Source of the DNA: Salipiger pallidus
GTDB lineage: Bacteria > Pseudomonadota > Alphaproteobacteria > Rhodobacterales > Rhodobacteraceae
DNA length: 64,000 nucleotides
Direction of reading: 5' to 3'
NCBI RefSeq assembly: GCF_014643635.1
Contig: NZ_BMJV01000013.1
Location: 1 to 64,000 of the forward strand
Shown: one piece after another, positions 1 through 64,000 of the stretch
Position numbering within the stretch: the stretch's first letter is position 1
Layout: the number at the start of each line of letters is the position of its first letter
Program-made: the position numbers and the translations under genes
Notes under the pieces: generated by a model
Told to the model about the DNA's origin: nothing
Database searches by the model: none
What the model saw: only the letters and a program-made list of their open reading frames with translations

Positions 1-1
1 C

Positions 2-265
2 GAGCGCGGCGTGAAACTCATCGGGGCCACCTCGCATTACGTCACCGCCGACCTCGACGAAGGCCCGATCATCGAACAGGACACGGTGCGCGTCACCCAC
101 GCGCAGTCCCCCGAAGACTACGTCTCGCTGGGCCGCGACGTCGAGGCTCAGGTGCTGGCCCGCGCGATCCACGCGCATATCCATCGCCGGGTTTTCCTCA
201 ACGGCAACAAGACGGTGGTCTTCCCCGCCTCCCCGGGCAGCTACGCCTCCGAGCGCATGGGCTGA
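2..265 (+). CDS. purU: Formyltetrahydrofolate deformylase, C-terminal part (cut by window edge)
   Basis: PurU hydrolyses 10-formyl-tetrahydrofolate to formate and tetrahydrofolate in the cytoplasm, balancing the one-carbon pool. Only the last 87 residues are present; the gene enters the window already in frame. They carry the conserved end of the formyltransferase fold: [15 protein letters not shown], then [11 protein letters not shown], a [12 protein letters not shown] helix, and the terminal NGNKTVVF motif typical of PurU. The N-terminal ACT domain and the catalytic Asn/His/Asp lie upstream of the window. A hairpin at 382-421 probably ends the transcript. One-carbon relevance to the demethylase-like operon downstream is only an inference from proximity. 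Confidence 0.93.
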
Positions 266-381
266 CCAGCCCTTGGCCAAATCCGTTGAAGGAAAGGATT
301 TGGCTCACCTTGTATCCGCACAGATTCCGGTGGCCTGCTGCCCGTGGCCAAGGTCCTGCAGTGCGTATTTGACAAGAGAAG

Positions 382-421
382 AAACAAGGGGTGCGCGCCA
401 TCAAGACCGCGCCCCTTGTTT
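382..421 (+). terminator. Strong hairpin downstream of purU, likely terminator
   Basis: A 10-bp perfect inverted repeat (AAACAAGGGG at 382-391, CCCCTTGTTT at 412-421) encloses a GC-rich loop. The right arm runs into a T-rich stretch and directly into a copy of the dispersed ATATTTGAGGTCAAAGG element. It lies 116 bp after the purU stop, so termination of purU is plausible; the T tract is weak. Confidence 0.5.
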
Positions 422-479
422 CCTTTGACCTCAAATATCCCGGGGGAGGCCGCCGAAGGCGGACGGGGGCAGCGCCCCC
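421..479. repeat. Dispersed intergenic element, copy A
   Basis: On the minus strand this reads as three modules: a GGGGGCAGCGCCCCC palindrome (465-479), a small GCC-TTCG-GGC hairpin, then CCCCGGGATATTTGAGGTC followed by AAAGGA. The same module order occurs in the copy near 10138-10196, and the core recurs at 32300-32322. All copies lie between genes, usually just past a stop codon. Confidence 0.7.
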
Positions 480-576
480 ACCCGGGCCGCGCCGAAAGGC
501 GTGGCAGCGCATCTGGGACAGGCTTGACCTGAGGCCGCGCAGGGAGTGTCCTTCGGCAGGACCATGGAGCGATGCA

Positions 577-831
577 GTGCAGGTAACCGAAGAATTCGTG
601 CTCGAAGGCAAGCTCGGCAGCGCCGATCTGAGCCCTTGGCTCTTGCGCCACGCGGGTAAGCTGGGGCTGGCCATTGCCCTGCGTGTGCAAACCGATGAGC
701 GTCTGGAGATGACGCTGAGCGGCGCGCCCGACCTGCTCGATGCCATGGAGATGGGCTGCCTTCTGGGGCCCTATGATATCTGGGTCGATTCGGTTGCACG
801 CATACGATCTGGGTGCCGGAATGGCGGGTAA
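577..831 (+). CDS. Small acylphosphatase-like protein, catalytic arginine apparently lost
   Basis: An 84-residue product from a GTG start placed 7 bases after GGAG (566-569). The order of features follows the acylphosphatase fold: a first strand and loop (FVLEGKLGSADLSPWL) in place of the usual xVxGRVQGVGFRxW, then HAGKLGLAIALR where the family has A-x-x-LGLxGxVR, a D-x-R-x-E-x-x-x-x-G strand, and a final GPYDIWVDSV like GPxxAxVxxV. The arginine of GRVQG that binds phosphate is a lysine and the loop differs, so enzymatic activity is doubtful. It sits alone between purU and the Rieske operon. The frame is open further upstream, but that part translates the intergenic repeat and is unlikely to be protein. 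Family assignment is by pattern only. Confidence 0.5.
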   Translation: MQVTEEFVLEGKLGSADLSPWLLRHAGKLGLAIALRVQTDERLEMTLSGAPDLLDAMEMGCLLGPYDIWVDSVARIRSGCRNGG

Positions 832-970
832 ATAACTCGCCTGATAATCGGGCATTAGGCCCTTTTATTGGGCGTATCGTGGCGCGGCGCCCAAGGCGGC
901 GTTCGGGCTGCGTGGCGCCCCAGCGGAATGCATGATCCGATGCGTCGACTGTTTGACTTGGAGATCCCTC
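832..970 (+). promoter_or_regulatory. Leader/promoter region of the Rieske-ABC operon
   Basis: 139 bp between the small gene and the first operon gene. It contains a short GCCC-TTTTATT-GGGC hairpin (about 859-873) and a GC-rich self-complementary stretch around 879-920, so a structured 5' leader is possible. No known riboswitch could be identified by eye. The operon promoter must lie here or further upstream, but no clear -35/-10 pair stands out. Confidence 0.3.
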
Positions 971-1588
971 TTGCAGACTGACTGGACCCCCGTCGCCCTG
1001 TCGCATGACATCCCCGTCGCCTCGGCCGCGCCCGGGCGGATCGGGGACACGGCACTTGCCATCTGGCGCAGTGCGTCGGGGCGCATCGCCGCGTGGTCGG
1101 ACCGCTGCCCGCATCGTGGTATGAGGCTGTCGCACGGGTACGTGCGGGGCGAGCGACTGTCATGCATCTACCACGGCTGGAGCTACGGCGAGGATGGTGG
1201 CTGCAAGCGCATCCCGGCCCATCCGGACCTGACCCCTCCCGAGAGCATCCGCGTGCCGGTCTTTGCCTGCCGGGAGGCGTCAGGTGTGGTCTGGGTGGCC
1301 GAGGGCCAGCCAGCAGGCGCGCCGCCCGACCTTGCCGGGTTCAGGGGCCTGCGCAGCCTGCACATCGCCGCCGCCACTGGTGCAATCGCTGAGGTCTTCG
1401 GAGGGGATGGCCCCGTGCTGAGGGTCAAACTCGGGCCCGTCGCGGTGATCGCGCTGGTCCAGGCCTTTGGGGATGAGACGATGCTGCACCTCATGGCACC
1501 CGAAAGCTGCGATCTTGCGACGCTCGATGCGCTGTCGGACGCGGCAGAGGCGCTGCGGCGCAACATCGAGGCGGAGGCAACGGCATGA
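971..1588 (+). CDS. Stand-alone Rieske [2Fe-2S] electron-transfer protein
   Basis: A 205-residue soluble protein. Its first half is a Rieske domain with both ligand pairs: CPHRGM (C-x-H, about residues 42-44) and CIYHGWSYG (C-x-x-H, about 62-65). It should pass single electrons to a partner oxygenase. The second half (about 100 residues) has no recognised motif. The TTG start at 971 is chosen because GGAG lies 7 bases upstream; an upstream ATG at 932 has no ribosome site. The gene overlaps the next by 4 bases (ATGA), implying translational coupling with an oxygenase subunit that has no cluster of its own. In the NdmCDE caffeine demethylase the supplementary Rieske domain is fused to the reductase; here it appears to be a separate polypeptide (inference). 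Confidence 0.8.
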   Translation: MQTDWTPVALSHDIPVASAAPGRIGDTALAIWRSASGRIAAWSDRCPHRGMRLSHGYVRGERLSCIYHGWSYGEDGGCKRIPAHPDLTPPESIRVPVFACREASGVVWVAEGQPAGAPPDLAGFRGLRSLHIAAATGAIAEVFGGDGPVLRVKLGPVAVIALVQAFGDETMLHLMAPESCDLATLDALSDAAEALRRNIEAEATA

Positions 1589-2427
1589 GTGTGGGCGCGA
1601 TGAAGGACCAATGGTATCCGGTCGGCCTGATCTCGGGCGTCACCGAAGAGGGGCGGGACAGCCTGCTCCTGGGAGAGCCGATCCGCATCTTCCTTGACGG
1701 CGGCACCCCGGCGGTGACCGGTGAGGGCGAGCGGCCTCTCCCGGTGGAGCTGCGCTATGGCCATGTCTGGACCTGTCCCGGCACACCCACAAGGCCGCTT
1801 TTCGACATCCCCGAAGCGGACCAGCTGGGGCGCCGCCTCGTGGACGTGGGCGTCTGCCGGGTGCGCTGCTCGCCGCTGAGGGCGGTCGAGAACTTCCTCG
1901 ACATCGCGCATTTCCCCTTCGTGCACACGGACATACTCGGGTCCGAGCCGCACACCGAGGTCACCCGCTACGAGGTCGGCATCCGCGAGGATGTGGACGA
2001 GGTCTGGGCCACCAAGGTGCAGTTCTTCCAGCCGCAAGCCGCGAAGTCCGCCGAGGGTGGCATCACGACCGATTACATGTACCGGGTCTGCGCCCCCACC
2101 TGTTCGGTGCTCTACAAGACCTCGCCGCCCATGCCCGGCGAATGGGATGTCATCGCGCTTTTCGTGCAGCCGCTGACGGAAACGCTGTGCGATGTGTGGC
2201 CGTGGATGGCGCTTTACGATGACGACGCGAGCATGACCGACCTCATCCATTTCCAGCAGCTGATCTTCGTGCAGGACCGGTCGGTCCTCGAAAACCAGCT
2301 GCCCGCGCTGCTGCCGCTCGACCCGGGAATGGAGATCCCGACCCGCGCCGATCTTACATCGGTCGCCTACCGGCGCTGGCTGAAACGGAACGGCTTTACC
2401 TATGGCGCGCAACTGGTGGCCGCATGA
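1585..2427 (+). CDS. Rieske-type oxygenase catalytic subunit lacking the Rieske cluster (NdmC-like)
   Basis: 280 residues, about 70 shorter than a normal oxygenase alpha subunit. It starts like the family (MKDQWYPVG) but the region that should hold C-x-H...C-x-x-H has only strands (PIRIFLDGG, RYGHVWTCPG) and no cluster ligands. The mononuclear iron site is intact: ENFLDIAHFPFVHTD around residues 111-125 gives the N-x-x-D-x-x-H-x4-H pattern, with a distal Asp expected near SMTDLIHFQQ. A non-haem iron monooxygenase or demethylase reaction is therefore likely, fed by the Rieske protein encoded just upstream. NdmC of Pseudomonas putida, which removes the N7-methyl of 7-methylxanthine, has this same Rieske-less architecture. 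The substrate is not shown by the sequence. Confidence 0.72.
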   Translation: MSVGAMKDQWYPVGLISGVTEEGRDSLLLGEPIRIFLDGGTPAVTGEGERPLPVELRYGHVWTCPGTPTRPLFDIPEADQLGRRLVDVGVCRVRCSPLRAVENFLDIAHFPFVHTDILGSEPHTEVTRYEVGIREDVDEVWATKVQFFQPQAAKSAEGGITTDYMYRVCAPTCSVLYKTSPPMPGEWDVIALFVQPLTETLCDVWPWMALYDDDASMTDLIHFQQLIFVQDRSVLENQLPALLPLDPGMEIPTRADLTSVAYRRWLKRNGFTYGAQLVAA

Positions 2428-3119
2428 TCCTGTACGACTACATCCTGTCCCCGTCCTGCTACCGTGTGCGTCTGATGGCGGCGCTGCTGGGGGCAGAGAT
2501 GACCTCGCGGCCGGTGGATTTTCATCCCGGGCGCGAACACCTCTCCCCGGAAATGCTGGCGCTGAACCCGGCCGGCACAATCCCGGTCCTGACCGACGGC
2601 AGCCTCACCTTGCGTGACAGCACCGCCATGCTGAGCTACCTGGCCGCAGGCCATGACCCGGAGTGGCTGGGCGAGGACACCCCCGCCATGCGCGCCACGG
2701 TCGCCCAGTGGCTGGCCTTCTCGCAGCGCCTCACGAGCAGCGCCGGGGCTGCGCGCGCCCATGACATGCTGCACGGGCCAGGCGACATCGACGTACTGCG
2801 CCGCGCCGCCACGCTGGCCCTGCGCGAGCTCGAGGCGGCGATTTCCGCCCAGCGGCGTCGCGGGATGATCTTTCTTGCAGGCCCGCGTCCCACCATAGCC
2901 GACATCGCCTGTTTCCCGCATGTGGCACTGGCTCCGGATGGCGGCCTGCCGCTTGATCCGTACCCGTCGATCCGGTTGTGGATGCGGGAGATCCGTGCGC
3001 TCGATGGCTTCATCGAGATGCCCGGCATCCATCGCCTGCACGAACTGAAGCCAGAGCCGGGCCCCATGCCCGACATCCGGCAGACCAGGACCACCAGGGA
3101 CCCGAAACAGAATGCCTGA
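2424..3119 (+). CDS. Glutathione S-transferase family protein (NdmE-like position)
   Basis: 231 residues with an N-terminal thioredoxin-like GST domain (MILYDYILSPSCYRVRL; the SPSCYR motif gives a Ser/Cys active-site region) and a cis-Pro motif NPAGTIPVL followed by LRDSTAMLSYL. The C-terminal helical domain contains GPRPTIADIACFP, the conserved N-capping box and hydrophobic staple. It overlaps the oxygenase gene by 4 bases and the amidohydrolase gene by 8 bases, so the three are one translational unit. In the caffeine demethylase NdmCDE, the GST homologue NdmE acts as a structural subunit rather than as a transferase; a similar role here is inferred from context. A classical detoxifying or maleylacetoacetate isomerase-like role is the alternative. 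Confidence 0.75.
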   Translation: MILYDYILSPSCYRVRLMAALLGAEMTSRPVDFHPGREHLSPEMLALNPAGTIPVLTDGSLTLRDSTAMLSYLAAGHDPEWLGEDTPAMRATVAQWLAFSQRLTSSAGAARAHDMLHGPGDIDVLRRAATLALRELEAAISAQRRRGMIFLAGPRPTIADIACFPHVALAPDGGLPLDPYPSIRLWMREIRALDGFIEMPGIHRLHELKPEPGPMPDIRQTRTTRDPKQNA

Positions 3120-4467
3120 CTACCTGCTGAAGGGCTGCGCCGCCGTCGTCACCGGCAACGAGGTGCTGCGCGACGTGGACCTGCTCACCAGCGGCCCCGC
3201 CATCAAGGCCATCGGCCCGGACCTTGCGCCCGGCGATGCCGAGGTCATCGAAGCAACCGGCTGGTTCGTCTACCCCGGCCTCGTCAACACGCATCACCAT
3301 TTCTTCCAGTGCTTCGTGCGCAACCGCGCCGATCTGGACTGGACCAAGCTGTCGGTGATCGAATGGCTTGACCGGATCTACCCGGTGTTCTCGCGCCTCA
3401 CGGAGGATTGCTTTTACCACTCCTCGGTGACCGCCCTCGCGGAGCTGGCAAAGCATGGCTGCACCACGGCCTATGATCACCAGTATTGCTTTCCGCGTCA
3501 TGCGGGCACCCGCATCGTCGACCGCCAGTTCGAGGCCGCCGAGAAGATCGGCATCCGTTTCCACGCCGGGCGCGGCACCAACACCCTGCCGAAATCCGAA
3601 GGCTCGACCATCCCCGACGAGATGCTCGAGACCACGGACGGCTTCCTTGCCGATTGCGAACGGCTGCTCGACACCTTCCACGACGCGGGCAAGTTCTCGA
3701 TGCGGCAGGTGTCTGTGGCCCCCTGCCAGCCGGTGAACGGCTACCGCGAGACTTTCGTGGAAAGCATGCGGCTGGCCCGCGACAGGGGCGCGATCCTGCA
3801 CACCCATGTGGGCGAGGGCGAATCCGAAGTCATCCGCGCCCGCCATGGCATGCGCACGGTGGATTACCTCGAAGAGATGGGGTTCTGCGGCCCCGACACC
3901 TTCTACGCACATTGCTGGGAGCTGACCGAGGCCGAGCTGGCCCGGATGGCGGCCAGCGGCACCGGCGTGTCGCATTGCCCCGAGCCGGTCTACCTTGTCG
4001 GGGCCGAGGTCACATCCATCCCCGCCATGCAGGCGCTTGGGGTGCGGATCGGCCTCGGCTGTGACGGTGCGGCGAGCAACGACAATTCGAACCTCATGCA
4101 CTGCCTGCATTCGGCCTACATGCTGCAATGCCTTGTCGCGAACACCCGCAGCCACCCGGTGCCCGATCCCGCCGCCTTCCTGCGCTACGGCACCTCCGGG
4201 GGCGCGTCGCTGCTGGGGCGCGGCGACATCGGCCAGCTGGCGCCGGGCATGGCGGCGGATCTCTTTGCCATCGACAGCCGCCGCATGGATTACGTCGGCA
4301 CCCGCCACGATCCCGAAAGCCTCATCCCCCGCGTCGGCATCGGCATGGCCACGGACATGACGATGGCGAACGGGCGCATCGTCTGGCGCGATGGCGAATT
4401 CCCCGGCCTCGACGAGGCGCAGATGGCCGCCGAGGCCGAAGCCACGCTGGCCACCATCGACTTCTGA
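3112..4467 (+). CDS. Amidohydrolase of the TRZ/ATZ, 8-oxoguanine/guanine deaminase-like family
   Basis: 451 residues, full length for this zinc- or iron-dependent deaminase family. The metal site is visible: PGLVNTHHHFFQ (first H-x-H, about residues 60-65), HTHVGEGESE (catalytic His and Glu, about 231-240), YAHCWEL (metal His) and GLGCDGAASNDNSN (metal Asp and following signature), ending with the composite-domain motif G-x-L-x-P-G-M-AADL-x. The family deaminates exocyclic amines of purines and triazines; 8-oxoguanine deaminase is the nearest I can name. Placed between a putative demethylase and a nucleobase-type importer, it probably deaminates a guanine derivative to a xanthine or urate derivative. 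Exact substrate unknown. Confidence 0.8.
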   Translation: MPDYLLKGCAAVVTGNEVLRDVDLLTSGPAIKAIGPDLAPGDAEVIEATGWFVYPGLVNTHHHFFQCFVRNRADLDWTKLSVIEWLDRIYPVFSRLTEDCFYHSSVTALAELAKHGCTTAYDHQYCFPRHAGTRIVDRQFEAAEKIGIRFHAGRGTNTLPKSEGSTIPDEMLETTDGFLADCERLLDTFHDAGKFSMRQVSVAPCQPVNGYRETFVESMRLARDRGAILHTHVGEGESEVIRARHGMRTVDYLEEMGFCGPDTFYAHCWELTEAELARMAASGTGVSHCPEPVYLVGAEVTSIPAMQALGVRIGLGCDGAASNDNSNLMHCLHSAYMLQCLVANTRSHPVPDPAAFLRYGTSGGASLLGRGDIGQLAPGMAADLFAIDSRRMDYVGTRHDPESLIPRVGIGMATDMTMANGRIVWRDGEFPGLDEAQMAAEAEATLATIDF

Positions 4468-4508
4468 ACACAGCCTTCTGAAAAAACATAAATAACAGGG
4501 AGACAGAC

Positions 4509-5594
4509 ATGACAGAGCTCAACCGCCGCAGGTTCCTCCAGACCTCCGCCGCCACCACCCTTGCCGCCGGTGTGCCCGGCCTTGCCGCCGCGCAGGAGAG
4601 CCTAGGCATGGCGATGATCGTACCCTCGCCGGTGGGCGAGGTCGGCTGGTCCCACTCGCTCGCCATCGCCATGGAGAAGGTGCAGGAAGAGCTGGGCGCG
4701 AACCTCACCATCCTCGAGAACATCCCCGAGGGGCCAGACGCGGACCGGATGATGAACCGCCTCGTGTCGGACGGGAACAAGTTCCTGCTGGCGGGCAGCT
4801 TCGGCTACCAGAACGGCGCCATGCAGATCGCCCGCCGCAACCCGGACGTCACCGTGCTGCACGCCTCGGGCTTCATGGTGGCGCCGAACTTCTCGCCCTT
4901 CGCGGCCAAGTATTTCCAGGGCACCTACCAGATGGGCATGGCCGCCGCCGCCCTCTCGAAGACCGGCAAGCTGGGGTCGGTCGCGGCCTTCGCGATCCCC
5001 GAACTCATCACCTCGATCAATGCCTTCACGCTGGGAGCGCAGGCGGTGAACCCCAACATCGAAGTGTCGGTGGTCTGGGTGAACTCGTGGTTCGATCCGG
5101 CGCAGGAACAGGGCGCTGCCAAGGCGCTGCTGTCGCAAGATTGCGACGTTATCTTCTCGAACGCGCAGGACACGCCCTCGGTCATCACCGTCTGCGAAGA
5201 GGCCGGGGCGTATGTGTTCAACCTCAATTCGTCCATGGCCCAGTTCGCGCCGGAGTACTACCTTGGTTGCGTCTCCACCGACTGGTCGCCCTTCTTCCTC
5301 GAAAGCGCCAAGGCGCATCTCGATGGCACGTTCGGGGGCCGCAACGCCTTCCTCGGGGTCGAGGACGGGGTGGTGCAGGTGCTCGACTGGAACCCGGCGA
5401 TCCCCGAGGACGTGAAGGCGCAGATCGACGAGGTGTCCGCCGCCATCGCCGACGGCTCGTTCCACGTCTTCACGGGCCGCATCCTCAAGCAGGACGAGAC
5501 CGTGGGCGTCGAGGATGGCGAGACGCTGACCGACGAGCAGATCGTGTCCATGGACTGGCACGTGGCCGGCGTCACCACGCCGCTGCCGCAATAA
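4509..5594 (+). CDS. BMP-family ABC transporter substrate-binding protein (Tat-exported)
   Basis: 361 residues of the basic membrane protein/PnrA family, which binds nucleosides, purines and related ligands. The N-terminus has a Tat motif (NRRRFLQTS) and hydrophobic stretch ending at AAAQ, so folded export to the periplasm is expected. Family motifs include SPVGEVGWSHSL near the start of the mature protein, the LLAGSFGY strand, and FPFAAKYFQGTYQMG-type hinge residues (here SPFAAKYFQGTYQMGMAA). It begins 41 bases after the deaminase with an AGGGAGA ribosome site and is followed 3 bases later by the ATPase. Together with the next three genes it forms a complete importer. Confidence 0.88.
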   Translation: MTELNRRRFLQTSAATTLAAGVPGLAAAQESLGMAMIVPSPVGEVGWSHSLAIAMEKVQEELGANLTILENIPEGPDADRMMNRLVSDGNKFLLAGSFGYQNGAMQIARRNPDVTVLHASGFMVAPNFSPFAAKYFQGTYQMGMAAAALSKTGKLGSVAAFAIPELITSINAFTLGAQAVNPNIEVSVVWVNSWFDPAQEQGAAKALLSQDCDVIFSNAQDTPSVITVCEEAGAYVFNLNSSMAQFAPEYYLGCVSTDWSPFFLESAKAHLDGTFGGRNAFLGVEDGVVQVLDWNPAIPEDVKAQIDEVSAAIADGSFHVFTGRILKQDETVGVEDGETLTDEQIVSMDWHVAGVTTPLPQ

Positions 5595-5597
5595 GTC

Positions 5598-7106
5598 ATG
5601 ACGCTTCTCTCGCTCAGGGGGCTGAGCAAGACCTACGGGACCGTACGGGCCAACCGCCACATCGACCTTGATGTGGCGCAAGGGTCGATCCACGCCATCC
5701 TGGGCGAGAATGGCGCGGGCAAGTCCACGCTGATGAAGCTGATCTACGGGGTGGAAACGCCCGACGAAGGCACCCTGCACTGGCATGGCAAGCCGCTGTC
5801 CCTCACTTCGCCCAACGAGGCAAGAGCGCAGGGCATCGGTATGGTCTTCCAGCATTTTTCCTTGTTCGAGACGATGCGCGTGGTGGACAACATCTCGCTT
5901 GTCGTGCCGGGAACATCGCGCGCCTTGGCCGCCCGCATCCGCGCGTTGGGCGAAGACTACGGGCTCGAGGTCGACCCGCTGGCTTATGTCCACGCCCTGT
6001 CCGTAGGCGAACGGCAAAGGGTTGAGATCATCCGCTGCCTGATGACCGACCCGAAGCTGCTGATCCTTGACGAGCCGACCTCGGTTCTGCCGCCGCAATC
6101 GGTGGAGCGGCTGTTCATCACGCTGCGGCGGCTGCGGGACCGAGGGGTGTCGATCCTGTTCATCTCGCACAAGCTCGAGGAGATCCGTGCGCTCTGCGAC
6201 CGCGCCACCATCCTGCGCGATGGCACTGTCACCGGCACCGTCGATCCGCGCGACCATGACGCGCGGGCGCTGGCGCAGATGGTGATCGGGCGCGAGATGC
6301 CCCATGTGACACCGCCCGAAGGAAAGGCCCCCGGCAAGGTGCTGCTGGAGCTTGCGGGGCTGGATCACCGCCCCGACGATCCCTTCGCCCAAGCGCTGCA
6401 TGGCATCAGCCTGACCGTGCGCGAGGGCGAGATCGTCGGCATCGCCGGGGTGTCCGGCAACGGGCAGGGCGAGCTGGCGCGGCTTATCTCCGGCGAGACG
6501 CGCCGCCACCCGCAGGCGGGGGCGGAGGTGCTGATGATGGGCAAGCCCGTGGGCCACCTTGGCCCTGCCGCGCGCCGCCGTCTCGGGCTGGCCTTCGTGC
6601 CCGAGGAACGGCTCGGGCGCGGCGCAGTGCCCGAGATGTCGCTGTCGGACAACAGCCTGCTCACCGCGCATGGGCTTGGCCTCGTGCGGCGCGGGTTGAT
6701 CGACCGTGCGGCAGAGCGCCGCCTGACCAACGATATCATCGCCACCTGCGACGTGCGCACCCCCGGCCCGCAGGCTGAGGCTGGAGCGCTGTCGGGGGGC
6801 AACCTTCAGAAATTCATCGTCGGGCGCGAGATCGCGCTGGCCCCGAAACTGCTTTTTGCCTCGCAGCCCACTTGGGGCGTCGACATCGGGGCGGCCACCG
6901 CCATCCGCCGCCGCCTTGCGGACCTCAAGGCAGGCGGCACCGGCATCCTCGTCATCTCGGAAGAGATCGAGGAACTGTTCGAAATCTGCGACCGTCTCCA
7001 CGTCATCCGCGAAGGCTGCCTGTCGCCATCGCTGAAAGTGAGCGAGATTGGTCCCGAGGACGTGGGCCGTTGGATGATCGGCGCGGAAGGGGGAAAGGCC
7101 GCATGA
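5598..7106 (+). CDS. ABC transporter ATP-binding protein, duplicated ATPase (nucleoside/purine type)
   Basis: 502 residues made of two fused nucleotide-binding domains, the layout of sugar- and nucleoside-type importers. Domain 1 has Walker A GENGAGKST (about residue 37), a signature read as LSVGERQRVE, and Walker B LLILDEPTSVL. Domain 2 has a degenerate Walker A region (GVSGNGQGELAR), signature LSGGNLQKF and a relaxed Walker B (LLFASQPTWGVD), the usual asymmetry of this family. It energises uptake with the two downstream permeases. The stop overlaps the start of the first permease (ATGA), indicating coupled translation. Confidence 0.9.
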   Translation: MTLLSLRGLSKTYGTVRANRHIDLDVAQGSIHAILGENGAGKSTLMKLIYGVETPDEGTLHWHGKPLSLTSPNEARAQGIGMVFQHFSLFETMRVVDNISLVVPGTSRALAARIRALGEDYGLEVDPLAYVHALSVGERQRVEIIRCLMTDPKLLILDEPTSVLPPQSVERLFITLRRLRDRGVSILFISHKLEEIRALCDRATILRDGTVTGTVDPRDHDARALAQMVIGREMPHVTPPEGKAPGKVLLELAGLDHRPDDPFAQALHGISLTVREGEIVGIAGVSGNGQGELARLISGETRRHPQAGAEVLMMGKPVGHLGPAARRRLGLAFVPEERLGRGAVPEMSLSDNSLLTAHGLGLVRRGLIDRAAERRLTNDIIATCDVRTPGPQAEAGALSGGNLQKFIVGREIALAPKLLFASQPTWGVDIGAATAIRRRLADLKAGGTGILVISEEIEELFEICDRLHVIREGCLSPSLKVSEIGPEDVGRWMIGAEGGKAA

Positions 7107-8167
7107 TCACTCTTGTTCGCCGAAGCGCCGCGTCGCGCCGCATGGCCGTGGCCGCGCCCGTGGCAGCTCTGCTGGTGACGATCCTGCTCAATCTCGCGCT
7201 CTATACGGTCATGGGCAAGGATCCGCGCGCGGTGTTCTACGCCATGCTGCTCGAGCCGTTCATCTCGTGGCCCTCGTTCTCCGAAGTTCTGCTGAAGATG
7301 ACGCCGTTGCTGCTGATCGCCCAAGGGCTCGCCATCGGGTTCCGTGCCAAGGTCATAAACATCGGCGCCGAAGGGCAGTTTCTGTTGGGGGCGATCTTCG
7401 CCTCGGCGATCCCGGTATGGTATCCGCAGGCCACCGGACCATGGATCTGGCCGTCGATGCTGGTGCTGGGCACTTTGGGGGGCGCGCTCTGGGCGGTGAT
7501 CCCGGCGTTCTGGAGGGTGCGGCTGAATGCGTCGGAAATCCTCGTGACGCTGATGATGAACCTCATCGCGGTGCAGCTTCTGGCATGGCTGCTGGTGGGG
7601 CCGTGGAAAGACCCCATGGGCTTCAATTTCCCGCAGACGGTGATGTTCCAGTGGGACGCGATGCTGCCCACGCTGATCCCCGGCACGCGAGTGAGCGTCG
7701 CGCTGCTGCTGGCCTTTGCCGCCTCTGGCGCAGCCTACCTCTGGATGCAGCGCAGTTTCGGCGGCTACCAGATGGTGGTCGGCGGGCTGGCCCCTCAGGC
7801 GGCGTGCTACGCGGGCTTCAGCCAGGGGCGCGCGGTGTGGCTGTCGCTGCTCATCGGAGGGGCAGCGGCGGGCGTTGCGGGCGCGGCCGAGGTGGCGGGG
7901 CCCATGGGCCAGCTGCAGCGCAGCATCTCGTCGGGCTACGGCTATTCGGCCATCATCGTGGCCTATCTGGGAGGGCTACACCCGGTGGGCATCGTGCTCT
8001 CCTCACTGCTGATCGCCGCGCTGGCGATCGGCGGCGACAATGCCATGGTCTCGGCCGGGTTGCCGGTCTCGGCGGTCGAGGTGTTTCAGGGCACGCTGCT
8101 GGTGGCGTACCTCGCGGCGGTCGTGCTGGTGCGTTACCGGCTGGTGCGCAGTGGGGTGCCGGCATGA
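7103..8167 (+). CDS. ABC transporter permease 1 (BMP/nucleoside type)
   Basis: 354 residues of the BPD_transp_2 family with about eight to ten hydrophobic segments, starting MITLVRRSAASRRMAVAAP. The conserved cytoplasmic loop for ATPase contact is visible around GLAIGFRAKVINIGAEGQFLLGA, the typical FRAxxxNIGxEGQ motif. It overlaps both neighbours by 4 bases. The longer open frame that extends upstream lies inside the ATPase gene and is not used. It pairs with the next permease to form the membrane channel. Confidence 0.9.
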   Translation: MITLVRRSAASRRMAVAAPVAALLVTILLNLALYTVMGKDPRAVFYAMLLEPFISWPSFSEVLLKMTPLLLIAQGLAIGFRAKVINIGAEGQFLLGAIFASAIPVWYPQATGPWIWPSMLVLGTLGGALWAVIPAFWRVRLNASEILVTLMMNLIAVQLLAWLLVGPWKDPMGFNFPQTVMFQWDAMLPTLIPGTRVSVALLLAFAASGAAYLWMQRSFGGYQMVVGGLAPQAACYAGFSQGRAVWLSLLIGGAAAGVAGAAEVAGPMGQLQRSISSGYGYSAIIVAYLGGLHPVGIVLSSLLIAALAIGGDNAMVSAGLPVSAVEVFQGTLLVAYLAAVVLVRYRLVRSGVPA

Positions 8168-9075
8168 GCGCGATAGGTTTCATTTTGGCTGGCATGCTGG
8201 CGGCGGCGATGCCGTTCCTGCTGGCGGCGCTTGGCGAGCTGGTGTGCGAACGGGCAGGGGTGCTCAACCTCGGGATTGAGGGAATGATGGCGCTGGGGGC
8301 GGTGGTGGGTTTCATCATCGTACATTCCTCCGGCGGACATCTGCTGGGGTTCGCGGGGGCAGGCCTCGCGAGCATGGTGCTGGCGCTGGTCTTCGGCTGG
8401 CTGGCGCTGGCGGTGCGGGCCAACCAGGTGGCGGCGGGGCTGGCCATCGGCATCCTCGGCTCCGGGCTGTCGGCGCTCTTCGGCAAGAGCTTCGAAAGCC
8501 AGACGGTCACCGGCCTGCCCAAACACGCGCTGCCTTGGCTGTCCGAGCTGCCGGTCCTGGGCGGGCTTTTCCGGCAGGACGTGGCGGTCTGGCTGGGGCT
8601 TCTGGCGGCGCTGGCGATCTGGGCGCTCTTGCGGTTCACCAAGCTGGGGCTGGTGATCCGCGCGGTGGGCGAGAACCCTCATGCTGCCCGCGCCATCGGC
8701 TACAAGGTCATTGCGATCCGCTACGCTGCGGTGGCCTTCGGCGGGCTCATGGCGGGGTTCGCGGGGGCCTATGCGTCAACGGTCTACACCCCACTCTGGG
8801 CGGAAGGCATGATTGCCGGGCGCGGCTGGATCGCCGTGGCGCTGGTGGTCTTTGCCACCTGGATGCCGGGGCGGCTGGTGTTCGGCGCGATGCTGTTCGG
8901 GGCGGTGTCGCTTTCGCAGCTTGCGGCGCAGGCGTCAGGGGTTGCTCTGAACTCGCAGTTGCTCTCGAGCCTTCCTTACGTCATGACCATCCTCGTGCTC
9001 GGGGTGATCTCGGCGAACCGGGGGCTGTTGAAGATGAACGGCGTTGCATCGCTGGGCGAGCCCTTCGGGCCATGA
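8164..9075 (+). CDS. ABC transporter permease 2 (BMP/nucleoside type)
   Basis: 303 residues, highly hydrophobic, with the paralogous motif ELVCERAGVLNLGIEGMMALGA near residues 22-43 (shown in two parts: ELVCERAGVLNLG and IEGMMALGA) and VGENPHAARAIGYKV in the large cytoplasmic loop. These place it in the same permease family as its neighbour. The ATG at 8164 overlaps the previous stop. It ends the importer operon; 57 bases separate it from the PHP gene, so that gene may be read from the same transcript. Confidence 0.9.
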   Translation: MSAIGFILAGMLAAAMPFLLAALGELVCERAGVLNLGIEGMMALGAVVGFIIVHSSGGHLLGFAGAGLASMVLALVFGWLALAVRANQVAAGLAIGILGSGLSALFGKSFESQTVTGLPKHALPWLSELPVLGGLFRQDVAVWLGLLAALAIWALLRFTKLGLVIRAVGENPHAARAIGYKVIAIRYAAVAFGGLMAGFAGAYASTVYTPLWAEGMIAGRGWIAVALVVFATWMPGRLVFGAMLFGAVSLSQLAAQASGVALNSQLLSSLPYVMTILVLGVISANRGLLKMNGVASLGEPFGP

Positions 9076-9132
9076 TCTGTCATATGGCTGTCGCAGGGGC
9101 ACTCTAGCAGCGGCACAACATCGGAGACACCC

Positions 9133-10053
9133 ATGCAGCTTTCGGCCTTCACAGCGCCCGGCCGGTTCTGGCGCGGCAACCTTCACACCCATTCCACCCT
9201 CTCAGACGGTGTCCTGCCGCCCGAAGAGGTCTGCCGCCGCTACAAGGCCGAGGGCTATGATTTCATTGCCCTTACCGACCATCTCATCGGCGCTTTCGAC
9301 TACCCGCTGGCCGACACGCGGCCCTTCCGGGACAAGGACTTCACCACTCTCATCGGGGCCGAGCTGCACTCGGGCGCCATGCAGAATGGTGAGCTGTGGC
9401 ATATCCTTGCGGTGGGCCTGCCCTTCGGCTTCACGCCGCCGGAGGCGCCGGGCTTTTCGCCGGTGCCGGGGCAGGAGAGCGGCCCCGAGATCGCAGCCCG
9501 TGCCCGCGCCGCCGGAGCCTTCGTGGCGGTGGCGCACCCGCAATGGTCCGGCATGACGCTGGATGACGCCCGTAGCATCAAGGCTGCGCATGCGGTCGAG
9601 GTCTACAACCACGGCTGTGCCACTGGCTGTGACCGGGCAGACGGCTTCCACACCGCCGACCTGCTGCTGAGCGAAGGGCGCAGGCTGTCACTCGTCGCTA
9701 CGGACGATGCGCATTTCTCCGAGCCAGATCACTTCGGCGGCTGGGTCATGGTGAAGGCCGAAGCCAATGATCCGGACCTGATCCTCGAGGCTCTGAAGGG
9801 GGGAGACTTCTACTCGTCCCAAGGTCCCGAACTGCGCAATGTCACGGTCAAAGAGGACAGCCTCACCGTGACGTCCAGCGCCGTTACGACGATCATCGTG
9901 CAGGGCCACGGCAGCGCCGCCGTTGCGCGCCATGGCCAGTCCATGACCCAAGGCGCGATCCCGCTCACGCGTTTCGCCGGCAGCCCGTGGCTGAGGGTCA
10001 CGATCATTGACGCCGCCGGCCGCAAGGCGTGGTCCAACCCGATCTGGCGCTGA
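9133..10053 (+). CDS. PHP-domain metal-dependent phosphoesterase (CehA/McbA-like)
   Basis: 306 residues. The PHP motifs are clear: NLHTHSTLSDG (residues about 16-26), FIALTDH (about 44-50), VAVAHPQW, and VATDDAHF near residue 195, giving the histidines and aspartates that bind up to three metals. Members of this group hydrolyse phosphate esters or act in nucleotide and carbamate metabolism. The last 60 residues form an extra beta-rich tail. It lies 57 bases after the importer with a GGAGA ribosome site and is followed by an inverted-repeat element, so it may be the last gene of the purine-like operon; substrate unknown. Confidence 0.78.
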   Translation: MQLSAFTAPGRFWRGNLHTHSTLSDGVLPPEEVCRRYKAEGYDFIALTDHLIGAFDYPLADTRPFRDKDFTTLIGAELHSGAMQNGELWHILAVGLPFGFTPPEAPGFSPVPGQESGPEIAARARAAGAFVAVAHPQWSGMTLDDARSIKAAHAVEVYNHGCATGCDRADGFHTADLLLSEGRRLSLVATDDAHFSEPDHFGGWVMVKAEANDPDLILEALKGGDFYSSQGPELRNVTVKEDSLTVTSSAVTTIIVQGHGSAAVARHGQSMTQGAIPLTRFAGSPWLRVTIIDAAGRKAWSNPIWR

Positions 10054-10097
10054 CCTCGAAAGGGCCTCAAGCGGTCCTGCACGGCTTGCCTCCGGCG

Positions 10098-10196
10098 GGG
10101 ATATTTGAGGTCAAAGGAAAACCAGGCGGTGTCCTGCTTCCTTTGACCTCAAATATCCCGGGGGGAATTGGCGAAGCCAAGGGGGGCAGCGCCCCC
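10098..10196. repeat. Dispersed element, copy B: perfect 22-bp inverted repeat plus GC palindrome
   Basis: Two copies of the GGGATATTTGAGGTCAAAGG core face each other (10098-10119 and 10138-10159, a perfect 22-bp inverted repeat with an 18-base loop). They are followed by a GGC-TTCG-GCC-like hairpin and the GGGGGCAGCGCCCCC palindrome at 10182-10196. It sits between the convergent PHP and katG genes and could act as a bidirectional terminator; it is also the best-formed copy of the repeat family in the window. Confidence 0.75.
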
Positions 10197-10254
10197 ACCC
10201 TCCGTGCCGCCAGGCAGGATGCTTCGGGGGCTGCACAACTTAAATGACGAAAAT

Positions 10255-10283
10255 GCCCCGCCGGCCGGAACGGCAGGCGGGGC
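10255..10283 (-). terminator. Rho-independent terminator of katG
   Basis: Read on the minus strand, GCCCCGCC (10283-10276) and GGCGGGGC (10262-10255) form an 8-bp GC stem with an inner CCG/CGG pair, followed by ATTTTCG. It lies 25 bases past the katG stop. Confidence 0.75.
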
Positions 10284-10307
10284 GGAGTGTCGTTATGGTC
10301 ACCGCGA

Positions 10308-12642
<2,335 letters not shown>

Positions 12643-13527
12643 ATGGCAAATCTCTCGATCAAGCATCTTCGCTATTTCAGCAGCCTGGCCCGTGTGGGGC
12701 ATTTCGGGCGCGCGGCCGAGGCCTGTGCGGTGAGCCAGCCGGCGATGTCCATGCAGATCCGCGAGCTTGAGGAGATCATCGGCGCGCCGCTGGTGGAGCG
12801 GGCCCCGCGGCAGATCCGGCTGACGGCGCTGGGGGAGGAGTTCGCGGACCGGGCGGACGCAATCCTGCGCGAAGTTGACGATCTTGCCGATCTTGGCCGT
12901 TCCACGCGGGGGCCTCTCGTGGGGCGGCTGAGGATTGGCGTGATCCCGACCATTGCGCCTTACCTTCTGCCGCGCATCATCACCGAGCTTGCGGGGCTCT
13001 ATCCCGGCCTTGACCTGCGCCCGCGCGAGACGGTGACCGCGACGCTGGTGCGCGATCTTCTGGATGCGCGGCTGGATGCGGCCATCGTGGCGCTGCCGAT
13101 CTCGGAGCCGGGCCTCGAGGAGGTGGCGCTGTTCGACGAGGCATTCGTGCTGGTGCGTGGTGCCGGGGAAGCGCACCTGCCGGTACCAGCCCCCGAGGAG
13201 CTGCACGAGGAGCGCTTGCTGCTTCTCGAGGAAGGGCACTGCTTCCGGGATCAGGCGCTGTCGTTCTGCCGCTTGTCGCCGACGGTGGCGCGAGACCTCA
13301 TGGAGGGCAGTTCGCTCTCGACACTGGTGCAGATGGTGGGGGCGGGAATCGGGGTGACACTGATCCCCGAGATGGCCTTGCCGATCGAAACCCGCTCGGC
13401 CGCCGTGTCGCTGGCACGATTGCCAGAGCCGGTGCCGTCGCGGACCGTGGGGATGGTGTGGCGCAAGAGTTCTCCGCTGGTGGCGCAGCTGCGGGGGATC
13501 GCCGACGTGGTAGGCCGGATGGGCTGA
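12643..13527 (+). CDS. oxyR: Peroxide-sensing LysR-type regulator OxyR
   Basis: 294 residues. The N-terminal winged helix-turn-helix reads LSIKHLRYFSSLARVGHFGR and AAEACAVSQPAMSMQIRELE, typical of LysR proteins. The effector domain holds the redox pair in EGHCFRDQALSFC near residue 200: Cys-x8-Cys, identical in spacing to the disulfide-forming Cys199/Cys208 of E. coli OxyR. This distinguishes it from other LysR proteins. It should be activated by peroxide and switch on the divergent katG. The GTG-free ATG start is preceded by only a weak ribosome site (AAGAACG). Confidence 0.93.
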   Translation: MANLSIKHLRYFSSLARVGHFGRAAEACAVSQPAMSMQIRELEEIIGAPLVERAPRQIRLTALGEEFADRADAILREVDDLADLGRSTRGPLVGRLRIGVIPTIAPYLLPRIITELAGLYPGLDLRPRETVTATLVRDLLDARLDAAIVALPISEPGLEEVALFDEAFVLVRGAGEAHLPVPAPEELHEERLLLLEEGHCFRDQALSFCRLSPTVARDLMEGSSLSTLVQMVGAGIGVTLIPEMALPIETRSAAVSLARLPEPVPSRTVGMVWRKSSPLVAQLRGIADVVGRMG

Positions 13528-14192
13528 ACGCCGCGCGCTTTGAGACTGCCAAACCGCAAAATTTACGGCCTTGGCCCGGCTCGTCTGCCTTGAGTACGTG
13601 CTGGTGGCGGAGGGCGCTGCCTTGCCGCTATGTGCAGTGCCCCAAAGCGTGACGAAGGCGTGGCTGGATCCTCCTAACCACGGATCTGAACGTCATCGCG
13701 GTTCGAGACGCGGGAGGGGGCGCCGCTCCGTCTCCTGTGGAGCCCCCCGGCGTATTTTTCAAAAGAAGCGCCCACGGTCGACCGGGGTGGCGCCCGCGTC
13801 TGTCTTGGCAGCGGGGCGTCGAGAGGGGCGGTGATTGCGCTCAATGATCCTGACCCCGAAAACGGGGCGCGGTGTTAGGTGCGGTGTGATGTCACCGTGC
13901 GATGCTCTGACGGCAGTCTGGTGACGTTGGCGTCGCGCATTGGACGCGTGAATCATGCCGGCACGAGCGGCAGGGAATTGCTTGCCGACATTGCTGCGCG
14001 GGGGAGGCGGCGGTGATGCCGGTGGCCTTCCCGGTGATGCCGGGGAGGGCCCACGCGCCTGCGTTTCATGGAGCGGGGTGCCCGGATGGTGAGCTGTCGC
14101 GGGCGGCTCTTTGGCGCGGCCTTCGGGGGCGTGACTTGACCCCGGCGGCGCTTGGGGTCAGGGTCCGCGCGAGCAGACAAGAGGTGCCTTTC
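13528..14192. other. Intergenic region, 665 bp, no gene seen
   Basis: No reading frame here looks protein-coding. It holds a degenerate copy of the ATATTT-AAAG element (GTATTTTTCAAAAGAAG near 13752) and a CCCCG-AAAA-CGGGG hairpin at 13853-13866 without a T tract. A promoter for lolC is expected towards the right end but is not obvious. Confidence 0.6.
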
Positions 14193-15788
14193 ATGGCCAA
14201 GACCCCCCCGCCATTCGCCGCCTTCGAGTGGATGATCGCCTGGCGCTATCTTCGCGCCCGCCGTGCGGAAGGCGGTGTGAGCGTGATGACCTGGATCTCG
14301 CTGGTGGGGATCACGCTGGCGGTCTTCGCGCTGATCGCCACGCTGTCCGTGCGCTCGGGGTTCCGGGCAGAGTTCGTGGACACGATCCTTGGCGCCAATG
14401 CCCATGTCACCGTCTACGCCCAGAGCCGCTATGACGAAGAGGGCCGCGTGATCCGCACCTTCGACGATTACCAGGCGCGGGCCGAAGCCGTGTCGGGGGT
14501 TGATGGCGTGAGCCGAGTGGCACCTTTGGTCAAGGGGCAGGTGATGGCCACCGCCGATGGGCGCAGCGCCGGGGTTGAAGTCTTCGGCATCGCCGCCGCC
14601 GACCTTCAGGCGATCCCGCGGATTTCCGACCCCGAAACCGGACGCGGCACGCTTGAGGGCTTTGGCGAGGACGTGATCCTGCCCGAGGAGGGCGAGGCCG
14701 GATCCGCTACAGGAGAGGATCCCTTCGGCGTTGCCGAGGACCAGGCCGCGAGCGCGGCAGAGGGCGACGAAGGCACCGCTGACATCGACGGCAATACCGG
14801 CGCTGGCACTGAGGCCGAAGATGTAGCTGGGGACGATGCGTCGCCCGACGCGGGCAGCATCGCCGCCGAAAGTGACGAAGAGGTGGTCTACCCATCTGTC
14901 GACGATGCCACCGGCTGGGTCGAGCAGGGCTCGGGCGATGGCGGCACTGGTGAGGCCGCGGGCGAGGTGCCGACGGTTGGCATCGCCATCGGCTCCGGCG
15001 TCGCGCGCGAGCTGGGGCTTGCGGTGGGCGACGAGCTGCGGCTGATCTCTCCCGACGGGGTTAGGACGCCCTTCGGCACCTCCCCGCGCATCAAGGCCTA
15101 CGAGGTGACGTGGATCTTCACCGCCGGGCGCTACGACATCGACCGCACGCGGATCTACATGCCTTTCGCCGAGGCGCAGCTTTATTTCAACCGCGAGGGC
15201 GTTGCCGATGAGCTCGAGGTCATGACCGATGATCCTGAAGGTGTGGAGGGCCTGGCGCAGGCGATACAGGCGGCCGCTGGCGCCGGCGCGCTGATCTGGA
15301 CCTGGCAGGATGCGTCGGGCTCGTTCCTGCGCGCGCTCGAGGTGGAGGACAACGTGATGTTCGTCATCTTGTCGGTGCTCGTGCTGATCGCCACAATGAA
15401 TATTGTCTCGGGCCTTATCATGCTGGTCAAGAACAAGGGCCGCGACATCGGCATCCTGCGCACCATGGGTTTGACCGAAGGGTCGGTGCTGCGGGTGTTC
15501 TTTATCTGCGGGGCCTTCACCGGGGTGATCGGCACGCTCATGGGCGTTGTGCTCGGCTGCCTTTTCGCCATCTACATCGACCCGATCTTCAGCTTCGTGA
15601 ACTATGTCGCCGGGGGCGGGGTCTGGGATCCGTCGGTGCGCGGCATCTATGCGCTGCCCGCCAAGCTGCAACTGGGCGATGTGCTCAGCGCCATGGCGCT
15701 GTCTCTGGGCCTCTCGTTCGTGGTCACCATCTTCCCCGCCCGCCGTGCGGCGCGCATGAACCCCGTGGAGGCGCTGCGCTATGAATGA
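14193..15788 (+). CDS. lolC: Lipoprotein-releasing ABC transporter permease LolC/E with acidic insertion
   Basis: 531 residues; LolC/LolE proteins usually have about 415-430. The protein extracts outer-membrane lipoproteins from the inner membrane for LolA. It has an N-terminal membrane segment ([20 protein letters not shown]), a large periplasmic domain, and three C-terminal membrane segments ending [10 protein letters not shown], the classic LolC/E tail. Between GFGEDV (about residue 156) and [12 protein letters not shown] (about 262), where other family members run straight on, about 98 Asp/Glu/Gly/Ala/Ser-rich residues are inserted. The ATG at 14193 follows GAGGTG; upstream in-frame codons lack a ribosome site. 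It overlaps lolD by 8 bases. Confidence 0.92.
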
Positions 15789-16482
15789 GCCGGTCCTGTC
15801 GAAAGACCCCGTCCTGAGCCTGAAGGGCATCGAGAAACGCTATAACGCCGGTCAGCCCAACGAGATCGCCGTGCTGCGTGGCGCGTCGGTCGAGGTGAAG
15901 CGCGGCGAGGTTGTGGCGCTGGTGGCCCCGTCGGGGGCTGGCAAGTCGACCCTGCTGCACATCGCGGGGCTGCTCGATACGCCGGACGCGGGCGAGGTCG
16001 CCGTAGCGGGCGAGGTGCTGAGCGCGAAATCCGACCGCCGCCGCACCATCCTGCGCCGTCAGGAGGTGGGGTTCATCTACCAGTTCCACCACCTGCTTCC
16101 GGAATTCACCGCCGCCGAGAACATCGTGCTGCCGCAGCTTGCCAACGGCGTGCCGCGCGCCGAGGCCGAGGCGCGGGCGGCTGACCTTCTGGAAAGTGTC
16201 GGCGTGGGGCCGCGCGGGGGGCACCGCCCTGCGGCGCTTTCGGGCGGGGAGCAGCAGCGGGTGGCCTTCTGCCGCGCGATGGCGAATGCACCCAAGCTGC
16301 TACTCGCGGACGAGCCGACGGGGAACCTTGATCCCACAACGTCCGACACTGTGTTCGATGCGCTCATGCGACTGGTGCATGACACCGGGCTGTCGGCGCT
16401 GATTGCCACGCACAACCTCGAGCTTGCCAGCCGCATGGATCGGCAGGTGCGCATGGATGAGGGTCAACTGGTTCCGCTTTGA
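15781..16482 (+). CDS. lolD: Lipoprotein-releasing ABC transporter ATPase LolD
   Basis: 233 residues. ATPase motifs in order: Walker [10 protein letters not shown] (about residues 50-58), Q-loop [11 protein letters not shown], signature [11 protein letters not shown], Walker [13 protein letters not shown] and the switch His in IATHN. The FHHLLPEF stretch after the Q-loop is characteristic of LolD. It drives lipoprotein release together with the upstream LolC/E protein. Start chosen at 15781 because it begins [10 protein letters not shown] and overlaps lolC; no separate lolE is visible, as usual in alphaproteobacteria that use a single permease type as a homodimer. Confidence 0.95.
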
Positions 16483-16610
16483 AGGCTAGGGCGGTGCAGC
16501 ACCGGAGCGGGGAGGCGGCATGCGCCCCGTGACTGGCCCAAGACTGGCCGGTAACTGGCCTGTCATCGCCCACGATCAATGCCGTGTGAGCCGTCCGGAC
16601 GCCCCCTCGC

Positions 16611-17042
16611 TTAGCGTTGGGCCAGCCACACCCCCGCAGCCATCAGCACGATCCCGCCCGCCCGCGACAGGGTGATGGGGCTCATCCGTGCGCCGAAAAG
16701 GCCGAAGTGGTCCACGACCGCGGCACTGATAAGCTGGCCGATCAGCACGAAGAACACTGCCTTGCCGACTCCGATCACCGGCGCCACGAATGTGATGCTG
16801 AGGATGTAGAAGGCTACGAAAAGCCCCGCCAGAAAGAGGTACTTCGGTGCGGTGACCGCCTTTGCGATGGGCCGCGCGTCGGTCGAAAACAGCACGATCA
16901 CCGCCGCCGACAGGGCGACGCAGAACAAGATCACCGCCGCCGCCACCGGAGAGCCGAGGTGCCCGCCCAGCCGAGCATTCAGCGCTGCAAGCACCGGGAT
17001 GCCGATCCCGGCGAGCAACATGGTGAAGGCGTGGATCGACAT
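16611..17042 (-). CDS. DMT-superfamily membrane protein, YdcZ (DUF606) type
   Basis: 143 residues with five predicted membrane helices (for example LLAGIGIPVLAALNARLGG, AAAVILFCVALSAAVIVLF, FLAGLFVAFYILSITFVAP, AVFFVLIGQLISAAVVDHF, AGGIVLMAAGVWLAQR). The N-ARLGG motif in helix 1 and GKAVFFVLIGQL are typical of the short, single-domain YdcZ-like members of the drug/metabolite superfamily. ATG at 17042 gives MSIHAF; a TTG start at 17060 with a better-spaced GGGA is possible and would add six residues. Convergent with lolD. Substrate unknown. Confidence 0.72.
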   Translation of the reverse strand: MSIHAFTMLLAGIGIPVLAALNARLGGHLGSPVAAAVILFCVALSAAVIVLFSTDARPIAKAVTAPKYLFLAGLFVAFYILSITFVAPVIGVGKAVFFVLIGQLISAAVVDHFGLFGARMSPITLSRAGGIVLMAAGVWLAQR

Positions 17043-17122
17043 GGAGCAGGACTTTCGCAATGAAGGGTTGATCCCTGCTGATCTACCGGAGACACAGGAC
17101 GAGGACCAGAGGGAGCAAACTC

Positions 17123-17539
17123 ATGGAAAAACTGATGATTGGCGCTTGGGTGGGGGCAGCGGCGCTGCTGGTGGCCTGCACACCCGAAGAAATGCCGCAG
17201 GCCGCCGACGGGCGGGCGCTTTACATGGAATACTGTTCCGTGTGCCACGGCGAGACCGCCAAGGGCGACGGCGAGATGGCCCGCGCCATGGCCAAGCCGC
17301 CGAAAGACCTGACGCTGATCGCGTTGCGTCACGGGGACAACTTCCCTCGTGCGAAGGTGCTGTCCTACATTGATGGCTATGCGCGGTCGGATCTCGACGG
17401 GCCGGGGATGCCTGAGTTCGGAGAACTGCTGAAGGGCGATCTCGTACCGCTCGATACCGGCGACGGGGTGATGACCCCGACGCCGCGCAAGATGGTGGCG
17501 CTGCTCGAGTATCTCGAATCCGTGCAGCAGGCGCGCTGA
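17123..17539 (+). CDS. Small c-type cytochrome, predicted lipoprotein
   Basis: 138 residues. A signal peptide ends in a lipobox (LVAC, Cys about residue 19), so the protein should be membrane-anchored on the periplasmic side. One haem-binding motif CSVCH lies at about residues 38-42 in YMEYCSVCHGETAKGDG, the typical opening of a class I cytochrome c; a Met ligand is likely in GPGMPEFGE. It probably carries electrons in the periplasm. Gene stands alone, divergent from the DMT gene and convergent with the TetR gene. Confidence 0.82.
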   Translation: MEKLMIGAWVGAAALLVACTPEEMPQAADGRALYMEYCSVCHGETAKGDGEMARAMAKPPKDLTLIALRHGDNFPRAKVLSYIDGYARSDLDGPGMPEFGELLKGDLVPLDTGDGVMTPTPRKMVALLEYLESVQQAR

Positions 17540-17756
17540 GCCAGGTGATCATGGGACGGTGTCGGGGCAGGGGTGACCCGGCACTGTTTTCAGAGCTCCG
17601 TGCTGTCCTTGGATCGGGCCGGGCTCGGCATGAGTGGTGCGGTTGCGGTTGGCAAGCTGGCAGCGATGCCCGCTCCTATGCCGTCACTACACCACTTGAT
17701 CCCAGCCGGCGGCTGCCTTGCCAAAGCCCGGAGCGCAGCGCTGCTCAGATCCGGCC

Positions 17757-18356
17757 TCAGGCCTCAGAAGATGCGGCGATCATCCGGCGGGTCATCGTCC
17801 AGTAGATGTCGCAGACCTCGTCCACGGTCAGCCGGCCGGCGCTGCGATACCACGTGTTCACCCCTGTCAGCATGGCGATCAGCGCATAGGTGGTCACTGC
17901 CGGGTCCGGTACGTCGAACCGGCCCGCCTCGTGGCCGTCGCGCAGGATGCCTTCGAGGGTGGACTCATACGTCTTTCGCAGCGCCTCGATCTGCGCGAAA
18001 TTCTCTGGCGTGAGATTGCGCAGCTCCATGTAGGAGATGAAAATGGCATCCGGCCGTTCAAGGTTGTAACGGATATGGAAGCGCACGAACCGTTCGAGCT
18101 TTTCCGTGGTGTCGCCCGTGGTCGCCTCGGCCTGCCACGCCGCCAGCAGGTCATCCATGTGGCCGCGAAGAAGCGATGCGAGCAGCGCCTGCTTGTCGGG
18201 GATGTAGTTGTAGAGCGCCCCGGCCTGAACTCCGACCTCTGACGCGATCTGGCGCATAGACACGGCGGCAAAGCCGTGGCGGGCAAACAGCCTTAGCGCC
18301 GCCTCGCGGATGCGGGGGCCGGTGATGTCGGAGTGGGAACCTTGCGTGCGCGCCAT
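17757..18356 (-). CDS. TetR/AcrR-family transcriptional regulator
   Basis: 199 residues. The N-terminal helix-turn-helix is canonical: IREAALRLFARHGFAAVSM, then IASEVGVQAGALYNYIPDKQALL, with the Tyr-Asn-Tyr contact motif. The rest is a helical ligand-binding domain. A perfect 6-bp-arm palindrome (18370-18385) begins 13 bases upstream of the start, so autorepression is very likely. Family members with related operators control acyl-CoA or branched-chain amino acid catabolism, but the target here is not shown: neighbouring genes are not catabolic. Confidence 0.88.
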   Translation of the reverse strand: MARTQGSHSDITGPRIREAALRLFARHGFAAVSMRQIASEVGVQAGALYNYIPDKQALLASLLRGHMDDLLAAWQAEATTGDTTEKLERFVRFHIRYNLERPDAIFISYMELRNLTPENFAQIEALRKTYESTLEGILRDGHEAGRFDVPDPAVTTYALIAMLTGVNTWYRSAGRLTVDEVCDIYWTMTRRMIAASSEA

Positions 18357-18369
18357 GCCGCAGTCTTAA

Positions 18370-18385
18370 CTGAACAAGCGTTCAG
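18370..18385. promoter_or_regulatory. TetR-type operator palindrome
   Basis: CTGAAC-AAGC-GTTCAG is a perfect inverted repeat with a 4-bp centre. It lies immediately upstream of the tetR-like start codon, in the expected position for autoregulation, and 80 bp before the divergent small lipoprotein gene. Confidence 0.65.
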
Positions 18386-18465
18386 ATCAAGCGACAGCCT
18401 TGCCCCGTGGCACCGCTTGCGGCAAGAGGGGTAAAGACGACACACCCGGAGCCGTTCCCGAGCCA

Positions 18466-18774
18466 ATGCGCCTGACCATTTGCCTTCTTCCGCTTGCCCT
18501 GCTGGGCTGTGCCCAGTTCCCCGAGCTGGAGGCCGCGCGCACGCCGGGCGTCGCCCAGGCACCGTTCCCCGATCTGCTGCCCATCGACAGCCTGCTTGCG
18601 GGGCCTGCGCCGCGCGCCACGCCGCAGATGCGCGAGGGGATCGAGGGGCGTGTCGAAGGCCTGCGCGCCCGCGCGGCGCGGCTTCAGGGGCCTGTTGTGC
18701 CCGCTTCGACCCGGACCCGGATGCAGGGCGGTGTGACATGGCCTTATGACGAGGCGGTCGATCAGCCCGGCTGA
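18466..18774 (+). CDS. Small predicted lipoprotein, function unknown
   Basis: 102 residues from the ATG at 18466 (MRLTICLLPLALLGCAQFPELE). The N-terminus is a short signal peptide with lipobox LLGC (Cys about residue 15). The mature part is Ala/Arg-rich with LPIDSLLAGP and an EGIEGRVEGLRARAARLQGP helix that could be coiled. Similar small lipoproteins are common in Rhodobacteraceae, but I cannot name the family. The ribosome site is weak (GGAG 14 bases upstream). It is divergent from the TetR gene and shares its control region. Confidence 0.6.
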   Translation: MRLTICLLPLALLGCAQFPELEAARTPGVAQAPFPDLLPIDSLLAGPAPRATPQMREGIEGRVEGLRARAARLQGPVVPASTRTRMQGGVTWPYDEAVDQPG

Positions 18775-19396
18775 CCACGAACTTCGCTTCTGCGCTGGCC
18801 AGTCCCGCTGGTGTATCGCACCCTGAGCCCTGAGCCCTGAGCCCTGAGCCCTGAGCCCTGAGCCCTGAGCCCTGAGCCCCGTGTTCAATGCACCAAGCCG
18901 CGTCTCTGTCCCTGTCTTGCTGTCCGTTTGCTCGCGGTGGGGCTGTACCCTCGTGCGCTCGCTTTGGCCTCCGCCAACGCTCACGGACGGAGCGTCGCAC
19001 CTGAAGGCAGCATGGACTGTGCCCCTTGGCCGTTTCGGCCAACGGCGCTCGCCAAGATGAACCCTGACTGTGCGGCTCGGCATCTGGCGGCACCCTCAGG
19101 GCCATGGTGACCCGGGCAAGGCGCTCCGGCACAAGACCGCCGCCAGCGTTCCCCGGCAGGTCCAGGACCTCCCCGATGCCCACCGCAGCCAGCCTCTCAC
19201 CAATGTTGCCGCCAGTGTTCAGCGCCACCTGCGCTCAGCCGCTCATCTGCCCACGCTGTGACGTGCCGGACGCTCTCTTTGCACAAACAGCGCCATTGCG
19301 CCACGCGCTGCCGTTGCAACCGCAGCGGCTTGGCGCTAAGGCTCGCGGAAATTCGACCGCGCCGCAGATACGGCCAATAATACGAAGGAGCGCACC
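18775..19396. other. Intergenic region, 622 bp, with heptamer tandem array
   Basis: No convincing gene. The only ordered structure is the CCCTGAG array at 18821-18876. The remainder is GC-rich sequence with short broken reading frames. The right end must hold the promoter of the homoserine dehydrogenase gene, whose AAGGAG ribosome site is clear. Confidence 0.6.
18821..18876. repeat. Tandem heptanucleotide repeat, 8 perfect copies of CCCTGAG
   Basis: Eight uninterrupted identical 7-bp units (56 bp), followed by CCCC. This is a typical slipped-strand variable-number repeat. It lies 46 bp past the lipoprotein stop, outside any credible gene. Confidence 0.95.
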
Positions 19397-20683
19397 ATGT
19401 CAGACCCCCTCCGCCTCGGGATTGCAGGGCTTGGCACAGTCGGTGCCGGCGTCGTCAAGATCGTCCGCCAGAAGGCCGCCCTGCTCGAGGCCCGTTCGGG
19501 CCGCCCGATCGCCGTCTCGGCGGTCTCGGCGCGCAACCGCGACAAGGACCGCGGCGTGCCGCTTGGCTCCTACGCGTGGGAGGATGACCCGGTCTCGCTC
19601 GCGGCGCGGGACGACGTGGATGTCTTCGTGGAGTTGGTCGGTGGCTCGGACGGCCCCGCAAAGGCGTCGGTCGAGGCGGCGCTGAAGGCGGGCAAGGACG
19701 TGGTTACCGCCAACAAGGCGTTGCTGGCCCATCACGGGCAGGCGCTGGCGGAACTGGCCGAGGCCAACGATTGCGTGCTGCGCTTCGAGGCGGCGGTGGC
19801 GGGCGGCATCCCCGTCATCAAGGCGCTGACCGAAGGGCTCGCCGCGAACGAGATCACCCGCGTCATGGGTGTGATGAACGGCACCTGTAACTACATCCTC
19901 ACCCGGATGGAGAATGGCGGGCTGACCTATGCCGAGGCCTTCGCCGAGGCGGACGCCCTGGGTTATCTCGAGGCCGATCCCGAGCTGGACGTGGGCGGCA
20001 TCGACGCCGGTCACAAACTGGCGCTGCTGTCGTCGATCGCCTATGGCACGCAGGTGGATTTCGACAACGTCGAGCTGGAAGGCATCGGCCGCATCCGCAT
20101 CGAGGACATCCGTCAGGCCTGCGACATGGGCTACAAGATCAAGCTGCTGGGCGTCTGCCGCCTGAGCGGACGCGGGCTGGAGCAGTCCATGTCGCCGTGC
20201 CTCGTACCCGCCACCTCGCCGCTGGGCCAGCTGGATGGCGGCACCAACATGGTGGTGATCGAAGGGGACCAAGTGGGCCAGATCGTCATGCGCGGCGCTG
20301 GCGCGGGCGAAGGGCCCACTGCCTCTGCCGTAATGGGTGACGTGATGGACATTGCCCGAGGCACCCGTGTGACCACCTTCGGCGCCCCTGCCAGCAAGCT
20401 GGTCAAGGCGCAGCATTCCCGCGCCGCGACGCCAGCGCCCTACTACCTGCGCATGGCGCTGGCGGACAAGCCGGGCGCGCTGGCCAAGGTGGCCTCGGCT
20501 CTCGGCGAGGCGGGCGTGTCGATCCACCGCATGCGTCAGTACGACCACGTCAACGAAGCGGCCCCGGTGCTTATCGTGACGCACAAGACCACCCGCGCCG
20601 CGCTGGACGTGGCGCTGGCCGCATTCCCGGCAACCGGTGTTGTCGTGGGCGAGCCGGTGGCGCTGCGCATTGAGGCGGTCTGA
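19397..20683 (+). CDS. hom: Homoserine dehydrogenase
   Basis: 428 residues. It reduces aspartate semialdehyde to homoserine for methionine, threonine and isoleucine synthesis. The NAD(P)-binding fold opens with LGIAGLGTVGAGVV. The catalytic domain shows VVTANKALLA, EAAVAGGIPVIK, VMNGTCNYIL, and the signature ALGYLEADPELDVGGIDAGHK with the catalytic Lys/Asp. The last 85 residues are an ACT domain (YYLRMALADKPGALAKVAS), which usually confers feedback inhibition by threonine. AAGGAG lies 7 bases before the ATG. It is a single-gene unit here; the glpX gene often found next to it in relatives is absent. Confidence 0.97.
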   Translation: MSDPLRLGIAGLGTVGAGVVKIVRQKAALLEARSGRPIAVSAVSARNRDKDRGVPLGSYAWEDDPVSLAARDDVDVFVELVGGSDGPAKASVEAALKAGKDVVTANKALLAHHGQALAELAEANDCVLRFEAAVAGGIPVIKALTEGLAANEITRVMGVMNGTCNYILTRMENGGLTYAEAFAEADALGYLEADPELDVGGIDAGHKLALLSSIAYGTQVDFDNVELEGIGRIRIEDIRQACDMGYKIKLLGVCRLSGRGLEQSMSPCLVPATSPLGQLDGGTNMVVIEGDQVGQIVMRGAGAGEGPTASAVMGDVMDIARGTRVTTFGAPASKLVKAQHSRAATPAPYYLRMALADKPGALAKVASALGEAGVSIHRMRQYDHVNEAAPVLIVTHKTTRAALDVALAAFPATGVVVGEPVALRIEAV

Positions 20684-21007
20684 GCAACGCCCGATCCGGG
20701 CCTAGGGCCGCCGGGGCACTGGCGGTCTGAAAAAGGGACGGTCGGCGGTCCGGTAGCGCATCGCATCGCTGCCCGGACCGTTGCCGCACGGCTCGGGCGG
20801 TTGGCGGCGGCCCCCGAGGCGCATCGCAGCGTTGTTGACGACGCGCCCATTGCGGTGACCTTCGGCAAAGAGACCTACCGGGCGACCCCGGGCAAACGGC
20901 CTTAAAACCGGGCAGGTCTGGCGCGCGCCGGGCCGCTGCCGCAGCGGCGCACTTGTGAGGTGCGGGGCGGGGCGCTAACCGTTGGTGGACGAATGAAGGA
21001 GTCCACC
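20684..21007. other. Intergenic region, 324 bp, possible decayed reading frame
   Basis: A frame open from about 20729 to the TAA at 20905 would end IAVTFGKETYRATPGKRP, but it has no credible start codon or ribosome site and I recognise no family. The rest holds the argE promoter region. The codon periodicity suggests a gene remnant rather than an active gene. Confidence 0.4.
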
Positions 21008-22201
21008 ATGCCCGCAGATGTGCCCGCCACCCGGCCGAGTTCTTGCCTGACCCCGCGACAGATCCTCGAAAAGCTGGTGAGCTTCCCCACGGTAAGCTGC
21101 GACAGCAACCTGCCGCTGATCGACTGGGTGGAGGGCTACCTTGCTAGCCATGACATCGCCGCGCACCGTCATCCCAAACCCGCAGAGCCCGATTTCAAGG
21201 CCGCGCTCTTTGCCCATGTGGGCCCCGAGGCCCGAGGCGGCGTCGTGCTGTCTGGCCACACGGACGTGGTGCCCGTGGATGGGCAGGACTGGACCTCGGA
21301 CCCGTTCACCCTGACCGAACGGGACGGGCGGCTGTACGGGCGCGGCTCCACCGACATGAAGGGGTTCGACGCGCTTGCCATCTGGGCGCTGGTCGAGGCC
21401 AAGCACCGGGGCGTGACCACCCCGCTTCAGATCGCGCTCAGCTATGACGAGGAAATCGGCTGCATGGGTGGGCGCGATCTTGCCCGCGCCATGCAGGGCG
21501 TCATCCCCAAGGCAAAAAGCGTCATCGTGGGCGAGCCGACGATGATGAAGGCGGTGACCGGCCACAAGGGCGGGGTGAACTTCTGGGTGCATGTGCATGG
21601 CACCTCCGTGCATTCGTCGATCCTGCACACCGGCGTGTCGGCGATCATGTACGGTGCGGACCTCATCCAGTGGGCCAACCGCATGAATGCCGAGAACGCC
21701 GCGAAGACCCCCACGGGGATGCAGGCACTGTTCGATCCGCCATTCACCAATGTCCATGTGGGCGTCATCAAGGGCGGCACCGCCCATAACATCACCGCCA
21801 GCGATTGCGCCTTCGGCATGGGCTTCCGTGTTATCCCCGGTGAGAGCATCGAGGATTGGCGCGCCCGCTTCATGGAGGAAGTGAAGGCGCTGGAAACCCG
21901 GATGCAGGCGGTCAGCTCTGAGGCGTGGATCGAGGTGTCGGAGATGTTCGAACTGCCGCCCCTTGTGCCTGTCGAGGACAATGCCGCCGAGGCGCTGGTA
22001 CGCCGCGTGACCGGCGACAACGGCGTCATGCAGGTGAGCTACGGCACCGAGGCCAGCCATTTTCAGGCCGAAGGCTATGACGCGGTGGTCTGCGGGCCGT
22101 CGGACATCGACATTGCCCACAAGCCGGATGAGTACATCGAGATCTCGCAACTTGACGCGGGCGAGGCCTTCATGGAGCGCCTGCTGGAGACGCTGGCATG
22201 A
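21008..22201 (+). CDS. argE: Acetylornithine deacetylase (M20 family)
   Basis: 397 residues. It removes the acetyl group of N-acetylornithine, or of a related N-acyl amino acid, in the cytoplasm. M20 zinc motifs: LSGHTDVVPVD (first metal His and the Asp that positions catalysis), YGRGSTDMKGF (bridging Asp), YDEEIGCMG (catalytic Glu-Glu), and SYGTEASHFQ near the end, plus IGEPT-like VGEPTMMKAV. The dimerisation domain between lies at about residues 180-290. The ATG at 21008 follows AAGGAG by 6 bases; earlier in-frame ATGs lack this. It overlaps the oxidoreductase gene by 4 bases, so here it may serve amino-acid catabolism rather than arginine synthesis. Confidence 0.88.
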   Translation: MPADVPATRPSSCLTPRQILEKLVSFPTVSCDSNLPLIDWVEGYLASHDIAAHRHPKPAEPDFKAALFAHVGPEARGGVVLSGHTDVVPVDGQDWTSDPFTLTERDGRLYGRGSTDMKGFDALAIWALVEAKHRGVTTPLQIALSYDEEIGCMGGRDLARAMQGVIPKAKSVIVGEPTMMKAVTGHKGGVNFWVHVHGTSVHSSILHTGVSAIMYGADLIQWANRMNAENAAKTPTGMQALFDPPFTNVHVGVIKGGTAHNITASDCAFGMGFRVIPGESIEDWRARFMEEVKALETRMQAVSSEAWIEVSEMFELPPLVPVEDNAAEALVRRVTGDNGVMQVSYGTEASHFQAEGYDAVVCGPSDIDIAHKPDEYIEISQLDAGEAFMERLLETLA

Positions 22202-23541
22202 TTTTTCCCTTTCGTGACGACGGACCGCTTGAACACGATGGCCCCTTGCCGGAGCGCGTCGACCTCGTGGTCATCGGTGGCGGCGTCATCGGTACCTGTA
22301 CGGCGCTTTACGCGGTTCGGGCAGGGCTGTCGGTACTGGTGCTGGAAAAGGGCCGTGTGGCGGCCGAGCAAAGCTCGCGCAACTGGGGCTGGATCAGGGT
22401 GCAGGGCCGTGACATGGCCGAGATCCCCATCGCGCTTGAGGCGCAGACGCTCTGGCAGGATCTGGATGCAGACTGCGGCGGCGACCTTGGGGTGAAGACC
22501 GTGGGCGTCGGCTACCTTGCCAAGACGGATAAGGAACTTGCCTCTTTCGCGGACTGGTTGGGGCAGGCGAAACCGCTTGGCGTGTCGTCGGAGCTGCTCG
22601 ATGCCGAGGGCACGCGGGCGATGCTGGGGCATAGCTCGGGGGACTGGACCGGTATGCTCCACACCCCCACCGACATGAAGGCCGAGCCGTGGGTCGCCGT
22701 GCCTCGCCTTGCGCGGCTGGCGGTGGAGGCGGGCGCATCGGTGCGCGAGCATTGCGCGGTGCGTGGTCTCGACACGGTCGGCGGCAATGTGGCCGGAGTA
22801 GTGACCGAAAAGGGCCGTGTGGCCTGCGACAAGGTGGTGCTGGCAGGGGGCGCGTGGTCCTCGCTGTTCCTGCGCCGTCATGGGGTTGCGATCCCGCAGC
22901 TGTCGGTGCGCTCGACCGCCATGGCGACCGAACGCCTGCCGCAGGCGGTGTCCACCGCCGCCGTGGACGACCAGCTTGCCTTTCGTCCTCGCGCCGACGG
23001 GGGCTACACCCTTGCGCCCTCGGCCTTTTCCGAGCTTTTCATCGGCCCCGACAGTTTCCGCGCGCTGAAGACGTACCTGCCGCTTGCGGTTTCAGGAGAG
23101 TTCGACATCCGTCTGCGGGCGCTGGCCCCGAAAGGCTATCCGGACGCCTGGGGCACACCCAGGCGCTGGCGCGACGACGAGGTGTCGCCCTTCGAGCAGA
23201 TGCGGATCCTGTCGCCAGAACCGAACGCCGCGAAGGTGGCGCAGACCCGCGACGCCTTTGCCCGGCATTTTCCGCAAATGGGCGAGGTGCCGCTGGCCGC
23301 GAGCTGGGCTGGTATGATCGACGTGCTGCCTGACGTTGTGCCGGTGGTGGACCATGTGGAGGCGCTGCCGGGGCTGACCGTGGCCACCGGCATGTGCGGA
23401 CACGGGTTTGGCATCGGGCCGGGTTTTGGCCGCGTCCTTGCGGACATGGTGCAGGGGCGTGATCCGGGCCACGACATGACCCGGTTCCGGCTGGGGCGGT
23501 TTTCCGACGGATCGAAACTGGTGACGGGCCCCAACCTCTGA
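22198..23541 (+). CDS. FAD-dependent oxidoreductase, D-amino acid oxidase/dehydrogenase (DAO) family
   Basis: 447 residues. The FAD-binding Rossmann motif VDLVVIGGGVIGTCTALYAVRAG starts at residue 21 (VIGGGVIG), followed by the LEKGR acidic end of strand 2. SSRNWGWIRVQG matches the substrate-side motif of the DadA/glycine oxidase group, and the C-terminal G-x-G-F-G-I-G-PGFGRVLAD closes the FAD site. It oxidises an amine or D-amino acid-like substrate. Translationally coupled to the argE-like gene (ATGA) and followed 100 bases later by an M20 amidohydrolase, suggesting a small N-acyl amino acid or amine catabolic group (inference). Confidence 0.85.
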   Translation: MIFPFRDDGPLEHDGPLPERVDLVVIGGGVIGTCTALYAVRAGLSVLVLEKGRVAAEQSSRNWGWIRVQGRDMAEIPIALEAQTLWQDLDADCGGDLGVKTVGVGYLAKTDKELASFADWLGQAKPLGVSSELLDAEGTRAMLGHSSGDWTGMLHTPTDMKAEPWVAVPRLARLAVEAGASVREHCAVRGLDTVGGNVAGVVTEKGRVACDKVVLAGGAWSSLFLRRHGVAIPQLSVRSTAMATERLPQAVSTAAVDDQLAFRPRADGGYTLAPSAFSELFIGPDSFRALKTYLPLAVSGEFDIRLRALAPKGYPDAWGTPRRWRDDEVSPFEQMRILSPEPNAAKVAQTRDAFARHFPQMGEVPLAASWAGMIDVLPDVVPVVDHVEALPGLTVATGMCGHGFGIGPGFGRVLADMVQGRDPGHDMTRFRLGRFSDGSKLVTGPNL

Positions 23542-23641
23542 GCCATCCTGACGCCAAGTCCTGACGTGGAGTCATGAAGACCCGTCTTGAAGCAATGCCT
23601 GCAAGCGTGGCAGGCTTTCCCGACCAACAAGGAGCGACCCC

Positions 23642-24808
23642 ATGCCCGTCAAGAACCGCCTCGCCGAGCTGCACGACGAGATCACCGCCTGGCGCAGGGA
23701 TCTGCACGAGAACCCCGAGATCCTCTTCGAGGTGCACCGCACCGCCGGGGTGGTCGCGGGCAAGCTGCGCGAGTTCGGCTGCGACGAGGTGGTCGAGGGC
23801 ATCGGCCGCACCGGCGTCGTCGGTGTGATCCGGGGGCGCGAGAGCGGCTCGGGCAAGGTCGTCGGTCTGCGTGCCGACATGGACGCGCTGCCGATCCACG
23901 AGCAGACGGGCCTCGAGTACGCCTCGAAGACGCCTGGCGCGATGCACGCCTGCGGGCATGACGGCCATACGGCGATGCTTCTGGGGGCGGCCAAGTACCT
24001 GTCCGAGACGCGCAATTTCGACGGCACCGTGGTGGTGATCTTCCAACCCGCCGAGGAGGGCGGCGGTGGCGGGCGCTTCATGTGCGAGGACGACATGATG
24101 GAGCGCTTCGGCATCCAGGAGGTGTATGGCATGCACAACTGGCCCGGCGTGCCGGTGGGGCAGTTCGCCATTCGGCCCGGCGCCTTCTTTGCCGCCACGG
24201 ACCAGTTCGAGATCACGGTGACCGGCGTTGGCGGCCATGCGGCGAAACCGCACCAGGCGACCGACCCGCTGGTGACCTCGGCCCATGTGGTGACGGCGCT
24301 GCAGAGCATCGTGTCCCGCAACTCCGACCCCGACGACCAGATGGTTGTGTCGGTGACTTCGATCGAAAGCTCCTCCAAGGCGTTCAACGTCATCCCGGCG
24401 CATGTCACCCTGCGCGGCACCATGCGCACCATGTCCAAGGCAAACCGCGCCCTTGGCGAAGAGCGGATCAAGGCCGTGGCCACCGGTACCGCCGCGACCT
24501 TCGGCTGCGAGGGGGCGGTTCGCTGGATTCCCGGCTACCCGGCCATGGTGAACCACGAGGAACAGACCGCCTTTGCCGCCGACGTGGCCGAGGCGGTGTC
24601 GGGCGCCTGCGACCGCGACGCGCCGATCACCATGGGCGGCGAGGATTTTTCCTACATGCTCGAAGAGCGCCCCGGGGCCTATATCCTCGTGGGCAATGGC
24701 GATACGGCGGACGTGCACAACCCCGCTTACAACTTCAACGACGATGCCATCCCGGCAGGCTGTTCGTGGTGGGCCGAGATCGTCGAGCGCCGGATGCCGG
24801 TGGGCTGA
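23642..24808 (+). CDS. M20 family amidohydrolase (hippurate/N-acyl amino acid hydrolase type)
   Basis: 388 residues. The M20D signature is plain: WRRDLHENPEI at the start, GLRADMDALPI, then MHACGHDGHTAMLLGAA with metal-binding Cys/His residues, FQPAEEGGGGG with the catalytic Glu pair, GMHNWPGVPVG, and GGEDFSYMLE near the C-terminus. Such enzymes cleave N-acyl or indole-conjugated amino acids. AAGGAG sits 7 bases before the ATG. It follows the DAO gene by 100 bases in the same direction. Substrate not determinable from sequence. Confidence 0.9.
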   Translation: MPVKNRLAELHDEITAWRRDLHENPEILFEVHRTAGVVAGKLREFGCDEVVEGIGRTGVVGVIRGRESGSGKVVGLRADMDALPIHEQTGLEYASKTPGAMHACGHDGHTAMLLGAAKYLSETRNFDGTVVVIFQPAEEGGGGGRFMCEDDMMERFGIQEVYGMHNWPGVPVGQFAIRPGAFFAATDQFEITVTGVGGHAAKPHQATDPLVTSAHVVTALQSIVSRNSDPDDQMVVSVTSIESSSKAFNVIPAHVTLRGTMRTMSKANRALGEERIKAVATGTAATFGCEGAVRWIPGYPAMVNHEEQTAFAADVAEAVSGACDRDAPITMGGEDFSYMLEERPGAYILVGNGDTADVHNPAYNFNDDAIPAGCSWWAEIVERRMPVG

Positions 24809-25202
24809 CGCCGCGCCTGCTGCGGGCCTCGAGAGGTTCGCTCAGGAGAGGTAAGGTCGGAACAGGCTGGGCGACGAAAAGCCGGGCCTGTTCAAACCTG
24901 ACCATCTCTTGGTCTGCTCCTCAGAGGCGTGATAGTCGCCCTTGCTTCGTCGTTGTGGCGGTCAGAGCGCTGCTGGGTGGTGCCGGGATTTCCCGGGTCT
25001 CGGGCGTAGTGAAGGCTTTGGCGGCGCACCCGTGCATATTTTGAAAGAGAGGAAACGGCAGGTCGTGCCATTCCCCGGCGCGCCGCACGCCGGGCGCTCA
25101 CCTCCAGTTGAACCATATGTCACGCCGGGGTCTTGCGGCTGTTGCAATGAGCCGTGCAGGATCGGGGTGACGCAACGAGAGCCAGACCCCGGGAGCCGCC
25201 CC
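24809..25202. other. Intergenic region, 394 bp, no gene seen
   Basis: Contains a degenerate copy of the dispersed element (GCATATTTTGAAAGAGAGG starting near 25033). No reading frame is convincing: frames open upstream of the cytochrome start lack ribosome sites and cross this repeat. Confidence 0.6.
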
Positions 25203-25784
25203 ATGAGTGCACAGATGTCCGACACCTCCGCCGAAGGGCAGCTTTGGGATCCGGTGGTGCGGGTGCTGCACTGGGCGCTGGTCGTGGCCTTTGCCTTCAC
25301 CTGGGGCATGGCCAAGTTCGGCCCCGATATCATGACACTGCATTTCTGGGGTGGGTACGCCGTGGGCGGTATCGTGGTGTTGCGGATCGTCTGGGGCTTT
25401 GTCGGGCCGCGGACCGCGCGCTTCGCCAGCTTCGTTCGGGGGCCGGCGGCGGTGGCGCGCTATGCGAAGGACCTGCCAAAGCGTAGCCCGTCGCGGACCT
25501 GGGGACATAACCCGGTAGGGGCGTTGTTCGTGATCGGCGTGCTCATGGTGCTGGCGCTGCAGGTGCTGTCGGGGCTGGTGTCGGACCCCGAGGATTACGT
25601 CAATGTCGGGCCATGGGCGCAGTACGTGCCTTATGACGTGACTCAAGCGGCGCTGGATCTGCACGAGCCGCTGTCCACGATCCTGCTGGTGATGGTTCTG
25701 GTCCACATCGCGGCCATCATTTTCTATCGGCGCTGGAAACACGAAGACCTCGTGACACCAATGGTGACCGGGCGGCGGCGCTGA
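25203..25784 (+). CDS. Cytochrome b561 / Ni-Fe hydrogenase-type cytochrome b
   Basis: 193 residues with four membrane helices: about VLHWALVVAFAFTWGMA, LHFWGGYAVGGIVVLRIVWGFVG, VGALFVIGVLMVLALQVLSGLV and STILLVMVLVHIAAIIFYRR. Histidines suited to bind two haems b are in VLHW, LHFWGG, LDLHEPL and LVHIAAI. The family moves electrons between periplasmic donors and membrane acceptors. ATG at 25203 is preceded by GGGAG (25191-25195). The gene stands alone. Confidence 0.85.
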   Translation: MSAQMSDTSAEGQLWDPVVRVLHWALVVAFAFTWGMAKFGPDIMTLHFWGGYAVGGIVVLRIVWGFVGPRTARFASFVRGPAAVARYAKDLPKRSPSRTWGHNPVGALFVIGVLMVLALQVLSGLVSDPEDYVNVGPWAQYVPYDVTQAALDLHEPLSTILLVMVLVHIAAIIFYRRWKHEDLVTPMVTGRRR

Positions 25785-26108
25785 TCCTCTGGTCTCGGGC
25801 AGCCGGCATCAGCGCAAGGTTGCCTCTTTTCAAAGAGAGGAAGCTGTGGGCGGTTTCCGCTTTCGATCACCCGGAGATGGCCGTGTCGAGGGGCGGCGCT
25901 GAGCGGGCCCCGTTCAGCGCGTCTGCTCTGCCTGTTATGATTGGGGCCCTCGTGTCGCGAAGCGGGAACCCGGGCGTTAAAAGACGTCGTTAAGCCTTTT
26001 CAGGGGCTTTGGCAGGACGGGCGTTTGATCGCAGCCAATGGGCCGGGATGGTGATACGCTTCGGATTGCGGTAAGGGGGCTGCAAGGACAACCTTTGGAG
26101 GCTCCCGC
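25785..26108. other. Intergenic region, 324 bp, no gene seen
   Basis: Holds another degenerate dispersed-element copy (TCTTTTCAAAGAGAGGAAG near 25825). Nothing else is recognisable; the glycosyltransferase promoter is not clear. Confidence 0.55.
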
Positions 26109-26909
26109 GTGACGACCCGCGCCAATATCATCTGCATCAAGTGGGGCACGCTGTTTGGCCCGGAATACGTCAATCGCCTTTATTCCGGCGTGCGGCGCAA
26201 CATCGCGCGCCCTGTTCGGTTCCTGTGCATGACCGAGCATGCCGAAGGGCTGCACCCTGACATCGAGGTTCTGCCTCTGCCCGTGGAGCCGTTTGCCGAG
26301 CCCATGGCGGCGGCGCTTGCGGTGGCCAACCGGCAAGGGGCGATGCGCAAGGTGTCGCTGTTCCGTCCCGGACTGATCGAGGACCTCGAGGGGCCGATCC
26401 TTGGCTTCGACCTCGACGTGGTGATCACCGGCTCGCTTGACGAAATCCACGACCTTGCCCCCGGCACCGTGGCCATGCGCCACGACTGGACCGAGAAGCG
26501 CAAGGGCCGGCCCACGGGGCACGGCTCGGTCTTTCGTTTCGATCCGGCGCGGCATGGGTTCCTCTACGAGGATCTTGCCGGCAATCCCTATGCCGAGGTC
26601 GAGCGGGCGCGCGGGTCCGAGCAGCGCTATACCAGCCACAAGGCCATGGACCATGATCTTTTCACTTATATTCCGGACAATTGGGTGGTTTCCTTCAAGT
26701 ATGACTGCAACCCGTTCCCCGGCAACTGGCTGCACGCGCCGCGCCTGCCTGAGGAGGCAAAAGTGGTCTGTTTCCACGGTCGGCCCAAGATGACCGATGC
26801 GCTCGAGGGTTGGAACGGGTCTCTGATCCGCCATTCCAAGCCATGCGACTGGCTGCGCGATCACTGGATCGATCGCGCAAAGGCGGATCTCGGCCCGGAA
26901 TGGGCCTGA
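26109..26909 (+). CDS. Putative glycosyltransferase with DxD motif
   Basis: 266 residues. It starts at GTG, 8 bases after GGAGG. An alpha/beta nucleotide-sugar fold is suggested by MTTRANIICIKWG, VRFLCMTEHAEGL, and LGFDLDVVITGSLDE around residues 99-113, where D-L-D fits the metal-binding DxD motif of retaining glycosyltransferases (GT8-like). NPFPGNWLHAP and VVCFHGRPKM near the end resemble the conserved C-terminal metal-binding His region. It probably modifies a surface polysaccharide or lipid; the acceptor is unknown. It precedes fabF by 94 bases. Confidence 0.65.
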   Translation: MTTRANIICIKWGTLFGPEYVNRLYSGVRRNIARPVRFLCMTEHAEGLHPDIEVLPLPVEPFAEPMAAALAVANRQGAMRKVSLFRPGLIEDLEGPILGFDLDVVITGSLDEIHDLAPGTVAMRHDWTEKRKGRPTGHGSVFRFDPARHGFLYEDLAGNPYAEVERARGSEQRYTSHKAMDHDLFTYIPDNWVVSFKYDCNPFPGNWLHAPRLPEEAKVVCFHGRPKMTDALEGWNGSLIRHSKPCDWLRDHWIDRAKADLGPEWA

Positions 26910-27003
26910 GGGCGTCGCTTAGGCTTGCCCCCGGAGCCCGCCGCGCGGTAAGAGCGAGGCCACGAAAAATCTTTACGGAATCCGAGCGAGGAAGGGCACA
27001 GGC

Positions 27004-28260
27004 ATGCGTCGCGTCGTTGTAACCGGGCTGGGGCTGGTCACGCCGCTGGCCGATGGGGTCGAGAAGAGCTGGGAGCGTATCCTTGCAGGCAAGTCGGGCG
27101 CGGGCCCGATCAAGGGCTTCGATACCGAAGGCCTCGTCACCACCTATGCCTGCGAAGTGCCGCTGGGCGAGGGTGATGGTGAGTTCAACGCCAATGCCTA
27201 TCTCGAGCCCAAGGAACAGCGCAAGATCGACACCTTCATCCTGTTCGGCCTTGCCGCCGCGCAGCAGGCTGTCGAAGATTCCGGCTGGACGCCTACCGAC
27301 AAGGAAGATCTGGAGCGCACCGGCGTTCTGATCGGGTCGGGCATCGGTGGCCTCAATTCCATCGCCAACACCGCCGTCATGATGGCCGAGAAGGGCCCGC
27401 GCCGCGTGTCGCCGTTCTTTGTTCCCGGCGCGCTCATCAACCTGATCTCGGGCCAGGTGTCGATCAAGTACGGCTTCAAGGGCCCGAACCATTCGGTCGT
27501 CACTGCCTGCTCCACCGGCGCGCACGCCATCGGTGATGCCATGCGCCTCATCAAGTACGGCGATGCGGACGTGATGGTCGCGGGCGGCGCCGAGGCGGCG
27601 ATCTGCAAGATCGGCATCGCGGGCTTCAACGCCTGCAAGGCGCTGTCGACCAAGCGCGCGGACGATCCCACCAAGGCCAGCCGTCCCTATGATGCGGACC
27701 GCGACGGATTCGTCATGGGCGAGGGCGCGGGCATCGTGGTGCTCGAAGAATACGAACACGCCAAGGCGCGCGGCGCCAAGATCTATGCCGAGGTGCTGGG
27801 ATACGGCATGTCGGGCGATGCCTACCACATCACCGCACCCTCCGAGGATGGCGAAGGCGGCGAGCGGTCGATGCGCGCGGCGCTGAAATCCGCCGGGCTG
27901 GCGCCGTCTGACATCGACTACATCAACGCTCATGGCACCTCGACTATGGCCGACACCGTCGAGCTTGGCGCGGTAGAGCGCCTGCTGGGCGATCACGCGG
28001 CCAACGTCACCATGTCGTCGACCAAGTCGGCCACCGGGCACCTGCTGGGCGCTGCCGGGGCGATCGAGGCAATCTTCTCAATTCTCGCGATCCGCGATCA
28101 GGTGGCACCGCCGACCATCAACCTCGACAACCCGGCAGTGGAAACCCCCATCGACCTGGCGCCCAATGCAAAACGTGAACGCAAGGTGAGCTACGCGTTG
28201 TCGAACTCGTTCGGCTTCGGTGGTACCAACGCCAGCGTGATCTTCGGCAAGGTGGACTGA
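27004..28260 (+). CDS. fabF: 3-oxoacyl-[acyl-carrier-protein] synthase II
   Basis: 418 residues, standard length. It condenses malonyl-ACP with the growing acyl chain in fatty-acid synthesis. The catalytic triad is visible: Cys in SVVTACSTGAHAIGDA (about residue 170), His in INAHGTSTMADTVE (about 310) and His in KSATGHLLGAAG (about 347). The conserved C-terminal SNSFGFGGTNAS is intact. AGGAAG precedes the ATG. It is 4 bases from mltG, a pairing often seen in Rhodobacterales downstream of acpP; acpP itself is not here, its usual place being taken by the glycosyltransferase gene. Confidence 0.97.
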   Translation: MRRVVVTGLGLVTPLADGVEKSWERILAGKSGAGPIKGFDTEGLVTTYACEVPLGEGDGEFNANAYLEPKEQRKIDTFILFGLAAAQQAVEDSGWTPTDKEDLERTGVLIGSGIGGLNSIANTAVMMAEKGPRRVSPFFVPGALINLISGQVSIKYGFKGPNHSVVTACSTGAHAIGDAMRLIKYGDADVMVAGGAEAAICKIGIAGFNACKALSTKRADDPTKASRPYDADRDGFVMGEGAGIVVLEEYEHAKARGAKIYAEVLGYGMSGDAYHITAPSEDGEGGERSMRAALKSAGLAPSDIDYINAHGTSTMADTVELGAVERLLGDHAANVTMSSTKSATGHLLGAAGAIEAIFSILAIRDQVAPPTINLDNPAVETPIDLAPNAKRERKVSYALSNSFGFGGTNASVIFGKVD

Positions 28261-28264
28261 CCTC

Positions 28265-29425
28265 ATGTGGCGCAATATCGCCTCGAACGCGCTGACCTTC
28301 TTCGTGGTCATCATCTTCCTTGGCGGGGGGGTGCTGCTCTGGGCGCAGAACGAATACAGTGCCCAAGGCCCACTCGAGGCGCCGATCTGCCTGCAGGTCC
28401 AGCGCGGCAGCAACTTCACCCGCGTTTCCGACGACCTCGAGGAACGTGGGGCGATCTCGTCCGGCGTGATCTTCCGCCTCGGGGCGGATTACAGGGAAAA
28501 GGCAAGCCTGCTGAAGGCCGGCTCTTACCTTGTGCCCGAGAACGCCTCGATGACCGAGATCACCGACATCGTCACCCGTGGCGGTGCGTCGACCTGTGGC
28601 ACCGAGGTGGTCTACCGGATCGGCGTCAACTCGGCGCTGGTGCAGGTGCGCGAGCTCGACACCGGCGCGGGCCGCTACGAAGAAGTGCTGGAGTTTGATC
28701 CGGCCGAGCCCTACCCTGGGGAATACGCCGCCTTCCGCGACGAGGTCGGCACGCGATTCCGCGTGGCACTGGCCGAGGGCGTGACCAGCTGGCAGGTGGT
28801 GAACGAGCTGGGGCAGGTGGACATCCTCGAGGGCGAGGTCGAAGAGCCGCCCGCCGAGGGCGCGCTTGCGCCCAACAGCTACGAGATCGTCCCCGGTGAC
28901 ACCCGCGAGGCGCTGATTGACCGCATGGAAGAGGCGCAGGAGCTGATCCTGGCCGAGGCATGGTCCAACCGCGCCGACGATCTGCCCTATGCCGATCCGC
29001 AGGAAGCGCTGACCATGGCGTCCATCGTCGAGAAGGAGACGGGCAACGCCGAGGAACGCTTCCTCGTGGCGTCGGTCTTCGTCAACCGGATCGAACGGTC
29101 CATGCGTCTTCAGACCGACCCCACGGTGATCTACGGCATCACCAATGGCGAGGGTGTTCTGGGCCGGGGCATCCGCCAGTCCGAGCTGCGGGCCGAAACA
29201 CCCTACAACACCTACGTGATCGACGGGCTGCCGCCGACCCCCATCGCCAACCCCGGGCGGCTTGCCATCGAGGCGGCACTGAACCCGGCGGACAGCGACT
29301 ACGTCTACTTCGTTGCTAAGACGCTGAACCCGTCGGACGGCCACAACTTCGCCGCCACGCTGGACGAACACAACTCCAACGTCGCCGCCTATCGCAGGCT
29401 GGAGGCGGAGCGGGCCAACCAGTGA
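28265..29425 (+). CDS. mltG: Endolytic murein transglycosylase
   Basis: 386 residues. A single N-terminal membrane anchor (TFFVVIIFLGGGVLLWAQ, about residues 11-28) holds a periplasmic catalytic domain. A LysM-like region (residues about 40-100) is followed by the YceG domain with ASIVEKETG (catalytic Glu about residue 259), LQTDPTVIYG and PYNTYVIDGLPPTPIANPG. The enzyme cuts nascent peptidoglycan strands and sets glycan length. It follows fabF directly and ends the transcript at the terminator 29448-29471. Confidence 0.95.
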   Translation: MWRNIASNALTFFVVIIFLGGGVLLWAQNEYSAQGPLEAPICLQVQRGSNFTRVSDDLEERGAISSGVIFRLGADYREKASLLKAGSYLVPENASMTEITDIVTRGGASTCGTEVVYRIGVNSALVQVRELDTGAGRYEEVLEFDPAEPYPGEYAAFRDEVGTRFRVALAEGVTSWQVVNELGQVDILEGEVEEPPAEGALAPNSYEIVPGDTREALIDRMEEAQELILAEAWSNRADDLPYADPQEALTMASIVEKETGNAEERFLVASVFVNRIERSMRLQTDPTVIYGITNGEGVLGRGIRQSELRAETPYNTYVIDGLPPTPIANPGRLAIEAALNPADSDYVYFVAKTLNPSDGHNFAATLDEHNSNVAAYRRLEAERANQ

Positions 29426-29447
29426 GCCGCCGCAGACACGACCACGG

Positions 29448-29471
29448 AAAGGCGCCTTCGGGCGCCTTTTT
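29448..29471 (+). terminator. Rho-independent terminator after mltG
   Basis: GGCGCC-TTCG-GGCGCC with flanking AAA/TTT pairs and a run of five T. The UUCG tetraloop on a perfect stem is a classic intrinsic terminator, 23 bases past the stop. Confidence 0.95.
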
Positions 29472-29717
29472 GTTTTCCTGCTGCCTCTGCCGTGCAGCCA
29501 TCCTGGCAGAGGTGTGGGCCGGCTGGCCAGGTGTGGGCACGGGGCGGCATGTTGGGGTCGGGGCCGCCCAAGAAGCCGGTCGGTCGCTTTTGGGACGTGA
29601 TCCTATGGACGCCGTAGGGCGCTTGTCTGATCAAGGCGCAGGCGTGGTGACACATTTGTCGGTGGCTGCGGGTCCACAGGTCTTGGGGTTTGGGGCAGGC
29701 TCTGCCACGGTCCGGGC

Positions 29718-30650
29718 ATGACCCATGAACGAGTCCTGCTGATCGCGACCGCAACGGTGCTTGCCACCGGCGTCCTGTGGGGCCTCTACTGGTTGCCGGT
29801 GCGCGCCATGGTGGACCGTGGCATGCCCGGCGGCTGGGGCACCGTGCTGGCCACCTGCGCCGCAGTGATGGTCACCGCGCTACCAGCGCTGCGCCGCTGG
29901 TCCGAGATCCGTTCGGCAGGCTGGCCGACGCTTGCCGCGCTGCTCGTGGGTGGGGCGGGGTTCACGCTTTATTCGGTCGGCCTGGTGTATAGCCGGGTGG
30001 CGATCATCATTCTTCTGTTTTTTCTCACTCCGGTCTGGAGTGTCCTGCTTGGACGTCTCCTGATGGGCTGGAGGGTGCCGGTGCTTCGCATGGTGGCCAT
30101 CGGGGTGGGTCTTCTTGGCCTGCTGGTCATGCTGGGGGCCGAAGGTGAGCTGCCGTTGCCCCGCGGGGCCGGGGAATGGATGGCGCTGGTGGCAGGTATG
30201 CTCTGGGCGCTCGGGACGACGGGCATCCGGGCGAAATCGACACTTGGGCCGATGCCGGCCACCTTCATCTTTGCCATCGGTGCGGCGCTGACCGCATGTG
30301 CGGTTGCACCGGGCTTCGAGCCGTGGCCCGACACGGGCGCATCGCTGCCGCTGCTGCTGATCGCGCTGTTCACCGGAGCGCTCTGGTGGGGCGTATCCCT
30401 TGCCGCGCTGATGTGGGCGGCGCTGAGGCTTGACCCCGCGCGCGTGGGGATCCTCATGCAGACCGAGGTCCTTGTCGGCGCGCTTTCTGCGGCGCTTCTG
30501 GCCGGGGAACACCTTGCACCGCTCGAGATCCTGGGCGGCGCGCTGGTGGTGGTGGCGGGGCTGCTCGAGGTGCTGCCCATACGGCGAAAGGCGCCACTGC
30601 GCGGAAGTGGTTCCTCAGCCGCCGAGCCATCCGGTCCACCGCGTCCTTGA
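29718..30650 (+). CDS. DMT-superfamily (EamA) transporter
   Basis: 310 residues with ten predicted membrane helices arranged as two EamA repeats; examples are LLIATATVLATGVLWGLYWLPV, IIILLFFLTPVWSVLLGRLLMGW, and LLALFTGALWWGVSLAALMW-like sequence near residue 220. The first repeat has the typical TPVW-x-LLGRLLMGWR loop, the second the QTEVLVGALSAALLAGE loop. Such proteins export or import small metabolites. No ribosome site of quality precedes the ATG. Stand-alone gene; substrate unknown. Confidence 0.82.
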   Translation: MTHERVLLIATATVLATGVLWGLYWLPVRAMVDRGMPGGWGTVLATCAAVMVTALPALRRWSEIRSAGWPTLAALLVGGAGFTLYSVGLVYSRVAIIILLFFLTPVWSVLLGRLLMGWRVPVLRMVAIGVGLLGLLVMLGAEGELPLPRGAGEWMALVAGMLWALGTTGIRAKSTLGPMPATFIFAIGAALTACAVAPGFEPWPDTGASLPLLLIALFTGALWWGVSLAALMWAALRLDPARVGILMQTEVLVGALSAALLAGEHLAPLEILGGALVVVAGLLEVLPIRRKAPLRGSGSSAAEPSGPPRP

Positions 30651-30809
30651 CCCGCCCATACCGCTGCGCTATCGGGGCCGCATGAACTCGCTGCGCATCA
30701 TTTCGATCTGCTGCATTACCGCCTGACACCATTGGCGGGACGGTCCTCTATTTCCTTCGTCTGACAGAGTTGCTACTCCCGCCGCGATCTTCGTGCGAAG
30801 GAGCGCGCC

Positions 30810-32219
30810 ATGGATATCCAGCTGACCAACTCCCGGACCCGGAGGAAGGAGCCGTTCAGGCCCATCGATCCAGGCAACGTGCGCATGTATGTCTGCGGCC
30901 CCACGGTCTATGACCGCGCCCACATGGGCAACGCCCGTTCCGCGGTGGTTTTCGACATGGTGTTCCGCCTCCTGCGCGAGGTCTATGGCGCTGGGCATGT
31001 CACCTATGTGCGCAATTTCACCGACGTGGATGACAAGATCAACGCGCGGTCCATGGAGACCGGCGAGCCGATCTCGGACCTGACCGCGCGCACGGCGCAG
31101 TGGTATCTTGACGACATGGGGGCCATCGGCGTTCTCGAGCCCGATCACATGCCGCGCGCCACGCAGTACATCGGCCAGATGGTGACGATGATCGAGGGGC
31201 TGATCGAGGCAGGTCATGCCTACGCGGCGGACGGGCATGTGCTGTTTTCGGTGGAGAGCTTCGAGCGCTACGGCGCGCTGTCGGGCCGGTCGGTGGATGA
31301 CATGATCGCCGGCGCGCGAGTCGAGGTCGCGCCCTACAAGCGCAATCCGATGGATTTCGTGCTGTGGAAGCCGTCCGATCCCGAGGTACCCGGCTGGGAC
31401 AGCCCCTGGGGCCGGGGGCGTCCGGGCTGGCATATCGAATGCTCGGCCATGGCCGAAGACCTTCTGTGGCGCGCGCCGCTCGAGGCGGGGCGGCTGTCTG
31501 ACGCGGCCCTTGGTCAGCCGCACGTGTTCGACATTCACGGTGGCGGCGGGGATCTGGCCTTCCCGCACCACGAGAACGAGATCGCCCAGAGCTGCTGCGC
31601 CAACCACTCGGAGGTGATGGCGAATGTCTGGCTGCACAACGAGATGCTGCAGGTGGAAGGGCGCAAGATGTCCAAGAGCCTCGGCAACTTCTTCACCGTA
31701 CGCGATCTGCTCGATCAGGGCGTGCCGGGCGAGGTGATCCGGTTCGTGATGCTTTCCACCCACTATCGCAAGCCAATGGACTGGACGGCGGAGAAGGTGG
31801 AGCAGGCGACCGCGACCTTGCGCAAGTGGCGCGGGCTTATCGACGGTGCCGAGGCTGGCGCGGTACCTGAGCCGGTGCTTGCAGCCGTGGCGGATGATCT
31901 CAATACCGCCGGGGCGATAGCGGAACTGCACCGTCTGGCCTCTGTCGGCGATGTGGCTGGTCTTGCGGCGGGCGGTCAGTTACTGGGCCTTCTTGGGGCA
32001 GATCAGGGCGCATGGGCAGAGAGTGGTGTGGATCTGACTGGGCTGGCGGACAGGCTTGCCGCCGTGCGGGCCGCGGCAATGGAAAGCAAGGATTTCTCCG
32101 AGGTCGACCGGCTCAAGGCGGCGTTGGTAGAGGCCGGGGTCGAGGTGCGGATGTCGAAGGCGGGAGTGGAGCTTTTGCCCGGCGCGGGGTTCGATGCGTC
32201 CAAGCTGGAGGGGCTGTGA
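30810..32219 (+). CDS. cysS: Cysteinyl-tRNA synthetase
   Basis: 469 residues. Class I synthetase signatures: [17 protein letters not shown] (zinc Cys followed by the HIGH-like HMGN motif), [13 protein letters not shown] (second zinc Cys), [17 protein letters not shown] (metal His and Glu), and [11 protein letters not shown] (KMSKS). The protein charges tRNA-Cys. AAGGAG lies 7 bases before the ATG. The sequence [14 protein letters not shown] is typical of the alphaproteobacterial enzyme. It is followed by an element copy and then citramalate synthase in the same direction. Confidence 0.97.
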
Positions 32220-32299
32220 TGCTGTCTGATCTTCGCGCCCGCGGCACAGGGCGGAGGGGGGCTGTCTGCCCCCCGCTCGGGCAGGCCGAGCCCCCCCGA

Positions 32300-32322
32300 G
32301 GATATTTGAGGTCAAAGGAAAC
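32300..32322 (+). repeat. Dispersed intergenic element, copy C (single arm)
   Basis: GGATATTTGAGGTCAAAGGA followed by AAC, identical over 20 bases to one arm of the inverted repeat at 10098-10159. It lies between cysS and cimA behind a GC-rich stretch with CCCCCCC. Only one arm is present. Confidence 0.8.
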
Positions 32323-32403
32323 AATGGCGGCGGTGGACCGGGGGGCGGCGTTTTTCGGCGCGGCCTGCTTGGTGGCGCGGATGCCGCTTGACGGGAGGCG
32401 GCC

Positions 32404-34026
32404 ATGACGCGCGAGAAGCTTTACCTTTACGACACGACACTTCGGGACGGGCAGCAGACCCAAGGGGTGCAGTTCTCTACCGCCGAAAAGCTGAAGATCT
32501 GTGCAGCGCTCGACGCTCTTGGCGTGGATTACATCGAGGGTGGCTGGCCAGGGGCCAACCCCACTGACAGTGCCTTCTTCGACGAGGCGCCGAGCACCCG
32601 CGCCGTGATGACCGCCTTCGGCATGACCAAGCGGGCCGGGCGGTCGGCCGAGAATGACGACGTGCTGTCGGCGGTCCTCAATGCCGGGACATCGGCGGTG
32701 TGTCTGGTGGGCAAGTCCCACGATTTCCACGTCACCGAAGCGCTTGGCATCACGCTCGAGGAAAACGTCGAGAACATCCGCGCCTCGGTGGCTCATATCG
32801 TGGCGCAGCGGCGCGAGGCTTTGCTGGATGCCGAGCATTTCTTTGACGGATGGAAGGCGAACCCCTCCTACGCGCTGGAGTGCCTTCGGGCGGGGCTTGA
32901 CGCCGGGGCGCGCTGGCTGGTGCTGTGCGACACCAATGGCGGAACGCTGCCGCACGAAATCTACCTCATCGTGCGCGAGGTGATCGCGGCAGGCATCCCA
33001 GGTGACCGCCTGGGGATCCACACCCACAACGACACCGAGAACGCCGTGGGGGCGACGCTGGCGGCAGTGGATGCGGGGGTCCGGCAGGTTCAGGGGACGC
33101 TCAACGGTCTTGGCGAGCGTTGCGGCAATGCCAACCTGACCACGCTGATCCCGAACCTGCTGCTCAAGGAGCCTTACGCGTCGCGCTTCGAGATCGGGGT
33201 GAGCCTTGAGGCGCTCGAGGGGCTGACACAGGTGAGCCGGATGCTTGACGAGGTGCTCAACCGCGTGCCCATGCGGCAGGCACCCTACGTGGGCAGTTCG
33301 GCCTTTGCCCACAAAGCTGGGCTGCATGCGAGCGCGATCCTCAAGAATCCCACCACCTACGAGCATATCGATCCCGCGCTCGTGGGGAACCGCCGGGTGA
33401 TCCCCATGTCCAACCAGGCGGGGCAATCGAACCTGCGGCGGCGGCTGGGTGAGGCGGGGCTCGAGGTGGCCCCCGGTGAACCGGCCCTCGGGCGCATCCT
33501 CGAGCGGATCAAGGCGCGCGAGGCGCAGGGCTATACCTATGACACCGCGCAGGCCAGCTTCGAAATCCTTGCGCGCGAGGAGCTTGGGCTGATGCCCGAG
33601 TACTTCGAGGTCAAGCGTTACCGGGTGACCATCGAGCGGCGCAAGAACAAGCGTGACGAGATGGTGTCACTGTCCGAGGCTGTCGTGGTCGTGAAGGTGG
33701 ATGGCGAGAAGAAGCTCTCCGTGTCCGACAGCCTTGATAACGAAGGCTATGACCGGGGCCCTGTGAACGCGCTGTCGAAGGCGCTGGCCAAGGACCTCGG
33801 GCCATACCAGTCGGTGATTGACGACATGCGGCTGGTGGACTTCAAGGTCCGCATCACCCAAGGCGGCACCGAGGCGGTGACCCGGGTCATCATCGACAGC
33901 CAGGACGGCTCGGGGCGGCGCTGGCAGACCGTCGGGGTGAGCGCGAACATAGTCGATGCCTCCTTCGAAGCGCTGCTCGACGCGGTGCGCTGGAAGCTGA
34001 TCCGCGATTGTGGGAAGGACGGTTGA
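32404..34026 (+). CDS. cimA: Citramalate synthase (2-isopropylmalate synthase/homocitrate synthase family)
   Basis: 540 residues. It condenses pyruvate with acetyl-CoA to (R)-citramalate, giving 2-oxobutyrate and isoleucine without threonine deaminase. N-terminal TIM barrel: LYDTTLRDGQQTQGVQFS (catalytic Arg and metal Asp), GGWPGANPTD, LCDTNGG, and GIHTHNDTENAVG (metal HxH). PYVGSSAFAHKAGLHASA is the conserved linker. The last 130 residues form the LeuA-type regulatory domain (YRVTIERRKNKRDEM...EAVVVVKV). The GGWPGANPTD form and length favour CimA over LeuA. GGGAGG precedes the ATG. Overlaps the methyltransferase start (TGATG). Confidence 0.92.
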   Translation: MTREKLYLYDTTLRDGQQTQGVQFSTAEKLKICAALDALGVDYIEGGWPGANPTDSAFFDEAPSTRAVMTAFGMTKRAGRSAENDDVLSAVLNAGTSAVCLVGKSHDFHVTEALGITLEENVENIRASVAHIVAQRREALLDAEHFFDGWKANPSYALECLRAGLDAGARWLVLCDTNGGTLPHEIYLIVREVIAAGIPGDRLGIHTHNDTENAVGATLAAVDAGVRQVQGTLNGLGERCGNANLTTLIPNLLLKEPYASRFEIGVSLEALEGLTQVSRMLDEVLNRVPMRQAPYVGSSAFAHKAGLHASAILKNPTTYEHIDPALVGNRRVIPMSNQAGQSNLRRRLGEAGLEVAPGEPALGRILERIKAREAQGYTYDTAQASFEILAREELGLMPEYFEVKRYRVTIERRKNKRDEMVSLSEAVVVVKVDGEKKLSVSDSLDNEGYDRGPVNALSKALAKDLGPYQSVIDDMRLVDFKVRITQGGTEAVTRVIIDSQDGSGRRWQTVGVSANIVDASFEALLDAVRWKLIRDCGKDG

Positions 34027-34736
34027 TGGAACTGCCTGCGGAGTTCGTGACGCTCTATACCGGGCTCGACCGGCAGGGACCGGGAGAGCCGCAGGATGTC
34101 AACTGGGCCGTCGCACGGCTGGGTCTTGGTGGCGGGCTGCGGGTATGTGATGCGGGCTGCGGGTCTGGTGCGGACCTTCAGACGCTTGCCGCAGCGCTGC
34201 CGGATGCGTGGCTCGAGGGCGTGGACGCGATGCCGCATCTCGTGGCCGAAGCCCGCGACCGGCTCGGGAGCCGGGCTGATGTTCGGGTGGGCGACATGGG
34301 CGCGCTGGAGGGGCCGTTTGACCTGATCTGGTGCGCAGGCGCGCTTTATTTTCTTGGCGTGACAGAGGGGCTGAGGGGATGGAGCCGGGCGCTGGCACCG
34401 GGCGGCGTTGTTGCCTTTTCGCATCCGGTGCTTCTGAGCGATGCCGAGCCCGAGGCCGTTGCCGCATTCTGGCAGGAGTACCCGGCCATCACCCGGCGTG
34501 AGGGTCTGGAGGCGCAGGTGGCGCAGGCCGGTTTCGAGGTGGTCGACCGTCGTCATGTGATCGGCCTGCCCTGGGGGCGCTACTATGACGGGCTGGCGCG
34601 GCGGATCGAGGCATTGAAGCCGGGGGCCGATGCCGCCATGGCTGCGGTGCTCGAGGCCGCCGAACGCGAGATTTCCCTCTGGCACAAGGCGCCGGACCGG
34701 ATTGCCTACTTGCTTGTGCTGGCGAGGGCTGCCTGA
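34026..34736 (+). CDS. Class I SAM-dependent methyltransferase
   Basis: 236 residues. Motif I RVCDAGCGSGADLQTLA (about residues 41-57), post-I acidic LEGVDAMPHLV, motif II/III region FDLIWCAGALYFLGV and LAPGGVVAFSHP identify a Rossmann methyltransferase. The substrate is unknown. TGATG overlap with cimA and a one-base overlap with the following gene place it in the middle of a tight three-gene run, so it may act on a product or protein linked to its neighbour, but no known pathway joins them. Confidence 0.82.
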   Translation: MELPAEFVTLYTGLDRQGPGEPQDVNWAVARLGLGGGLRVCDAGCGSGADLQTLAAALPDAWLEGVDAMPHLVAEARDRLGSRADVRVGDMGALEGPFDLIWCAGALYFLGVTEGLRGWSRALAPGGVVAFSHPVLLSDAEPEAVAAFWQEYPAITRREGLEAQVAQAGFEVVDRRHVIGLPWGRYYDGLARRIEALKPGADAAMAAVLEAAEREISLWHKAPDRIAYLLVLARAA

Positions 34737-35512
34737 TGGAATTCGATGCTGATCTTACCGCCTGCGCGCAGCTCGTGGAGCGGGGGGACCCGGATCGCTT
34801 TGCCGCGACCATGGCGGCGCCGGTGGAGGCGCGGGCGGTGCTGTTTCCCATCTACGCCTTCAACGTGGAGGTGGCTCGTGCCCCTTGGGTGACGCAGGAG
34901 ACGATGATCGCAGAGATGCGTCTGCAGTGGTGGCGCGATGCACTCGAGGAGATCCGCGAGGGCAAGGTGGTTCGCCGCCATGAGGTGGTGACGCCTCTCT
35001 CAGCCGTGCTGGATGCCAAAGGTGCAGAGCTGCTCGACCGGCTGGTCGGGGCGCGGCGCTGGGATGTCTATCGCGATGCCTTCGAGGATGCGGAGCATTT
35101 CTCGCGCTATGTCGAGGAAACCTCGGGGCACCTGGTGCTTGCCGCCGGGCGGGCGCTCGGGGCGATGCCCGAAGCGGTGGCGCGGGATGCAGGCTATGCG
35201 GCGGGACTGGTGCAGTTCCTGCGCGCGGTGCCCGAGCTCGAGGGCAAGGGACGGGTGCCTCTCGTGGATGGCCGTCCCGAGGGTATCGTGGCGCTGGCCG
35301 AGAATGGTCTTGCGCGGCTCGACCGGGCACGGGCCGGCCTTGCGGGCGTCTCGCGTCCGGCGCGGGCGGCGCTGATCTCGTGCTGGCAGGCGCGGCCGCT
35401 GCTGAAGCTGGCCGCGCGCGAGCCAGGGCGGGTGGCCGATGGCACCTTGTCGCTGTCTGAATTCCGGCGCCGGTTCAGTTTGGCCCGGGTGGCGATGGGC
35501 GGTCGGATCTAG
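34736..35512 (+). CDS. Squalene/phytoene synthase-fold protein, NDUFAF6-like
   Basis: 258 residues, with the all-helical trans-isoprenyl synthase fold suggested by LFPIYAFNVEVARAPWVT, MRLQWWRDALEEIREG (conserved in the family), FSRYVEETSGHLVLAAGRALG and GLVQFLRAVPELEGKGRVPL. The two Asp-rich motifs that bind farnesyl diphosphate-Mg are missing: the first would lie near YAFNVEVAR and the second near YAAGLVQFLRA. Alphaproteobacterial proteins of this kind are homologous to mitochondrial NDUFAF6, a complex I assembly factor, rather than to real synthases. That role is the better guess here; carotenoid synthesis is unlikely because no crt genes are present. Confidence 0.7.
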   Translation: MEFDADLTACAQLVERGDPDRFAATMAAPVEARAVLFPIYAFNVEVARAPWVTQETMIAEMRLQWWRDALEEIREGKVVRRHEVVTPLSAVLDAKGAELLDRLVGARRWDVYRDAFEDAEHFSRYVEETSGHLVLAAGRALGAMPEAVARDAGYAAGLVQFLRAVPELEGKGRVPLVDGRPEGIVALAENGLARLDRARAGLAGVSRPARAALISCWQARPLLKLAAREPGRVADGTLSLSEFRRRFSLARVAMGGRI

Positions 35513-35546
35513 GCGGCAAATCCCTTTTTAAGGAATTTGGGGCTCC

Positions 35547-36761
35547 TCATTCGGCAGGTTGCTCTGCGGGACGTAGCACAAGCCAGATGAGCGCGCCGCC
35601 CGCAAGGACCAGGAACGGTGTCATGGCCATGTTTACCGCGGTCCAGCCTTGCTGCGCGGTGCCGCCCGAGCAGTTCATCAGCCCGCCCGAGGCGAGCGAG
35701 GCCATGGTCACGCCGCCGAACACCAGAAGATCGTTCAGGCCCTGCATCCGGCCGCGTTCTTCGGCCCTGTGCGCACCGGCGAGCATCGCGGTGCCGCCGA
35801 TGAAGCCGAAGTTCCAGCCGATCCCCAGCAGCACCAGCGCCACGAAGAAATGCTCGAGCTCGACGCCGGCAAGCGCCACGCCCCCGGCGCAGGCGAGGAT
35901 GAAGAGGCCGATGGCAACGATCTTCTCGACCCCGAAGCGGGCGATCAGATGGCCCGTAAAGAAGGATGGCAGGTACATGGCCAGCACATGGGCGGTGACG
36001 ATGTTCGCCGCATCCCCGGTGTCGAAGCCGCAGCCCACTACGGCGAGCGGGGTCGAGGTCATCACGAGGTTCATCAGCGCGTAGCTGACCATGGCGCAGA
36101 TCACCGCCACGGCGATGCGCGGGGTGGCCAGTAGCTCGCGCCGGCTGCGGCCCTTCGGTGCATCCGCCGACGGGGCGGGAGGCTTGGGGATGTCGAGGAA
36201 GAGGAACAGCAGCGCGCCGACCACGTTCACCACGATCACCGCGCCATAGGTGCCGAGGAAGGGGATCACGAAGGCATCTGCCGTCAGCTTGACGATCTGC
36301 GGGCCTATTATGGCCGACACCAGCCCTCCCGCCATCACGTAGGAGATTGCCTTGGGGCGGAACGCCTCAGACGCGGTATCGGCGGCGGCGAAGCGGTAGA
36401 ACCCTTGAGCCGACATGTAGATGCCCGTAAGCAGGCTTCCCAGCAGGAAGATCACGAAGGACCCGGTGTAGAGCCCCCAGGCCCCGACCGCCCCGCCAAG
36501 CGCGCCCCCTGCCGTGCCGATCAGGAACCCCGTGCGCCGCCCAAAGCGCTGCATGATCGCCGAAACCGGCGTCGCGGCCAGCATGGAGCCCAGCACGATC
36601 AGCGAGATCGGCAGCGTCGCGAGGCAGGCATTGGGTGCCAGTGACTGCCCGGCGAGCCCTCCGATGGTGAAGATCATCGGCATCTGCGCCCCGAGAAGCG
36701 CCTGAGCGAGCACGAGGACGGTGACGTTGCGTCTTGCGGAGGGGAGTGTCTGGGCGGTCAT
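35547..36761 (-). CDS. MFS transporter
   Basis: 404 residues from MTAQTLPSARRNV; a frame open 22 codons further upstream lacks both a good ribosome site and homology appearance. Twelve hydrophobic segments can be traced. The MFS signature between helices 2 and 3 reads IMQRFGRRTGFLIG, and its second-half counterpart is LIARFGVEKIVAIG. Cytoplasmic loop PPAPSADAPKGRSRRELL separates the halves. Likely a drug or metabolite exporter. Convergent with the preceding gene and divergent from the AlkA-like gene. Confidence 0.8.
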   Translation of the reverse strand: MTAQTLPSARRNVTVLVLAQALLGAQMPMIFTIGGLAGQSLAPNACLATLPISLIVLGSMLAATPVSAIMQRFGRRTGFLIGTAGGALGGAVGAWGLYTGSFVIFLLGSLLTGIYMSAQGFYRFAAADTASEAFRPKAISYVMAGGLVSAIIGPQIVKLTADAFVIPFLGTYGAVIVVNVVGALLFLFLDIPKPPAPSADAPKGRSRRELLATPRIAVAVICAMVSYALMNLVMTSTPLAVVGCGFDTGDAANIVTAHVLAMYLPSFFTGHLIARFGVEKIVAIGLFILACAGGVALAGVELEHFFVALVLLGIGWNFGFIGGTAMLAGAHRAEERGRMQGLNDLLVFGGVTMASLASGGLMNCSGGTAQQGWTAVNMAMTPFLVLAGGALIWLVLRPAEQPAE

Positions 36762-36872
36762 GCCGGTATCGGTAGGCGCAAGATCCGGATTGGGCAAGAG
36801 GCGCGCGCATGCCATGGTGTCGCGCATGCGGGGGCGTTGCTCCCGAAGGGCGTATTTGGAACGAGAAGACGG

Positions 36873-37535
36873 GTGGGCGCAGTGCTACAAGCCGATGCGG
36901 ATCGCGGGATCGGGCGGGTCATTGCCAGCGACGCTTGCGTGGCGGAGGGGGCGGCGTGGCTCGCGCGGGTGGAGCCTCGGTTCGGACATGCGCTGGCGCT
37001 TGCCGGGCCGCTGCCGCTGCGGCTGAGGCCGGACGGGTTCGCGGAGCTGCTCTCGGCCATCGTCAGCCAGCAGGTGAGCGTCGCCTCGGCGCGTGCCATC
37101 ACGGGTCGGCTGCAGGCGGCCGGGATGATGGAGGTGAAGGCGGTCCGTGCCGCCGCCTCCGAGGACCTGAGGGCGCTTGGCCTGTCGCGGCAAAAGGCGG
37201 ACTATGCCAAGGCGCTGGCGGATGCGCGGATTGACTTTGCTGCATTGCGCAGCGCACCCACGTCAGAGGTCGTCCGGACCCTTGTGGCGGTGAAGGGCAT
37301 CGGGGTCTGGACGGCGGAAATCTACGCGATGTTCTCGCTCGGGCGGGCGGATGTGTTTGCCCCTGGGGATCTGGCCTTGCAGGAGGCGGCCCGGGTGCTC
37401 TTCGATCTGCCGCAGCGCCCCAAGGAGCGGGCGCTGCGCGAGATGGCCGAAGCCTGGAGCCCCTGGAGGTCGGTTGCGGCGCGCGCGCTCTGGGCCTACT
37501 ACCATGTGGCGAAGAACAGAGAGGGGATCCTATGA
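36873..37535 (+). CDS. DNA-3-methyladenine glycosylase II (AlkA-type)
   Basis: 220 residues from a GTG at 36873; the exact start is uncertain (GTG 36882 also possible) because the upstream part falls inside a degenerate ATATTT element. The helix-hairpin-helix repair fold is clear: LLSAIVSQQVSVASARAI, ALGLSRQKADYAKALA, LVAVKGIGVWTAEIYAMF (HhH) and ADVFAPGDLALQEA with the catalytic Asp. It removes alkylated purines from DNA. The tryptophan/tyrosine-rich C-terminus ending WSPWRSVAARALWAYYHV is characteristic. It overlaps the next gene by 4 bases. Confidence 0.9.
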   Translation: MGAVLQADADRGIGRVIASDACVAEGAAWLARVEPRFGHALALAGPLPLRLRPDGFAELLSAIVSQQVSVASARAITGRLQAAGMMEVKAVRAAASEDLRALGLSRQKADYAKALADARIDFAALRSAPTSEVVRTLVAVKGIGVWTAEIYAMFSLGRADVFAPGDLALQEAARVLFDLPQRPKERALREMAEAWSPWRSVAARALWAYYHVAKNREGIL

Positions 37536-38197
37536 CGCGCGTTCTGCAAACCGGCCGGAAAGAAGCGGCCTCGGGCGAGACACGCTCCTGCGTGGTCTTC
37601 CTGCACGGCTATGGCGCCAACGGGGCCGACCTTCTGGGGCTGGCCGATCCGCTGGCCGAGCATCTGCCGGACACGCTGTTCGTGGCGCCCGATGCGCCCG
37701 AGGAGTGCGCGGGATCGCCCATGGGGTTCCAGTGGTTCCCGATCCCTTGGCTCGACGGGTCGTCGGAAGAGGCAAGCATGCAGGGCATGGCGCGTGCCCT
37801 CGAGGACCTGCACGCTTTCCTCGATGCGTTGATGGTGGACGAGGATCTGCTGCCCGAGCAGGTGGCACTCTTCGGCTTCTCGCAGGGCACCATGATGGCG
37901 CTCGAAGCGGCGCCGCGCCGCGAGGATGAGCTTGCGGGACTGGTGTGCTTTTCGGGGCGGCTGCTGCAGCCTGACCTTCTGGCCGACGAGGCGCTGTCTC
38001 GCCCGCGGGTTCTCCTGGTACATGGCGACCAGGACGATGTGGTGCCGGTGGAATCGCTGCCCGCTGCCGCCGAGGCGCTGCAGGGCGCGGGCTGGAAGGA
38101 AGTCTTCGCGCATATCCAGAAGGGCACCGCGCACGGAATTGCGCCTGACGGCCTTGGCGTGGCGCTGGCGTTTCTGCGGGACAAGTGCGGGTTCTGA
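37532..38197 (+). CDS. Alpha/beta-hydrolase, carboxylesterase/phospholipase type
   Basis: 221 residues, the length of the short carboxylesterase family. Motifs: VVFLHGYGANGADLLGLA (oxyanion loop), LFGFSQGTMMAL with the nucleophile Ser (about residue 115), VHGDQDDVVPV with the acid Asp (about 165) and AHGIAPDGL with the catalytic His (about 200). It hydrolyses short acyl esters. Translation is coupled to the AlkA-type glycosylase (ATGA), though no functional link is known. A strong terminator follows at 38272. Confidence 0.88.
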   Translation: MTRVLQTGRKEAASGETRSCVVFLHGYGANGADLLGLADPLAEHLPDTLFVAPDAPEECAGSPMGFQWFPIPWLDGSSEEASMQGMARALEDLHAFLDALMVDEDLLPEQVALFGFSQGTMMALEAAPRREDELAGLVCFSGRLLQPDLLADEALSRPRVLLVHGDQDDVVPVESLPAAAEALQGAGWKEVFAHIQKGTAHGIAPDGLGVALAFLRDKCGF

Positions 38198-38271
38198 TCC
38201 GCCAAAGGATTGATACGCGCCGCCCAGTCGTGAAGGGCGGATCGCCCCAGGGACCACCCCCCTGTAAAGGA

Positions 38272-38301
38272 GCGCCCCGCCGAAAGGCCGGGCGCTTTTT
38301 T
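38272..38301 (+). terminator. Rho-independent terminator after the esterase gene
   Basis: GCGCCCCGCC-GAAA-GGCCGGGCGC stem (one mismatch, GAAA tetraloop) followed by six T, 74 bases past the stop. Confidence 0.9.
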
Positions 38302-38393
38302 CATCTTCTTCTCTTTTTCAAATACGCAACCGGCGCAACCGGCGCAACCGTGACGCCGGATTGCAGCCGGTCAAGAGCACAAGCTGCCCAACG

Positions 38394-38424
38394 AAAAAGG
38401 CCCCCGCGCGTTGCAGGGGCCTTT
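38394..38424 (-). terminator. Rho-independent terminator of typA
   Basis: On the minus strand, AAAGGCCCC and GGGGCCTTT form a 9-bp stem followed by TTCG after a run of T (positions 38398-38394). It lies 46 bases past the typA stop and faces the esterase terminator across a short region containing a 9-bp direct repeat (GCAACCGGC). Confidence 0.88.
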
Positions 38425-38470
38425 GATCATTCAGTCTACCGGGGCGAAGGCCGCTCCGTCTGCAGGGCGC

Positions 38471-40288
38471 TCACTGGCCTTTCGACATCCGCTTGCGCTC
38501 GTTCGGATCGAGGTAGCGCTTGCGCAGGCGGATTGCGTTCGGGGTCACTTCCACCAGTTCGTCGTCGTTGATGTAGGCGATGGCCTCTTCCAGCGACAGC
38601 GTGATGGGGGTCGTCAGGCGGACCGCTTCATCCGTGCCCGAGGCGCGGACGTTGGTCAGCTTCTTGCCCTTCAGCGGGTTCACCTCGAGATCGTTCTCGC
38701 GGCTGTGCTCGCCGATGATCATGCCGGTGTAGACGGGCGCCTGGGCACCAAGGAACATCTTGCCGCGATCCTCGAGGTTCCACAGAGCGTAGGCCACGGT
38801 CTCGCCGTTCTCCATGGAGATCAGCACGCCGGCGCGACGGCCCGGGATCGGACCCTTGTGCTCGGCCCAGCCGTGGAACACGCGGTTGAGAACGCCGGTG
38901 CCACGGGTGTCGGTGAGGAACTCGCCGTGGTAGCCGATCAGCCCGCGCGAGGGGACGTGCGCGATGATGCGCGTCTTGCCTGCGCCGGCGGGACGCATCT
39001 CGACCAGCTCGCCCTTGCGGTTGCCGGTGAGCTTCTCGATCACGGCGCCGGAGTACTCGTCGTCCACGTCGATGGTGGCTTCCTCGATCGGCTCCATGCG
39101 TTTGCCGTCGATTTCCTTCATGATGACCTGCGGACGCGAGATCGACAGCTCGAAGCCCTCACGGCGCATGTTCTCGATCAGAACGCCCATCTGGAGTTCG
39201 CCGCGGCCAGACACTTCGAAGGCCTCGCCACCGGGGGTGTCGGCGATCTTGATCGCGACGTTGCCTTCGGCTTCCTTCATCAGGCGCTCGCGGATGACGC
39301 GCGACTGCACCTTCTTGCCATCACGGCCAGCCAGCGGGCTGTCGTTGATGCCGAAGGTCACGGTGATGGTCGGCGGATCGATCGGCTGCGCGTCGAGAGG
39401 CTCGTCCACGGCGAGGGCGCAGATGGTATCTGCCACGGTCGCCTTGGACATGCCGGCGAGGGAGACGATGTCGCCCGCGAGGCCTTCGTCGATGTCCGCC
39501 TGCGCGAGGCCGCGGAAGGCCTGCACGCGGGTGACGCGGAACTGTTCGATCTTCTGGCCGATGCGGGAGATCGCCTGAACCGTCTGACCGACCTTGACGC
39601 GGCCGGTCTCGATGCGGCCCGTGAGCAGGCGGCCGACGAACGGGTCCGAGCCCAGCGTGGTGGCCAGCATGCGGAAGTCGTCATCGTAGTGCTTGATCTG
39701 CTTGGGCGCAGGCACGTGGTTCACGATGAGGTTGAACAGCGCCGACAGGTCCTTGCGCGGGCCGTCCAGTTCTGCATCCGCCCAACCGTTGCGGCCCGAG
39801 GCATACATGTGCTGGAAGTCGAGCTGGTCTTCATCCGCGTCGAGCGATGCGAAGAGATCAAAGCACTCGTCCAGCGCGCGGTCGGGTTCCGCATCGGGCT
39901 TGTCGACCTTGTTGAGTACGACGATGGGGCGCAGGCCGAGGGCAAGCGCCTTGGAGGTGACGAACTTGGTCTGGGGCATCGGGCCCTCTGCCGCGTCCAC
40001 CAGCAGGACGACGCCGTCGACCATGCTCAGGATGCGTTCCACCTCGCCGCCGAAGTCGGCGTGGCCGGGGGTGTCCACGATGTTGATGCGGGTGTTCTTC
40101 CACTCGACCGAGGTCGGCTTGGCAAAGATCGTGATGCCGCGCTCGCGCTCGAGGTCGTTGCTGTCCATGGCGCGCTCGGCGACGGCCTGGTTTTCGCGGA
40201 AGGCGCCCGACTGCTTGAGAAGTTCGTCGACGAGCGTGGTCTTGCCGTGGTCCACGTGGGCGATGATCGCGATGTTGCGAAGGTCCAT
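38471..40288 (-). CDS. typA: Ribosome-binding translational GTPase TypA/BipA
   Basis: 605 residues, normal length. G-motifs: [15 protein letters not shown] (G1, about residue 10), RGITIFAK (G2; the E-R-GITI form is typical), [16 protein letters not shown] (G3), [11 protein letters not shown] (G4). Domains III and V and the BipA-specific C-terminal domain follow, ending [14 protein letters not shown]. It aids 50S subunit assembly and growth under cold or stress. The ATG at 40288 follows AAAAGG by 8 bases; the open frame upstream is not used. Confidence 0.96.
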
Positions 40289-40354
40289 GGGAGTGCCTTT
40301 TAGGGGGTGTATCGCGGCACCGCCTACCGTCATGGGGCACAAAAGGCCAGCCCC

Positions 40355-40684
40355 TTAATGTCCCGAGGTCTTGGAAAACAGGTTTATGACGAGGATTCCG
40401 GCAAGGATGAGACCGATCCCGAGCACTGCGGGCAGATCCAGGCGCTGTCCGAACATCACAAGCCCGATGATGGCGATGAACACGATGCCAAAGCCCGACC
40501 AGAGCGCATAGGCGATGCCCACCGGGAAGGTCTTGAGCGCGATGGCCAGCAGCCAGAATGCCACTGCGTAGGCCACCACCACGATGATCGACGGCCCGAG
40601 CCGGGTAAATTGCTGGCTGGCCTGCAGGGCGGCGGTGCCGATGGTCTCGGCAGCGACCGCGAGGGCGAGGATGAGATAGGGCAT
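40355..40684 (-). CDS. Small multidrug resistance (SMR) family efflux protein
   Basis: 109 residues with four membrane helices. The membrane-embedded Glu of helix 1 lies in [27 protein letters not shown] (shown in parts: [21 protein letters not shown]), matching EmrE Glu14 and its spacing. [23 protein letters not shown] in helices 2-3 is the second family signature. As a homodimer it exchanges protons for cationic compounds such as quaternary amines. Start ATG 40684 follows AAGGA. It lies 66 bases upstream of typA in the same direction; co-transcription is possible. Confidence 0.93.
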
Positions 40685-40979
40685 TGGGGCTATCCTTGGG
40701 GTCCGTGCCTTCCTTGTGGCCGGGATCTGTACCGAATGCCAGAGCGGGCAGCGCACGGGGGGCAGGGGCCGCCGCCGCGCGGCTTGTTTCTGGGCAAACG
40801 GTTGGCCGCGAAGTGGGCGCAACGACGCAGCTATTCAGTTCCGGTCGCGTCAGGTCTTGCCACCGGTCGCGCGCGGGGCAAGAGTGACCCCAGAGTGCCG
40901 CCATGCCCCGGCAACGAGGGTGGGCGGCCAGAAGGGAGCGCGGGCCGCCTTCGGGCGGCGCGTAATGGGAGGGACCGGT

Positions 40980-41019
40980 CTGTCATATTGCCGTCAAGGT
41001 TCCGTCATGCAGCTGTTGC
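40980..41019 (+). promoter_or_regulatory. Pho box: four 7-bp PhoB half-sites at 11-bp spacing
   Basis: CTGTCAT (40980), CCGTCAA (40991), CCGTCAT (41002) and CTGTTGC (41013) repeat every 11 bp with 4-bp spacers, which is the tandem CTGTCAT-N4-CTGTCAT arrangement bound by PhoB dimers. A -10-like TAGGCG follows 10 bases later, as expected when the Pho box replaces the -35. It is 130 bases before the substrate-binding protein gene. Confidence 0.75.
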
Positions 41020-41148
41020 GTGCGGGGGCTAGGCGCCTGTAATCAGGCTGTTTCATCGGAACGCTTCCGGTCCGAAGAGAAACGGCCCTCCGCGTCATTC
41101 AGCTGGTGTCGTCCACCAGGTGCCATCCAACAGAAGGGATCAACCGAA

Positions 41149-42270
41149 ATGAAGCTTACCCGCCGTACCGCCATCCGCCTTGGCGCCTCTGCCGTTGCCG
41201 CGCCCATGGTGCTGCGCGCCCATGACGCGCTGGCCCAGTCGGGCACCGTGCGTGTTCTTGCGTGGCAGGATTACATCCAGCCCAACATCGCCGAGAAGTT
41301 CGAGGCCGACACCGGCATCACCCTCGAACTGACCACCTTCGGGTCGAACACCGAAGCCGAATCCACCATCCGCTCGGCCGGCGGCAGCGGGTTCGACGTG
41401 GTGTTCCCGTCGATCACCAACGTGCCCAACTACCTAGACGACGACGGCAACAGCTACTTCCAGCCGATCCCCGAAGGCGTGAACACTGGCAACGTCATCC
41501 CGTCCTTCCTCCGTGACAGCGCCACCCTTGGCGGCACCCACAACGGCGAGCAGATCGCGCTTCCCTTCACCTGGGGCACCGAAGGCATGACCCTCGACAC
41601 CTCTGCCGAGGGCATCAACGCCGATGACCTGAGCTATGGCGATCTGTTCACCGACGCCACCGTTGGCAAGGCCGCCTTCCGCCAGAAATCGGCGCTGTTC
41701 GGCATCGGCCTCTATCTCGACGCCACCGGTGAAGTGCCGTCGAACCGCATGTACGATGTCTACAAGTCGGAAGAAGAGGCGCGCCGCGTCTTCGGTGCCG
41801 TCGCCCAGTGGATGATCGAGCGCAAGGACCACTTCGGCGCCTTCTGGAACAACGCCACCGAAGCCACCGCCGCCTTCAAGGACGCGGGCTGCGTCATCGG
41901 CCAGACCTGGGACACCACCGGCCTGCTGCTGAACCGTGAAAACCCCGACATGGTCTACCGCGCCCCCAAGGAAGGCATCATCACCTGGATGGACAGCTTC
42001 GGCGTCATGCGCGAAGCCCAGAACATTGACCAGGCGGTGGCCTTCATGAACTTCATGCTTCAGCCGGAAGTGGGCGGCATGTTCTCGAACAACACCGGCT
42101 ACAACTCGGCCGTGACTGGCGCCGCCGAGTTTGCCTCCGAAGAGTTCAAGACCCAGTTCAACGAGGTCTACACCCAGGACGTGCTGGGCAACATGTGGTG
42201 GTGGCAGGCGGAAACCCCGTTCCTTGCCCCGACCCAGAACGAGTTCTCGGAAATCATCACCAACGCCTGA
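41149..42270 (+). CDS. ABC transporter periplasmic substrate-binding protein, PotD-like family
   Basis: 373 residues. It begins MKLTRRTAIRLGASAV, a twin-arginine-type leader ending at ALAQS, and the mature protein starts GTVRVLAWQDYIQPNIAEKFEADTG, like spermidine/putrescine binders and relatives. GFDVVFPS, IALPFTWGTEGM and MDSFGVMREAQN match the two-lobed fold. Ligand identity is open: the family binds polyamines, iron, thiamine, and in some branches aminoethylphosphonate. The Pho box upstream argues for a phosphorus-containing or phosphate-stress related ligand. It is the first of four genes encoding a complete importer. Confidence 0.85.
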   Translation: MKLTRRTAIRLGASAVAAPMVLRAHDALAQSGTVRVLAWQDYIQPNIAEKFEADTGITLELTTFGSNTEAESTIRSAGGSGFDVVFPSITNVPNYLDDDGNSYFQPIPEGVNTGNVIPSFLRDSATLGGTHNGEQIALPFTWGTEGMTLDTSAEGINADDLSYGDLFTDATVGKAAFRQKSALFGIGLYLDATGEVPSNRMYDVYKSEEEARRVFGAVAQWMIERKDHFGAFWNNATEATAAFKDAGCVIGQTWDTTGLLLNRENPDMVYRAPKEGIITWMDSFGVMREAQNIDQAVAFMNFMLQPEVGGMFSNNTGYNSAVTGAAEFASEEFKTQFNEVYTQDVLGNMWWWQAETPFLAPTQNEFSEIITNA

Positions 42271-42414
42271 TCCCTGCACCGCAGGCACAGGTTGGCACCG
42301 GGCGGCAGAAGTCGCCCGGTGCATGCGTTTTCCCCCGTCCGGGTCCACCGTTCAGCCGGGGGCAAGATCCACATGCGCGGACAAGCGCAGACCATCCAAG
42401 ACGGGGAGCCATCC

Positions 42415-43518
42415 ATGCACGGCAAGGATGTGACGCTCGAGGGCGTCTCGATCACCTATCCCAACGGCTACACCGCCGTTCAGCCCACTGACCTGAAGGT
42501 CGAGGCGGGCGAGTTCTTTTCCATCCTCGGGCCATCGGGATGTGGCAAGACCACGATCCTGCGCGCCGTGTCGGGCTTCAACGAGCCCTCTACCGGGCGC
42601 ATCCTCATCGGCGGCGAGGACATGGCGGGCATCGGCCCCAACGCGCGGCCCACGGCGCTGATCTTCCAGAACCTCGCACTGTTCCCGCTGATGCCGGTGT
42701 GGGAAAACGTCGCCTTCGGGCTTGAGGCACGGGGCATCTCCAAGCGCAAGCGGCGCGAGAAGGCGCAGGAACTTCTGGACCTCGTGGCGCTTGGCGATCA
42801 GGGCGAAAAGCTGCCTTCCGAGCTGTCGGGCGGCCAGCGTCAGCGGGTGGCCATTGCCCGCGCTCTGGCAGTGGAGCCTGCGGTGCTGCTGCTCGATGAG
42901 CCGCTGTCGGCGCTGGACCTCAAGCTGCGTCAGCACATGCGGGCGGAACTGCGCGCCATCCAGAAGAAAACCGGCGTCACCTTCATCTACATCACCCACG
43001 ATCAGGGGGAGGCGCTGACCATGTCCGACCGCATCGCGGTGATGAACAAGGGCGTGGTGGAGCAGGTGGGCACCGGGGACGAGATCTATTCTCGCCCCCG
43101 CACCGCTTTTGCCGCCAGTTTCGTGGGCGAGGTCAACCGCTTTGACGGGCGGGTGGAGAGCGTGGCGAACGGGCAGGCGGTGGTGACCACCGCGCTCGGG
43201 CAGTTCCGCGCCCGCAATCCCGAGGGTATGGAGCCGGGGTCCGAGGCGATGCTTTTTGTGCGGCCTGAGGCCATGGCCCCGCTGCATTCCGAAAACCGCA
43301 TCGAGGCGCGGCTGGTGCGCCGCGATCTTGAAGGCGCGTTCCTCAACCTCTTCTTCGACGCGGGCGGCACCGAGATCGCCGTGCATGTCACCAACGATGC
43401 CAAGGCCCCGGCGTTGGTGGTGGGTGACACGCTGGCGCTTGGCTTTGCGCCCGATGCGGCGGTCGTGCTGCCCGCGGGCGCGCTGGCGCGGACCGGGCAG
43501 GAGCTCGCGGCGCAATGA
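42415..43518 (+). CDS. ABC transporter ATP-binding protein, PotA-like
   Basis: 367 residues from ATG 42415 (GGGAG 8 bases upstream); an ATG at 42373 is possible. Walker A GPSGCGKTT (about residues 39-47), Q-loop ALIFQNLALFPLMPV, signature SELSGGQRQRVAIARAL, Walker B AVLLLDEPLSALD, H-loop ITHDQGEA. The last 120 residues are a TOBE/OB regulatory domain (RFDGRVESVANGQAVV...MLFVRPE) of the CUT1/POPT importers. It powers the importer with the two permeases that follow, with an ATGA overlap to the first. Confidence 0.92.
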   Translation: MHGKDVTLEGVSITYPNGYTAVQPTDLKVEAGEFFSILGPSGCGKTTILRAVSGFNEPSTGRILIGGEDMAGIGPNARPTALIFQNLALFPLMPVWENVAFGLEARGISKRKRREKAQELLDLVALGDQGEKLPSELSGGQRQRVAIARALAVEPAVLLLDEPLSALDLKLRQHMRAELRAIQKKTGVTFIYITHDQGEALTMSDRIAVMNKGVVEQVGTGDEIYSRPRTAFAASFVGEVNRFDGRVESVANGQAVVTTALGQFRARNPEGMEPGSEAMLFVRPEAMAPLHSENRIEARLVRRDLEGAFLNLFFDAGGTEIAVHVTNDAKAPALVVGDTLALGFAPDAAVVLPAGALARTGQELAAQ

Positions 43519-44927
43519 GCGGGCTGTTTCGCGGATACGGGCGCGGGCTCACGGCGGTGTTCTTCCTGGCGGTGATCGCCTGGGGGGCCATGCTGATCGT
43601 GCTGCCGCAGCTCACCATGTTCGAACGGGCACTGACCGCGCCGTCGCGGTCGCTTGACAGTTCGGTGGCGCAGATGGTGGTGCGCGACGCGCGCACCTGC
43701 CGGTCCATCCTCGAAGGCTACAAGGAAGACGATGCCCCCGCCCAAAGCGGTGGGCTGGCCATTCCCTCCATCGGGGGGGCGACTCCATCGCCCAGCCCGT
43801 CTCCCAGCCCGGCGCCCAGCACGGGAGGCCTTGCCATCCCGTCCATCGGCGGCCCGGCCCCCGAGGCGGCGCGGCCCTACATCCTGCAATGCGACCGCGC
43901 CACCACCCACCGGGCCCTGTCCCGGAGCGGCGAGGCGGTCTATCTGGACGAGGCCTACGATCTGCCCGAGCTCACGGTGTCCGAAACCGGCCCTATCGAG
44001 GACCAGCAGGCGCAGGCGGACGAGATCGCCGAACTGGCGCAGACCCTTTACGGTGAGTTGCGCGAGGCCGAAGCCAATGCCTCGCCCTGGACGCTCGAGA
44101 ATTTCGGGGCGCTGGCAGAGGCGCGCTACATCCCCATGTCCGAAGGGCAGGCCATCGTCGAGCAGGCACAATGGTCCAACAAGGCACTGAGCCTCATCGG
44201 CCTGCGCTTTGTCGAGGATGGGCAGGTGTACGAGCGTATCGCGCTGGTGACGCTGGCCCGCACGCTGTTCCAGGCGGTGATCGCCACCGGCCTTGCGTTG
44301 TTGCTGTGCTATCCCATCGCCTACAAAGTGGCGCTGGCGACCCCGCCGCAGCGGGCAGTGTGGCTGTTCCTTGGCCTCGTCATCCCCTACGCCATCGTGG
44401 AGCTCATGCGGATCTACGCCTGGACCACGATCATCGACAACCAGGGGCTTTTGAACGGGCTGCTGGAATGGGTGGGGATCATAGACACGCCGATCCAGTT
44501 CAAGCGGTTCCCGGGCACCGTCTTCCTCGTAATCGTCTACACCTACGTGCTCTTCATGGTGTTCCCGATCTACAACGTGATGAACACCCTCGACAAAAAC
44601 CAGATCGAGGCGGCGCGCGATCTTGGCGCGAGCCCGTGGCGGGTGCATTGGCGGATCATCATCCCCCATTCCAAGCCGGGCATCGCGGTGGGCACCATCG
44701 CCACATTCATGCTGGCGGCGGGGGCGTTTTCCGTGCCGCGGATCATCTCTCGCGGGCTTCAGGCGGAATGGTTCAGCCAGACCATCTACAACAAGTTCTT
44801 CGAATCCCCGAATGCCAACGTGGGCGCGGCCTACAGCTTTGCCTACACCATCGTCTGCTTCGTGCTCGTGGCCCTCTTCATGTGGATCATGCGCACGCGG
44901 CTCAAGGATTTTGCGAGGGTGCAATGA
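43515..44927 (+). CDS. ABC transporter permease, PotB-like, with long N-terminal periplasmic insert
   Basis: 470 residues against about 285-300 for normal PotB proteins. Helix 1 is at about residues 12-32 (AVFFLAVIAWGAMLIVLPQL), but helix 2 begins only near residue 240. The intervening stretch contains two identical GGLAIPSIGG decapeptides (residues 79-88 and 104-113) flanking a Ser-Pro repeat, then an acidic helical part (QAQADEIAELAQTLYGELREA). The permease core is normal: the EAA loop reads IEAARDLGASPWRVHWRIIIPHSKPG. The insert is predicted to be periplasmic and could interact with the binding protein. Overlaps both neighbours by 4 bases. Confidence 0.87.
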   Translation: MSGLFRGYGRGLTAVFFLAVIAWGAMLIVLPQLTMFERALTAPSRSLDSSVAQMVVRDARTCRSILEGYKEDDAPAQSGGLAIPSIGGATPSPSPSPSPAPSTGGLAIPSIGGPAPEAARPYILQCDRATTHRALSRSGEAVYLDEAYDLPELTVSETGPIEDQQAQADEIAELAQTLYGELREAEANASPWTLENFGALAEARYIPMSEGQAIVEQAQWSNKALSLIGLRFVEDGQVYERIALVTLARTLFQAVIATGLALLLCYPIAYKVALATPPQRAVWLFLGLVIPYAIVELMRIYAWTTIIDNQGLLNGLLEWVGIIDTPIQFKRFPGTVFLVIVYTYVLFMVFPIYNVMNTLDKNQIEAARDLGASPWRVHWRIIIPHSKPGIAVGTIATFMLAAGAFSVPRIISRGLQAEWFSQTIYNKFFESPNANVGAAYSFAYTIVCFVLVALFMWIMRTRLKDFARVQ

Positions 44928-45769
44928 CCAGCCGTTCCATCATCTCGTCCGACCGGCTGCTGTCGCTCTACACCGGCGGCTTTCTGGTGTTCATGTTCCT
45001 GCCGCTGCTGCTGATGATCCTGTCGTCCTTCAATGACGCATCGCCCCCCACGGTCACCGACTGGCGCGGCTGGACCGGCAAGTGGTACGCGTTTTTCTGG
45101 ATGCCCGAAGAGGCTCTGCGGGCGGATCCCGTCCTGCGCGTGCTCGACCGGGACCGGATGATCGCCTGCATCGGCAATTCGCTGTATGTCGGCGCCATCG
45201 TGGTTCCGCTGTCGCTGCTGCTGGGCCTGTCGGGCGCGGTCTTGCTGACCCGCTGGCGGGCGAAGGCCAACAGTGTGCTGTGGTGGATCCTGCTGTCGCC
45301 GATGCTGGCGCCGGGGATCGTGCTGGGCCTGTCTGCGCTGGTGTTCTGGCAAAGGCTCGGGATCGATGCGGGGCTCTTCACCATCATCATGGCGCAGGTC
45401 ACCTTCATCGCGGGCTACCCAATGCTGATCCTCATGGCGCGGCTGCAACGCCAGCCGGTGGAGCTCGAGGAGGCGGCGCTGGACCTCGGCGCCTCGCCAT
45501 TCCGGGTGTTCCGGCGGCTGACCCTGCCGTATCTCGCGCCAGCGCTGATCTCGGCGGGGGTGATCGCCTTCATGGCCAGCATGGAGAACTACAACACCAC
45601 CATGTTCGCCCGTGGCGGGGCCTGCACCTTCGCCACCGAGATCGGGGCCATGGGCCGCAACGCCAACGGCCACCCGCCGGTGATCAACGCGGTGGGCACG
45701 GTCATCATCCTGCTAACGGTCGCCGGGGCGGTGGTGCACACCTTGCTGCAGCGCAGGGAGCAGCGCTGA
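44924..45769 (+). CDS. ABC transporter permease, PotC-like
   Basis: 281 residues, usual length, about six membrane helices starting YTGGFLVFMFLPLLLMILSSF. The ATPase-contact EAA loop is ELEEAALDLGASPFRVFRRLTLPYLAPA. SMENYNTTMFARGG lies in the region that carries the Ser-x-Asp-Asp motif in PotC; here it reads SMENYNTT, one reason not to assume a polyamine ligand. Together with the previous gene it forms the heterodimeric channel. The longer upstream frame overlaps the first permease and is ignored. Confidence 0.9.
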   Translation: MTSRSIISSDRLLSLYTGGFLVFMFLPLLLMILSSFNDASPPTVTDWRGWTGKWYAFFWMPEEALRADPVLRVLDRDRMIACIGNSLYVGAIVVPLSLLLGLSGAVLLTRWRAKANSVLWWILLSPMLAPGIVLGLSALVFWQRLGIDAGLFTIIMAQVTFIAGYPMLILMARLQRQPVELEEAALDLGASPFRVFRRLTLPYLAPALISAGVIAFMASMENYNTTMFARGGACTFATEIGAMGRNANGHPPVINAVGTVIILLTVAGAVVHTLLQRREQR

Positions 45770-45864
45770 GGCAAATCCCCGCACCAGCGCGGAGCCAAGG
45801 CCGCAGGCCGCCGCACATCGTCGGTCCGCCCTCCGGGCCGGCGATCTGGTGACGTCAGTGCGTT

Positions 45865-46098
45865 GTTTCGAGGTCATCCGGACGTGGCCAGGATAAACAG
45901 AGGGGCTCGCAGGCGGCATCGCCAACCCGCGGACCGGCGATGCGCGGCTTGCGCGATGTTCGGGCCAGGTGAAACTCCGCCCCAAGCGCAGCATCAAGGC
46001 CGAAGGCCGCCGCGCAAGCGCCGTACCGTTCTCTCGGGGCGGCGCTTTGGTGACGTGATTGACCCGTTTCGAGGTCGTCCGGACGTGGCTGGGATAAA
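45865..46098. repeat. Imperfect direct repeat, period 201 bp, downstream of mnmA
   Basis: A 33-bp core occurs at 45865-45897 and 46066-46098 with 30 identical positions; it contains GTTTCGAGGTC, TCCGGACGTGG and GGATAAA. Around each core the sequences remain alignable with substitutions and small gaps: AAGGCCG-AGGCCGCCGC upstream, TGGTGACGT just before, GGCTCG and GCGCGGCTTG after. So about 190-bp units have been duplicated within the 435-bp gap between the permease gene and mnmA. No gene is present; a 7-bp GACTTTC/GAAAGTC hairpin at 46175-46193 may help end mnmA. Confidence 0.75.
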
Positions 46099-46204
46099 TC
46101 GATAGGCTCGAATGCAGCAGCGCCGCCCCACGGGACGGCGCTTGCGCGGCTTGCTTGAAGTTCGCGGGAATGGTGACTTTCCGAGCGAAAGTCGCCCCGT
46201 AATT

Positions 46205-47347
46205 TCAGTACCCGCGCCAGATCCAGCCGCCGCCGAAGATCCGGCTGCTGGCATCGTCGTAGAACACGCAAGCCTGACCCGGCGACACGCCTTCCTCGGC
46301 CACCACCAGTTCCACCTCGGCTTCGGTGTCCGAGAGCGGGCGGATGATTGCCTCGCGCGGGGGGCGGGTGGAGCGGACCTTGACCGACACATGCCACTCG
46401 TCCCGGCTGGTAAAGGGCTCGTCCCCGAGCCAGTTGATCTCGCGCACGGGGATGGTGCGGGTGGCGAGCATCTCCTTCGGGCCGACAACCACCTGCTTGG
46501 CATCCACGTCTAGCTTCACCACGTAAAGCGGTTCCGTCAGCCCGCCGATCCCCAGACCCCGGCGCTGGCCGATGGTGTAGTGGATGACGCCCCTGTGGCT
46601 GCCCAGTACCCGGCCATCTGCATGGACGATCTCGCCCGGCTCGGCCGCGCCGGGGCGCAGCTTCTCGATGACGCTGGCATAATTGCCGTCGGGCACGAAA
46701 CAGATGTCCTGGCTGTCGGGCTTGTCCGCCACGCTCAGCCCGTATTTCGCCGCCAGTTCACGGGTTTCCACCTTGCTCCTGAGGTGGCCCAGCGGGAAGC
46801 GCAGGAACGACAGCTGCTCGGGCGTGGTCGAGAACAGGAAATAGCTCTGGTCGCGGTTCGCATCGGCGGCGGAATGCAGCTCGGGGCCGTGGCTGCCGTC
46901 CATGCGCTGGATGTAATGGCCTGTCGCCATGCAATCCGCATCGAGATCCTTTGCCGTCTCCAGCAGATCCTTGAACTTCACCCGTTCGTTGCAGCGGATG
47001 CAGGGCACCGGGGTGGCGCCGCCAAGGTAGCTTTCGGCGAACTCGTCGATCACCGCGTCCTTGAAGATGTTCTCGTAGTCGAGAACGTAATGGGGAAAGC
47101 CCATCTGCTCGGCCACGCGGCGGGCATCGTGGATGTCGATGCCAGCGCAGCACGCGCCCTTTTTGGCCAGCGCCGCACCGTGGTCGTAAAGCTGCAGCGT
47201 CACGCCCACCACGTCGTAGCCTTCCTCGGCCAGCATCGCGGCGACCACGGACGAATCGACCCCGCCGGACATCGCGACGACCACACGGGTTTCGGAAGGA
47301 GCCTTGGGAAGGCCGAGAGAATTCAGAACGGGGGCGTCGAGGGGCAT
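46205..47347 (-). CDS. mnmA: tRNA-specific 2-thiouridylase
   Basis: 380 residues. It thiolates U34 of tRNA-Lys, Glu and Gln. The PP-loop [18 protein letters not shown] starts at residue 22; the catalytic Cys lies in [14 protein letters not shown] and its partner in GQACVFYD near residue 365. [17 protein letters not shown] and the C-terminal [20 protein letters not shown] motifs confirm the family. It is transcribed divergently from sciP. No T-rich terminator follows, only the duplicated intergenic repeat. Confidence 0.96.
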
Positions 47348-47487
47348 GAAGTGCCTCCTGCAGAATGAGGGTCAAGGGGACTGCGCGAATATAGGAAAAT
47401 GCGACATACTCTCAAGGGGGCGTTTCAGACGGCGTTAAAGTCCATCGGTTCAAATACATCCCACTGTAAAGACTGGGACCGTGAAAG

Positions 47488-47787
47488 ATGTACCTGAAAA
47501 AAATCGATGGCCCGCGCGCTGTCACGCTTCCGGACGGTTCCACCATGACCCGTGCGGATCTTCCTCCAGCCGAAACAAGACGTTGGGTCGCCTCGCGCAA
47601 GGCCGCCGTGGTCAAGGCCGTGCGCTTTGGACTGCTGACCGAAGATCAGGCGATGGACCGCTACGGTCTCAGCGAGGAAGAGCTTGCCGAATGGATGCAC
47701 GCTGTCGCCTTCCACGGGGAAGAGGCACTGAAGGCCACCCTCGTGCAGCGTTTCCGGTCACCCGGCCAAGAAGAGATGGACGCATAG
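47488..47787 (+). CDS. sciP: CtrA inhibitor SciP (DUF1153 family)
   Basis: 99 residues, matching the compact helical SciP/DUF1153 protein. Conserved motifs: GPRAVTLPDGSTMTRADLPP at the start, RRWVASRKAAVVKAVRFGLLT and EDQAMDRYGLSEEELAEWM, a helix-turn-helix that binds DNA and CtrA. In Caulobacter SciP blocks CtrA-dependent transcription early in the cell cycle. Position immediately upstream of ctrA in the same direction supports the assignment and suggests coordinated control. A GANTC methylation site lies just past the stop. Confidence 0.92.
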   Translation: MYLKKIDGPRAVTLPDGSTMTRADLPPAETRRWVASRKAAVVKAVRFGLLTEDQAMDRYGLSEEELAEWMHAVAFHGEEALKATLVQRFRSPGQEEMDA

Positions 47788-47966
47788 CGCGCCGCGAGTC
47801 GCGACAATACCAAGATGGCGCAGTGCGATCAGAGGGCGGAAGGCACGAGGGGTTTGGTGAAAGCAACCTAAAATTGCGTAACTGATAAATTAGTCTACGA
47901 TAAAGAAGCGTTAACCTATTTCCGACAGGTTCAGTGCAACGAGACAGAAATAGCGGAGAACAGCTT
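47788..47966 (+). promoter_or_regulatory. ctrA promoter region with GANTC site and CtrA-like half-site
   Basis: A 179-bp gap upstream of ctrA. GAGTC at 47796-47800 fits the CcrM methylation site GANTC, which in Caulobacter controls ctrA P1. TTAACC at 47911-47916 matches a CtrA half-site, and AT-rich DNA (47862-47920) surrounds it. No full TTAA-N7-TTAA was found, so autoregulation is only suggested. Confidence 0.45.
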
Positions 47967-48683
47967 ATGCGTATCCTTCTTGTGGAAGATGATCCGACTA
48001 CTTCGAAGAGCATCGAACTGATGCTGACGCACGCCAACCTGAACGTATATGCCACGGACCTCGGCGAAGAGGGGATCGATCTTGCAAAGCTCTACGATTA
48101 CGATCTGATCCTGCTTGATCTGAACCTGCCCGACATGAACGGCCACGAGGTGCTGCGCCAGCTCAGGCTTGCGCGGATCAGCACGCCGATCCTCATCCTG
48201 TCCGGTGCGGATGATACGGACAACAAGATCAAGGGGTTCGGCTTCGGCGCGGATGATTACCTGACCAAGCCGTTCCACCGGGACGAACTGGTGGCCCGCA
48301 TCCATGCCATCATCAGACGGTCCAAGGGGCATTCCCAGTCGGTGATCCGCACGGGCAAGATCTCGGTCAATCTGGATGCCAAGACCGTCGAGGTGGCGGG
48401 CAAAGCGGTGCATCTGACCGGTAAGGAATACCAGATGCTCGAACTGCTGTCCCTGCGCAAGGGCACGACTCTCACCAAGGAAATGTTCCTCAACCACCTC
48501 TACGGCGGCATGGACGAGCCGGAACTCAAGATCATCGACGTCTTCATCTGCAAGCTACGTAAGAAGCTCTCCGAGGCTACGGGTGACGAGAACTACATCG
48601 AGACGGTCTGGGGCAGGGGCTACGTGCTGCGCGATCCGGAACCGCGCATGGGCGACGCGCCTGCCATTGCTGCCACCGGCTGA
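47967..48683 (+). CDS. ctrA: Cell-cycle response regulator CtrA
   Basis: 238 residues. The receiver domain has the acidic pair in LLVEDDPTT, the phosphorylated Asp in [14 protein letters not shown] (about residue 51) and the Lys in YLTKPF. The winged-helix output domain matches OmpR/PhoB type: [48 protein letters not shown] and the wing [15 protein letters not shown]-like end. It controls flagella, gene-transfer agents and the cell cycle in Alphaproteobacteria. ATG at 47967 follows GGAG by 8 bases. Confidence 0.97.
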
Positions 48684-48741
48684 ACGAGGGGACGCTGGAC
48701 GCGCCCTGCCACGCGCCCTATCACTTGCCCAAAAGGCATGA

Positions 48742-53120
<4,379 letters not shown>

Positions 53121-53217
53121 TCGGACAGCTTAGGCTTGAGGATCCCCGTCCGGCTCGGCCACCTTCGGCCTTGGGAGGACTGTAGCGAATTGCCATGAAC
53201 CGGCTCTGTTCACAAAT

Positions 53218-53232
53218 GTTCTCAAAAAGTTC
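53218..53232 (+). promoter_or_regulatory. LexA (SOS) box, GTTC-N7-GTTC
   Basis: GTTC at 53218-53221 and GTTC at 53229-53232 are separated by exactly 7 bases (TCAAAAA), a perfect match to the alphaproteobacterial LexA operator. A third GTTC lies at 53208 with a 6-base gap. It is 62 bases before the ATG of the 39-codon gene and the local DNA is AT-rich, as for a promoter. Confidence 0.75.
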
Positions 53233-53293
53233 TTTACAGGCGAGTGAGGGTGTGAGAACAAAGTGGCAACACAACAGGGAAAGGAAGGCCAAG

Positions 53294-53413
53294 ATGTTCA
53301 CCACGCTCCGCCGCATCGTCTCGCGCAACGAGGCAACCTTGCTTCAGGATATGATCGGGGCACTGTCCCTTGTGATCATTCTCGTGGCTGGCCTTCACCT
53401 GCCGTCGTTCTGA
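53294..53413 (+). CDS. 39-residue membrane protein, putative SOS-induced
   Basis: Too short for most gene finders but well supported: AAGGAAGG (53281-53288) is a very strong ribosome site 5 bases before the ATG. The product has a basic, soluble N-terminus (TTLRRIVSRNEATLLQDM) and one membrane helix (IGALSLVIILVAGLHL). A perfect LexA operator lies upstream and a terminator 137 bases downstream, so it is an independent unit. Size, topology and SOS control recall SidA, the 29-residue SOS division inhibitor of Caulobacter, but there is no visible sequence identity, and other roles such as a TisB-like toxin are possible. Similar tiny proteins occur in Rhodobacteraceae. Confidence 0.72.
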   Translation: MFTTLRRIVSRNEATLLQDMIGALSLVIILVAGLHLPSF

Positions 53414-53549
53414 GTTTCTGCCCGCGGTCTTGGGATCGTGAACCCTAAAGCGCATTCGCCTGTCCCGTGATGCGCCGCGTCTGTCCTCGCTGCCATAGGC
53501 TTCCTGCCCGAAGCCCGGCTTGGTTCACGTCTCCCGGATACGCCACTTG

Positions 53550-53588
53550 CCGCCGCCTTCACCCCATGAAGTGCGGCGGTTTTCTTTT
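53550..53588 (+). terminator. Rho-independent terminator
   Basis: CCGCCG (53550-53555) pairs with CGGCGG (53574-53579), with an inner CTTCA/TGAAG stem, followed by TTTTCTTTT. It ends the transcript of the small SOS-type gene. The rest of the 299-bp gap after that gene shows nothing else. Confidence 0.85.
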
Positions 53589-53712
53589 GTGAAGGGGGCG
53601 TGCAACCGTTGCATTCGCTCGCCGCGTGACCCAAGTCGGGCGTCCCGCAGCCCCTGCATGAGGCTCGTGCCGGTTCAGATGTCGGGCTGCGACGAAGGCT
53701 CTGGTGGTCGGG

Positions 53713-54165
53713 TCAGGCCCGCTGCGATTGCTGCACTTCGGCTGCCGCTTCGGTCAGGGCATCGATGGTGAGCATGATGGACGCATGGCGGTTCTTGTAG
53801 GCCTGAGCCGGACGCAGCACCTCGAGATCTTCGAACGGCGCGGGCGGCGTGGGGCCGTCTTCCTTGAGCATGGCGCGCAAGGCATCACGGGTGGCCAGCA
53901 GCTCGGCCTCGGTGGCACCGATGGCGTGGGCGCCGATCACCGCAGCGGACGCCTGGCCGAGGGCGCAGGCTTTGACGTCCTGTGCATACTGCGCGATGCG
54001 GCCATCCTTCATGACAATGTCGACGGTGACCGTGGAGCCGCAAAGCGGCGAGCGCTTGCGGACGCTGGCGTCGGGCGCGTCGAGCCGTCCCAAGTGCGGG
54101 ATATCCGCGGCAAGGGCGAGGATGCGCTGCGAGTAGAGCTTGATGAGGTCGGATTCTGCGGACAT
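53713..54165 (-). CDS. Iron-sulfur cluster assembly scaffold protein (IscU/NifU-like)
   Basis: 150 residues. Three cluster-ligand cysteines in the IscU pattern: RKRSPLCGSTVTVDI (C-G, about residue 43), QDVKACALGQASAAV (about 70) and no clear third Cys near the C-terminus, where DLEVLRPAQAYKNRHASIML replaces the usual LxxVxxxPxRxxCA motif with the Cys changed. This Arg-His-Ala-Ser form is common in alphaproteobacterial SUF-associated variants. It may carry nascent Fe-S clusters. GAGGAAA precedes the ATG at 54165. Divergent from hisI with a 67-bp gap. Confidence 0.78.
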   Translation of the reverse strand: MSAESDLIKLYSQRILALAADIPHLGRLDAPDASVRKRSPLCGSTVTVDIVMKDGRIAQYAQDVKACALGQASAAVIGAHAIGATEAELLATRDALRAMLKEDGPTPPAPFEDLEVLRPAQAYKNRHASIMLTIDALTEAAAEVQQSQRA

Positions 54166-54232
54166 TGCTTTTCCTCGTGGCACGTCTTCCATAGATAGGG
54201 GCGGCATCTCGCACAGCAAAAGGTTTTCTGCC

Positions 54233-54592
54233 ATGAGTTTCGATCCTGCGACCCTGACCTTTGACGCAAATGGGCTGATCCCCTGCATCGCACAGGATGC
54301 GGACGGGGGCGAGGTGCTGATGATGGCCTGGATGAACGCCGCCTCTGTCGCCCGCACGCTGGAGACTGGCCGGGTGACTTATTGGTCACGCTCGCGGCAG
54401 TCCTACTGGATCAAGGGAGAAAGCTCGGGCCACGTGCAGGAACTCGTTGAGCTTCGTGTGGACTGCGACCGTGACTGCCTGCTGGCCCTCGTGCGTCAGT
54501 CCGGGCCGGCCTGCCACACCAACCGCCGGTCGTGCTTTTATACCGCTCTGCGCGAAGGGGACGAGGTGGAGATCATGACGCCCACGGAGTGA
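54233..54592 (+). CDS. hisI: Phosphoribosyl-AMP cyclohydrolase
   Basis: 119 residues, a full single-domain HisI. It opens the purine ring of PR-AMP in histidine synthesis. GLIPCIAQDADGGEVLMMAWM is the conserved start, followed by TYWSRSRQSYWIKGESSGH and the zinc site DCDRDCLLALVRQSGPACHTNRRSCF with its three cysteines. ATG 54233 gives MSFDPATLTFD, the usual N-terminus; upstream frame is not used. Not linked to other his genes here. Confidence 0.96.
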   Translation: MSFDPATLTFDANGLIPCIAQDADGGEVLMMAWMNAASVARTLETGRVTYWSRSRQSYWIKGESSGHVQELVELRVDCDRDCLLALVRQSGPACHTNRRSCFYTALREGDEVEIMTPTE

Positions 54593-54974
54593 GGTGTGCC
54601 GCGAGGCTGGGCCGGGGAAGGGCTGCACCCTCGCCAGTATCCGCAAGGCCATTGTGCCTTGGCAGCGCCGACGCCACAGATTCGAACCTGTCGACCCGGC
54701 GGTACGAAGGGCTGGGTCGCCTGAGAAGGCCTGCTTTGCCGATGTTTGCGGTGCCTCAACTTGCGGTGGTGGCAAAAGCGCGATGTTTGACCATTGTAAG
54801 GAATGTGAGGGGGGCAGGGGCCGCTGCCCTCTCTTGGCTGCGCCAATTCATACCCGGCATATTTAACGCAAGAGGAAGCAGGTAAGGCTCGTGTTTTCTC
54901 TTGCCTGAAACATCCCCGCCGGATGCAGCAACGGCTCCCTAGCTGCATTGCCTGAGGACAGCAGGAAACGAGAA
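54593..54974. other. Intergenic region, 382 bp, with tRNA-like T-arm and degenerate element
   Basis: No gene. On the minus strand ACAGGTTCGAATCTGT (54691-54676) looks exactly like a tRNA T-arm with GTTCGAAT loop, followed by a possible 3' acceptor and GCTGCCA, but the remaining tRNA arms are not recognisable upstream. A degenerate dispersed-element copy (ATATTTAACGCAAGAGGAAG) lies near 54858. Confidence 0.5.
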
Positions 54975-55007
54975 ACGCCCGGCTCCGTTCTTAACGGTGC
55001 CGGGCGC
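54975..55007 (-). terminator. Terminator of the ectoine operon
   Basis: On the minus strand GCGCCCGGC...GCCGGGCG forms an 8-9 bp GC stem with an inner CCGTT/AACGG pair, followed by TTTCTCGTTT. It begins 26 bases after the aspartokinase stop. Confidence 0.8.
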
Positions 55008-55032
55008 TTGGGTCTCATGGGCAAGCCTGCGA

Positions 55033-56463
55033 TCAGGCGGCCTTGGTCAACGGGGTGCGTTCGCTGTTCTCGATGAAGGTTTTGTGCAGCGCTTTGATCA
55101 CTGGTGCGAGGATGTCGCGTTCGATGATGAACTGCACGTCCACATTGCGCGGGCCCTGGCTTGCACCAAGCGCCTCGAGGTTTTCACCTGCGATGGCCAC
55201 GAGGCCCCGTTGCAGGCAGGAAAGGCCATTGAGATCGCGACCGATCACCGATGCCATCGCCAGCGGTCGCGACGAGACGCGGGCCGAGGGGTAGAGCTTT
55301 TCGATGTCCTTCTCGACCCGGCGTGCAACCTGAAGCGAGGTATCCACGTAATGCGTGATCGTGTTGGCGTTGGAAACCTTCGAGATGATGCGCACGTCAT
55401 GCCGGGTAAGCACGTCGAGGATCGCGGCATCATAGCCTTTGACCCCGACCATGTCCTGCTCGAACACCTCGAGCGCGATGGTGTCGATGCCTGTCACGAT
55501 TTCCACGTTGGGGCTCTCGGCCGGCTGATCGTCGATCAGCGTGCCGGGATCGCCCGGCTCGAAGGCATTGGTGATGCGCAGAGGCACCGCCGCCTGACGC
55601 AGGGTCTTGGCCGCCTTGGGGTGAATCGCTTCCATGCCCATGTTCGACAGTTGGTCCGCCACGTCATAGTTGGTCCGGCCAAGCTTGCGCACGGCATCCT
55701 GTCCCACGAGGTTGGGGTCCGCCGACGACAGGTGGAACTCTTTGTGGATGATCGCTTCGCGCGCATGGGTGAGAGCGGCAAGATGCGAGAATGTGACTTC
55801 GGAATAGCCGCGGTCGAATTCGCGCATGAGACCTTCGGCGCATTGCGCATAGCCCGTCACGATTGGGATCTCACGCATGGGGTCAATGCCTTCCATGGCG
55901 CCCATGATGCGCTCCTCAAGCGACACGTCGCCTTCACCGCGCCAGCCCGACAGGTCCACCAGTCGCGCATCGACGTTCGCACGTTGTAGCATCAGGACCG
56001 TGACGAACGCGGAATGCGCCTCGCCTAAACCCGACAGCAACTCGCGCGTCTGGAGCATGTGCTCAGACAGGCGGAAGTGGCCGTAGGAGCAGACCCGCGC
56101 CAAATCGATCAGACAGTTGCGCGCGCCATCGATCCGGGTGCGCACGAAATCCGTCGCCTGCGCGATGTCCGCAGGATGCTCGAGCACCGAACTGTGCGCC
56201 TCGATCATGGCATCGGATACGCGGTTGAGCGCATCGTGCCAGCCGTGGCTGTTGTCGGAGGCGGCGAACTGGCCATAAACGCCAGGCTCGCCTGTCTTCT
56301 TATGCTCGAGGAGCAGGTTGGTGATACCGCCGAAAGCCGAGACAACGAAGATGCGTCCGTAAAGGTCCGCGCCTTGGCGCTCGCCGATCAGCAGGGTGTC
56401 ACGTAGCTCGTTGAGGCGGGACATGCTCGTCCCGCCAATCTTTTCAACGGTATGCTCTGCCAT
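55033..56463 (-). CDS. ask: Ectoine-dedicated aspartate kinase
   Basis: 476 residues of the Ask_Ect type, which phosphorylates aspartate and is not sensitive to the usual lysine/threonine control. The kinase site is in EKIGGTSMSRLNEL (instead of KFGGTS) with FVVSAFGGITN, GYSEVTFSHLAAL-type aspartate binding (REFDRGYSEVTFS) and a C-terminal pair of ACT domains (VRIISKVSNANTITHYV; ARVSSRPLAMASVIG). It is the last gene of ectABC-ask, 3 bases after ectC, providing aspartyl phosphate when osmotic stress raises ectoine demand. Terminated at 54975-55007. Confidence 0.92.
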   Translation of the reverse strand: MAEHTVEKIGGTSMSRLNELRDTLLIGERQGADLYGRIFVVSAFGGITNLLLEHKKTGEPGVYGQFAASDNSHGWHDALNRVSDAMIEAHSSVLEHPADIAQATDFVRTRIDGARNCLIDLARVCSYGHFRLSEHMLQTRELLSGLGEAHSAFVTVLMLQRANVDARLVDLSGWRGEGDVSLEERIMGAMEGIDPMREIPIVTGYAQCAEGLMREFDRGYSEVTFSHLAALTHAREAIIHKEFHLSSADPNLVGQDAVRKLGRTNYDVADQLSNMGMEAIHPKAAKTLRQAAVPLRITNAFEPGDPGTLIDDQPAESPNVEIVTGIDTIALEVFEQDMVGVKGYDAAILDVLTRHDVRIISKVSNANTITHYVDTSLQVARRVEKDIEKLYPSARVSSRPLAMASVIGRDLNGLSCLQRGLVAIAGENLEALGASQGPRNVDVQFIIERDILAPVIKALHKTFIENSERTPLTKAA

Positions 56464-56466
56464 GGC

Positions 56467-56859
56467 TTATGCCACCTCCTCGGAAGGAGCGTACGAGCCG
56501 TCTTCACGGTGTACTTCGTTGCCAGTCACAGGCGGGTTGAAGCAGCAGGCCATATGCAGTTCTTCTTCCGCACGCAGGATGTGCTTGTCGTGAAGGTTCA
56601 GCGCATACATGACGCCGGGCTTGATCTCGTGCGTTTCGCCGGTGGCGATATCGGTGATCGAGCCCTTGCCCTTCATGCAGTACACGCTTTCGAAGTGGTG
56701 CTTGTAGTGGAACGTGTGCTCCGAGCCCGCTTCGAGAACGGTGATGTGGAACGAGAAGCCCATTCCATCGTCGGCCAGAAGCATCCGGGTGGAGGTCCAC
56801 TGGGCGTCGGCCACGTGCTTGTCGGTGTCTTTGAGTTTGTTGAAGTCGCGAACGATCAT
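56467..56859 (-). CDS. ectC: Ectoine synthase
   Basis: 130 residues, a single cupin barrel. It closes N-gamma-acetyl-diaminobutyrate to ectoine. Conserved stretches: SFHITVLEAGSEHTFHYKHH (metal-binding Glu, His region), ESVYCMKGKGSI, IKPGVMYALNLHDKHILRAEE and HMACCFNPPVTGNEVHREDGSY. The N-terminus MIVRDFNKLKDTDKHV is typical of EctC. It lies 6 bases after ectB and 3 bases before the kinase, so all are read as one operon. Confidence 0.98.
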   Translation of the reverse strand: MIVRDFNKLKDTDKHVADAQWTSTRMLLADDGMGFSFHITVLEAGSEHTFHYKHHFESVYCMKGKGSITDIATGETHEIKPGVMYALNLHDKHILRAEEELHMACCFNPPVTGNEVHREDGSYAPSEEVA

Positions 56860-56865
56860 GTCGGT

Positions 56866-58140
56866 TTACTCCGCTGCAATTGCGTTGTGATGGTTCAGGG
56901 CGGCACGGGTGGCGTCGCGCAGGATTTCAAAACCCTTCGCAAACTGCTCTTCCGTGGTGGTCAGCGGTGCAAGCACCTTGACCACTTCATCGTGCGCACC
57001 CGATGTTTCGATGATGAGGCCGCGCTTGAACGCTTCGGCGCAGATCGCACCGGCAAGTTCGCCCGAACCCACGTCGACGCCGCGCATCAGGCCTCGGCCC
57101 TTGAGGAATGCCCCGTCTACCATGTCGGCGATCGACGTCAGACCGATCTCGATGGCGCGGGCCTTGTCCTTGAGGCTCTCCTGGAAAGCGCCTTCTTTCC
57201 AGAACTTCTCGAGCGCAACGCGTGCCGTGACGAAGGCGTGGGTGTTGCCCCGGAAGGTGCCGTTGTGCTCGGCGGGCTTCCAGATGTCGTGCTCGGGTTT
57301 CACCAGCAGAGCGGCGAAGGGCAGACCCATGCCGGACAGCGATTTCGCAAGCGGCACCATGTCGGGCTCGATACCCATCTCCTCGAAGGAGAAGAAGGTG
57401 CCGGTGCGGCCAAGGCCTGCTTGAATGTCGTCGAGGATCAACAGCGCGCCATGCTTCTTGGCCAGCGCTGCGATGCCCTTGAGCCATTCAGCGGATGCGG
57501 CATTGAGGCCGCCTTCGCCCTGAACCGGCTCCACGAGGAAAGCGGCGGGCGCATCGAGACCCGAGGACGGGTTGTCGAGCATCCATTCGATCTGCGCGAG
57601 CGTGTCGATCTCGCCGCCCATGGCGCCATCGTAGGGCAGGTGGGTGACGCCCTGCAGGGGCATCGCACCGCCATCACGCTTGCCATTGTTGCCGGTCGCC
57701 GCAAGCGCACCCATGGTCATGCCGTGGAAGCCGTTGGTGAAGGCCACGATGTTGTGGCGACCAGTGACCTTGCGGGCCAGCTTCATCGCCGCTTCGACGG
57801 CGTTGGTGCCGGTGGGGCCGACCATCATGACCTTGTGGTCCATGTTCCGCGGCTTGAGGATGATGTCCTCGAATGCGGTCAGGAAGGCCTCTTTTTGCTC
57901 GGTGTGCATGTCGAGCCCGTGGGTCACGCCGTCATTGCTGATATGTTCGATCAGCGCAGCCTTCATGTCGGGGTCATTGTGGCCGTAGTTCAGCGACGAG
58001 CAGCCGGCGAGGAAATCGAGATATTCGTTGCCTTGGGCATCAGTGAGGATCGACCCCTGCGCCTTTGCGAAGGATGTCGGGAAGGAACGGCAATAGGAGC
58101 GCGCTTCGCTTTCGCGGCGCGTGTAAATGTCACGGGTCAT
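56866..58140 (-). CDS. ectB: L-2,4-diaminobutyrate transaminase
   Basis: 424 residues, PLP fold type I. It converts aspartate semialdehyde to diaminobutyrate with glutamate. FLAGCSSLNYGHNDPDMK is the EctB N-terminal motif; VGPTGTNAVEAAMKLAR and TNGFHGMTMGALAATGN bind PLP, LLILDDIQAGLGRTG carries the ring-binding Asp, and MVPLAKSLSGMGLPFA has the Schiff-base Lys (about residue 265). 105 bases separate it from ectA, the widest gap in the operon, but no terminator is seen. Confidence 0.98.
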   Translation of the reverse strand: MTRDIYTRRESEARSYCRSFPTSFAKAQGSILTDAQGNEYLDFLAGCSSLNYGHNDPDMKAALIEHISNDGVTHGLDMHTEQKEAFLTAFEDIILKPRNMDHKVMMVGPTGTNAVEAAMKLARKVTGRHNIVAFTNGFHGMTMGALAATGNNGKRDGGAMPLQGVTHLPYDGAMGGEIDTLAQIEWMLDNPSSGLDAPAAFLVEPVQGEGGLNAASAEWLKGIAALAKKHGALLILDDIQAGLGRTGTFFSFEEMGIEPDMVPLAKSLSGMGLPFAALLVKPEHDIWKPAEHNGTFRGNTHAFVTARVALEKFWKEGAFQESLKDKARAIEIGLTSIADMVDGAFLKGRGLMRGVDVGSGELAGAICAEAFKRGLIIETSGAHDEVVKVLAPLTTTEEQFAKGFEILRDATRAALNHHNAIAAE

Positions 58141-58245
58141 GTCTTACGTCCTTTCGGGACTTGGGAATGTCTGGAAAACGAGGGCCGCCCGCCATGGTAG
58201 CTTTAAAGTCAACCAAGCGGGCGCGCTGACGCTAGCAGCGAAAGA

Positions 58246-58782
58246 TCAGGCGGCTTTCAGTTTTTCCGCTTCTTCGCGGGGCAGCTCGATCGTCACCATG
58301 TGTTCGGTGTCGTGGGCGCCGTCGAAGTGATCTTCCTTGTGGTAGTGCGGCTCGTCCGTGAGCTCGCCGCCAACAGAGCGGGCGAAGCTGCGGAAGAGAC
58401 CCCAGGACGCGTCATTGTCCTCGGTGATCGTGGTTTTGAGGAAGTCCGCGTCGATGCATTCGTCACGATTGACGAGGTGGGTCAGCATCTTGCGGCCAAG
58501 GCCTAGGCCACGGGCTTTCTGGCTTACGGCAACCTGCCAGACGAAGAAAGCGTCCTTGTTCGGGATCATGTGACCCGAGATCCAGCCGACAATATCGCCA
58601 CCAAGCTCGGCCACCACGCATGTGTCGCGGAAGTGGTCGGCCTGCACGAGGTTGCAGTACATGGAGTTTTCATCGAGTGGCTTGCACTCGCGAACCAGCG
58701 CCCAGATGGCCGCACCGTCGATGGATTGCGGCTTGCGCATGATCAAAGTGTCTTCCGGTGTGGTCATCTCGTCCTTGGGCAT
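58246..58782 (-). CDS. ectA: L-2,4-diaminobutyrate acetyltransferase
   Basis: 178 residues, GNAT fold. It acetylates diaminobutyrate at N-gamma, the committed step to ectoine. Family stretches: RKPQSIDGAAIWALVRECKPLDENSMYCNLV (shown in parts RKPQSIDGAAIWALV and LDENSMYCNLV), DIVGWISGHMIP, FFVWQVAVSQKARGLGLGRKML (acetyl-CoA loop R-G-L-G-L-G) and LKTTITEDNDASWGLFRSFAR. ATG 58782 follows GGGAG by 7 bases. First gene of the operon, with a sigma70-like promoter at 58815-58843. Confidence 0.97.
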   Translation of the reverse strand: MPKDEMTTPEDTLIMRKPQSIDGAAIWALVRECKPLDENSMYCNLVQADHFRDTCVVAELGGDIVGWISGHMIPNKDAFFVWQVAVSQKARGLGLGRKMLTHLVNRDECIDADFLKTTITEDNDASWGLFRSFARSVGGELTDEPHYHKEDHFDGAHDTEHMVTIELPREEAEKLKAA

Positions 58783-58814
58783 CGGTATCTCCCTCGTTGT
58801 TTCCTTTGATCGAC

Positions 58815-58843
58815 TAACTAACCTAAGTCCCATAAAGTTTCAA
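58815..58843 (-). promoter_or_regulatory. Putative sigma70-type promoter of ectABC-ask
   Basis: On the minus strand TTGAAA (58843-58838) and TAGTTA (58820-58815) are separated by exactly 17 bases. The surrounding ectA-ectR gap (58783-59044) is AT-rich, especially 58900-58970, and probably holds the EctR operator as well, but no perfect palindrome was identified. Confidence 0.55.
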
Positions 58844-59044
58844 CCTTTGAAGCTGTTTTTCAGCGGCGTTTCGCGCGCGTGCGCATAAGTGTCTGGTTTT
58901 CATGGGTAAAGCCGTGGATCTTGAATTTTTCTGTGAAGGAAGTATTCTTAGTCATGTGAAGTAAACCGCTTGACCCTTAGTCTCTTGAAGGAGTCTGCGG
59001 TTCATGCGAACAGGACCGCTTCGGGATCAGTGAAGGATGGGTCC

Positions 59045-59527
59045 ATGGATCGAACGGATGAAAGCTTGATTGCACTTAGACGCATCCTCCGCGCGACGGA
59101 GCTTTACGAGCGTGACCTTGCCACCGCGGCAGGGGTGACGCCGGCAAAGCTGCGTGTGATGCAGATCGTCCAGATGAAGGGCGGCACCACCACGCCCAAG
59201 GCGCTGGCGACCCAGATGGGTGTGAGCCAGGCCACCATTACCGGGCTTGTCGACAAGCTGGGCCGGGATGGTCTTGCAGAGCGAGTGCAGTCCCAGACGG
59301 ACCGGCGGCAGGTCAATGTTACGCTTACCAGCCGTGGCCAGACTGTGCTGGACAGCGCCCCTGACGCGCTGCAACAGCGTTTCGTGCGGGAATTCGAGCG
59401 GCTCGAGAACTGGGAACAGGCGCAGCTGTTGTCCTCTCTGGAGCGAGTCGCGGCAATGCTGGATGCGCGGGATCTGGATGCCTCGCCCGTACTGACCGGC
59501 GGATCCCTCATGGCAGAACGCGACTGA
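59045..59527 (+). CDS. ectR: MarR-family regulator, probable EctR
   Basis: 160 residues from ATG 59045, which follows AAGGAT by 6 bases; an upstream TTG frame is weaker. The winged helix reads TPAKLRVMQIVQMKGGTTTPKALATQMGVSQATITGLVDKLGRDGLAERV (parts: PKALATQMGVSQATITGLVDKL) with the wing SQTDRRQVNVTLTSRG. Divergent orientation from ectABC-ask is the arrangement of EctR1 in methylotrophs, where it represses ectoine synthesis at low osmolarity. The target is inferred from position only. Confidence 0.85.
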   Translation: MDRTDESLIALRRILRATELYERDLATAAGVTPAKLRVMQIVQMKGGTTTPKALATQMGVSQATITGLVDKLGRDGLAERVQSQTDRRQVNVTLTSRGQTVLDSAPDALQQRFVREFERLENWEQAQLLSSLERVAAMLDARDLDASPVLTGGSLMAERD

Positions 59528-59529
59528 AC

Positions 59530-60866
59530 CATCGCGCAGTGCGCCCTTCCGGCGGTGGTCTGCCCTTTGGGGGCAGGTGCAGATACGCCGTGCCCGGGCG
59601 GACAGGGCCACGGCGTTAGCGGCAGCCCCAAGCGCGAGCCGGGCCTTGCCGGGGCCTGCCAGGTGAACGCTGTGCCGGGGTAGCGGGCGACGGCCTTTCT
59701 GGACACTCCCTCTGCGCGCGGGGCTGCGCTGCCGGACGCCAGATTGTTCCTGTGGCCAGCGCCATGACAAGCGGATTGCCCGGGGCGTCTCCCGATGCCC
59801 GGTCGCCCAGCGTCTGGACCTCGCGCGCGAGTATCTCCGCCTCAGGTTCAGGGGCCGGTTCAAGCCGGGCCTCGACCCGTAGAAGCTTAACACTGGCCTG
59901 CCGCGCAAGGGTCACAACGTTGTCCCGATGCTCCTGCACGGTCTTCAAGAGTCTATCGGCTCCGGACAGGACGGGCATCCCGAAGCTGAACAGCCGGTAA
60001 AGCGCGAGCCGTGACAGGGCTGTCGCCTGACCCTCGTGCGGGGTCTTGTCGTTCACTTGTGGCAGCTTGTCTGCGGTGCGGCCCGCTGCGACGAACGGCA
60101 GGCGGACCATGTCAGGGATGCAGGGCGAGATGCCCTTGGTGTTCTGCACGTGGTGCAATCGCGAGAACAGCAGTCGTCCGCTGGGCAGGTCGATCCCCTG
60201 GGCAAAGAGCGCTGGCGGCCATGACCGCGCGGCAAATCCCAGGCGACCGAGAAGTCGCCCTTTGGCAGATCGCGGACACGCGAAATCGTCACCTTGCACC
60301 CATGCGGCGATCTGTTCACCGATGGCGGCCCCGATCCACTCGGCCATGAGGCCGGCAAGGAACGTGTACCCGTGGGAGCCGGCGCGCCGCCATGACAGAG
60401 CAGCAGCGCCCAGGGTGCGATACGCGCAGGCCATGCGGCCCGCTCATCCGGGAGCCTGCAGTCGAAGATGGGGGGGGGGGGCGAGGATCGAGCCTCTCGT
60501 GAAGGTCATGGGCTGCAGCGCAGGCAGAAAAGCACGGCCCGCCCTCTATCAGGTTCACCCGCACGCCGTCGGTTTGCACAGAGATGGCATGGCGGTCGCA
60601 CGACAGGATGTCCTGATGAGCGCCCAGTGTCCGGCGCCGGCAGTTGGGGGCCTGGCGGAGCTTGCCACCGGCCTGCTCCGTGGCAAACAGGTTCCAAAGC
60701 CGGTCGTGCAACCAGCGGTGCCGAAGGGCACGCCGGTGCTGAGCGTGAGGAGCTCCAGCAGCGCCTGATGCTTGGCGGCATTTGGGGTGGTATCGTGGCC
60801 ATCCCTGCCGTGACGTTGAAAGGGGCCGAGCACATTGATGCGAGTGAACCGTGAAGTGTCAGTCAT
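59530..60866 (-). pseudogene. Decayed SARP-type (BTAD-domain) transcriptional regulator
   Basis: Fragments in changing frames form one protein, read from 60866 leftwards. It opens MTDTSRFTRINVLGPFQRHG and TPNAAKHQALLELLTLSTG, then shifts frame to DRLWNLFATEQAGGKLRQA and DILSCDRHAISVQTDGVRVNLIEGG, which is the winged-helix SARP/OmpR-like DNA-binding domain. After the C tract the frame changes again to DERAAWPARIAPW, then to FLAGLMAEWIGAAIGEQIAAW and ALSRLALYRLFSFGMPVLSGADRLL, and finally to RKAVARYPGTAFTW near 59700. At least four frameshifts and many substitutions mean it cannot make an intact protein. Intact relatives are regulators of about 500 residues with C-terminal TPR-like repeats. Confidence 0.75.
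60470..60481. repeat. Homopolymer of 12 G inside the regulator pseudogene
   Basis: Twelve consecutive G on the plus strand (C on the coding strand), in the middle of the decayed SARP gene and coinciding with one of its frame changes. Such tracts slip at replication; alternatively the count may be a sequencing artefact. Confidence 0.9.
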
Positions 60867-61449
60867 TACACGGGGTTCGCCATGAAGGGATGATGACGGA
60901 GAGCCGCCTATTAAAGGTTGCATCGTTCGCCGTGAATTCTGCGTGAAGTTCAGCGGCTGCTGTGCTAGAAAGCGCACTGCAGACGACATGGCACAAAGGC
61001 CGCCTGCCGAGGGCGGCGGGGCCGCCGCGCTTTTGTAACAGGGTGGACATCAGAAACCATGTCGACACGACAATCGCTTTCCGGTGCTCTCTGAGCCCGG
61101 CTGGATTGTACGAGTGGGGGCAGTTTTTGCCTTTTGTGTGCGAGTGGGCTGGGGTCTGAGGGCCCCAGCCGTTCCCCTGTCTCACGGGCCGGGCCCTCCA
61201 CTGACGTGGCAGACTTTGAACAGCTGCCCGTCTGACGGCTTTCCTTAGTGGCAGAGCGGTCCATCGGCAGCACTCCTCGCCAATTTGCTGACCACAACTA
61301 TATTTTTGCTTAATTTTGATGATTTGCCGTCTTGCAGTTCCGGCGCATTGCGCAAAACTCACGCTGCGTTCACGCTGGCGCTGCAAGATGGCTCCGCAAC
61401 GTAAACGGTGGTGCCCGGCAAGGGGCGCTCGACAACAGGGTGAACAGAC
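60867..61449. other. Intergenic region, 583 bp, with AT-rich promoter-like stretch
   Basis: No gene is supported on either strand. An AT-rich island (61293-61330, ACTATATTTTTGCTTAATTT...) contrasts with the GC-rich surroundings and could be a promoter for the gene at 61450, or the remnant promoter of the pseudogene on the other strand. A direct repeat TCACGCTG occurs at about 61360 and 61372. Confidence 0.5.
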
Positions 61450-63060
61450 ATGACTGCTGGATATGTTTGTAGACCGGACGGGTCGCGGTTTCGGGTAATC
61501 GAAGGGGGGTACAAGGACACGTGCCCCGAAGGAGTGTCGGTGCCCCGGCTGCCGCAGTTGGTGACCGGCGCGTCAGAGCTGGCTGGCGAGATGGGCGCGC
61601 TCTACGCGCTGTCGCTGGTGCGCGAGGTGCCATTCGCGGCGCTCGGCAATCCGCATCACGTTGTCACGGTAGATCGGCGGACCCACTTCACGCTGCACGA
61701 ATTGCTGTGCGAGCTGCGCAGCCTGTCGTTCTTCGAAGGGGCATCATCAACCGACCAGGCTTTGTGCTTTGCGCCTGCCACCGCCTCTCGCGAAGGAGGC
61801 GAGGATCTGGAGCGTCGCCGCCAGGCGCGGCTGAACGGTGACGGTCAGCTGACACTGCGCACGCTGCTGCGGGGGCGTCGCGGAGCTGTAGCAGGTGGCT
61901 TGGAGACCTCTGCCTTTCATGCCGAGGATCTGCCGGACGCTGGCCGGTATGGCGGCTGCGATAAGATGGACGAGGCCCAGGTTCCCGCTACGCCGGAGCG
62001 GATGCCCGGGCCAGACGCGCCCATGTCACGCTGGCTGGCTTGGATCGAGATGTCTACGGGTGCGCGTCTTTCGCTCCCCGGTCAGTCACCGGGCCTTGCG
62101 GCTCGGCCTGTGTCTCCGTTGGAACTGGCGCTGCGTTCGCAATCCGCGCATCCTTGCCGGGTTCACTACAACGCTGCCTTGCGCCTGCTCGCCCAAGGAG
62201 TCGGCTTTGCTCCGGGCCTTGCAGTCTCGCAGATTGCGGGCTCCGCTTTCGAAGGCGGCGCAGAGCGCCCCTTCAGTTCCCAGAAGGCGCTGAGTCTCAT
62301 GGTCGAGACGGCGCAGCTGGGACTTGGCGCCGCAATGCGCCAGGCCGGGCGGTCCAATCAGATGTCGCGGCCCGGCGTACAGGCGGCACGGCTGACCGCT
62401 GCACTGGCCAGCCCGGACCGGAGGGGGCGGACGCCGTCGCAGTCCGCCGCGCGCGATGTGGTGGAGGGGGCTGCCAGGGAACTGGCTGAGCGTGCGCCGA
62501 ACTTGCTGCGGTGGATCGATCGTCTCAACCGCGAACGTGGTGTCGCGCGGGAGGGCTCGACGCTGCTCTTGCTGCCGTCCATGCCTCGGGTGCCCGCCAC
62601 TCCCGGCAGCCTGCCGCCGGAGCGCGTGAACGAGGCAGCTTCCGTGGTGATCGCCGGGGCGCTGTCGACCCTGCTCAAGGCAGTGTTCGATACCGGGCAG
62701 GACGCGCGGCTGCGCCTGGCCGGGCGTCAGGGCGGGGGCATCGATATCGCCCGCGAGGCGGACCGGCTTGCCTCGGACGCAGTGCTTGCACGGCTCGTGA
62801 CGGGCTCGGGGTTCCACGCCGAAGCCCAACGCGAGCTGCGGCTGGGCGAGGCGATTGCAGTACAGATGCTGCGCGGCCGTCTTCAGCGCCTTGGGGGCGC
62901 CCGGTCGCTGGGCTTCACCGATTTCGACGGGCGCGAAGCCTGGCTTGGGGTTGCGCCTATCACAAGGGGCGCGCATCACGTCAGCTTCCGGCGGTCCGGT
63001 CGTCCAGCGCCTTGGCCGATGGAGACGCTTTGCAGCGGACCGCGGCTTGCCGTGATCTGA
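61450..63060 (+). CDS. Vanadium haloperoxidase-fold protein lacking catalytic residues
   Basis: 536 residues. The order of motifs follows vanadium-dependent haloperoxidases (PAP2 fold): EMGALYALSLVREVPF near residue 50, TLHELLCELRSLSFF, a QLTLRTLLRGRRG stretch (family xTLFRG), LRSQSAHPCRVHYNAALRLL (family VHxDxLYQAYxNA), QAGRSNQMSRPGVQAARL (family HRxLRPE), then STLLLLPSMPRVPATPGSLPPERVNEAASVVIAGALSTLLKAVFD, where the family has PSGHA, and IDIAREADRLASDAVLARLVTG followed by GFHAEAQRELRLGEAIAVQMLRGRL. The PSGH His and the terminal apical His of GVHYRSD are both replaced. It is probably not a peroxidase; assignment rests on pattern, not a search. Confidence 0.55.
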   Translation: MTAGYVCRPDGSRFRVIEGGYKDTCPEGVSVPRLPQLVTGASELAGEMGALYALSLVREVPFAALGNPHHVVTVDRRTHFTLHELLCELRSLSFFEGASSTDQALCFAPATASREGGEDLERRRQARLNGDGQLTLRTLLRGRRGAVAGGLETSAFHAEDLPDAGRYGGCDKMDEAQVPATPERMPGPDAPMSRWLAWIEMSTGARLSLPGQSPGLAARPVSPLELALRSQSAHPCRVHYNAALRLLAQGVGFAPGLAVSQIAGSAFEGGAERPFSSQKALSLMVETAQLGLGAAMRQAGRSNQMSRPGVQAARLTAALASPDRRGRTPSQSAARDVVEGAARELAERAPNLLRWIDRLNRERGVAREGSTLLLLPSMPRVPATPGSLPPERVNEAASVVIAGALSTLLKAVFDTGQDARLRLAGRQGGGIDIAREADRLASDAVLARLVTGSGFHAEAQRELRLGEAIAVQMLRGRLQRLGGARSLGFTDFDGREAWLGVAPITRGAHHVSFRRSGRPAPWPMETLCSGPRLAVI

Positions 63061-63097
63061 CGGCCAGTGTTGCCCCTCGCGGGATGGGCTTTGGCTG

Positions 63098-63793
63098 TCA
63101 GCGGCAAATGCCCTTGGGCTGAACGCCGCGCCACGGCAATAGCACTTCGTGCACATCGAGCGCCTCTTCGATCCCCTCGAGAGGCATCTCCTCCGAGATC
63201 ATCGTGCGCAGACGGGCTGTGCGCGGTGCCTCGGGGTCGAGCAGGTGACAGCACACGTATTCCTCTACAATGGCACCCTGTTGTTCATAGCCATGATCGA
63301 GAAAACGACCGTCCCGCTCGGGGTCGAACAGGTAGGGGTCCTCGGAGACCCCGTGTTCGAACGCGGCCTTGAGCGGGGTGTAGCCGGTGCGGGCGCGGTT
63401 TTGCCATTGCCAGACATGTACGGATTCATGGGCGAACAGCATCGCATCGAGCAGGTCGACGCGTTCAGGCCATTCGGACATGAAATCCTTGCGGTAGAGA
63501 TCCTCGCGATAGAACACGCGGTTGAAGAGCGTCATGGCCCCCGGGGACGTGGTCACCGTTTCACCCTGCGAGGGGGGCCAGATCCGCTCCATGCATGTCA
63601 GACGCGGGCGGATGGGGCGCTGAAACGTCACCTTCCCCGCCCACAGCCCGTCATGGAAGCGAATGCGCGACGTGTCGAGGTCGTCGCCCTGCATGGCCTG
63701 CAGCACGGTGGTCTCGTTCTGGGTGAGGGGGCGGCCGCAGGCGGCGAGCCCCGCAAGGCCGATCAGGACAAGGGGGAGGAGACGTGTCTTCAT
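63098..63793 (-). CDS. Predicted lipoprotein with zincin-like HExxH motif
   Basis: 231 residues from MKTRLLPLVLIGLAGLAACGRPL: a lipoprotein signal with lipobox LAAC (Cys about residue 19). The mature part contains LFAHESVHVWQWQ near residue 125, an H-E-x-x-H metalloprotease-like motif, with NRVFYREDLY and EGAIVEEYVCCHLL-like (QQGAIVEEYVCCHLL) possibly supplying the third ligand Glu. Comparable proteins are annotated only as hypothetical or DUF4157-like. Start at 63793 is chosen for the signal peptide. It is convergent with the haloperoxidase-like gene; a gap of 37 bp separates their ends. Confidence 0.68.
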   Translation of the reverse strand: MKTRLLPLVLIGLAGLAACGRPLTQNETTVLQAMQGDDLDTSRIRFHDGLWAGKVTFQRPIRPRLTCMERIWPPSQGETVTTSPGAMTLFNRVFYREDLYRKDFMSEWPERVDLLDAMLFAHESVHVWQWQNRARTGYTPLKAAFEHGVSEDPYLFDPERDGRFLDHGYEQQGAIVEEYVCCHLLDPEAPRTARLRTMISEEMPLEGIEEALDVHEVLLPWRGVQPKGICR

Positions 63794-63895
63794 GTCGCGA
63801 TAGGGCACCGGAACGGCGCCTGATGCAAGCGCCCCGTGCGGGCACGTTAAGGATGGCGCGGCGCAACGGTACACCGAAGGGAGGTGCCGCTCCTT

Positions 63896-64000
63896 TCAGT
63901 CCCGCGCCGCGATAAAGCGCCAGCCGCCGGTCATGCGCCCGGAGATCTTTTGGATCAGTTTGCATTTGACCGCCTCGGCAAAGCTCTCGCGGTTTTCGGC
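63896..64000 (-). CDS. C-terminal 34 residues of an unidentified protein (cut by window edge)
   Basis: An in-frame reading from the window end to TGA at 63898-63896 gives AENRESFAEAVKCKLIQKIS followed by GRMTGGWRFIAARD. The composition and codon use look coding, and it is oriented like the zincin lipoprotein 102 bases downstream. Too little is present to name a family. Confidence 0.55.
   Translation of the reverse strand, partial: AENRESFAEAVKCKLIQKISGRMTGGWRFIAARD

Follow-up and report, generated by a model that had tools for sequence, protein, structure and literature searches.

Which compounds are handled by a set of eight genes that brings together a Rieske oxygenase split into subunits, an amidohydrolase and a complete ABC importer? 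The question is raised by a locus of Salipiger pallidus (assembly GCF_014643635.1, contig NZ_BMJV01000013.1), of which we analysed positions 1-64,000 of the forward strand (hereafter, the window). We consider it likely that the products of this operon take up methylated guanine bases and turn them into xanthine, by means of an N2,N2-dimethylguanine hydrolase (NdmH) and a split N-demethylase resembling NdmCDE.

The operon and its conservation

The operon spans positions 971-9075 and comprises eight genes on the same strand (Table 1). Every frame is open, with zero internal stops, and the successive junctions measure -4, -4, -8, +41, +3, -4 and -4 bases, which confirms the eight-gene operon that an earlier note had proposed for this DNA. 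The families that it had assigned (a Rieske protein, a Rieske-less oxygenase, a GST, a deaminase and a BMP-type ABC importer) were likewise matched by Pfam domains. The start of the Rieske gene at 971 is a TTG preceded by GGAG, in agreement with homologues; an alternative in-frame ATG lies at 932.

Table 1. Features of the operon and of the small gene ahead of it
Feature	Positions	Strand	Basis or remark
Acylphosphatase-like small protein, ~84 residues	577..831	+	Start codon uncertain; weak matches; 139 bases ahead of the Rieske gene, separate from the operon
Free-standing Rieske [2Fe-2S] subunit, with an oxygenase-like C-terminal domain without iron motif; counterpart of the NdmD N-terminal part	971..1588	+	PF00355
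NdmC-like catalytic non-haem iron subunit without Rieske cluster	1585..2427	+	PF19112
NdmE-like glutathione S-transferase-like subunit	2424..3119	+	GST domains (Pfam)
Amidohydrolase, best read as N2,N2-dimethylguanine hydrolase (NdmH) type	3112..4467	+	Amidohydro_1; poNdmH residues
BMP-family periplasmic binding protein, guanine/purine type	4509..5594	+	Bmp PF02608; solved relatives
ABC importer ATPase	5598..7106	+	ABC_tran 157.7 bits (Pfam)
ABC importer permease 1	7103..8167	+	BPD_transp_2 113.1 bits (Pfam)
ABC importer permease 2	8164..9075	+	BPD_transp_2 116.6 bits (Pfam)

The linkage of these genes in other genomes, which the earlier note had named as a check, is well preserved. Of the named loci that rank highest (the best 80 of 543 confirmed places), 66 have the full set of eight, in order and on a single strand. 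The complete ordered set was also found in 11 of 32 further regions, namely in 8 of 29 drawn from samples of the family and the class and in all 3 Rhizobiaceae plasmids; the 29 exclude one short partial match and a number of weak matches (~25-33% identity), most of which are full-length oxygenases, and include one region whose Rieske match is part of a full-length oxygenase (L064) and one with broken oxygenase matches (L063). The association of the eight genes exceeds chance. Among the best 80 of 543 places, rhizobia and Rhodobacterales commonly carry the operon; it is present on R. etli p42c and R. johnstonii pRL10.

Partial arrangements exist as well. Two loci (L120 and L144) carry the operon without the deaminase, and several among the best 80 of 543 places have the Rieske-oxygenase-GST trio without importer or deaminase. 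In the 29 sampled regions, BMP genes occur in 18 and a GuaD-type deaminase in 7; four GuaD-type deaminases tested from other loci exceed the guanine deaminase cut-off. On a kombucha plasmid, split trios and a VanB-type reductase adjoin NdmA- and NdmB-like oxygenases.

Two flanking genes were considered as operon members and rejected: purU, which ends at 265, and a PHP gene (9133-10053). Each lies beside the operon only in the same-genus L065 among the 29 regions, and in 0 of the 80 best loci. By ORF clustering, an SDR-like ORF is common to 12 of 81 loci and other neighbours are rarer; apart from one cluster of small upstream ORFs described below, those common to more than 12 of 81 loci are taken to be out-of-frame ORFs overlapping real genes, judged from the sample row only.

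A Rieske oxygenase in separate subunits

In Rieske oxygenases, electrons move from a reductase to the Rieske cluster and on to a mononuclear iron, between subunits, and D-x2-H-x4-H is the iron-ligand motif. Here the Rieske motif (C-x-H...C-x-x-H) is confined to gene 1 and D-x2-H-x4-H to gene 2, so that the two sit in different proteins and the locus does not encode an ordinary single-chain Rieske oxygenase. For comparison we took NdmC, NdmD and NdmE from an ndm plasmid. The Rieske protein (205 residues; PF00355 at 76.6 bits) is 41.9% identical to NdmD residues 7-123 and stops before the reductase part of NdmD; in a multiple alignment it lines up with NdmD-type fusions, weakly past the Rieske domain. 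Its AlphaFold model has a pLDDT of 96.3, with Foldseek matches to SxtT/GxtA. The catalytic subunit matches VanA_C (PF19112) with no Rieske match in Pfam, and is 41.9% identical to NdmC over 272 residues; its H109, H114, D231 and D106 are invariant in two sequence sets (34/34 and 24/24). The GST-like subunit is 42.0% identical to NdmE (167 bits, versus 33 and 43 bits for two unrelated GSTs).

The catalytic subunit and NdmC form one Rieske-less clade apart from NdmA, NdmB and HpxD (support 100/99), in a tree with 8 full-length oxygenases as outgroup and without three long-branch rows of an earlier tree; in that earlier tree (7 full-length outgroup oxygenases) the NdmC-type rows had no resolved place. 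Clustering with unrelated demethylases, which according to the earlier note would speak against its model, was not seen with these outgroups of only 7 or 8 oxygenases, vanillate and carnitine enzymes not being among them. In structure the oxygenase best matches SxtT and GxtA, which act on saxitoxin-type compounds. Because residues 110-124, adjoining the iron site, are modelled at pLDDT <50, we make no claim on its pocket.

Judged from these sequence comparisons, the analogy with NdmCDE that the earlier note drew for genes 1-3 (each ~42% identical to the NdmD N-terminus, NdmC or NdmE) holds, except that the Rieske subunit stands alone and the operon lacks a reductase. NdmCDE, the 7-methylxanthine N7-demethylase of the caffeine pathway in Pseudomonas putida, has the same Rieske-less catalytic subunit, a Rieske domain in trans and a GST-like third subunit. 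In NdmD, however, the Rieske domain is fused to an FMN/NADH/ferredoxin reductase, whereas here it is separate and lacks the reductase half. The eight genes also differ in having no NCS2 permease and no formaldehyde gene, and in including a BMP importer and NdmH. The locus presents a Rieske oxygenase divided over two subunits, each of which seems to have lost the part that the other retains; this design occurs with and without reductase fusion. The absence of a dedicated reductase from the window, already noted before, holds for VanB- and NdmD-type queries: one of the former and two of the latter gave a best match of E 0.054 over 28 residues in the 64 kb. Genome-wide, the VanB-type query found only two matches, one of 32% on contig 12 and one of 27% on contig 1 that lies near another Rieske gene.

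A ninth conserved gene accompanies the trio: in 88 of 92 loci the Rieske gene is closely preceded, on the same strand, by a relative of the small gene in Table 1, and ORF clustering places a small same-strand upstream ORF of 30 of 81 loci in one cluster. It was absent from the gene list of the earlier note. The window's protein has no Pfam match at all; its relatives in L085 (20.7 bits) and L087 (16.0 bits) stay under the Pfam acylphosphatase cut-off of 22.5 bits, and the small upstream proteins also score under the cut-offs of the NCBIfam acylphosphatase models. Such a gene was found near 0 of 8 fused-type loci searched. The protein may serve the split-type oxygenase as an accessory component.

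The amidohydrolase and the binding protein

All 13 published active-site residues of poNdmH (Q74, W85, W93, Y98, Y133, N165, C213, Q214, N217, E243, H275, P300 and D326), compared by published positions, are found in the window's amidohydrolase at a constant offset of -8, and in a Pleomorphomonas homologue (L142) at offset 0. They are complete in 68 of 69 deaminases of the best loci (best 80 of 543), the exception being a broken 343-residue fragment (L155); one weak amidohydrolase (L107, 26%) is left out of this count. The same holds for 8/8 eight-gene family loci and 3/3 plasmids. NdmH is a new enzyme class, N2,N2-dimethylguanine hydrolase, described by Drexler et al. 2026 (PMC13054789), who report that the enzyme alone converts N2,N2-dimethylguanine to xanthine, that AtzB homologues carrying the same residues perform this hydrolysis, and that a CQNN to SSII exchange impairs it and yields efficient hydroxyatrazine hydrolases. 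The window's enzyme is 57% identical to AtzB, the hydroxyatrazine ethylaminohydrolase, which differs in having SSII where our protein has CQNN; the control used here adjoins atzC on a plasmid of Arthrobacter; it is annotated "amidohydrolase" and called AtzB from its place and residues. We suggest that NdmH is the best reading of gene 4.

The earlier note had read this gene as a TRZ/ATZ deaminase, a group acting on (8-oxo)guanine; we rejected 8-oxoguanine deaminase as its identity. The corresponding model, NF006055, is the best in NCBIfam, at 369.3 bits against a cut-off of 532; the protein is 32% identical to an annotated 8-oxoguanine deaminase, and two controls of that type (one annotated, one from the same genome) differ at W85, N165, Q214, N217 and P300. 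Nor does it reach the guanine deaminase GuaD model TIGR02967 (112.4 bits, cut-off 375.4). Among the matches listed, with up to five candidates scored per genome, NdmH-type genes (67-100% identity) occur in 9 of 295 Rhodobacteraceae genomes, the window included; all 9 sit inside a complete operon, and the next match is at 40%.

The closest solved relatives of the binding protein are 3s99, with adenine modelled, and AtzT (6pi5), with guanine bound, for which a guanine affinity of 110 nM has been reported. The AtzT contacts Ser97, Phe98, Glu165, Trp194 and Asn218 are kept, whereas Tyr45 is replaced by Trp, Asn169 by Ser and Asn220, after a one-residue insertion, by Asp. Trp47, Ser97, Phe98, Glu165, Trp194 and Asn218 are present in 71/71 other operon binding proteins; at GuaD-type loci Asn218 is replaced by Leu or Ile. 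This kinship, with most guanine contacts kept, speaks for the purine-type importer of the earlier note and, together with the NdmH-type deaminase, supports a substituted guanine as substrate.

A candidate pathway and its alternatives

In the pathway that we propose, the importer would take up guanine-like bases, as suggested by homology and site conservation, and NdmH would put oxygen in place of the N2-dimethylamino (or amino) group carried by C2. Since NdmH alone yields xanthine from N2,N2-dimethylguanine, the oxygenase would need another methyl group. Electrons from a reductase encoded elsewhere would reach the mononuclear iron in the catalytic subunit by way of the free-standing Rieske subunit, the GST-like protein presumably serving as a structural partner, and an N-methyl group would be oxidised and leave as formaldehyde. 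By analogy with NdmC, the position attacked is probably N7; it may differ, because identity is only 42%. 7-methylguanine, or 7-methylxanthine derived from it or from 2,2,7-trimethylguanine, would then end as xanthine, open to oxidation by the genome's own xanthine dehydrogenase. The genome also encodes a separate guanine deaminase and an 8-oxoguanine-type deaminase, so that plain guanine does not require the operon.

Methylated guanines occur in RNA, whose turnover would release them, and 2,2,7-trimethylguanine caps small nuclear and spliced-leader RNAs. This base would need exactly both activities, NdmH giving 7-methylxanthine and the split oxygenase, acting on N7, giving xanthine. A pathway dedicated to such hypermethylated guanines of eukaryotic RNA is a tentative extension, and on balance a doubtful one; if true, soil, root-nodule and marine bacteria feed on modified bases from plants, algae and animals.

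An oxidative route beside NdmH, in which the oxygenase strips N2-methyl groups (N2,N2-dimethylguanine to N2-methylguanine to guanine) and guanine deaminase finishes, would suit loci that encode a true guanine deaminase as well as loci lacking a deaminase, where a housekeeping GuaD would act. We think it unlikely, since it would be redundant beside NdmH and yet 9/9 NdmH-type genes among the sample matches listed are accompanied by the oxygenase; NdmC, its nearest characterised relative, is moreover assigned to N7 in a review. Hydroxylation of the purine ring (e.g. at C8) without demethylation is very improbable: HpxD, which annotation names a subunit of a molybdenum-cofactor-independent xanthine hydroxylase, is distantly related (27-30%), but the oxygenase groups with NdmC apart from it, and the genome already has xanthine dehydrogenase.

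The kinship of deaminase and binding protein with AtzB and AtzT, which belong to atrazine use, and the structural likeness of the oxygenase to SxtT and GxtA could instead point to a triazine or to some other compound resembling guanine, whether natural or synthetic, rather than a methylated nucleobase. Given CQNN in the deaminase, with the effect of the SSII exchange (PMC13054789), and the frequency of the operon in rhizobia and Rhodobacterales, we attach only slight weight to this. Degradation of 8-oxoguanine is scarcely credible: the top NCBIfam model names that activity, but the score falls short, five signature positions differ in true-type deaminases, and the own-genome deaminase shows that another gene has the 8-oxoguanine-type signature.

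Returning to methylated guanines, the operon proposes a physiological context for NdmH, testable in rhizobia that carry it, and adds an operon to the 13/13 shared active-site residues. Drexler et al. 2026 state that this context is still under investigation, and the main text of PMC13054789 does not contain the words "Rieske", "transporter" or "7-methyl". In the open-licence literature, we found no paper on a bacterial methylated-guanine pathway (by title and start of abstract), none joining dimethylguanine with Rieske or with operon and transporter, and none joining 8-oxoguanine deaminase with Rieske; AtzB appears with Pleomorphomonas only in PMC13054789. A comparable ndmCDE-type cluster on Sinorhizobium meliloti pSymA (L089) has Rieske-less oxygenases, an NdmD-type fusion, a GST and a divergent BMP importer; it differs in its fused Rieske-reductase, its two oxygenases and the lack of an annotated NdmH in the stretch examined. 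If true, the proposed pathway defines a catabolic route for methylated guanines, with the ring usable as food. In this one natural operon, relatives of two atrazine proteins, AtzB and AtzT, lie next to each other, the binding protein sharing its family and most guanine contacts with AtzT.

Operon layout and conservation

The earlier note had described eight same-strand genes, and recomputed frames, starts, stops and junctions confirmed this set (see table), its family assignments also being matched by domain and family model searches. The S. pallidus assembly consists of 23 contigs (4.44 Mb), and the window comes from contig 13.

Features of the operon and its flanks in the window
Feature	Position	Strand	Remark
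purU (formyltetrahydrofolate deformylase), C-terminus	2-265		upstream of operon
Small upstream gene	about 577-831	+	139 bases ahead of Rieske gene
Rieske protein	971-1588	+	recomputed frame
Catalytic oxygenase subunit	1585-2427	+	recomputed frame
GST	2424-3119	+	recomputed frame
Amidohydrolase	3112-4467	+	recomputed frame
BMP protein	4509-5594	+	recomputed frame
ATPase	5598-7106	+	recomputed frame
Permease 1	7103-8167	+	recomputed frame
Permease 2	8164-9075	+	recomputed frame
PHP-domain CehA/McbA-like metallohydrolase	9133-10053		57 bases past operon end

From a scan of a genome collection we kept the best 80 of 543 confirmed places as loci, mainly from Rhizobium, Mesorhizobium and Rhodobacteraceae-type organisms. 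All eight genes occur in the same order and strand in 66 of these 80. The other 14 are early-ending contigs, loci with only the trio (Rieske protein, Rieske-less oxygenase and GST), two loci lacking the deaminase (L120 and L144) and three with a different gene order and a different deaminase (L163, L167 and L168). In the deaminase-less loci nothing of this kind lies between the GST and BMP genes (L120, 11502-11581; L144, 3258-3390), the operon being otherwise complete, and the variant order (L163, 16362; L167, 16195; L168, 16234) is Rieske, oxygenase, GST, ATPase, permeases, BMP, guanine deaminase. All eight genes are also plasmid-borne in Rhizobium and Shinella (L085-L087). In the genome samples, 23 of 295 from the family and 22 of 385 from the class contain an oxygenase match at E 1e-10 or better, a count that takes in weak relatives of full length. 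Among 29 large regions from these samples, both the PHP-domain gene and purU flank the operon elsewhere only in the same-genus locus L065.

The amidohydrolase and the importer

The earlier note counted the amidohydrolase among the TRZ/ATZ deaminases, which act on (8-oxo)guanine. The NCBIfam model for 8-oxoguanine deaminase is its best, yet the enzyme reaches 369 bits against the 532 needed, and it differs in active-site residues from two deaminases of the 8-oxoguanine type, of which one is encoded by the window's own genome; we rejected this identity. Drexler et al. (PMC13054789) report that homologues of AtzB split N2,N2-dimethylguanine into xanthine and dimethylamine by hydrolysis, with a 150-3600-fold preference over guanine, and name active-site residues of this hydrolase, NdmH. 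The window enzyme has 13 of the 13 named residues at a constant offset of -8, and in a Pleomorphomonas homologue (L142) their positions coincide (offset 0) with those published for the P. oryzae enzyme (poNdmH); other amidohydrolases near related oxygenases have at most 5 of 13 in a gap-free match. The gene adjoining atzC on an Arthrobacter plasmid, taken as AtzB, carries I, S, S and I at four diagnostic sites, in agreement with the publication. Of 175 plasmid records that match the amidohydrolase at E 1e-60 or lower, 128 reach at least 60% identity; among the 40 of the 175 that were listed, those below 60% are two AtzB-like matches at 57-58% and then matches at 34-41%, of which four carry the annotation 8-oxoguanine deaminase.

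Among the matches listed, an NdmH-type gene with 67% identity or more occurs in 9 of 295 family genomes (next match 40%), and all nine (the window, L065-L071 and L075) have the complete eight-gene operon. The trio is found without NdmH too. The 29 large regions contain a BMP gene in 18 cases, an NdmH-like deaminase in 9 (one only 36% identical), a GuaD-type (guanine) deaminase in 7, and at least one of the two deaminases in 15. With four BMP genes in the 4.44 Mb of the window's own genome, we put the chance of meeting one in a random stretch of 18 kb at less than 2%. GuaD-type enzymes adjoin the trio in L163, L167, L168 and L092, with 416-434 bits, above the guanine deaminase cut-off of 375. 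Because two different guanine-type deaminases occur in the same setting, these gene neighbourhoods argue for a guanine-type substrate. In L092 (Rhizobium tumorigenes pRt932, 2176-11212), the GST and a free-standing Rieske gene are transcribed away from the genes for a BMP importer, a Rieske-less oxygenase and a true guanine deaminase.

Among solved structures, the binding protein is closest to 3s99, in which adenine was modelled, and to AtzT with its bound guanine. The AtzT contacts Ser97, Phe98, Glu165, Trp194 and Asn218 are unchanged in the window; Tyr45 is replaced by Trp47, Asn169 by Ser and, after a one-residue insertion, Asn220 by Asp221. At these sites 71 other operon binding proteins agree with the window, the Asn169 position excepted (Ser in 69, Thr in 2), and those of GuaD-type and fused-type loci (the latter with an NdmD-like Rieske-reductase fusion) depart from it at Asn218. 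The ligand is likely guanine-like.

The split oxygenase and its kinship with NdmCDE

The catalytic subunit has D106, H109, H114 and D231, invariant in two alignments (A1 and A4). In profile comparison it aligns with full-length oxygenases over 267 columns, nearly its whole length, with a gap at the stretch that carries their Rieske cluster; the Rieske protein aligns over 121 columns, in the Rieske domain only. The AlphaFold model of the Rieske protein (mean pLDDT 96.3) nevertheless matches SxtT and GxtA over 256-272 columns, gaps included (query TM-scores 0.71-0.78), and thus its C-terminal half looks like a shortened oxygenase domain, without the iron motif, which a motif check found absent from this protein. 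The catalytic subunit model (mean pLDDT 84.7) also fits SxtT/GxtA best (0.81-0.88), followed by NdmA/NdmB (0.69-0.73). We infer that the two proteins were once full-length oxygenase subunits that lost complementary parts.

For comparison with NdmCDE we used the 578-kb plasmid pTmex-577K of Pseudomonas putida MT178 (L228), whose ndm-like cluster (8796-22060) encodes an oxygenase near crystallised NdmA (764.6 bits across 350 residues) and a further full-length one, together with a Rieske-less oxygenase, a fusion of Rieske and reductase parts (588 residues), a GST and formaldehyde genes. This set resembles that given for strain CBB5 in a review, and is apparently a genuine ndmABCDE. The search proposed in the earlier note, against NdmC, the Rieske part of NdmD, and NdmE, matched all three at about 42% identity: 41.9% over 272 residues for the catalytic subunit, 41.9% over 117 residues of NdmD for the Rieske protein, and 42.0% for the GST.

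A first tree, with three long-branch rows and without L228, left the position of the NdmC type unresolved. In a later tree, with those rows dropped and L228 added, Rieske-less oxygenases separate from the eight full-length ones (support 100/99). NdmC and three further fused-type rows form the sister group of a 37-row split clade (free-standing Rieske) containing the window (96/87). The split label requires three changes on this tree, which implies repeated fusion or fission of Rieske and reductase parts, or a reversal. L061, L082 and L083, from the same class or family, likewise carry fused genes.

A ninth gene, encoding a small protein, lies 5' of the Rieske gene in the same orientation. Of 92 loci, 88 have it: 77 of the 80 best, 7 of 8 operon-bearing family loci, all three plasmids and the window itself. 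Public records of L085 and L087 name it acylphosphatase; acylphosphatase models score these proteins under their cut-offs, and the catalytic residues of acylphosphatases cannot be made out in an alignment of the seeds. A profile of the small proteins matches 17 of the 29 regions as well as L092 and L093, and none of eight NdmD-type-fusion loci (L061, L082, L083, L088-L091 and L228). The gene seems to mark the split type, of which its product may be an accessory part.

Candidate methyl position

According to the review, NdmC with NdmD and NdmE takes off the N7-methyl of 7-methylxanthine. The conjugative plasmid pKNA08 of the kombucha bacterium Komagataeibacter nataicola (L093; relevant genes at 2911-9462 and 13897-14976) encodes a VanB-type reductase and two trios of the split type next to two NdmA/NdmB-like oxygenases, one closest to NdmA (559 bits), the other about equally near NdmB (434 bits) and NdmA (418 bits). 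This is likely a caffeine N-demethylation island of a tea-culture bacterium, arranged as if the split trio filled the NdmCDE role in caffeine breakdown. In the window, NdmH would already deal with N2-methyl groups, which would leave a ring methyl for the oxygenase. Since NdmC acts on N7, the trio has this setting in L093 and NdmH would cover the N2-methyls, we favour removal of an N7-methyl by the window oxygenase, as a matter of argument rather than proof.

In Sinorhizobium meliloti pSymA (L089, 2224-12222), a BMP importer is transcribed away from the genes for two Rieske-less oxygenases, an NdmD-type fusion and a GST; genes for xanthine dehydrogenase follow a few kb downstream.
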